IMG/VR virus record: IMGVR_UViG_3300029913_000100
Location: 1 to 26,297 of that record
Length of the DNA stretch: 26,297 bases
Strand: one strand, 5' to 3'
DNA from: a virus
The notes under the pieces were generated by a model. It had not been told where the DNA came from. It ran no database searches and saw only the letters and a list, made by a program, of their open reading frames with translations. Made by a program: the position numbers and the translations under genes. How positions within the stretch are numbered: position 1 is the first letter of the stretch; each line of letters opens with the position of its first letter. This document shows positions 1 through 26,297 of the stretch, piece by piece.

Positions 1-383
1 ATTTGTATTTTGAATTCACTGGCATTGATATGAAAGATGAGCAGGAGATGGTTAATATCAGAGCGTCTGAAGTACAAGCTTATAAGACTTTAGATGAGAC
101 TCGTGAGGAGGCTGGATTAGAACCGTACGATGACGAAGAAATTGGGAACCTAATACTTAACCCTGTTGTGGTTAACTACAAACTACAGCAACAAGCGCAG
201 CAACAACAAGCCCAACAAATGGAAGCTCAAGCTGGACAAGGTGGGGAACAAGGACAGCCAGACCCCAATAACCCCGGAGACCCGAACGAGTTTGTACAAG
301 GTGGAGCTTCGTCTCATCCAAGCCTCCAAGTTGGTAAGGCTCCAGAAGGGCAACCACCAGCTAGGCAAGGAAAAGCAAAATGA
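1..383 (+). CDS. Portal protein, C-terminal end (5' partial)
   Basis: The reading frame enters from the left edge and ends in TGA at 381-383. The visible residues (TGIDMKDEQE, then ASEVQAYKTLDETREEAGLEP) fit the C-terminal tail of SPP1/HK97-type portal proteins. In that family a helical stretch with R-x-x-E-G-L-x-P follows the receptor-like FEFTGID strand. After that comes a Gln-rich, Gly/Pro-rich, probably disordered tail of about 70 residues (QQQAQQQQAQQ, then GGEQGQPDPNNPGDPNE). The portal is the 12-subunit DNA-entry ring at one capsid vertex. Its place ahead of protease, scaffold and capsid genes supports the call. Most of the gene is outside the window, so the assignment rests on the tail and on gene order. 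The stop codon overlaps the start of the next gene (ATG at 380). Confidence 0.65.
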   Translation, partial: LYFEFTGIDMKDEQEMVNIRASEVQAYKTLDETREEAGLEPYDDEEIGNLILNPVVVNYKLQQQAQQQQAQQMEAQAGQGGEQGQPDPNNPGDPNEFVQGGASSHPSLQVGKAPEGQPPARQGKAK

Positions 384-556
384 GTGTGAAGATAAAGAAC
401 TTGTATGAAAAGAAATTAGTAGTTAGGACATGCAATATATGTGGTAAAAAAAGAGAGATGAATAAGGATGAGAGGTTTTGTTCTCCGATATGTAGACAAC
501 AGGCGACTGATATGTCCAAATTTGGACATGAATATCGTGTGTCTATTAGAAAGTAA
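380..556 (+). CDS. Small Cys4 zinc-finger protein (58 aa)
   Basis: This 58-residue frame starts at ATG 380, overlapping the portal stop by 4 bases (ATGA), and ends with TAA at 554-556. It carries C18-x2-C21 (TCNICGKK) and C34-x3-C38 (RFCSPICRQQ), a four-cysteine pattern typical of treble-clef or zinc-ribbon folds. The remainder is Lys/Arg-rich, so nucleic-acid binding is possible. ATGA coupling to the portal gene suggests translational coupling and a real gene despite its size. Similar very small Cys4 proteins are common beside phage head genes, but I cannot assign a specific role. The same CxxC/CxxxC spacing style appears near the C-terminus of the prohead protease in this window. Confidence 0.65.
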   Translation: MSVKIKNLYEKKLVVRTCNICGKKREMNKDERFCSPICRQQATDMSKFGHEYRVSIRK

Positions 557-636
557 TCCGTCTGTATATTCCTAGACATATAGCTAAAAATAGATTTAAA
601 TATAGGTTGGGCTGTGTTCTGTTCGATTGACGGATT
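555..636 (+). repeat. Inverted repeat bounding an AT-rich intergenic segment
   Basis: AATCCGTC at 555-562 is the exact reverse complement of GACGGATT at 629-636. The 66 bases between are AT-rich, including ATTTAAAT. The right arm ends just before the possible GTG start at 637, so a paired form could influence initiation of the long gene downstream. No U-run follows, so a simple terminator is unlikely. The segment was tested as a tRNA and does not fold as one. Confidence 0.35.
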
Positions 637-648
637 GTGGGGAAGAAA

Positions 649-3600
649 ATGTCAAAATTTGAAGTGATGACGTTGGACGAAATCCATTATAACTTTCTTA
701 GAAACACTAAAAGTGTCAAAAAATCAGATTTGGAATCATCTCATCCTTATAATTCGTCATCCACAACTCCTAAAGAGATTCCCGTAGCTCCTAAAGAGAT
801 TCTTACAGTTCCACATACTTTAGCTCAATCATCGCCACCAGATGGTGGGCCACAAGAACAGTACGGATTCACACCGGAAAAATTCACAGTCAATACACCG
901 GCTAAAAAGAAAGTAAAGGCTCCTAAATTATTTTCGAAGTACGCACCTAACAGGCAAAAAGTCCCTGCGGATTGGGACCATTCAGTACCACCGAAGATTG
1001 AATCAGCTCCTGTTCCTGAGCCTTCTGAAAAGGATGAGGCACACATGGGACTCAAAGACCTGCTTCCAAGAGTACATAAGCAAAGATATTTAGAACATCA
1101 CCATTTTCATAAACTTCCTGATCACGAAAAAGAAGAGCATGTGTCTGAATCAGCCAACCCATTCAAACACTTCAACGAAAAGGAAAATAAAGTCCTTAGA
1201 AGAGATTTGAACAAAATTGTATTTGCAAGAGTGAAACAACTCCCCGCAATAAAAAAACTCATGAATACAGAAGGTTCTGGATTTACATTAGAGCACGAAA
1301 TTCCGGAAGTTGTCGAAAAAATTATTCAAGAGATGGGTCCAAGTCTGCAACTCAATGAGAAGGGTGAAAAAGCCAAAGAAGAAGGGAAACTAGAAAGTAC
1401 TCCATATACGCATGAATATCACAAGGGATATGATTGGAATACTCGTGAAAGTGTGATACCAGACTTTCAGATGATTGATACTTGGGCTAATCGTGTTTTG
1501 CTGGAAAAAAGGAAGTTTGGTGAGCTAACAGGCCATAAAGAATATGAAAAGCAATCTGTGAAAGCAAGATCAGTCAAGAGTGCAAAAGAGGAGCTTGATG
1601 TTCACAAATTGGCTGTTGGAATTGGAGGTGTGCTCGACGATCCGATTAAAAACCAGGACGGTAGCTACACTTATTCTATTTCCGATCACAGTGGTAATAA
1701 AATAGCTGAAGCTCCAACAATGAAAGACCTCAGGGATAAAATTGAGAGCGTGGGTGGTCTGAAACAAGCCGGTGTACAGAAGGAAGGTGTTTATGAGGTT
1801 CCAGACCTAAATAACGTAACAACGATGCAGAATATGAAGGACGTTGCTACTGGAATTGGAGCAGTCTTTAACCAGCTTGTTCAAAACCAGAATGGTGGCT
1901 ATACTTATTCTATTTCTGATCACAGTGGTAATAAGATAGCTGAAGCTCCAACCATGATTGGACTTAGAGAACAACTAGTAAATATGGGTAAATTAAAGGA
2001 GATTTCTCAGAATCCGTACGATCAATACGATGTTGCGCATGGAGAATTATTAGGACATACGAAGAAGGCGGATGAACTTGGGTCGAAGTTTGAAGCGTTG
2101 AAACACGACATCTCTCGTCTCACACCTGAAGACATTGATGGAGAAATTCAGAAACATAAGGCTAACGCTCAGCAAAATGGAAGCGATGTTTACGATATAG
2201 TTGAAACGCTAGATAAAGCAACAGACCTTACAAAAAGTCAGAAAGATGTAATTAGATACATCCTCCAAAGACTAACGGTAGCTGTAGATGGAATCGAAGA
2301 CCAAGACCAAGACGAAACGGAACATAATTTAAATCTTGCTGAAAAGCGCATTACATCGTTAGTGCTTCCGGAGAAGTATAACGATGTTCTGACAGAATTG
2401 AAAATTAAAACATACAAGATGTCTAAAGATATAAAATCCATGCAAGAACTGGCAGACCCAAAGCTCGACTTGAAGTTGGATGACCTTTTCGACCAAAAAG
2501 ATGCAATAGAGGCAGAACTTAACCCATCTTTGGATAATGTTAAGCAGATTCAAGACAAATTGAAAAAGCTTGAGAGTGGACTTCCTGGGATTGGCAAATA
2601 TAAGGAATTAAAAGACGAAATATCAAAAAAAGAAGAAAAACTCGCAGAATTAGCTGCTCAACAAAAAGGAATCAAAACGGTTAGCACCGATCACAAGACA
2701 GATGACGGTGAAAATTTAGATGTATCAGATTTACAGCAGTCTAAAGATTACAATAAAGATGATGAATATGAAAATAGTGATGAAACACAAAATAGTCTTG
2801 AGGATGAAACACCAGAATCTGGTGAAGAAGCGTTAAGTTTCGATGATGGTCTACAAGAAAAAGATCAAGACATTGGGGATCATTGGAAAGAAGACCAGGT
2901 GTTGGATGGAATATATAATAAGAATCATCAAGACTACCAACCACCTAACGCCGCAGCAATGCAAAAGCTTGTTCAAAAAGGATCGTTCTCTACGTTGTTT
3001 GGTTCAGACGGGAATCCCAATGGATTAGTCCATGTAGCCAACGATAGGATGATTAAATACGTAGAAGATGGCGATTTTACAAACCGTTTAGAAGAACTTA
3101 TAAAACAATTTTCGAAGAAAAACGGAGCCAATCACGATGATATACCTAAGTGGTTACACGCTGCAAAAACTGGAGCTAAAGGAGATACTGCACAGCGTAA
3201 ATGGAAATTTATTGTAGGTTTGGTTGAACCGTCGCAAGAACAGATTAAAGAAGAAATGAAAAACGGCGCAACAGAGGAAGAGGCGAGCAAAAATGTTGCA
3301 CGAATGAATGCGAATAAAGTTGTTATAACCGCTCTTCAATTCAGCAAATATCACGTAAATCCTCAGACTCGTGAAGATGTGCTATCTAGAGAAGAGGAAT
3401 TTGAAGAACTTAATTCTTTGATCCGTAGAAAGAAGCCAAAAATTAACAAAAAAAACGACGTAGATGAAGAGACGCTTGACCAAAACGCAAAGAAGGTTCT
3501 TGGAGAAGCAGATGGTTTCGATCCGCTGAAAGCACTTGGAGATGCACTTGTTGACGACAATCCATATGTATCTCATGAAGATAGAAAAATGTTCGACTTC

Positions 3601-4023
3601 ATTGCCGACTCGAATAGACATTACGGTGGAGGTGGAAGTTTGGCCGGGCCGGGTACATTAAGACGTAAGGGTGAAAGAAAGATTGATTTTATGCACGGTC
3701 TTTTTTATCACACACCTCCAGATTCTATTGATTGGAATAGCCATATTGGCGGTGATATAGAGACAGAAGAAGCGGCCAAACAAGCATGGCGGAAAAAAGT
3801 TAAACAATGGTATCATGAAAAACAAAAAGCAGTTGGAGTTGAAGAACCAGAGCCGCTCATATTCGACGAAGAATCGAATCCTGAGGAAACCGATCCTAAA
3901 GAATTAACTCCAGCTGAACAAATTGCTAAACTTGAAAAAGAGCAAGAAGATGATATGGGATATAAATCGTTTGTGTTTATAGACAAAAAAAATGAAGGTG
4001 TGAAGTTTATATTTAAGGGGTAA
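649..4023 (+). CDS. Large unrecognised head-region protein (1124 aa) with internal repeat
   Basis: I chose ATG 649 because GGGGA sits five bases before it; an in-frame GTG at 637 would add four residues. The product is hydrophilic, very rich in Lys, Glu and Asp, with no signal peptide or membrane segment. The first ~120 residues are Pro-rich and probably disordered. Two copies of a ~50-residue unit lie around residues 323-375 and 400-452, sharing SYTYSISDHSGNKIAEAPTM-like sequence and starting about 78 residues apart. A coiled-coil-like stretch follows (about 615-690, with KLKKLESGLPGIGKYKELKD). An acidic region, then a Trp-containing folded part (about 770-970) and a Lys-rich C-terminus complete it. 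Its location between portal and prohead protease suggests an internal virion, head-vertex or ejected protein. I do not recognise the family and assign no function. Confidence 0.6.
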   Translation: MSKFEVMTLDEIHYNFLRNTKSVKKSDLESSHPYNSSSTTPKEIPVAPKEILTVPHTLAQSSPPDGGPQEQYGFTPEKFTVNTPAKKKVKAPKLFSKYAPNRQKVPADWDHSVPPKIESAPVPEPSEKDEAHMGLKDLLPRVHKQRYLEHHHFHKLPDHEKEEHVSESANPFKHFNEKENKVLRRDLNKIVFARVKQLPAIKKLMNTEGSGFTLEHEIPEVVEKIIQEMGPSLQLNEKGEKAKEEGKLESTPYTHEYHKGYDWNTRESVIPDFQMIDTWANRVLLEKRKFGELTGHKEYEKQSVKARSVKSAKEELDVHKLAVGIGGVLDDPIKNQDGSYTYSISDHSGNKIAEAPTMKDLRDKIESVGGLKQAGVQKEGVYEVPDLNNVTTMQNMKDVATGIGAVFNQLVQNQNGGYTYSISDHSGNKIAEAPTMIGLREQLVNMGKLKEISQNPYDQYDVAHGELLGHTKKADELGSKFEALKHDISRLTPEDIDGEIQKHKANAQQNGSDVYDIVETLDKATDLTKSQKDVIRYILQRLTVAVDGIEDQDQDETEHNLNLAEKRITSLVLPEKYNDVLTELKIKTYKMSKDIKSMQELADPKLDLKLDDLFDQKDAIEAELNPSLDNVKQIQDKLKKLESGLPGIGKYKELKDEISKKEEKLAELAAQQKGIKTVSTDHKTDDGENLDVSDLQQSKDYNKDDEYENSDETQNSLEDETPESGEEALSFDDGLQEKDQDIGDHWKEDQVLDGIYNKNHQDYQPPNAAAMQKLVQKGSFSTLFGSDGNPNGLVHVANDRMIKYVEDGDFTNRLEELIKQFSKKNGANHDDIPKWLHAAKTGAKGDTAQRKWKFIVGLVEPSQEQIKEEMKNGATEEEASKNVARMNANKVVITALQFSKYHVNPQTREDVLSREEEFEELNSLIRRKKPKINKKNDVDEETLDQNAKKVLGEADGFDPLKALGDALVDDNPYVSHEDRKMFDFIADSNRHYGGGGSLAGPGTLRRKGERKIDFMHGLFYHTPPDSIDWNSHIGGDIETEEAAKQAWRKKVKQWYHEKQKAVGVEEPEPLIFDEESNPEETDPKELTPAEQIAKLEKEQEDDMGYKSFVFIDKKNEGVKFIFKG
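1615..1995 (+). repeat. Two-copy intragenic repeat within the 1124-aa gene
   Basis: Two segments, about 1615-1764 and 1846-1995, encode related ~50-residue units. The core CTTATTCTATTTC-GATCACAGTGG and the following GTAATAA-ATAGCTGAAGCTCC are nearly identical at the DNA level (about 1657-1710 and 1888-1941), with only a few third-position differences. The outer parts have diverged much more. This looks like a partial in-frame duplication in which the core has been kept, or re-homogenised, by recombination. Confidence 0.75.
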
Positions 4024-4027
4024 ATAT

Positions 4028-4444
4028 ATGATACATGGTATACATATTGCAGGGTTAGTTGGTATAAAAGGGTTTACCCCCGATTATCAACACGAGCATC
4101 CGTTAAAATTTCACACCTTGCTAACCCAACACATCCAAGATAATTATAAAGGCAAGAAAGGCGATAAATACATGTCGTTTTTGCGGTCTGCCGTTAACGC
4201 CGTTAATCATCATATGCTCTTGAACAAACTGGATGTAAGCCATGGCGAAGACGGAGAAAAAAACAATCCTGAAGCCTTTAAACGGGAATTCGAGAAACTG
4301 GCAAAGAACGACCATCATTTGGATGTGAAGGATGGAAAAATAGAATACAAGGATGATTGCCAACCACACCTTGTAAACACACTATACGAACAATTATGGC
4401 TTAAAGCCAACGAGAGGGTGGGTGCAGTTCCACGCACCTCGTAA
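4028..4444 (+). CDS. Hypothetical head-region protein (138 aa)
   Basis: ATG 4028 has AAGGGG (4015-4020) at good spacing inside the end of the preceding gene, and the gap is only four bases, so it belongs to the same operon. The protein is His- and Lys-rich and soluble, with no membrane segment. Motifs seen are MIHGIHIAGLVGIKGF at the N-terminus, a helical middle (SFLRSAVNAVNHHMLLNKLD) and a C-terminal helix (LVNTLYEQLWLKANER). I do not recognise a family. Sitting between two giant proteins that are probably virion-internal, it may be a small partner or chaperone of one of them. That is inference from position only. Confidence 0.55.
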   Translation: MIHGIHIAGLVGIKGFTPDYQHEHPLKFHTLLTQHIQDNYKGKKGDKYMSFLRSAVNAVNHHMLLNKLDVSHGEDGEKNNPEAFKREFEKLAKNDHHLDVKDGKIEYKDDCQPHLVNTLYEQLWLKANERVGAVPRTS

Positions 4445-4450
4445 TGTCTA

Positions 4451-7400
4451 ATGATAAAATCCAACCAATTCGACATTTACAGTCCAAACGAGATTAAGGA
4501 AATGGATAAAGCGACCCTGCACGATACACCTCTGGGGCAGGCGGCTTTCGTCGTCCTTCCGATGAAAAAGGCTTTCGTTCATTCGTATTACAAAATTGTG
4601 AATGGCAAAATGGTTCACGTTGATTCGTACCACAACAAGGTGACCAAGAAGCCTGAAGAATTGACGGAACAGTATTACAAAGAAAACGGATTAACACCGG
4701 CTTCGACTGGACATCTTGGCATCCATCCGAAGGTTATGAAACCCGGCCAGCCATTATCTAGTGTTAACGAACACTACACATCGTATCAATACGGCGACCA
4801 AGTTTTTGTTCGTTATTCCCATATGCACGATCAACAATTCCTAGTTGGAGTTGTTGTTGGTATTCGAGACGACGTTAGTCACGCCGGACTACTCATTAAC
4901 GTGCAGCTACAGAACGGAAAAGTAGAGTCTTACAAACCCAAGAGTTTGATGCACATTCGCAAGGGTGATGCAGAGAATCGTCAAGACGAGAAAGAAGATC
5001 ACAACACAGACGAAAAAGGCCAGCCAGTACACTACAAGCATTTGAACGACGTGCAGCTGGGACAGTTTTACGATCTTCAACACTTGTGGTTCAAATTGCA
5101 GCGTACGAGTGAAATATTTGCATTTCAGAACAATAAAGATCAGTTCGTTAATGCAGATGGTACTTATCCGAAGAATAAGTCGGATATGACTAAGGAACAG
5201 AAAGCGCTATTAGAAAGCCTAAACCCCATAGCTGTCGTACCGTTCAAGTTGCTTGTGGAACAGGTTAGCGCTAGTGGATATAGTGATGGAACTCATTATA
5301 AGGCGATGCAAAACCTTCTTAATGATTTGAAAACATTGAAGGAACAGGGAGCACCGGATGTTCCGTTCCCCAAGTACCACAAAAAGAAGTCGAAGAAAGA
5401 ACCATTCATCATGCCGGAAGCATGGTATAAAAATAGCTTCCCACTTCAAACCACTGATGAAAAAATCGATGAAGATGAATTAGACAGCTTGATGGCTGAG
5501 ATTAAGAAGGAAACTGGTTCTACACCTTCTGTACCTAAACCACAGAAGAATGTATGGGGAGCTGATCTTAACTATACAGAAGTTGCCAATGTTCACGGTT
5601 CTGTTATTCACGATACAACCGACCAGATTTTTAAGTACCCGCAACCTGCCGTTCCAGCGCCAGCAGCGCAAATGGTTCCTCCACCACCGAAGGATAAGCC
5701 AGCTGCGCCAAAGAAAACTGGACCATCATTTACAATCCCTGAAGACAAGATTAATCCTGAAGCAAAGAAAACACCGACGCCAGCGCCTGAATCTATCGAT
5801 GAAGACGACATTGCCAACCTGTTCTCCGACCCCAAAAAATTCAAGGTTATGGGAACTGCCGATAATTTTGGGTTTGGCGGTATTCATACAAAATACATTC
5901 TCGACCCGGGCGATGGTCATCAATACCTGTTCAAGCCGTATCTGGCTGAAGAACCTCAACGTGCATGGGCTGATATCATCGCTTGTAAAGTTGCTCAAGC
6001 TACAGGCCTCCCCACAGCCGAATTTGGTTCGAAACCGATTACTGTTAAAATTCCATCCGGCTCAGGTGGTCATTATGCTGGTAGTAACGCTGTAGGTTCT
6101 GTACAGCGCGTTATGCCAAATGTTAAGCATAAAGATATTGGACACCTTATCAAGAAGGGTTGGGCAAGTGTACCGAAAGAAATTATTGAACGCTTTCAAC
6201 AAGAACATGTAGTGGATTGGCTCCTCGGAAACAACGATGCTCACCAAGAGCAGTTTGTTGTTTTGAACGATGGCAAAATTATTGGTGTTGATAAGGGACA
6301 AGCTTTCAAGTTTTACAAACAAGATAAGCTTGATTTAACGTACGACCCAAACGTTAATCATAAAAAGTTAGCTCAGATTTACAACCTGATGTTAGAAGCT
6401 GCTAAAGCTGGTGATATCAAGCTGGATTGGGCACCTGTCCAGAACTTCATCGAACATAACATGAAGAATCTTACTCCGTTGGCATGGACTAAGATGTTAT
6501 TCCCGTACGCAGCTCATTCTGCAGCTTGGGGTAACAAACAGCATGATTTTGTTAACCTCGGTGTTCAGCGTAAAGAAGACCTGCTCAAGGATTTCAAAAA
6601 GCTATATGCATCGGCTGGTATTGCCACTGAATACGATGCCAAACACGGTTCTTATAGCCAAGCAGAACAAGAAGAACTTCCGGCATCCGAAACACACCAA
6701 CCGGATGCATTCCAGAATATCGATGCTACATTCCATGCCCATGTTGTAGATGCAAAGGCAAGTGGTAAGGCGATCATGCTCGGCGGCGGCGACATTGAAG
6801 ATATGAACATGTTGTTCACTACCTATGATTGGAAAGACGGTAATAAGGGATTAACAGCATCTGGTAAGGTTCTCGCAGGTTCGGAAGCGAAAATATTGGG
6901 TTGGTTCGACACGGTCGTAGACCAACAAGTTGAATACATACACCAGCTTGGACCGTTGCCTAAAGACACAGCTGGCGATATTGTAATTTCTGCAGCCAAA
7001 ACAGTTAATAATCACTGTAAGAACGGTGGAAAGAACCCAGATGGGAATCCAAACGAAACCAAGATGAACGAATTCGCCAAAATGTTCCAAGGGCTCGATA
7101 AGTTCGACCCGAATGAACCGTTGCTTGATATTGGTGATTTGGCTATGAAGTTTCAGTCGACCAACATCAATAAAGACAACTTCAATAACCCTATCGCTCT
7201 TTCTCTAGACGTTGCCAACCATTATCACCAGATTGCAACACATGTAATGCAAGCAGTAAAGACCGGCGGTAAAACTGCTTCTAAGATGTACGGCAAGTGG
7301 GCAGGAAAAGACGGATATGATGTTAAGTCTACCAGTGTATCCAAAACCAATAAGCCTTGGGCTTCGTTCCCGAAGTTTGAATACGACCCTGCTACGGGTG

Positions 7401-8488
7401 GTTTAATTAGGACGAAAGGCGAGAAGAAGGCCACATACAAAGAACAAGCAAACTACGGAACAATGTTTAGCAAGAGTTTGCCGGGGAACATTGAGGTTCG
7501 TTACTACCCACATTATTCAACACAGCTGCACGGGCAGAACAACTATAGAAGCCAACAGGGTTCTTTGATGATTGACATGCACAAGTGGGATGGTAATCTC
7601 GAATCTATGCATCAACTCCGTCACACCCTTAAGGATATGGGATTAGATCACCGCTTATCCAATCATGATGATATTGAGTGTTTGTACCTCACTCGCTCCA
7701 TTTTTCATAATAAGGGAGACGTCTCTAATGCAAAAAAATGGAAAAAAGTAACAGCTATGGAGAATGGCCCCGACAAAATAAAGGCGCTAAAAGAACTAGC
7801 TACAGAGGTATACGGAAAGTCTCCAGATGAATTGAAGAATTACAACCCAATGCCGCAGTGGGATGATAACACTGGATATCATTATTTCTTGAATCCTTGG
7901 GTTCTTGACCATCTCCAAGAGTCGGATACAGTTCCAATAACGTCGCACGGTATTACTGGTAGTAATGATTCTGATATTGATGCTGTAACAAACATGGTTA
8001 ATTTGGGTATGCTATCCACTGAGGCTAGGCACCAGATGGGATTCAAGGTTGATGGTATGAGTTCCACCACAGATCAATCTAGCGGTGGTGCAGCATACGT
8101 ATTTAATAATCTGCAGAACGGTAGTAAATGTGTTCCAAAAGGACAAGAATTAGAAAACGCTAGCAGCGGAAGTTCTAATGGGTTTATATTCCGCCCCGAG
8201 CTGCTAGCTCGTACCGACACCCTAGCCTATTCCAATGACAATTACGGTGCGACGTTTGAAGCAGGCAGTGGATATAGCGGATACACTAAAACTGAGAACC
8301 GTATAGGTGCTATGGATTATGTTAAGAATGGTTCACATGTTCATGAGTTGAACTTTAAAAACCGTATTAGTCTTTACAAATGGCTGTTGGGACCAAAGGG
8401 AACATCAACCTTCAAGAAGAAGCTTAAGGCAGTAATAAAGAAACACAAACCCCACATGCTTAATCACACTACCTTTTTAGGCGTGTAA
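4451..8488 (+). CDS. Giant multidomain head-associated protein with kinase-like and putative ADP-ribosyltransferase domains (1345 aa)
   Basis: The N-terminal part (about 1-180) has an SYYKIVNGKMVHVDSYHNK segment and a small SH3/KOW-like beta domain (GDQVFVRYS, then LQNGKVESYKPKSL). A Pro/Ala linker precedes a kinase-like domain at about 464-690. This shows a glycine-rich loop (FGFGGIHTK, 473-481), a candidate ATP lysine K495 in LFKPY, a catalytic loop LLGNNDAHQEQF with D596 and H598, and a metal-type GVDKGQAF with D614. That arrangement is seen in HipA and PI3/4-kinase-like bacterial kinases. The C-terminal ~190 residues contain SHG (H1166), GMLSTEAR, GMSS then GGAAYVF (Y1216), ARTD, and HELNFKNRISL (E1299). 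This order suggests a PARP-type H-Y-E ADP-ribosyltransferase. The kinase-like call is fairly firm and the transferase call tentative. Just upstream of the prohead protease, it could be packaged and ejected like T4 Alt. Confidence 0.6.
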   Translation: MIKSNQFDIYSPNEIKEMDKATLHDTPLGQAAFVVLPMKKAFVHSYYKIVNGKMVHVDSYHNKVTKKPEELTEQYYKENGLTPASTGHLGIHPKVMKPGQPLSSVNEHYTSYQYGDQVFVRYSHMHDQQFLVGVVVGIRDDVSHAGLLINVQLQNGKVESYKPKSLMHIRKGDAENRQDEKEDHNTDEKGQPVHYKHLNDVQLGQFYDLQHLWFKLQRTSEIFAFQNNKDQFVNADGTYPKNKSDMTKEQKALLESLNPIAVVPFKLLVEQVSASGYSDGTHYKAMQNLLNDLKTLKEQGAPDVPFPKYHKKKSKKEPFIMPEAWYKNSFPLQTTDEKIDEDELDSLMAEIKKETGSTPSVPKPQKNVWGADLNYTEVANVHGSVIHDTTDQIFKYPQPAVPAPAAQMVPPPPKDKPAAPKKTGPSFTIPEDKINPEAKKTPTPAPESIDEDDIANLFSDPKKFKVMGTADNFGFGGIHTKYILDPGDGHQYLFKPYLAEEPQRAWADIIACKVAQATGLPTAEFGSKPITVKIPSGSGGHYAGSNAVGSVQRVMPNVKHKDIGHLIKKGWASVPKEIIERFQQEHVVDWLLGNNDAHQEQFVVLNDGKIIGVDKGQAFKFYKQDKLDLTYDPNVNHKKLAQIYNLMLEAAKAGDIKLDWAPVQNFIEHNMKNLTPLAWTKMLFPYAAHSAAWGNKQHDFVNLGVQRKEDLLKDFKKLYASAGIATEYDAKHGSYSQAEQEELPASETHQPDAFQNIDATFHAHVVDAKASGKAIMLGGGDIEDMNMLFTTYDWKDGNKGLTASGKVLAGSEAKILGWFDTVVDQQVEYIHQLGPLPKDTAGDIVISAAKTVNNHCKNGGKNPDGNPNETKMNEFAKMFQGLDKFDPNEPLLDIGDLAMKFQSTNINKDNFNNPIALSLDVANHYHQIATHVMQAVKTGGKTASKMYGKWAGKDGYDVKSTSVSKTNKPWASFPKFEYDPATGGLIRTKGEKKATYKEQANYGTMFSKSLPGNIEVRYYPHYSTQLHGQNNYRSQQGSLMIDMHKWDGNLESMHQLRHTLKDMGLDHRLSNHDDIECLYLTRSIFHNKGDVSNAKKWKKVTAMENGPDKIKALKELATEVYGKSPDELKNYNPMPQWDDNTGYHYFLNPWVLDHLQESDTVPITSHGITGSNDSDIDAVTNMVNLGMLSTEARHQMGFKVDGMSSTTDQSSGGAAYVFNNLQNGSKCVPKGQELENASSGSSNGFIFRPELLARTDTLAYSNDNYGATFEAGSGYSGYTKTENRIGAMDYVKNGSHVHELNFKNRISLYKWLLGPKGTSTFKKKLKAVIKKHKPHMLNHTTFLGV

Positions 8489-8502
8489 GGCTGGTTATGT
8501 AG

Positions 8503-8949
8503 ATGAATTTAGAAAAATTGCAGACAGCATTAGATCAATTGATTGAATCAGAAGTTGGCGCTGAGCTACTCTTCAATGCGCAAGAAGAAGTCGGAGCAAT
8601 CGCTGTAATGGTGGTTGTTCCGGAACTGTCAGATGTGCATTACGTTCTTCTAAAGCCGTCTTCAGAACTCCCGTATGAGCCAATCAGATCATTCACCCTA
8701 TATGATTTCATGATCGAAAAAGCCAAGAAACGTGTAATTTTGCGGTCTGATTCTGGAACAATATATGTAGTTCGCCCTATTCAATCTGATGAAGCAAGAA
8801 ATATGTTTACCTTTCATAGCCTAGATGAGCAACTTTATAAGGAAATTAAAGACAGTTTGACACCACAACCAACATGGGCTGAACTACATGTTAATGATGA
8901 ACATAAAACAGGTAAAGAGGCTCTAGAAGCATCTGACGAGTCAATTTAG
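8503..8949 (+). CDS. Hypothetical protein (148 aa)
   Basis: It starts at ATG 8503, 14 bases after the giant gene; TAAGG at 8487-8491 is a weak and distant ribosome-binding site. The protein is acidic and soluble. It has an N-terminal helix (NLEKLQTALDQLIESEVGAELLF), then hydrophobic beta-strands (IAVMVVVPE, VHYVLLKPS), then a mixed region with TIYVVRPIQS and a charged, probably flexible C-terminus. The size and alternating strand pattern would suit a small chaperone or partner of the upstream giant protein, as small co-encoded partners often accompany large effectors. No family is recognised, so this is only a positional suggestion. Confidence 0.55.
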   Translation: MNLEKLQTALDQLIESEVGAELLFNAQEEVGAIAVMVVVPELSDVHYVLLKPSSELPYEPIRSFTLYDFMIEKAKKRVILRSDSGTIYVVRPIQSDEARNMFTFHSLDEQLYKEIKDSLTPQPTWAELHVNDEHKTGKEALEASDESI

Positions 8950-8962
8950 TTGCCTTTCTACC

Positions 8963-9047
8963 TATCACAAGTGATAATGCGAGTGAGGGGTATTGTTCGT
9001 GTAATACACGACCGTCCTTTGAGATGCACCCTCACAAGATTTGGAGG
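8963..9047 (+). promoter_or_regulatory. Structured untranslated leader before the decoration-type gene
   Basis: About 100 bases separate the stop at 8949 from ATG 9056 and hold three possible hairpins. TATCAC/GTGATA (8963-8976) is a perfect 6-bp palindrome with a 2-base loop. GTGAGGG (8983-8989) pairs with CCCTCAC (9029-9035). Inside it, TCGTGT (8997-9002) pairs with ACACGA (9006-9011) around a 3-base loop. The ribosome-binding site GGAGG (9043-9047) lies just outside the folded part. There is no U-tract, so this is more likely an mRNA stability or processing leader than a terminator. Confidence 0.45.
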
Positions 9048-9055
9048 ATTTCAAT

Positions 9056-10060
9056 ATGCAGCTTTATTTAACAATTCCGGGTATCAAGAGACAGTCGATT
9101 ATCATCTCTGATACCGCTACGCTTACGGATTTCGCTCGTGAGGCATTTGACAAGACTGGTGCAAGACTGTTTCAAGGATTTGGACTTACTAATAAAGTTG
9201 GTGCTCAGCCCAACCCAGTTCTTCCAGTTGAATCAGCAATTTCCAATCTAACCGTGGTCAGTCCTACCGGCCCGATATCTGCTGGTGGTGTCGCTCTCGG
9301 TTTCGCTGGAAGTGGATATCAGATAGGTGATGTTCTGACGCTGAATCAGTCTCCAACGGCACTTGATAAGAACTACGACGGTGCAGCCTATACAAATACC
9401 GACAATGCAACCGTCACTGTGGCTTCTATCGCCACTGTTAATGGTGTGGCTGGCACAATTGCAACATTCACACAGACCACTAACGGTACAAACTACAAGA
9501 CGACTGATGCTGGTGGATATACTGGACAATCCATCGTTAACGGAGTTACCCAACTTCCGGGTATTACTGGTGTACCTGCAACTGGTGGACACGGAACAGG
9601 TGCAACGTTCCTTATCACTTCTGTAACTAACTCGATTGTAACTTTCTCTGGTGCTACTAATGCTACTGGAACACTGACTGTCGGCGGAACATTCGCCGCT
9701 GGCGTCGTGTTGACTGCAACAATCGGCGGAGTTCTCGTCAGCTACACAACTCAAGCTGGTGATACAAACTTGAACGGTATTGCAGCATCGTTAGCCGCTG
9801 CAATTAATACTGCCAATGTTGGTGTTAAGGCTGTTGCCGCTTCCGCTGTAATCACTCTTACGTCAACAGGTGGATTCAACCTGACATTGACTGCTACTGG
9901 AACCGGCGTTACAGTAACAGCTTCTGGTGGAACTCTGACTGGCGGTGTAAGAAACGATTATGCTGCACCACTAAGCAATTTTGGCATCACCGACCAAGAT
10001 GAAATTCAGTGCTGGAATAACCCACTTGGCGGAACTGGACAACCACTTGGAATTTACTAA
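9056..10060 (+). CDS. Decoration- or fibre-type structural protein with an Ig-like repeat domain (334 aa)
   Basis: ATG 9056 follows a strong GGAGG at 9043-9047; an in-frame TTG at 9041 lies inside that site and is not the start. The N-terminal ~60 residues (LTIPGIKRQSIIISD, LTDFAREAFDKTGARLFQGFG) look like a compact anchoring domain. The rest is Gly/Thr/Val/Ala-rich beta structure. Residues about 75-150 have the GSGYQIGDVLTL and ATVTVASIATVNGVAG patterns of phage fibre repeats. Residues about 203-300 form an Ig-like domain (ATGTLTVGGTFAAG, VLVSYTTQAGDTN, AGDT then ASLAAAINTA). Its first 36 codons are identical in DNA to a block in the tail sheath gene. The protein is probably exposed on the capsid or neck. 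Strong signals around it (leader, SD, terminator) suggest high expression. Confidence 0.65.
   Translation: MQLYLTIPGIKRQSIIISDTATLTDFAREAFDKTGARLFQGFGLTNKVGAQPNPVLPVESAISNLTVVSPTGPISAGGVALGFAGSGYQIGDVLTLNQSPTALDKNYDGAAYTNTDNATVTVASIATVNGVAGTIATFTQTTNGTNYKTTDAGGYTGQSIVNGVTQLPGITGVPATGGHGTGATFLITSVTNSIVTFSGATNATGTLTVGGTFAAGVVLTATIGGVLVSYTTQAGDTNLNGIAASLAAAINTANVGVKAVAASAVITLTSTGGFNLTLTATGTGVTVTASGGTLTGGVRNDYAAPLSNFGITDQDEIQCWNNPLGGTGQPLGIY
9662..9769 (+). repeat. 108-bp perfect direct repeat, copy 1 (decoration-type gene)
   Basis: These 108 bases are identical to 22136-22243 in the tail sheath gene. Both copies begin and end on codon boundaries in the same phase and encode 36 residues (ATGTLTVGG to AGDTN). 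The bases just outside differ. The protein sequence after it remains similar but has diverged, including in synonymous positions. Confidence 0.95.
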
Positions 10061-10067
10061 TCCAAAA

Positions 10068-10100
10068 CTAAAAGCAGCGACTAATCATCGCTGCTTTTAG
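10068..10100 (+). terminator. Strong intrinsic-type terminator
   Basis: CTAAAAGCAGCGA (10068-10080) pairs perfectly over 13 bp with TCGCTGCTTTTAG (10088-10100) around a 7-base loop. The T-run is contained in the right arm and followed by TGTGTTT. It sits eight bases after the decoration-type gene stop. Because the A and T tracts mirror each other, it may act in both directions. Confidence 0.8.
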
Positions 10101-10120
10101 TGTGTTTACGGAGCTAAAAT

Positions 10121-10429
10121 ATGGAAAGCCAACAATATAAAAAGAATGTAACTTCGTTCATTAAGGCTGTCTTTCCAGATGGTTTACCAGAAGAAACAAA
10201 TTGCATAGCTATCACATGCAACAACGTAGAATTTAATTTGATGTTCGACCCACAAGATTTGAAAGTTGAAAACGTTGCAACGTCTAACAGACGATACACC
10301 AACAAGAGACCTAAATTTTCTCACGTTATTAAGACGTCGAGAAAACAGAAAGAGTTTAAAGAGCTGCTAACATCAGACGATAAGAGCTTTTTAGATAGCT
10401 TGAGAGTCAGTGTCGATGGAACAGAATAA
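10121..10429 (+). CDS. Hypothetical protein (102 aa)
   Basis: ATG 10121 has ACGGAG (10108-10113) at suitable spacing, just after the terminator. The protein is small and basic, with strands NCIAITCNNVEFNLMFDP and a Lys/Arg-rich middle (TSNRRYTNKRPKF), ending in a helix (KEFKELLTSDDKSFLDSLRVS). Two cysteines (NCIAITC) are present but do not form a clear zinc site. I do not recognise it. It overlaps the next gene by 14 bases, which indicates translational coupling, so the two products may work together in head assembly or its regulation. Confidence 0.5.
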   Translation: MESQQYKKNVTSFIKAVFPDGLPEETNCIAITCNNVEFNLMFDPQDLKVENVATSNRRYTNKRPKFSHVIKTSRKQKEFKELLTSDDKSFLDSLRVSVDGTE

Positions 10430-10994
10430 AGACATTATCCCCATCATTACGTTCGAAAAGGGGAACGTGAAGGGATATTTCGAACATAGGGGTGGTAAGC
10501 TAGTTTGGATTAATCCATACTCCAATGAAAAACAGCGTCATAAACGTGTTTCTCCCGGAAGGAGTACTGATGTGCGTGTTAAAACACCTACAGCTAGACG
10601 TAGACTACCGAAGGAATATAAGACGTCGAAGAAACAAAAAATAACACCGTTATACGTTAATCACGGAACCAACGAAGAACCATTTAACTTCATTCTTCCA
10701 GTGATAATTAAGATAGTCGATACTATTAATTCTTTTGAAGATGGTGAGATTGCCAGACTTAGACAGGTTTTGTTCACATGCAAGGTGATTATCAAAGAAC
10801 TTGGTTATATGGATGAAGGATTGGAATCAGTGTTTACATCGCCGGATGTAAAACCCACTCGTTTGAGTGGAACGGCAGAACGAAAGACGTCTGGGATGTT
10901 TAAGACAGTTGACGAGCTTTCGAAGAGACCATTGAGCTCTGCTTTGAAGCACAAGCTAGAACGATTAGCTAATCACTTCGAGGATGCATTATAG
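10416..10994 (+). CDS. Hypothetical basic protein (192 aa)
   Basis: ATG 10416 lies inside the end of the previous gene; an in-frame GTG at 10410 is possible but less likely. The first half is strongly basic (KQRHKRVSPGRSTDVRVK, ARRRLPKEYKTSKKQK), with a beta start (ITFEKGNVKGYFEHRGGKLVWINPY). The second half is helical (FILPVIIKIVDTINSF, ARLRQVLFTCKVIIKELGY). The phrase KTSKKQK echoes KTSRKQK in the upstream 102-residue protein (residues about 70-77), so the two may share a linear motif. The family is unknown; a nucleic-acid-binding or head-assembly role is possible but not shown. Confidence 0.5.
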   Translation: MEQNKDIIPIITFEKGNVKGYFEHRGGKLVWINPYSNEKQRHKRVSPGRSTDVRVKTPTARRRLPKEYKTSKKQKITPLYVNHGTNEEPFNFILPVIIKIVDTINSFEDGEIARLRQVLFTCKVIIKELGYMDEGLESVFTSPDVKPTRLSGTAERKTSGMFKTVDELSKRPLSSALKHKLERLANHFEDAL

Positions 10995-11000
10995 GAAATT

Positions 11001-11258
11001 ATGGTAATCAACTGTACTTGTGGTGCTCCGTTATTAAAATCTTATGGTCAGACGGTGAAACTGCGCAGTAAGAGTATTCGATGGGAAGGTAGTGATACGG
11101 CTATCGTTCAGTGTAATATGTGTCGAGGATTCAACAGTCTACCTCTTGAATTTCGTGCTAAAGGTGCTGGATTTGTCATCGAACTTGGCAACGAAGTTCG
11201 TAAATCATCTACAGAACGCCCAAGATTCATTGTAGAAATGTCTAATAAAAAACATTAA
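11001..11258 (+). CDS. Com-like zinc-ribbon protein (85 aa)
   Basis: It starts at ATG 11001 with AGGAAA just upstream, six bases after the preceding stop. It carries C5-x-C7-G (NCTCGAPLLK) and C38-x2-C41 (VQCNMCRGFN), a four-cysteine ribbon. The N-terminal C-x-C-G-x-x-L-L-K followed by a C-x-x-C-R turn is like the Mu Com family, small zinc-binding translational regulators. Com itself activates mom translation by opening an RNA hairpin. No mom-like gene is visible here, so only the fold is suggested, not the target. Several RNA hairpins near by would be possible partners, but this is inference. Confidence 0.55.
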   Translation: MVINCTCGAPLLKSYGQTVKLRSKSIRWEGSDTAIVQCNMCRGFNSLPLEFRAKGAGFVIELGNEVRKSSTERPRFIVEMSNKKH

Positions 11259-11422
11259 ACATGCAACACAGTGCGATAAATAGCAATAACGATACACTTT
11301 AGTAGCGTAAAATAGCGCCAGAATACCAAAATCATCATTTTTTGCAGCTTGCAGCTAGACGCATTCGATTGATATTCTTAATTCAAGACAATTGAGACTC
11401 TGCTGCTTAAGTTTGTGGCTAT
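11259..11422 (+). other. Non-coding spacer upstream of the protease terminator
   Basis: These ~160 bases hold no plausible gene. They contain a tandem heptamer TTGCAGC-TTGCAGC (11342-11355), an AT-rich patch, and GATAAATA at 11275-11282. The last is one base from the T4-type late promoter core TATAAATA. I see nothing decisive, but the spacer is unusually long for this compact region and precedes a terminator, so a promoter or processing site is possible. Confidence 0.3.
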
Positions 11423-11472
11423 AGGGAGAAAACGTACGGCACAACTGCCCGTATATGTTTTCTCCCTTTTTT
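11423..11472 (+). terminator. Rho-independent terminator before the protease gene
   Basis: AGGGAGAAAACGTACGG (from 11423) pairs with CCGTATATGTTTTCTCCCT (to 11467) with one small bulge and a short loop, then TTTTTT (11467-11472). The hairpin ends only 16 bases before ATG 11488. It could therefore attenuate protease and scaffold expression relative to upstream genes, or it could end the upstream transcript. Confidence 0.85.
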
Positions 11473-11487
11473 GTTTGTGAGGATATA

Positions 11488-13701
11488 ATGGCGAACGCGA
11501 TCAAACAAGACGGTACATTCGAATTCTGGTACGAAGCTAATCTAGCTAAAGGCGAAGATGGCAAGCGCTGGATCGAAGGTATTGCTAGTACAGACCACAA
11601 AGACTTACAAGGCGAGAAGATTAAACAGGATGGTTTGGAATTAAGCTATTTCTTGAAGCGCGGATACTTCAATGATGATCATGCAAAAGAAACGTCAGGT
11701 AAAGTCGGTATCCCAACAGAAGCACGTATCACATCTAAAGGGTTGTGGACGAAGGGATTCCTGCTTGATACACCGAGAGCGAATGGAATTTGGGATTTGG
11801 CTGAGGGATTAAAGAAAGCTGGAGATGCCCGTAAATTGGGATTCTCTGTAGAGGGTAAGGTGTTATCTCGTGATGCCAGCGACCACACAATCATCACCAA
11901 GGCTTGGATTAAAGATATCGCCATCACAGCATCACCCATCAATCCGAACACGTTCTTGGATATTGCAAAATCGTTTGCTTCACAGAAGTATGATGAGGTT
12001 CTTGTGTTTGGCGAAAACGAAGAAGCTATTAACAAAGGAGTTGCTGCTGACGTAACTCAAACCAAGACTACGCAGAAACCAGATACAGATACTAAGCCGG
12101 AAGGTGAAGAGAAGAAAGCCGACAATGTTTTAGAAAGAACAGAAGAGGCGACAAAGTCTCCTGTGGTTAATCAAATCGATGTGGAAGAGAAGGATGCATT
12201 AGACGAAACCAAGAGAGCGTTGAGTGATAAGAAGCCGAAGCAGGATATGGAAAAGCAATTAGATGATGTTCCGCTGGCTAAGAAAGGCGTCGAATCAGAA
12301 CCACTATTCACAATCGAAGTTAATCAAAACGGCGATGTTGTGATTAAAGGTAAAAAAAGCACATTCAAACTTCCTAAAGAAGACCAAGCAATCGTTCCGG
12401 ATATAGAAGAAGGTAAAGCGCTGAAAGGCGATGAGCAAGGGCATGAAGAGAATAAGACAATGCACTCACACGCCGAGGCAGACTCCGACAAGAACCACAA
12501 AGAAATTGGACCAATAGTGAATGGTGTACATAGACCAACTACTGCTAAGAAATCGATTGATACGGATTTAGAAAAGGGTATTGAGATTGAACCGAAGATA
12601 TCTTCATACGATCCCAGAGTCAACGATTTCAAGATTGGTCATTATGGTGAAAATAAACAAAATTACAGCCATGTAAACCAAGGAATAGATTCTGGTATCC
12701 ATAATGGTATAAAGAACGGACATGGAATGAAACCTTTAGGGATGAATACTCACAAAACTGTGACCAGTTTTGCATCTCCAGAGAAAGGCATGTTACACAT
12801 ATCACATACTGGATTTACTCATATTCATCCTAGTGGTGATGTTACGACTGGAACACATGTCGGAGCACTAGACAGTTCTTTGAAAGCTCCAAAAATGCCA
12901 ATTTCTCCCATAACAAAGTCTATTTCATCGATTGATAATGGATGGTTTGAAAAAAGTACGAAGTGGACAACAATTCATTCTCACGGTGGAGAAATAAAGC
13001 TTGGGGATAAGAAGATGCCACTTCATAGTGTTACCTACGAAGACAAGGATAAGAAGCATCAAGTATCTGTTTCTGGCGATGGAGACACAGGCGCATTTGC
13101 TGTTCTTCATGCACTTCCTAATGCTAAGGGGACGTTGGAAACGATTGGTTCAAGAATATTTGCTGATGATCCAAAGACTGGTGCAAAGGGTAAAGACAAA
13201 TGTAAGAAGTATCTTGATGGATTCGGTATCAATCACAAGTTTTTGGATAAAAACAAGCTGATTAAGAAAGCGCTCATATGTGCTGCTGATAGTACTGAAG
13301 CTTGTGATGTGTGTAAGGAAATCATCATCAAAGGAAATATGTATATGGTAGAAGACGGCCATTCATATTGTGATGATAGCTGTATCGAAAAGGCTTTGGT
13401 TACTGGATATGCTTTCGGTGTAACTGACCAAACAGGTGGTTCAGCATTAAGGGTGGAATCATTAGAAGGTCAGCAAAAAGATTTGTCTTATGGGAAGGTG
13501 ATTGCTCCCGACCTGAAGACTACTAAGGTTGAGTTTGATACAGCACGTGCTAACGGTGGTCAAACATACGTTACGCTTCGTGATGCACTAGACTTTCTCG
13601 TTAATCGTGGTATCCCTGAGGCTCAAGCCGACCGGATACTCTTATTGATGGTGAAGAATGACGGAGATATATCAGGTTTAGCTCAAAAGGTTAAGAAGTA
13701 A
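11488..13701 (+). CDS. Prohead protease fused to a long scaffold-like and zinc-finger extension (737 aa)
   Basis: ATG 11488 has GAGGA at 11479-11483; the frame extends upstream only through the terminator. Residues about 10-165 fit the caudoviral prohead serine protease family (S78-like). They include WIEGIASTDHKDLQGE, FNDDH with H65, RKLGFSVEGKV with S120 as likely nucleophile, and DIAITASPINP. Such proteases are usually about 200 residues. Here more than 500 follow: a charged Lys/Glu region (190-330), a His/Gly-rich part with many SH and TH pairs (330-480), a beta-rich section, and a Cys4 finger (C606-x2-C609 and C628-x3-C632). At 640-669 comes a motif (YAFGVTDQ, RVESLE) nearly matching the capsid N-terminal arm, then a helical end. 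The enzyme matures the prohead by cleaving scaffold and capsid proteins, and the extension probably works as internal scaffold. Confidence 0.8.
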   Translation: MANAIKQDGTFEFWYEANLAKGEDGKRWIEGIASTDHKDLQGEKIKQDGLELSYFLKRGYFNDDHAKETSGKVGIPTEARITSKGLWTKGFLLDTPRANGIWDLAEGLKKAGDARKLGFSVEGKVLSRDASDHTIITKAWIKDIAITASPINPNTFLDIAKSFASQKYDEVLVFGENEEAINKGVAADVTQTKTTQKPDTDTKPEGEEKKADNVLERTEEATKSPVVNQIDVEEKDALDETKRALSDKKPKQDMEKQLDDVPLAKKGVESEPLFTIEVNQNGDVVIKGKKSTFKLPKEDQAIVPDIEEGKALKGDEQGHEENKTMHSHAEADSDKNHKEIGPIVNGVHRPTTAKKSIDTDLEKGIEIEPKISSYDPRVNDFKIGHYGENKQNYSHVNQGIDSGIHNGIKNGHGMKPLGMNTHKTVTSFASPEKGMLHISHTGFTHIHPSGDVTTGTHVGALDSSLKAPKMPISPITKSISSIDNGWFEKSTKWTTIHSHGGEIKLGDKKMPLHSVTYEDKDKKHQVSVSGDGDTGAFAVLHALPNAKGTLETIGSRIFADDPKTGAKGKDKCKKYLDGFGINHKFLDKNKLIKKALICAADSTEACDVCKEIIIKGNMYMVEDGHSYCDDSCIEKALVTGYAFGVTDQTGGSALRVESLEGQQKDLSYGKVIAPDLKTTKVEFDTARANGGQTYVTLRDALDFLVNRGIPEAQADRILLLMVKNDGDISGLAQKVKK

Positions 13702-13749
13702 AGCGTAGTAAAAAAAATCTAATACAGCCTTAGCTGTGGGAGAACTAAT

Positions 13750-14652
13750 ATGAAATTTTGTGGCGAATGCGGTACTCAAACAAATGGCGCTGCTTGCTCA
13801 GCTTGCACATCAAAGTCGGCTGCTGGTCTTAGCTTCGAGAGTCTCGATAAGAGCTTAGCTGTTCTCGAGAATGTTTCTAAGGGTGTTCGTCCAGCTCCTG
13901 CAAAGGAAAACGATACCGACAAGCGTACGGCTAAAGAAGTTGCTGAAGACGCCAAGGAACTGCAGAAGAAATACGGCCAACATGGCGAGGGCGAAACAGA
14001 AGAGCAGCCCAAGACCAAGAAGGGCGTTGAGGAAGTTGCCAAGAAGGGATTCCCCCTTCCAGAACAGGAAGAAGAGGAAGAGCAGGAGTTTGCTCCTCGT
14101 CGGAGGTCACGTCCAGAAGAGGAAGAGGAAGAGGAAGAGGCCCGAGAGCCTGAGTTCAAATCAGCTAGCAAGAAAAAGAAGACAAAGAAATCATTTGCCG
14201 ATACGCTAGCCGAGAATTCAGAAGCTGTTTCGAAGGCCATCGACATTTCCGACTATCTTCGTGATTTTGTGTATGCAGTTTCGGAATCAACAGATGGTTT
14301 GTCAGCTCGTGTTGAGAAGTCGTTGGCACGTCAGGCTGGTCAAGGCGAATTCAATGTGGCGCTTGCAAAGGCTATGCAGCAAGTTGGTATTTTGCTAAAG
14401 GGCTTGACTGAAAAGGTTGAATCTTTCGGTACGACACCTGCTGGGCAGCGTAAATCCGATGTCAGCGTTGTTGAGAAGAGCTTCGGTGGTAAAGAGGGAA
14501 CAGAACTTAAGAAGAGCGATATTGCTGCAAAGCTTACAACTCTCATGGAAAGTGGTAACAAGAGCGTAACAGTGGCTGATGTACTTTCAGCTGATGCTTC
14601 CGGTTTTGTTCGCCCCGAGCTTCGTGAGTTGGTTGGATTGCCAGTAGCTTAA
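13750..14652 (+). CDS. Scaffold-type protein with N-terminal zinc ribbon (300 aa)
   Basis: ATG 13750 has GGGAGAA at 13738-13744. The N-terminus is a zinc-ribbon pattern C4-x2-C7-x8-C16-x2-C19 (KFCGECGTQ, ACSACTSK). Residues about 26-40 (LSFESLDKSLAVLEN) resemble the FRVESLESSLKVLSF region of the capsid protein. A highly charged middle (runs of Glu near 110-135, then KSASKKKKTKKS) leads to a helical C-terminal half (DYLRDFVYAVSESTDGL, FNVALAKAMQQVGILLKGL) ending in RPELRELVGLPVA. The position directly before the capsid gene, the acidic and helical composition, and the length fit a head scaffolding or core protein, probably degraded by the upstream protease. A zinc ribbon on a scaffold is uncommon. 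Confidence 0.65.
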   Translation: MKFCGECGTQTNGAACSACTSKSAAGLSFESLDKSLAVLENVSKGVRPAPAKENDTDKRTAKEVAEDAKELQKKYGQHGEGETEEQPKTKKGVEEVAKKGFPLPEQEEEEEQEFAPRRRSRPEEEEEEEEAREPEFKSASKKKKTKKSFADTLAENSEAVSKAIDISDYLRDFVYAVSESTDGLSARVEKSLARQAGQGEFNVALAKAMQQVGILLKGLTEKVESFGTTPAGQRKSDVSVVEKSFGGKEGTELKKSDIAAKLTTLMESGNKSVTVADVLSADASGFVRPELRELVGLPVA

Positions 14653-14678
14653 TCACTGCTGATTTTTTGGAGGATAAC

Positions 14679-16109
14679 ATGGCTTTAGACTTTCGTGGTA
14701 TTAACGGTTACGGTGAATCAAGAGATGTTCCCGACTTGCAGAAGGCTTTGTCAGCTGGGTACAACTACGGGGTTACCGACCAAGCAGGCGGTGGAGCGTT
14801 CCGTGTGGAATCGCTCGAAAGCTCATTAAAGGTTCTATCGTTCACAGAACAGAATATTCGTCTGTGGAAGAATCTCCCCAAGATGCCAGCATTCAACACC
14901 GTTGAGGAATATAACCAGCTTACCGCCTATGGCGATAACAGCAACGCCTTCATTCCTGAGGCAGTGATGCCTGAAACACAGGATAGCAACTACAGCCGTA
15001 AGGTTGCACTTGTCAAGTTCTTGGGCACCACACGTGTGGTTTCCCATGTTATGACGATGGTTCGCAGCGCTCACGGTGATGTGGTTGCACTGGAGAACAA
15101 GAACGGCATTCTTTGGCTTCTACAGCAAATTGAGCGTTCGCTGTTCTGGGGCAACAACACTCTGACTGCTGGATACAGCAATGTGTCGGGCGGAAAGGAA
15201 GGCATCGAGTGGGCTGGTCTGGAAGCACAGATCGATCCTACGATGATTATCGACGCCAAGGGTGGGTCGTTAACTGAAGGTATTCTGGAAGACGCTTGCG
15301 AGCTGATTGCCGAGCAGTTTGGTCGTGCATCATGTCTCTACACCCCCTACAAGGTGGCTAGCGACTTCTCCAAGACCTTCTTCCCGAAAGAGCGTGCATT
15401 GCTCCCAACAGCGTCCGGTGGATATGCTGCTGGTAGCGTGATCAACACGTTCGCTTCACAGTTCGGTAACATCGACATTCTGTCTGATGTATTCCTTACC
15501 AAGAACCGTAAGGCTACTGGTTTGGCACCGAGTGCAGCAACTTCGGCTAACGCTCCTCAAACACCTGCTTCTATCTCTCCTGCTTCCACCGCTTACAACT
15601 CTGCACAGATTGGCGCATGGAAGAATCCTGGGACTCGTTACTACAAGGCGACCGCTGTTAACCGCTTTGGTGAGTCTGCAGCTACTGCTGCTTCATCTGG
15701 TTTGGTGGTTTCATCTGGTGACGTTTCCGCTGGAAACTCTTCACTGTTGACCATTACCAACCCTGCTTCGATGAGCGGTTTGGTGCCCGATTACTTCAAC
15801 GTTTATGCTTGTGATGTGTCGTCTACAGGTTCGTTCTACTACCTGTTCTCGGTTGCAGCTGCTTCTGTTACTGCCTCCGCAACAACGACATACACCGATA
15901 CAGGCCTCTATATGACTGTGGTTAGCACTTGCTACCTTGGTCAAATGGATAACGAAGTCCTCGCTTTCAAGCAGCTTGCACCGCTTATGAAGATGGACCT
16001 CGCTGTTATCGGCCCGGCTATTCGTTGGATGATATTGCTGTATGGAACTTTGGTAATGTATGCTCCTCGGAAATGGGTTCGTATCATCAATGTTGGCGAT
16101 ATTTCGTAA
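14679..16109 (+). CDS. Major capsid protein, HK97-fold, with Ig/FN3-like insertion (476 aa)
   Basis: ATG 14679 follows GGAGG at 14669-14673. The N-terminal arm (about 12-57) has the DLQKALSAGYNYGVTDQ and FRVESLE motifs. Next come LWKNLPKMPAFNTVEEYNQL, EAVMPETQDSNYSRKVALVK and LWLLQQIERSLFWGNN, a pattern typical of large-myophage major capsid proteins and their E-loop/P-domain. A likely inserted domain occupies about 280-412. It begins with a Pro/Ala/Ser linker, holds YYKATAVNRFGESAATA (fibronectin-III-like strands) and ends near YTDTGLYM. The capsid chain then resumes (QMDNEVLAFKQLAPLMKMDLA). Hundreds of copies build the shell, and the insertion would project outward. The strong SD and following terminator fit high expression. 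Confidence 0.85.
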   Translation: MALDFRGINGYGESRDVPDLQKALSAGYNYGVTDQAGGGAFRVESLESSLKVLSFTEQNIRLWKNLPKMPAFNTVEEYNQLTAYGDNSNAFIPEAVMPETQDSNYSRKVALVKFLGTTRVVSHVMTMVRSAHGDVVALENKNGILWLLQQIERSLFWGNNTLTAGYSNVSGGKEGIEWAGLEAQIDPTMIIDAKGGSLTEGILEDACELIAEQFGRASCLYTPYKVASDFSKTFFPKERALLPTASGGYAAGSVINTFASQFGNIDILSDVFLTKNRKATGLAPSAATSANAPQTPASISPASTAYNSAQIGAWKNPGTRYYKATAVNRFGESAATAASSGLVVSSGDVSAGNSSLLTITNPASMSGLVPDYFNVYACDVSSTGSFYYLFSVAAASVTASATTTYTDTGLYMTVVSTCYLGQMDNEVLAFKQLAPLMKMDLAVIGPAIRWMILLYGTLVMYAPRKWVRIINVGDIS

Positions 16110-16133
16110 AACATTGATAATAAACAACTTAAC

Positions 16134-16166
16134 AACGGGCGCTTTTACAGCGCCCGTTTTCTTTTT
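16134..16166 (+). terminator. Rho-independent terminator after the capsid gene
   Basis: AACGGGCGC (16134-16142) pairs with GCGCCCGTT (16150-16158), a 9-bp GC-rich stem with loop TTTTACA, followed by TTCTTTTT. It lies 25 bases after the capsid stop and ends the head operon before the mobile insertion region. Confidence 0.9.
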
Positions 16167-16223
16167 GCGCTGTTATTTTATTTGGGTGGTACGCAAAATT
16201 CTGTTTTCTGTCATACTAAAATC

Positions 16224-16604
16224 ATGATAAAGAAGAGCTGGAACACGCAAGAAATCGAATATATATCCGCCAACTACAAAGATAAATCGTTGATGGAAAT
16301 AGCGAGTTATCTTGACAGAACGGAAGCATCTGTAAAATTGAAGATTCAACGTTTGGGATATAGCAGAAATCATGACGCATATACTGAAGAAGAACGGAAA
16401 TTGCTTTCTGACAATTATTCCTCGATGTCTACAAAAGAACTTGCCAAAATGCTTGGTAGAACAGAAAATGCCGTTGGGACATTGGCTCGTTATCAAGGGT
16501 TACCGAGAAAGCGCCGTAAAGCCCCTGCCTTTAGGCATGGGGATATAAGGCGTGTTTTGCGTAGAAAAATAGTTCTTTACCATATATACCGATGTACTGT
16601 ATAG
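16224..16604 (+). pseudogene. 5' remnant of a homing endonuclease gene: double HTH domain, interrupted by the IS element
   Basis: From ATG 16224 two related HTH/Myb-like units are readable. They are SWNTQEIEYISANYKDKSLM with RTEASVKLKIQRLGY, and YTEEERKLLSDNYSSMSTKE with RTENAVGTLARYQGL. Such tandem units form the DNA-binding N-terminus of phage LAGLIDADG homing endonucleases. Native sequence ends at TTAC (16500-16503), where the IS element begins; the last 33 codons to the stop at 16604 are IS sequence. No convincing ribosome-binding site precedes 16224. The matching C-terminal fragment lies beyond the IS at 18243-18570. The truncated product could still bind DNA but has no nuclease part. 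Confidence 0.7.
16518..16542 (+). repeat. IS left end: guide AAAG plus subterminal hairpin
   Basis: AAAG lies directly against a hairpin of CCCC-TGCC, loop TTTA, GGCA, bulged T, GGGG. In IS608 the TnpA dimer binds this hairpin through the extrahelical T, and the guide pairs with the TTAC target. Confidence 0.88.
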
Positions 16605-16611
16605 TTTTGTT

Positions 16612-17013
16612 ATGGCACTAGAAGGCTACAAATCGAACTTAAATGTGGTGTATTCGAGCAAGTACCATGTGGTATGGACGCCGAAGTATAGGCGCAGTGT
16701 TTTGATTGGTGATATTGCAGCACGGTGCGAATCTGTCATTAGGCAAGTGGCAGAGAAGTATAAGGCAGAAGTAATTGCGCTAGAAATCATGCCAGACCAT
16801 GTTCACGTACTCGTGGAAATTGATCCTCAGTTTGGCATTCACCGCCTTGTCAAGAACATGAAGGGTGTTTCATCTCACACGCTGAGAAATGAGTTTAGAA
16901 CGCTGAAATCAAAGTTGCCGACGTTGTGGACAAATAGCTATTTTGTTTCAACAGTTGGCGGGTCTCCACTGGAAGTAATAAAACAGTACGTTGAAAATCA
17001 GAAAAATGTCTAA
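16612..17013 (+). CDS. tnpA: IS200/IS605 Y1 HUH transposase TnpA (133 aa)
   Basis: This is a single-strand-specific transposase that cuts and rejoins IS ends through a 5'-phosphotyrosine. The HUH motif is H63-V-H65 within MPDHVHVLVE. The catalytic tyrosine is Y126 in EVIKQYVENQ, with Q130 one helical turn on, the same layout as IS608 TnpA. The length and the start (SSKYHVVWTPKYRR) are typical of the family, and no key residue is missing, so it should be active. ATG 16612 has no clear ribosome-binding site. A TTTACC (16576) and TATAGT (16600) pair just upstream could give a nearly leaderless transcript. Its stop overlaps the tnpB start. Confidence 0.95.
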   Translation: MALEGYKSNLNVVYSSKYHVVWTPKYRRSVLIGDIAARCESVIRQVAEKYKAEVIALEIMPDHVHVLVEIDPQFGIHRLVKNMKGVSSHTLRNEFRTLKSKLPTLWTNSYFVSTVGGSPLEVIKQYVENQKNV

Positions 17014-18181
17014 ACAACGCAAGGTGTTCAAATTCCGCATGGAGCCAACGTCTGACGAAGCACAGAAACTTTTGTGCCAAGCGGGGGCATCTAGGCTTGT
17101 GTGGAACCTTGCTTTGGATTGCTGCCGGACATTCTACAAAGAAAACAAGAAAAGCATATCTCAGTCACGATTATCCGTGGAACTCACTAAATTCAAAGAG
17201 TCTAGGCCGTGGATGTACGATTTTGATTCACAGTCGTTGCAGCAGGTTCTAAAGAATTTGAAGCGTGCATACGATAACCATTTCAACCCAAAGATGAATG
17301 CCGGATTTCCTGTATTCAAAACCAAGAAGAGTACAAAACAAACCTTCCGTATACCACAGAGAGTAGTGGTAAAAGATGGTAAAGTGTATGTTCCTAAGAT
17401 CGGCTGGATAAAGATACGTCAATCACGAATCATTGACGGTGAAACAAAATCAGCGACATTTAAGCGCACAGCAACGGGTCGTTGGTTTGTTATATTAGTT
17501 TATGAGTTTGAATTAACAGAATGTTTGCCAAAGGTAAAACCTGAGCAGGTGCAAGGTGGCGATCTTGGATTGAATACATATCTAACGCTGTCTGACGGGG
17601 ACGAGGTCTCAGTTCCAAAGTTCTACCGTCGTCATGCTCAAAAGCTAAAGAAAGCTCAACAAAAGGTGTGCCGTCGCGTTAAAGGTAGTCGTAACCGTGC
17701 CAAAGCAGTTGCCGCTGTTGCAAAGGTCTATGAACGGATTTCAAATCTACGGAGTAATTTTGCTCATCAACTAACGCATGGTCTGGTTGAAAAGTATCCA
17801 GCGCTGTGTCTTGAAGATTTAAGCATCAAAGGTCTTGCGAAAACCAAGCTGGCTAAGTCGATGCTCGATGCCGCATTCGGAGAAACAGTTCGACAATGGA
17901 AGTATAAATCAATTTGGAATAACAGGCACGCAGTCCAGGTTGATAGGTTCTTTCCAAGCACGAAACTGTGCAGCGAATGCGGATACAAAAACAATAACCT
18001 AACTCTTTCAGATAGAGAGTGGAACTGTCCTTCTTGTGGAAGTCATCACAGCCGGGATGGAAACGCATCTCTAAATCTGAAAGCGGAAGGAATCAGGATA
18101 CTCGACGCCTTGGGATACATGGAGTCGTTAAACGACTGCGGACAGTGTGTAAGTCTAGAGAAATTCAGCTACGCTGGTTGA
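17006..18181 (+). CDS. tnpB: RNA-guided nuclease TnpB of the IS608-like element (391 aa)
   Basis: ATG 17006 overlaps the tnpA stop by eight bases, the usual coupled arrangement. The N-terminal wedge/REC region starts KVFKFRMEPTSDEAQKLL, and ASRLVWNLALD is typical. The split RuvC site is complete: D186 in GGDLGLNTYLTLSDG, E270 in CLEDLSIKGL and D351 in HSRDGNASLNLKAEG. The zinc finger between the last two is C322-x2-C325 and C341-x2-C344. TnpB cuts DNA next to a short TAM using an RNA from the element's right end and helps keep the IS in place after excision. With all residues present it should be a working nuclease. The expected TAM is TTAC, the left target sequence. Confidence 0.95.
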   Translation: MSKQRKVFKFRMEPTSDEAQKLLCQAGASRLVWNLALDCCRTFYKENKKSISQSRLSVELTKFKESRPWMYDFDSQSLQQVLKNLKRAYDNHFNPKMNAGFPVFKTKKSTKQTFRIPQRVVVKDGKVYVPKIGWIKIRQSRIIDGETKSATFKRTATGRWFVILVYEFELTECLPKVKPEQVQGGDLGLNTYLTLSDGDEVSVPKFYRRHAQKLKKAQQKVCRRVKGSRNRAKAVAAVAKVYERISNLRSNFAHQLTHGLVEKYPALCLEDLSIKGLAKTKLAKSMLDAAFGETVRQWKYKSIWNNRHAVQVDRFFPSTKLCSECGYKNNNLTLSDREWNCPSCGSHHSRDGNASLNLKAEGIRILDALGYMESLNDCGQCVSLEKFSYAG

Positions 18182-18258
18182 AACAGTTAAGGCGTTCGAA
18201 AGAACGCTAGAATCCCCCGAATTTATTCGTGGGGAGTATCAACAACAATAAAGTTCGT
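18060..18258 (+). ncRNA. Predicted omegaRNA (right-end element RNA) with guide
   Basis: IS605-family TnpB uses an RNA that covers the 3' end of tnpB and the right end, followed by ~16 guide bases taken from the flank. Here the scaffold would include the stem GGCGTTC/GAACGCT (18191-18207) and the right-end hairpin 18214-18234, ending at TCAA (18242). The guide would be CAACAATAAAGTTCGT (18243-18258). The 5' boundary is a guess; the 3' scaffold/guide boundary is fixed by the IS end. Confidence 0.5.
18210..18242 (+). repeat. IS right end: guide GAAT, hairpin and TCAA cleavage site
   Basis: GAAT (18210-18213) precedes hairpin 18214-18234 (CCCC-CGAA, loop TTTA, TTCG, bulged T, GGGG), and TCAA (18239-18242) closes the element. 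It mirrors the left-end architecture. Confidence 0.88.
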
Positions 18259-18570
18259 GCATTCACATTTTCTATCACAAACACAGAAGAAACCTGTAAA
18301 TGGTTGAAAGATGTTGTTAGTAGTACGCTTAATGTTGGTGGAAGTTTAGAGAATGTTAAAGGCAAGCAATGTTGGAAGTGGAGTGTTGGTGGTCGTAAGC
18401 AATTTGAAACGTTGGGCGATTGGCTATATAGCAGCAAGGTTGTTCCTATGGAAAGAAAGTACAAGAAATGGCGAAAGTACAAAGAAGATGATGACATCCA
18501 TATAAAAAGAAAATATAATAAGTTTGTGGAGTTTCAGCAAGATAACTGTGTTGAAGCGCAAGCAGCTTAG
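18243..18570 (+). pseudogene. 3' remnant of a LAGLIDADG-type homing endonuclease gene
   Basis: The open frame encodes VRAFTFSITNTEETCKWLKD, a Gly/Ser turn, KQCWKWSVGGRKQFETLGDW and LYSSKVVPMERKYKKWRKYK. This is the typical post-motif half of LAGLIDADG homing endonucleases, where a strand, a helix and the L-Y-x(5)-P-x-x-R-K-y-x-k-W ending are conserved. The LAGLIDADG helix itself, expected just before the first strand, is absent. No ribosome-binding site or credible start precedes it; the nearest GTG (18229) is inside the IS hairpin. Joining the flanks at TTAC/CAAC puts this part out of frame with the HTH half. So the gene was already damaged before insertion, or lost a piece with it. Confidence 0.6.
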
Positions 18571-18584
18571 GATTTGGAGCCAAT

Positions 18585-18944
18585 ATGCCAAAGATTCAAT
18601 GCTATACAAAACGTAACGAAACCCTTATTACATCTTCTGGTAATGTAACAACTGATGCATCAGGAATAGCAACTGTAGATCAGGAAGTAGCCGATTTGTT
18701 CTTAAGCTCATTTCCAGGTGTATTCTTTTTAGTTCCAGAAGCGTCAGTTGTAGCGCCAGTTGTAGTTACAGCAGTTGTAGCTTCCGCAAAAGCAGCAGAG
18801 GTTGCTAAAGCCGCAAAAGCCGTTGAAGCCGCAAAAGCCGTAGAAGCTACGAAAGCCGCAGAAGCTGCCAAAGCAGTTGACGACGAGGTTCAAGCAGCTA
18901 TTGAGCTTGAAAAAGTTTCCGCTGCAGACGCTACGACAACATAA
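18585..18944 (+). CDS. Small structural protein with Ala/Lys/Glu repeat tail (119 aa)
   Basis: ATG 18585 follows GGAG with normal spacing. Residues 1-52 (PKIQCYTKRNETLITSSGN, ASGIATVDQEVADLFLSSFPGVFF) look like a small beta-rich domain of the kind found in short proteins after phage capsid genes. A Val-rich spacer leads to residues 68-98, an alpha-helical tandem of KAAEVAKAAKAVEAAKAVEA type. The DNA repeats GCCGCAAAAGCCGTTGAAG-like units with variation. The tail then becomes acidic (DDEVQAAIELEKVS). This could be a head-completion or capsid-associated protein with an extended helical arm. No exact family is recognised. It is the first gene after the insertion region. Confidence 0.55.
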   Translation: MPKIQCYTKRNETLITSSGNVTTDASGIATVDQEVADLFLSSFPGVFFLVPEASVVAPVVVTAVVASAKAAEVAKAAKAVEAAKAVEATKAAEAAKAVDDEVQAAIELEKVSAADATTT

Positions 18945-18965
18945 AAGTAAGATTGGAGGATTATC

Positions 18966-19160
18966 ATGACAGTAACAGTAAATAATGATGGCGGAATCGC
19001 CATTCTTACACAGCTCTTAATACAGGTGAATCAGTTGCAGGCAGACATTAATGCACTAGCAATCGCACACAATACCCATACACACACAGCGAACGGTACA
19101 GCTGTAATCGCAGGTTTCCAAACTACACCCGCAGCGCAGACCATTAATACGAAGTATTAA
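18966..19160 (+). CDS. Small His-x-His coiled-coil structural protein, copy A (64 aa)
   Basis: ATG 18966 is preceded by ATTGGAGGATTATC, a perfect Shine-Dalgarno site. The chain runs a short N-terminal strand (TVTVNNDGG), a helix (AILTQLLIQVNQLQADINAL), then NTHTHTANGTAVIAG and a Pro/Ala tail. Alternating His-Thr-His-Thr right after a trimeric-type coiled coil resembles metal-binding HxH sites in trimeric phage fibres and spikes. The next gene is a clear paralogue with the same order and nearly the same leader. A small trimeric plug, fibre-tip or decoration role is plausible but unproven. Confidence 0.6.
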   Translation: MTVTVNNDGGIAILTQLLIQVNQLQADINALAIAHNTHTHTANGTAVIAGFQTTPAAQTINTKY

Positions 19161-19206
19161 ACACGATGGTTCTTAATACGCACAAGGTCTATATTGGAGG
19201 ATTATT

Positions 19207-19401
19207 ATGGCATTAGTTTTAGACGACTCGGGTGGGTCTGGAGTGGTGGCAGAGCTGATTAAACAAGTGAATCAGTTGACGACTGATATCGCTCTCCTAA
19301 CATCCCAATTCAATGCTCATACACATACCGCACTGAATACGTCTATCATAGCTGGTCAACAGAGCACAGTTAAGGCAACTCCCGTAACGACAAAGAAGTA
19401 A
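19207..19401 (+). CDS. Small His-x-His coiled-coil structural protein, copy B (64 aa)
   Basis: This is a paralogue of the preceding 64-residue protein, with the same length. It shares a D-x-G-G start, the VNQL helix (AELIKQVNQLTTDIALLTSQ), then FNAHTHTALNTSIIAGQQST and a basic end (TTKK). The leader ATTGGAGGATTATT matches that of copy A almost base for base, so the duplication included the ribosome-binding site. Protein sequences are only about 40% alike by eye, so the duplication is old and both copies have been kept. They may form hetero-oligomers or serve different positions. Confidence 0.6.
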   Translation: MALVLDDSGGSGVVAELIKQVNQLTTDIALLTSQFNAHTHTALNTSIIAGQQSTVKATPVTTKK

Positions 19402-19404
19402 TTC

Positions 19405-19443
19405 ACAACTCACTTCGCTATACAACATAGCGATGTGAGTTGT
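19405..19443 (+). promoter_or_regulatory. Long intergenic hairpin
   Basis: ACAACTCACTTCGCTA (19405-19420) pairs with TAGCGATGTGAGTTGT (19428-19443) over 16 bp with one mismatch, loop TACAACA. No T-run follows, so it is a weak terminator candidate and more likely an RNA processing or stability element. It ends 11 bases before ATG 19455, which has no separate SD. The GTGAG in the right arm is the only candidate, so the hairpin may hold down translation of the next gene. Confidence 0.6.
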
Positions 19444-19454
19444 ATGATTAAAAC

Positions 19455-20186
19455 ATGGCAAACTTAATAGTTGAAGCAGACTTAATAGCGAATTATTTGA
19501 GCGGTGTTAAGCTCACCGACCAAAACGGTGTCGCTCTCCCTGATTCCCTGTTCGATACCGCTATAATTAATGCCGTCGCTTGGTTCAGTATGACTCATAA
19601 GGTGTTTATAGCACCTGAGATTATTGAAGACGAACAGCATGATTACTATGTAGAGCAATATCAAGATTATTGCTATATTGCCTTATATCATTACCCCGTA
19701 CTATCCGTTCAATCAGTACAAGCTATCTACCCAACAGGCCAATCAATAATGATATTTCCTCAGCCGTGGGTTAAATTGAGAAAGAAAGCTGGTCAGATTC
19801 AGCTAATACCAACTGCTGGAACACTATCTCAAGTGCTCATCGGTCAAGGTGGAAACTGGCTACCATTAATGGGACGTTTGAATAGTTTGCCATCGTTGTT
19901 CCACGTATCGTATACCGCTGGATTCGACACCGGCAAGGTTCCAGACATTGTTAATGCCATTATTGGTATGAAAGCTGCAATTCATGTAATGAATAATTCC
20001 ACTGTATTGAATCCCGGAATACAGAGCCAAAGTATTGGTGAAGACGGTTTGTCGCAGACCATGAGTGTCATGGGTGGTAAATATGGTCCTTATAGTGGAA
20101 GAATAAACTCATATAACGAACAGATTCAGGAATTGGTTAATACCTTGATGGCTGAGTACAGAGGTATTCCGTTCACGGTGATTTAA
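19455..20186 (+). CDS. Head-tail connector/adaptor protein (243 aa)
   Basis: It starts at ATG 19455, with the hairpin just upstream. The order is an N-terminal helical part (LIVEADLIANYLSG, FDTAIINAVAWFSMTH), a tyrosine-rich stretch (DYYVEQYQDYCYIALYHYPV), then LSVQSVQAIYPTGQ, PWVKLRKKAGQIQLIPTAGT, FHVSYTAGFDTGKVPDIVNA and GEDGLSQTMSV, ending LMAEYRGIPFTV. This is the pattern of neck adaptor proteins of large contractile-tailed phages. An edge-strand beta domain is followed by Y-T-A-G-F and an I-G-x-D-G-L-S-Q loop. It would bind the portal ring from below. The next two genes follow with no gap or a slight overlap. Confidence 0.65.
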   Translation: MANLIVEADLIANYLSGVKLTDQNGVALPDSLFDTAIINAVAWFSMTHKVFIAPEIIEDEQHDYYVEQYQDYCYIALYHYPVLSVQSVQAIYPTGQSIMIFPQPWVKLRKKAGQIQLIPTAGTLSQVLIGQGGNWLPLMGRLNSLPSLFHVSYTAGFDTGKVPDIVNAIIGMKAAIHVMNNSTVLNPGIQSQSIGEDGLSQTMSVMGGKYGPYSGRINSYNEQIQELVNTLMAEYRGIPFTVI

Positions 20187-20187
20187 C

Positions 20188-20898
20188 GTGCTACAGCGAG
20201 TAGATTTTGATCCTCAACAATTCATAGATTTGATAAACACCAAAGGACTGAATCTTCTTTGGGAAAAGCAAATCCCTTGCCCTTGTGTAGACCCGACTAC
20301 GAGGCAGGCTGTAGCTGATTGCAATGTGTGCGACGGAACTGGTAGATACTACTACACTTCATCTACCATAAGGGGTTTGATTAATAGGGAACAGAAACAA
20401 CCAGACGCTCAGCACAACCTTGGTATTTTGAATCTCGGTGAAGCATATCTTACTGTTGAGCATGTGAATTTCATGTCTTTGTTCGACAGGATTACAAATA
20501 TAGATAGCCAAGTTATTTTTAATGACATGGTGTTACACACCAACAACGTTAATAGTGGTGATTGGTTGTCTTACACTCCAGTTGGAAATGTGCTGTACGC
20601 TGTTACATCTACTGCAAAGAACACGGTTACGCCGCTTGTACAAGGAACGGATTATACCTTGGGTACAGATGGTAAAATCACATGGGTAACCGAAACTGTT
20701 TCGACAGAAGGGCAAGCTGTTTCATTCCGTTATATGACCCGCCCTACTTGGATAGTGATGGATACGCCTAACTACATACGAGACACGTTCGTAAAATTCA
20801 ATAACCCGACCGACGAGTTCCAAATGATGCCAGTCAGATTCATGATTAAGTTGGAATTCTTGGGTGGAAATGGGGCAAATGCTGGAGCATCGCTGTGA
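20188..20898 (+). CDS. Neck/head-closure protein with zinc-like Cys cluster (236 aa)
   Basis: GTG 20188 lies one base after the adaptor stop. Residues 25-52 hold WEKQIPCPCVDPTTRQ and DCNVCDGTGRYYY, giving C31-x-C33 and C45-x2-C48. The latter is a DnaJ-type CxxCxGxG knuckle, a feature of head-closure proteins in many myophages. The rest is beta-rich (EAYLTVEHVNFMSLFDRI, VIFNDMVLH, GTDGKITWVTE, SFRYMTRPTWIVMDTP), ending with a Gly/Ala tail. It probably forms the ring between adaptor and tail. The stop TGA overlaps the GTG start of the next gene. Confidence 0.6.
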   Translation: MLQRVDFDPQQFIDLINTKGLNLLWEKQIPCPCVDPTTRQAVADCNVCDGTGRYYYTSSTIRGLINREQKQPDAQHNLGILNLGEAYLTVEHVNFMSLFDRITNIDSQVIFNDMVLHTNNVNSGDWLSYTPVGNVLYAVTSTAKNTVTPLVQGTDYTLGTDGKITWVTETVSTEGQAVSFRYMTRPTWIVMDTPNYIRDTFVKFNNPTDEFQMMPVRFMIKLEFLGGNGANAGASL

Positions 20899-21566
20899 TA
20901 AAAATCTTTGAGTTGGAACTACTATCCGCAATTAAGGCTCAATGGACAACGATGATAGCTGCTATTGGCAGCGACACCGATATGATCCCTGATATTTTTG
21001 GTGCTTTGCCTACTACCGGACAATGGAATGGAAATCAAGCTTCGATAGCTGATATTTTTACTGCAATGGCTACAGGTAATACAGATGACGATTTAAGGTT
21101 TGTTCTCCAATTTCCTGTAGGGAATGCAAGTATTCCTTGCATCGATGTCGAAGTTGGTAACGAGCAAGAAGACCCGGTGGTAGGTGAGTTCATTAATAGT
21201 GATATAAATACTGACACCGGGAAACTAGAAATTCAATCTGGCTCAGTTTACGCCAAATCTTTTTCGATTGGAGTGTTCAGCACCAATCCAGCTACAACTC
21301 TTTACTTGTATTCTTTCGTAAAATACTGTGTACTATTACTGAGAGACTCTTTTCAGGCTGTCAGCATTGCAAATACATCTGGAATGCCAATGCAATTAGA
21401 CTCTAAAAGTTTTGCGCCGAGTATGGTTTATATTAGGTATTTGAATATAAACACAAATGGCTGTTTGGATTATTGTATCAAGAGAAATGATGTTGTTGTT
21501 GCTGCTACATCTACTCCAATCGTAGTACCCCAAGTTTACGGGACTTCGGTTCAAACAAATGTTTAA
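20895..21566 (+). CDS. Neck or tail-terminator-type protein (223 aa)
   Basis: GTG 20895 overlaps the previous stop (GTGA); GGAG at 20883 is its ribosome-binding site. The N-terminal helix (FELELLSAIKAQWTTMIAAI) and the strand-rich body (LRFVLQFPVGNASIPCIDVEV, KSFSIGVFSTNPATTLYLYSF, MVYIRYLNINTNGCLDY) match tail-terminator and tail-completion proteins, which often start with a helix and contain a central sheet. Gene order (adaptor, closure, this gene, then sheath) supports that role. I do not see a diagnostic motif, so the exact ring is uncertain. Confidence 0.55.
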   Translation: MIKIFELELLSAIKAQWTTMIAAIGSDTDMIPDIFGALPTTGQWNGNQASIADIFTAMATGNTDDDLRFVLQFPVGNASIPCIDVEVGNEQEDPVVGEFINSDINTDTGKLEIQSGSVYAKSFSIGVFSTNPATTLYLYSFVKYCVLLLRDSFQAVSIANTSGMPMQLDSKSFAPSMVYIRYLNINTNGCLDYCIKRNDVVVAATSTPIVVPQVYGTSVQTNV

Positions 21567-21588
21567 GTAGCGAAAGAGGAATAGGGGA

Positions 21589-21783
21589 ATGGCAAACGAA
21601 AAAATCAAAGCACCCCGGATAAGTTTGATTGAATTTCTCAATCAGCATCCACTTTATAAATCTAAGAGAGTCGAGATACTTGGCGGCTTTGCACATTGGA
21701 TGGAAAATGTTAAACACGTTACCCAAGCTACTGAAAATGAATTTGAGTTACGCTTGGCAGAATTCAAAAACCTTCCGGTTTAA
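21589..21783 (+). CDS. Small hypothetical protein (64 aa)
   Basis: ATG 21589 has GAGGAATAGGGGA just upstream. The protein is basic at the start and helical (SLIEFLNQHPLYKSKRVEIL, GGFAHWMENVKH, TENEFELRLAEFKNLPV). It lies between the neck genes and the sheath gene, a place where many myophages keep a small helical protein. No family is recognised. The signals for translation are strong, so the gene is probably real. Confidence 0.55.
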   Translation: MANEKIKAPRISLIEFLNQHPLYKSKRVEILGGFAHWMENVKHVTQATENEFELRLAEFKNLPV

Positions 21784-21808
21784 CCTGAAGGTTGTGAGAG
21801 GGTGATAT

Positions 21809-23911
21809 ATGCCAACTGTATTTAATGGTCAATTTATTGTGCAACCACAAGCAAGCGTGGCGGTTGATGATTCACAGCTTTTGAATCTAAATCCAGGCGC
21901 GCAGAACGTTTTGGCGATTGTTGGCACATGCACTGCTGGCGTTCCACAACGGCCTGTGTTAGTGTCAGACCCGACAACCGCTCGTAGCCTACTTCGCAGT
22001 GGCGATTTGCTGAATGCAACGCTTCTGGCGTTTTCTCCATCCGCTGAAACTGGTGGTGCTACAAACATTTACGTAGTCCGTGCCAACTCCGCAACTTCAT
22101 CAAGTGCTCGTGTGCTTGATGTTGCTGGAACAAAGGCTACTGGAACACTGACTGTCGGCGGAACATTCGCCGCTGGCGTCGTGTTGACTGCAACAATCGG
22201 CGGAGTTCTCGTCAGCTACACAACTCAAGCTGGTGATACAAACATTAGTGGTGTTGCTACTTCGCTGGCATTAGCGATAAACACGAACGCTGCCCTTGGA
22301 AATAGCTTAACTGGTGTTACTGCTACAGCTGTTGCAGCTGTGATTACTCTAACCGCTCGTACAGCTGGCGTAGACGGCAATGCCATCACAACGGTTTCAA
22401 CTGGCACAGGTGTAACTCTTGTTGCTTCAGCTGGAACGCTAACCACTGGTACGGGAAACACACTGATAACCATCACATCTGATGATTACGGCTTGTATAC
22501 GAGCCAAATATATTTTAAGTTTGCAGCTGGTTCTGTATCAGGAATAAAAGCAACGGTTGGTTTGACAACGGTTGGAAATATAGTTGGTGGAACGGTCACA
22601 CAAGACAACCTAGCTCGCCCGTTGCTTCAGGTGCAATACATAGGTACTGCTGGAACATGCACAGCGACTGTTAACGATACTGCATTTGTGACCACATCAG
22701 CAACAGTAGGTGAATCGTTGAATCTATTGTTTGCTACATACACAACCGTGCAGAATCTTGCCGATTATCTCAATGCAACTGGAATATACCAAGCAACCGT
22801 TTTGAACAACAACGGAACCTACACGACTGCTTCACAGTTTGATAACGTTTCGGCTGTGAATATCAAAGCTTCAGCGGTGTCATTCAATGCTAATCTTCAG
22901 GCCTTGATTGATTGGTTGAACGCTCCAAGCACACCGTTTATTAGTGCTGCACGCGCTGTTAATCCTCTAGCTGTTCTTCCGTATTTCTCCGCAAATAATC
23001 AGTTTTTGGTTGGTGGCACGGAAGGAACAAGCACTGTAACGGATTGGACAAATTCCATAGCTTCACTTCAGAATGTTGATTGTCAAATCATCATCCCGAC
23101 ATCGACTAACGCCTCTATTCACGCTGCCGTAAGCACACATTGCAGCTATATGGCTGGACCTGGAAGGATGCCTCGTGTTGGAATTTGCGGCGGTGCTTTG
23201 GGCGAATACCTGCCTAACGGTTCCAACCCGGTTGCAACCATTGTGGCTAGGGCTACAGCATTAAATACGGATAGAATTCTGTTGGCATCTCCCGGTATTT
23301 CGTATTACGATGTTAACCAGAATCTACAAGTTGCTTCATCTTGCTTCACAGCTGCTCTATACGCTGGAATGCTAGCTGCAGTGGCTCCGGGTGTTCCGCT
23401 GACACACAAGTACCCTTCAAATGTTGTTGCATTGGAGACAACTTATACACCTTCCGACCTTAATACGTTATTGCTTGGTGGAATTTCGCCGCTACAGTAC
23501 GTACAAAACAAGGGGTATAGAATCTGCCAGAGCCGCACAACTTGGACACAAACAACCAGCTGGGCACACACTGAAATCAGTACTAAGATGGCTATCGACA
23601 CTGTGTCTCGTAGAGTGCAAGACGCTCTCGACGACGATGTTGTTGGGCAGGTAGTCTCACCAATCACTTTAGCACTAGCTGTTTCAGTTGCTGAAACGAT
23701 TTTGAAGCAGGCAACTACCGATAACTTGATTGTTGGTGACGCTAATTCGCCTTCTTATCAAAATATTACGGCATCAACGGGCGGCGGAGATACGATTAAT
23801 GTGTCGTTCCAGATTTCTCCTGCAATCCCAGCAAATTATGTTCTAGTAAATATCTCTACCGTGCCGTATGTTGGTTCAGCGTCGGTTAGTTCTACGGTGG
23901 CTGGTTCCTAA
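21809..23911 (+). CDS. Contractile tail sheath protein with inserted Ig-like domain (700 aa)
   Basis: ATG 21809 follows AGAGGG. The N-terminal domain (SQLLNLNPGAQNVLAIVGTC, GVPQRPVLVSDPTTARSLLR, GDLLNATLLAFSPSAETGGA, NIYVVRANSAT) is the classic sheath start. The C-terminal domain (YRICQSRTTWTQTTSW, AIDTVSRRVQDALDDDVVG, LAVSVAETILKQA) matches the conserved sheath core that contacts the tube. Residues about 108-217 are an Ig-like insertion whose first 36 codons are identical in DNA to the decoration-type gene. The insertion would face outward. The subunits contract to drive the tube through the envelope. The next gene is the tube, as expected. Confidence 0.9.
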   Translation: MPTVFNGQFIVQPQASVAVDDSQLLNLNPGAQNVLAIVGTCTAGVPQRPVLVSDPTTARSLLRSGDLLNATLLAFSPSAETGGATNIYVVRANSATSSSARVLDVAGTKATGTLTVGGTFAAGVVLTATIGGVLVSYTTQAGDTNISGVATSLALAINTNAALGNSLTGVTATAVAAVITLTARTAGVDGNAITTVSTGTGVTLVASAGTLTTGTGNTLITITSDDYGLYTSQIYFKFAAGSVSGIKATVGLTTVGNIVGGTVTQDNLARPLLQVQYIGTAGTCTATVNDTAFVTTSATVGESLNLLFATYTTVQNLADYLNATGIYQATVLNNNGTYTTASQFDNVSAVNIKASAVSFNANLQALIDWLNAPSTPFISAARAVNPLAVLPYFSANNQFLVGGTEGTSTVTDWTNSIASLQNVDCQIIIPTSTNASIHAAVSTHCSYMAGPGRMPRVGICGGALGEYLPNGSNPVATIVARATALNTDRILLASPGISYYDVNQNLQVASSCFTAALYAGMLAAVAPGVPLTHKYPSNVVALETTYTPSDLNTLLLGGISPLQYVQNKGYRICQSRTTWTQTTSWAHTEISTKMAIDTVSRRVQDALDDDVVGQVVSPITLALAVSVAETILKQATTDNLIVGDANSPSYQNITASTGGGDTINVSFQISPAIPANYVLVNISTVPYVGSASVSSTVAGS
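22136..22243 (+). repeat. 108-bp perfect direct repeat, copy 2 (tail sheath gene)
   Basis: Identical base for base to 9662-9769 and in the same codon phase. It forms the first half of the Ig-like insertion of the sheath. Beyond base 22243 the two genes still encode related strands but the DNA has diverged. Confidence 0.95.
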
Positions 23912-23928
23912 TAGGGAGGATTTGATTT

Positions 23929-24354
23929 ATGGCTACTATTAATCTTCAAACTCGTAGTGGTAACCGGGCTGTTGTAATGTTCGACGGTGTACAGATTGGC
24001 CTGCTACAGGATGTTCGATTTAACGAAGACTACGCGCCTGCTGAGGCGAGTGGAGTTGGAAACATTCGTGTGGTGGAATACGTTCCGACCATGGCGAAGT
24101 ACACAGTTTCCGCAAGATTCATGGTGCTTAACCTCGGAAGCATGTATAAAGCTGGTGTCGTTGTTCCAAAGGATGCCGACGGTGTTATGCAAGGATTCGT
24201 ATTCGATATCGCAGTTTATGATAACGGTGACGGATCGCTGCTTAGAAAGGCTATCGGATGCTCGTATGCCTCTGGTGATATCGAAATCCAGAAACACGCA
24301 ATTTTGGTAAGCTCGGCGAACTTCAATGCCCTGGACGTGTCGGGTACGCTGTAA
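23929..24354 (+). CDS. Tail tube protein (141 aa)
   Basis: ATG 23929 follows GGGAGGA. The chain is a compact beta sandwich: RSGNRAVVMFDGVQIGLLQD, a loop (YAPAEASGVGN), then RVVEYVPTMAKYTVSARFMV, LNLGSMYKAG, and later FVFDIAVYDNGDG and CSYASGDIEIQKHAIL. The length, the position right after the sheath gene and the strand pattern fit myophage tail tube proteins. The tube is the rigid channel inside the sheath through which DNA passes. The gene is followed by a strong terminator, as expected for an abundantly made protein. Confidence 0.85.
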   Translation: MATINLQTRSGNRAVVMFDGVQIGLLQDVRFNEDYAPAEASGVGNIRVVEYVPTMAKYTVSARFMVLNLGSMYKAGVVVPKDADGVMQGFVFDIAVYDNGDGSLLRKAIGCSYASGDIEIQKHAILVSSANFNALDVSGTL

Positions 24355-24373
24355 TTAAAGGTAACTAAGGGAT

Positions 24374-24450
24374 AGGGAAGAACCCCAGTCTTAAAGTTTA
24401 ACAAAAGCTGAGGTTGTGGGTGTCTTCCCTCCCATATCCTCAGCTTTTTT
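24374..24450 (+). terminator. Terminator hairpin with possible overlapping pseudoknot
   Basis: AAAAGCTGAGG (24403-24413) pairs exactly with CCTCAGCTTTT (24438-24448), followed by further Ts, giving an intrinsic terminator with a 24-base loop. In addition AGGGAAGA (24374-24381) is exactly complementary to TCTTCCCT (24423-24430) in that loop, so both stems together make an H-type pseudoknot. The stretch ends just before the SD (GGAG, 24454) of the next small gene. It could set the ratio of tube to tape-measure chaperone expression. Confidence 0.75.
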
Positions 24451-24462
24451 GCTGGAGTAAAT

Positions 24463-24618
24463 ATGAAGGATACAGAGAAAGCAGCTTATACTAGACTATT
24501 AGAAGTTGCTGAAACAGAGAAGTTCTATGGAGAAGTGACATTCCGTTTCCGCGATGGAAAATTATTCCAAATATCAAAAAACCAAAGTATTAAGCCCGAA
24601 GACCTAGTTAAACCATAA
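24463..24618 (+). CDS. DUF2292-like small protein (51 aa)
   Basis: ATG 24463 has GGAG at 24454-24457 with five-base spacing; the frame ends at TAA 24616-24618, followed closely by the SD of the tail chaperone gene. After a helical start (EKAAYTRLLEVAETEKF) it has YGEVTFRFRDGKLFQISKNQ and SIKPEDLVKP. The FYG-x-V...G-x...I pattern resembles DUF2292, a family of very small bacterial and phage proteins of unknown function. Good spacing on both sides and normal codon use argue it is real. Confidence 0.6.
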   Translation: MKDTEKAAYTRLLEVAETEKFYGEVTFRFRDGKLFQISKNQSIKPEDLVKP

Positions 24619-24628
24619 GGAGGAACCT

Positions 24629-25006
24629 ATGGCAGATCAAAAGTTGGAACATAAGAAACCGATAGACCCGAGTATACCGCTAGTAGTTAACTGCGCTGAA
24701 ATCGAAGGCTTCAAGGATTTAGTAGGAAGGTTCGTATTCAAGCGCCCCAATAATAGAGATGTTCTTGCAATATCTGTGAATAATGCTAAGAAAACAGAAG
24801 GTGTTGATTTGCCGATTGGTTTCTCAAACATGGCGTGGGTTATTTCAACACTTGAAGTGGTGTTGACTGAGAAACCAGAAGGATTAGATTTCGAGGACTT
24901 GTACGATATGAAGCCTGTATACGACTTGTATGACGTGTATACGAAATGGGAGAACTCCTTTCGCCCTGTGGTTTCAAGAAAACAAGAGGAAGTTGGCGAA
25001 AAGTAA
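24629..25006 (+). CDS. Tail assembly chaperone, G-type frame (125 aa)
   Basis: ATG 24629 has AAGGAGG immediately upstream. The product (LVVNCAEIEGFKDLVGRFVF, ISVNNAKKTEG, MAWVISTLEVVLTEKPEGLD, LYDVYTKWENSFR) fits phage tail assembly chaperones, which bind the tape measure protein while the tail polymerises. These genes classically make two products, the short G protein and a frameshifted G-T fusion. Here the second frame overlaps its end by about 75 bases and has no good start of its own. The next gene is the tape measure, the partner of such chaperones. Confidence 0.75.
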   Translation: MADQKLEHKKPIDPSIPLVVNCAEIEGFKDLVGRFVFKRPNNRDVLAISVNNAKKTEGVDLPIGFSNMAWVISTLEVVLTEKPEGLDFEDLYDMKPVYDLYDVYTKWENSFRPVVSRKQEEVGEK

Positions 25007-25286
25007 GGCTTTAGATGGTTATGATTTCTGGTTTCGCAAGAAATACAACCTTCCACCGAACGATGACAGATATTTGGATATAGAACCGTGGAAGATGGAA
25101 TTAGAATTCTTGACCCACGATGAGTATGAGAAGGCGGTTCGTAGAGCGAGTGGAATTACGCAAGACGATGAATTCGAGGGTGCATCCGATAAGGAAATGG
25201 AAGAGTACCTAAAACAAGCTCAACTTGAAGCTTCGCAAAGTAAAAACCCATCTGATGAATGGGTTGAGGTAAAAGATGCCAAATAA
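24930..25286 (+). CDS. Tail assembly chaperone, T-type extension reached by frameshift
   Basis: This frame has no usable start; ATG 24930 and TTG 24993 lack correctly spaced ribosome-binding sites. It is the +1 (equal to -2) frame relative to the G-type gene. Its distinctive part (SKALDGYDFWFRKKYNLPPN, YLDIEPWKMELEFLTHDEYE, then an acidic helical end) begins where the G frame stops. A fused product would be about 218 residues. Candidate slip site: GCGAAAAG directly before the UAA (24996-25006), where Lys tRNA could move back two bases from AAG to AAA; UUU-C at 24959 could allow +1 instead. The -1 frame is closed by TAG at 25012. Mu-type phages are known to use -2 in this gene pair, unlike lambda's -1. 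Confidence 0.65.
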   Translation: MTCIRNGRTPFALWFQENKRKLAKSKALDGYDFWFRKKYNLPPNDDRYLDIEPWKMELEFLTHDEYEKAVRRASGITQDDEFEGASDKEMEEYLKQAQLEASQSKNPSDEWVEVKDAK

Positions 25287-26297
25287 TAACGGCGGAGCAT
25301 TCAACGATCCTAATTTCAATATCATGCAGCAGCAAGCCTCTAAGCAAGCTGCTGCAGTACCTAATCCAAATGAGGATTCTTCTGCTGGTGCAAACAACGC
25401 ATATCTTCAATCTATGTTACAGAATGCATCTGATGCCGTTACTGGTGGTGATTATAAAGCAGCTGATAAACGCCTAAAAGATTTTTCAAAAGGTGCTATT
25501 AGGCTAGCTGATGTTCAGAAAGAACAAGCTCGCCAAACTATAAGATATGCTAAAGAATCTCAAATAGGCTACACCAAGACGATAGAATCGTTAAATTTAC
25601 AAATAAAACAGCAAAAATCATTAAAAACAGCTGAAGGTGACGCATTCGCAGCCAAAAAAAAGGCGATGAAGGATGATGCTGTTGCATCTCGTAATGCATC
25701 GATTAGAGAAGCTCAACAAGCTCGGGAAAGAATACGGATAGTGGAGAACACTTCAAGATTATCAGTTAAGTATTCTTCATGGGCTAGGCAAAATTTAAAA
25801 AAAGACATAGATGATCAGGGAAAAGATGAGGAGAGAGAGTCTTTCCGTGTCTTGAAGTACGGGTTTGCGAGAACGTTAGCTAGTAGTGGTATTATGACGG
25901 GAACCCATCGTTATGGTAGAGCTATGATGATGGAGAGCGCTGATAAATCCGTTAAATTATTTCAGGGGTATAGAGCTACTCAGGCAGGTACTGCTATAGC
26001 AGGGGAAGAAGTATCTGCTGCAGCGCTCACAGGCGGTCTTGGCGCAGCTGCAAGTACTGCCGGGATTGGATTAGCGTTGATGGGAGCAGTTACCGCTGTT
26101 CAATATGTCAGTCAGCAACTTAAAAAGACGTATGAATGGCAAGTCCGTGAAGGTGATTTGTGGAAGATGACCGCTGCTCAAGGTCAGAACACAAATGATT
26201 TTAGAAGTGAAATGACAAGTGCTGTGGATGGTCTTGGAATAACTAGGGAAGAACGTATCGGCATGGGCGAGTCGATGCGAGGAATGGGTAAGAGGGC
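25276..26297 (+). CDS. Tape measure protein, N-terminal part (3' truncated by window)
   Basis: ATG 25276 overlaps the T-frame end by 11 bases, and 340 codons remain open to the window edge. The N-terminus is Asn/Gln/Ala-rich (PNNNGGAFNDPNFNIMQQQA). Residues about 60-190 are strongly helical and charged (KAADKRLKDFSKGAIRLADV, ESQIGYTKTIESLNLQIKQQ), a long coiled coil. Residues about 236-282 form a Gly/Ala-rich hydrophobic stretch (GGLGAAASTAGIGLALMGAV), the type of membrane-active segment found in tape measure proteins. It sets tail length and leaves the tail with the DNA. The position after the chaperone pair is diagnostic. Confidence 0.8.
   Translation, partial: MPNNNGGAFNDPNFNIMQQQASKQAAAVPNPNEDSSAGANNAYLQSMLQNASDAVTGGDYKAADKRLKDFSKGAIRLADVQKEQARQTIRYAKESQIGYTKTIESLNLQIKQQKSLKTAEGDAFAAKKKAMKDDAVASRNASIREAQQARERIRIVENTSRLSVKYSSWARQNLKKDIDDQGKDEERESFRVLKYGFARTLASSGIMTGTHRYGRAMMMESADKSVKLFQGYRATQAGTAIAGEEVSAAALTGGLGAAASTAGIGLALMGAVTAVQYVSQQLKKTYEWQVREGDLWKMTAAQGQNTNDFRSEMTSAVDGLGITREERIGMGESMRGMGKR

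What the first reader, a model, noticed from the sequence alone, without database searches (positions are those of the whole stretch)
4451..8488. Possible virion-packaged effector combining a HipA/PI3K-like kinase and a PARP-like ADP-ribosyltransferase
Seen: one 1345-residue chain with a G-loop (473-481), K495, D596-A-H598 and GVD614 in kinase order, and a C-terminal H1166, Y1216, E1299 set spaced like a PARP-type triad within SHG, GGAAYVF and HELNF motifs. Known: T4 packages the ADP-ribosyltransferase Alt in its head, encodes a maturation protease, and injects Alt to alter host proteins. Inferred: this protein, encoded between portal and prohead protease, is a double-activity effector delivered at infection. 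I know of no described phage protein with both activities in one chain.
Basis: partly seen in the sequence, partly recalled or inferred. Interest (0 to 1): 0.85.

Follow-up and report, generated by a model that had tools for sequence, protein, structure and literature searches.

The report
Phage head-cluster kinase–ADP-ribosyltransferase fusion
A tailed phage carries, among its head-building genes, one long protein that joins a kinase-type domain to a probable ADP-ribose-transferring domain, and many other phages carry the same kind of pairing, so it is probably a two-activity tool delivered into bacteria, although no activity has been tested.

Summary
Residues 432-760 are confidently modelled (pLDDT 87.9) as an atypical kinase like PI4K-II, CtkA, Fam20C and HipT (Z 17.3-11.4); K495, D596, D614 are kept in 54, 55, 55 of 55 rows. 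Residues 1024-1309 belong to a conserved family without a Pfam ART match; H1166, Y1216, E1299 are kept in 22, 22, 20 of 23 and lie on strands 1, 2, 5 of a moderate model, as in ADP-ribosyltransferases. The best structural neighbours are ART enzymes, but at low Z (6.0), and profile comparison failed. The pairing is not unique: of 55 kinase ORFs, 22 carry this domain, 20 an R-S-E ART, none both; 20 of 47 also carry MuF. GenBank mycobacteriophages already hold such fusions, without naming the kinase. The gene lies between portal and head protease of a contractile-tailed phage. Packaging, injection and activity are inferred. Verdict: new variant of a known kind (virion-associated multi-effector proteins), with two domain families apparently unnamed so far.

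The parts
4451..8488 (+). 1345-aa ORF (P0001), kinase-ART fusion
   Evidence: identical or near-identical copies in IMG/VR contigs of 59 and 89 kb and a partial one in a 17-kb contig
4451..5743 (+). N-terminal region, residues 1-431, no assigned domain
   Evidence: no useful Pfam/PHROG/NCBIfam match; no MuF detected with a profile from relatives
5744..6730 (+). kinase-like domain, residues 432-760
   Evidence: alignment A4, 55 rows; model pLDDT 87.9, pTM 0.84; PI4K-II Z 17.3, CtkA 14.9, Fam20C 13.4, HipT 11.4
5933..5935 (+). K495 codon (ATP-binding lysine, by position)
   Evidence: 54 of 55 and 29 of 29; on model strand 61-66
6236..6238 (+). D596 codon (catalytic-loop aspartate, by position)
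   Evidence: 55 of 55 and 29 of 29
6290..6292 (+). D614 codon (metal-binding aspartate, by position; 18 residues after D596)
   Evidence: 55 of 55 and 29 of 29
6731..7510 (+). conserved linker module, residues 761-1020, function unknown
   Evidence: aligns with the same interval of 12 other H-Y-E fusions
7520..8377 (+). conserved C-terminal family, residues 1024-1309, with the H-Y-E ART-like domain (ART-like part about 1161-1333)
   Evidence: model pLDDT 68.4, pTM 0.73; DarT Z 6.0 over model residues 183-355
7946..7948 (+). H1166 codon
   Evidence: 22 of 23, 43 of 45; model strand 186-189
8096..8098 (+). Y1216 codon
   Evidence: 22 of 23; model strand 237-243
8345..8347 (+). E1299 codon
   Evidence: 20 of 23, 44 of 45; model strand 320-324
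3..383 (+). C-terminal end of the portal gene
   Evidence: same sequence ends the portal of the 89-kb contig
637..4023 (+). 1128-aa ORF of unknown function between portal and the fusion
11455..13701 (+). head maturation protease (748 aa)
   Evidence: phrog_1028, E 3.1e-52
13750..14652 (+). scaffolding-like protein
   Evidence: phrog_15087, E 1.5e-8
14667..16109 (+). major capsid protein, SU10 type
   Evidence: PF17236 E 2.6e-9, phrog_752 E 6.2e-100
21809..23911 (+). contractile tail sheath
   Evidence: phrog_279, E 6e-53

Best explanation
The ORF encodes a two-enzyme effector of a contractile-tailed phage. Its central domain is an atypical kinase of the PI4K-II/CtkA/Fam20C/HipA type, more likely a protein than a lipid kinase because most bacteria lack phosphoinositides (established knowledge; actinobacteria are an exception). 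Its C-terminal domain is most likely an H-Y-E mono-ADP-ribosyltransferase of a family not matched by any Pfam model. The protein is made with the head proteins, packaged (inferred), ejected with the DNA (inferred), and modifies host proteins by phosphorylation and ADP-ribosylation early in infection, as T4 Alt does with ADP-ribosylation (inferred by analogy). Shown here: ORF, both conserved residue sets, predicted kinase fold, gene context, recurrent pairing. Supported but not proven: ART fold. Not shown: packaging, injection, activity, target.
For: Kinase: model pLDDT 87.9; VIA Z 17.3 to PI4K-IIbeta 8a5x (rmsd 4.1, 247 aligned), 14.9 to CtkA, 13.4 to Fam20C, 11.9 to the bacterial Ser/Thr kinase 7vkc; weak Pfam HipA_C matches (E up to 0.1) in 37 of 55 members, PI3_PI4_kinase in 16; catalytic residues kept in a set not recruited by the kinase, 29 of 29. 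ART: H-Y-E kept and on strands 1, 2 and 5 of the model, counting strands of 3 or more residues from 186 on; rows 1-6 and 8 of the structural second look are DarT, DarT1, CteC and OspC3 entries (that OspC3 and the untitled CteC entries are ART-type enzymes is recalled). Slot argument: in 55 non-redundant kinase ORFs the C-terminal part holds H-Y-E in 22, an R-S-E ART in 20, both in 0. Reverse search from the H-Y-E domain: of 36 newly found ORFs with at least 450 aa before it, 31 carry the kinase at E below 1e-3. Context: portal and head protease flank it; MuF in the same chain in 20 of 47 rows with intact 5' end, VG15 or minor-capsid domains in some others.
Against: The C-terminal model is only moderate; Foldseek finds nothing in PDB below E 0.9 and at best E 0.054 in BFVD, an uncharacterised Tupanvirus protein; Z 6.0 is below the tool's own trust level; hhalign to DarT, KptA and R-S-E ART profiles is not better than column-shuffled controls. 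No ART model is among the 19 Pfam families listed for the 25 members of A3 at E up to 1, nor among the 3 PDB sequences that A3 hits. E1299 is Q in L165, L167 and L169 and H1166 is Q in L042 (L262 gives the same) and L285. No MuF was found in this protein, so packaging rests on gene position. The residue in the place of the kinase metal asparagine is Q here (Q in 27, N in 23, A in 5 of 55). The best two PDB-sequence hits of the kinase profile are phage sheath-type proteins at E 0.04-0.06, ahead of HipA and PI-kinases at E 0.37 and above.
Confidence: 0.6

Rival explanations
1. The kinase-like domain works on its own partner: it modifies or restrains the ART in cis (for example keeps it silent during assembly, or activates it in the new host), rather than attacking host targets by itself.
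For: The kinase stays while two different ART classes exchange beside it: 22 H-Y-E versus 20 R-S-E of 55, fewest changes 3 on the kinase tree (L165/L167/L169 counted as H-Y-E and L026 as R-S-E). In L165, L167 and L169 kinase and H-Y-E domain are separate nearby ORFs. Recalled precedent: SidJ, a kinase-fold enzyme that modifies the catalytic glutamate of SidE-type ARTs.
Against: H-Y-E exists with MuF but without a detected kinase in Pseudanabaena phage Pan1, and kinase ORFs occur without a detected ART in L018, L089, L154 and L170. Shared delivery alone could also explain the pairing.
Confidence: 0.25
2. The C-terminal domain is not an ART but another fold with a conserved H, Y and E.
For: No significant profile, Pfam, Foldseek or PDB-sequence match to an ART.
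Against: Triad order, strand placement, low-Z but consistent ART neighbours, and the exchange with Pfam-recognised R-S-E ARTs in the same slot.
Confidence: 0.13
3. The protein is a late, non-packaged cytoplasmic protein, or a structural head component whose enzyme domains are no longer active.
For: No MuF detected in it; virion presence untested; some relatives lost E or the metal asparagine.
Against: Catalytic residues of both domains are kept in most rows examined; many relatives are fused to minor-head domains.
Confidence: 0.15

Closest known systems
Mycobacteriophage Onyinye gp16, M. abscessus prophage 'minor capsid and ADP-ribosyltransferase domain fusion protein', Phrappuccino gp195
   Same: Same kinase-like domain (24-39% identity; aligned) in one chain with ART domains or ART-like motifs; beside terminase, portal or scaffold genes in Onyinye and the prophages, beside a 'virion structural protein' in Phrappuccino
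   Different: Their ART is the R-S-E type (PF03496 in Onyinye and the prophage; three R-S-E-like motif copies by regular expression in Phrappuccino); the prophage protein carries VG15 at its N-terminus; no listed product name mentions a kinase
phrog_6577 proteins (e.g. L155, Desulfocarbo genome)
   Same: Kinase plus the same H-Y-E family at the C-terminus
   Different: L155 carries an N-terminal MuF domain; PHROGs lists the family as unknown function; its profile covers residues 76-1408 of L155, only part of the H-Y-E domain
Polyvalent proteins (Iyer et al. 2017, PMC5512222)
   Same: Large multi-effector proteins thought to be injected; that class includes ART and kinase domains (ART section and passages read)
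   Different: Pfam Kinase-PolyVal and ART-PolyVal match none of 5 tested records, the window's among them; the paper describes H-Y-D ARTs and kinases that lost the C-terminal subdomain, whereas the model here has a helical C-lobe
T4 Alt
   Same: Head-packaged ART effector injected with DNA (PMC5512222); here a model, not a test
   Different: R-S-E active site; no kinase domain (recalled)
PI4K-II, CtkA, Fam20C, HipA/HipT
   Same: Fold and catalytic residue order
   Different: 8-19% identity in the structural alignments listed; distinctive conserved D-K-G-Q-A-F after the catalytic loop and R707-K708 in the C-lobe
DarT / CteC / PARP-type ARTs
   Same: Low-Z structural match to DarT and CteC; H-Y-E order as in PARP-type ARTs (recalled)
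   Different: No profile similarity to DarT above shuffled controls; PARP and CteC profiles were not compared (too few PARP sequences found)

Membership tests
PI4K-II/CtkA/Fam20C/HipA kinase group | Two-lobed atypical kinase fold | tested here: met
   predicted model; Z 17.3 to 11.4 across PI4K-II, CtkA, Fam20C, HipT
PI4K-II/CtkA/Fam20C/HipA kinase group | Lys of strand 3, catalytic-loop Asp, later metal Asp | tested here: met
   K495, D596, D614 in 54/55/55 of 55 and 29/29/29 of 29
PI4K-II/CtkA/Fam20C/HipA kinase group | Match over the curated cut-off of a member Pfam model | tested here: not met
   window domain: HipA_C 15.0 of 30.5 bits, PI3_PI4_kinase 15.2 of 27.1; relatives shown with bits are also below cut-off; bits of the other members are not shown
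PI4K-II/CtkA/Fam20C/HipA kinase group | Phosphotransfer activity | not testable with these tools
   needs assay
ADP-ribosyltransferase superfamily, H-Y-E clade | H on strand 1, Y on strand 2, E on strand 5 | tested here: met
   model strands 186-189, 237-243 and fifth strand 320-324, at moderate confidence
ADP-ribosyltransferase superfamily, H-Y-E clade | Conservation of the triad in homologues | tested here: met
   22, 22, 20 of 23; H 43 and E 44 of 45 in the second set
ADP-ribosyltransferase superfamily, H-Y-E clade | ART fold by structure comparison | tested here: inconclusive
   best Z 6.0 (DarT), top six rows ART enzymes, but below Z 8 and among 195 chains only; Foldseek nothing
ADP-ribosyltransferase superfamily, H-Y-E clade | Significant profile similarity to a known ART family | tested here: not met
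   DarT, KptA, R-S-E profiles not above shuffled controls; no Pfam ART model listed for 25 members; PARP, diphtheria-type and Tox-ART-HYE1 profiles not tested
ADP-ribosyltransferase superfamily, H-Y-E clade | NAD-dependent transfer | not testable with these tools
   needs assay
Pfam Kinase-PolyVal (PF18762) | Profile match | tested here: not met
   0 of 5 records at E 1; absent from the 17 families listed for 55 members
Pfam ART-PolyVal (PF18760) | Profile match | tested here: not met
   0 of 5 records at E 1; absent from the 19 families listed for 25 members
MuF-type delivered effectors | MuF or equivalent minor-head domain in the same chain | tested here: not met
   no MuF in the window protein, though in 20 of 47 rows with intact 5' end
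MuF-type delivered effectors | Presence in the virion | not testable with these tools
   needs proteomics

The most novel reading that the evidence does not exclude
A widespread class of phage proteins couples one dedicated kinase family to interchangeable ADP-ribosyltransferases of two different active-site types; the kinase is the constant part and is a built-in control switch of the ART (guard during assembly or activator after ejection), a delivery-linked enzyme pair not described so far.
Probability: 0.25. Interest if true: 0.85.

Novelty: new variant of a known kind. Interest (0 to 1): 0.66.

Why it matters
It assigns likely enzyme functions to both catalytic parts of a large phage protein family that databases list as unknown (phrog_6577), hypothetical or ART only, defines a probable ART family with no Pfam match, and shows a kinase-ART pairing that recurs in phage contigs and in genomes of very different bacteria. 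If delivered, it would let a phage apply two kinds of protein modification at the start of infection; relatives in phages grown on M. smegmatis mc2 155 (Onyinye, Leopard, Aikoy, Phrappuccino) make this directly testable.

Tried and rejected
Direct Pfam, PHROG, NCBIfam and PDB-sequence searches with the window protein gave nothing useful. Single-sequence scans of IMG/VR found only near-identical copies, and the C-terminus alone found no phage record; a kinase-domain alignment solved this. hhalign of the H-Y-E region to DarT (probability 0.3%, shuffled controls up to 2.6%), KptA (0.1%, controls up to 0.6%) and R-S-E ARTs (0.0%, controls up to 0.5%) was not significant; the short DarT alignment pairs E1299 with a DarT glutamate, which I do not count as evidence. 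I looked for PARP relatives as a comparison set and found one sub-threshold match in 145 genomes. Foldseek against PDB and BFVD gave no usable C-terminal hit; the best BFVD row, an uncharacterised 170-aa Tupanvirus protein (E 0.054), was not followed. An SH3-like reading of the N-terminus found no support. The first MuF count, (17 of 47), took the first instead of the best match and was corrected to 20 of 47. Rfam: no match in the window at gathering scores. I considered the Iyer polyvalent kinase and ART families and rejected membership; [quoted passage not shown] strand 115-122), so a distant kinship stays open.

Sets and drops: the 55-row kinase set leaves out L001-L004 and L008, matches spanning under 240 aa (for example L085, which has kinase and an R-S-E ART) and rows 92% or more alike; the 23-row set leaves out partial domains and rows 85% or more alike; the search for related loci kept 80 of 105, 80 of 104 and 80 of 134 relatives. 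Of 54 distinct ORFs, 12 were already known from the kinase query. Pan1 is not in the 45-row count, as its locus was not yet laid in the box.

Papers: PMC5512222 (ART section, other passages), PMC9503650 (passages), PMC5576092 (passages), PMC3482391 (passages), PMC9837993 (passages and one section). Seen in listings only, not opened: PMC12419801, PMC7824862, PMC3710099, PMC5694885, PMC11676413, PMC9697503, PMC11806900.


Full report
Observation. The window protein itself has no Pfam, PHROG, NCBIfam or PDB-sequence match of note. Identical or near-identical copies lie in two longer IMG/VR contigs of 59 and 89 kb, with a partial copy in a third.

Surroundings. The large genes named here all run on the + strand. 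Window 3-383 is the end of the portal gene: in the 89-kb contig the same residues end an 899-aa portal (phrog_12, E 1.5e-47), with the large terminase further upstream (phrog_675, E 9.5e-137). Downstream of the ORF come the head maturation protease, a scaffold-like protein, an SU10-type capsid protein and a contractile tail sheath.

Kinase domain. tblastn against phage records found 12 mycobacteriophage records, all matching within residues 477-751 at 24-39% identity. Aligning these proteins gave a domain alignment that reached 105 IMG/VR stretches (80 kept) and 23 bacterial-genome loci; the loci held so far gave 73 distinct ORFs. In a non-redundant set of 55, window included, K495 is K in 54, D596, D614, W590, R707 and K708 are kept in 55, H598 in 47; residue 601 is Q in 27, N in 23 and A in 5. 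Because recruitment used motifs around D596 and D614, I checked ORFs recruited only through the C-terminal domain: K, D, D in 29 of 29 each. The AlphaFold2 model has mean pLDDT 87.9 and pTM 0.84. Foldseek's best PDB match is CtkA (E 2.1e-6), followed by PI3-kinases and PI4K-II. VIA-align gives Z 17.3 to PI4K-IIbeta (rmsd 4.1, 247 aligned), 14.9 to CtkA, 13.4 to Fam20C, 12.0 to actin-fragmin kinase and to the LepB N-terminal fragment, 11.9 to the bacterial Ser/Thr kinase 7vkc and 11.4 to HipT. Pfam matches are weak but agree: at E up to 0.1, HipA_C in 37 of 55 members, PI3_PI4_kinase in 16, Fam20C in 12; those shown with bits are below the curated cut-offs. A search of PDB sequences with the profile gave nothing below E 0.04, with two phage sheath-type proteins first and HipA, a xylosylkinase and PI-kinases behind. 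This is a kinase-fold domain with its catalytic residues, in a family of its own.

C-terminal domain. Residues 1024-1309 recur at the C-terminus of 22 of the 55 kinase ORFs. No Pfam, NCBIfam or PDB-sequence ART family recognises it. Across 23 non-redundant members H1166 is H in 22 (Q in L042), Y1216 is Y in 22 (S in L088) and E1299 is E in 20 (Q in L165, L167, L169). A second set, recruited by a pattern around Y1216, has H in 43 of 45 and E in 44 of 45 with one gap. The model is moderate (pLDDT 68.4, pTM 0.73); counting strands of three or more residues from position 186 on, it puts H on the first, Y on the second and E on the fifth, the order that Iyer et al. describe for H-Y-D ARTs (PMC5512222, ART section read). 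Foldseek finds nothing significant. The VIA second look, limited to 195 chains, ranks DarT (Z 6.0), DarT1 (5.4) and CteC (5.2-4.5) first and OspC3 (3.6) eighth. These are ADP-ribosylating enzymes (partly recalled), but the Z values are below the level the tool calls trustworthy. Profile comparison with DarT, KptA and R-S-E ARTs failed. I put the ART call at about 0.85.

How the two go together. Of 55 non-redundant kinase ORFs, 22 carry the H-Y-E domain, 20 an R-S-E ART of the Pfam ADPrib_exo_Tox kind (by a profile built from Pfam-recognised relatives) and none both; 8 not cut at their 3' end have neither by profile and 5 are truncated. Of those 8, three (L165, L167, L169) have the H-Y-E domain in a nearby downstream ORF, one (L026, Phrappuccino copy) belongs to a protein with three R-S-E-like motif copies, and four (L018, L089, L154, L170) show no ART. 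Typical layouts are MuF or VG15 - kinase - ART, once with a Nudix domain between MuF and kinase. MuF is in the same chain in 20 of 47 rows with intact 5' end, but not in the window protein. On the kinase tree the fewest changes of ART type are three, with long branches as a caveat. The reverse search from the H-Y-E domain gave 54 distinct ORFs, 42 of them new; of 36 new ones with at least 450 aa upstream, 31 carry the kinase at E below 1e-3 and the other five have borderline matches, E 0.0014 to 0.023. A cultured exception is Pseudanabaena phage Pan1 gp15, with MuF and H-Y-E but no detected kinase.

Mechanism. The best-supported reading is a head-associated, injected effector with two protein-modifying activities. 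Predicted fold, residues, context and pairing are shown or supported; packaging, injection, catalysis and targets are inferred. The strongest rival is that the kinase controls the ART, since it stays while the ART class changes. Iyer et al. [quoted passage not shown] PMC9503650 notes that many Alt/VIP2 and N4-type ARTs are fused to MuF (passages). PMC5576092 reports that 14% of 191 MuF toxins are putative ARTs, and the word kinase does not occur in its main text. PMC3482391 lists a Tox-ART-HYE1 family (passage), which I could not compare by sequence.

Known or new. Fusions of this kinase with ARTs are already in GenBank under ART, minor-capsid or hypothetical names, so the pairing exists in the record. 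The kinase part and the H-Y-E family appear unnamed: no Pfam model fits, Kinase-PolyVal and ART-PolyVal match none of five tested records, and phrog_6577, whose profile covers residues 76-1408 of L155 (MuF through part of the H-Y-E domain), is listed as unknown. Literature searches for the combination in the open-access library returned the papers above, papers I did not open, or nothing; most subscription papers are not covered. I file it as a new variant of virion-associated multi-effector proteins.

Noticed in passing
window 16612-18181: IS200/IS605-type element in the structural gene cluster just after the capsid gene: Y1 transposase (PF01797, E 1.1e-42) and OrfB/TnpB (PF01385, PF07282). 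The 89-kb contig carries it too (99.97% identical over 7751 bases).
   Followed up: partly
L173:868-3567 (portal of the 89-kb contig, upstream of the window): The portal gene contains an in-frame intein-like insert (about residues 174-533) with matches to reductase, helicase and endonuclease families and an HNC-type C-terminal junction (intein reading by eye).
   Followed up: partly
window 18229-18570: 113-aa ORF resembling the C-terminal part of an endonuclease family (phrog_4645, E 3.9e-6), next to the IS element; perhaps a remnant.
   Followed up: no
window 6731-7510 (residues 761-1020): Conserved linker module between kinase and ART, also seen by eye in Pan1 gp15 without the kinase; function unknown.
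   Followed up: partly
L165, L167, L169: Desulfofundulus and Desulfovirgula loci with kinase and H-Y-E domain as separate ORFs; all three have Q in place of the ART glutamate.
   Followed up: partly
window 637-4023: 1128-aa ORF between portal and the fusion with no convincing family match; a stretch of about 19 residues occurs twice in it.
   Followed up: no
L004:5635-11727 (Phrappuccino gp195): Annotated hypothetical, but an N-terminal kinase-like domain followed by three R-S-E-like ART motif copies.
   Followed up: partly
BFVD A0A6N1NNZ5 (Tupanvirus soda lake, 170 aa): Best viral-structure row for the C-terminal model (E 0.054, probability 0.93, TM 0.50 by target length); uncharacterised, not significant.
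   Followed up: no
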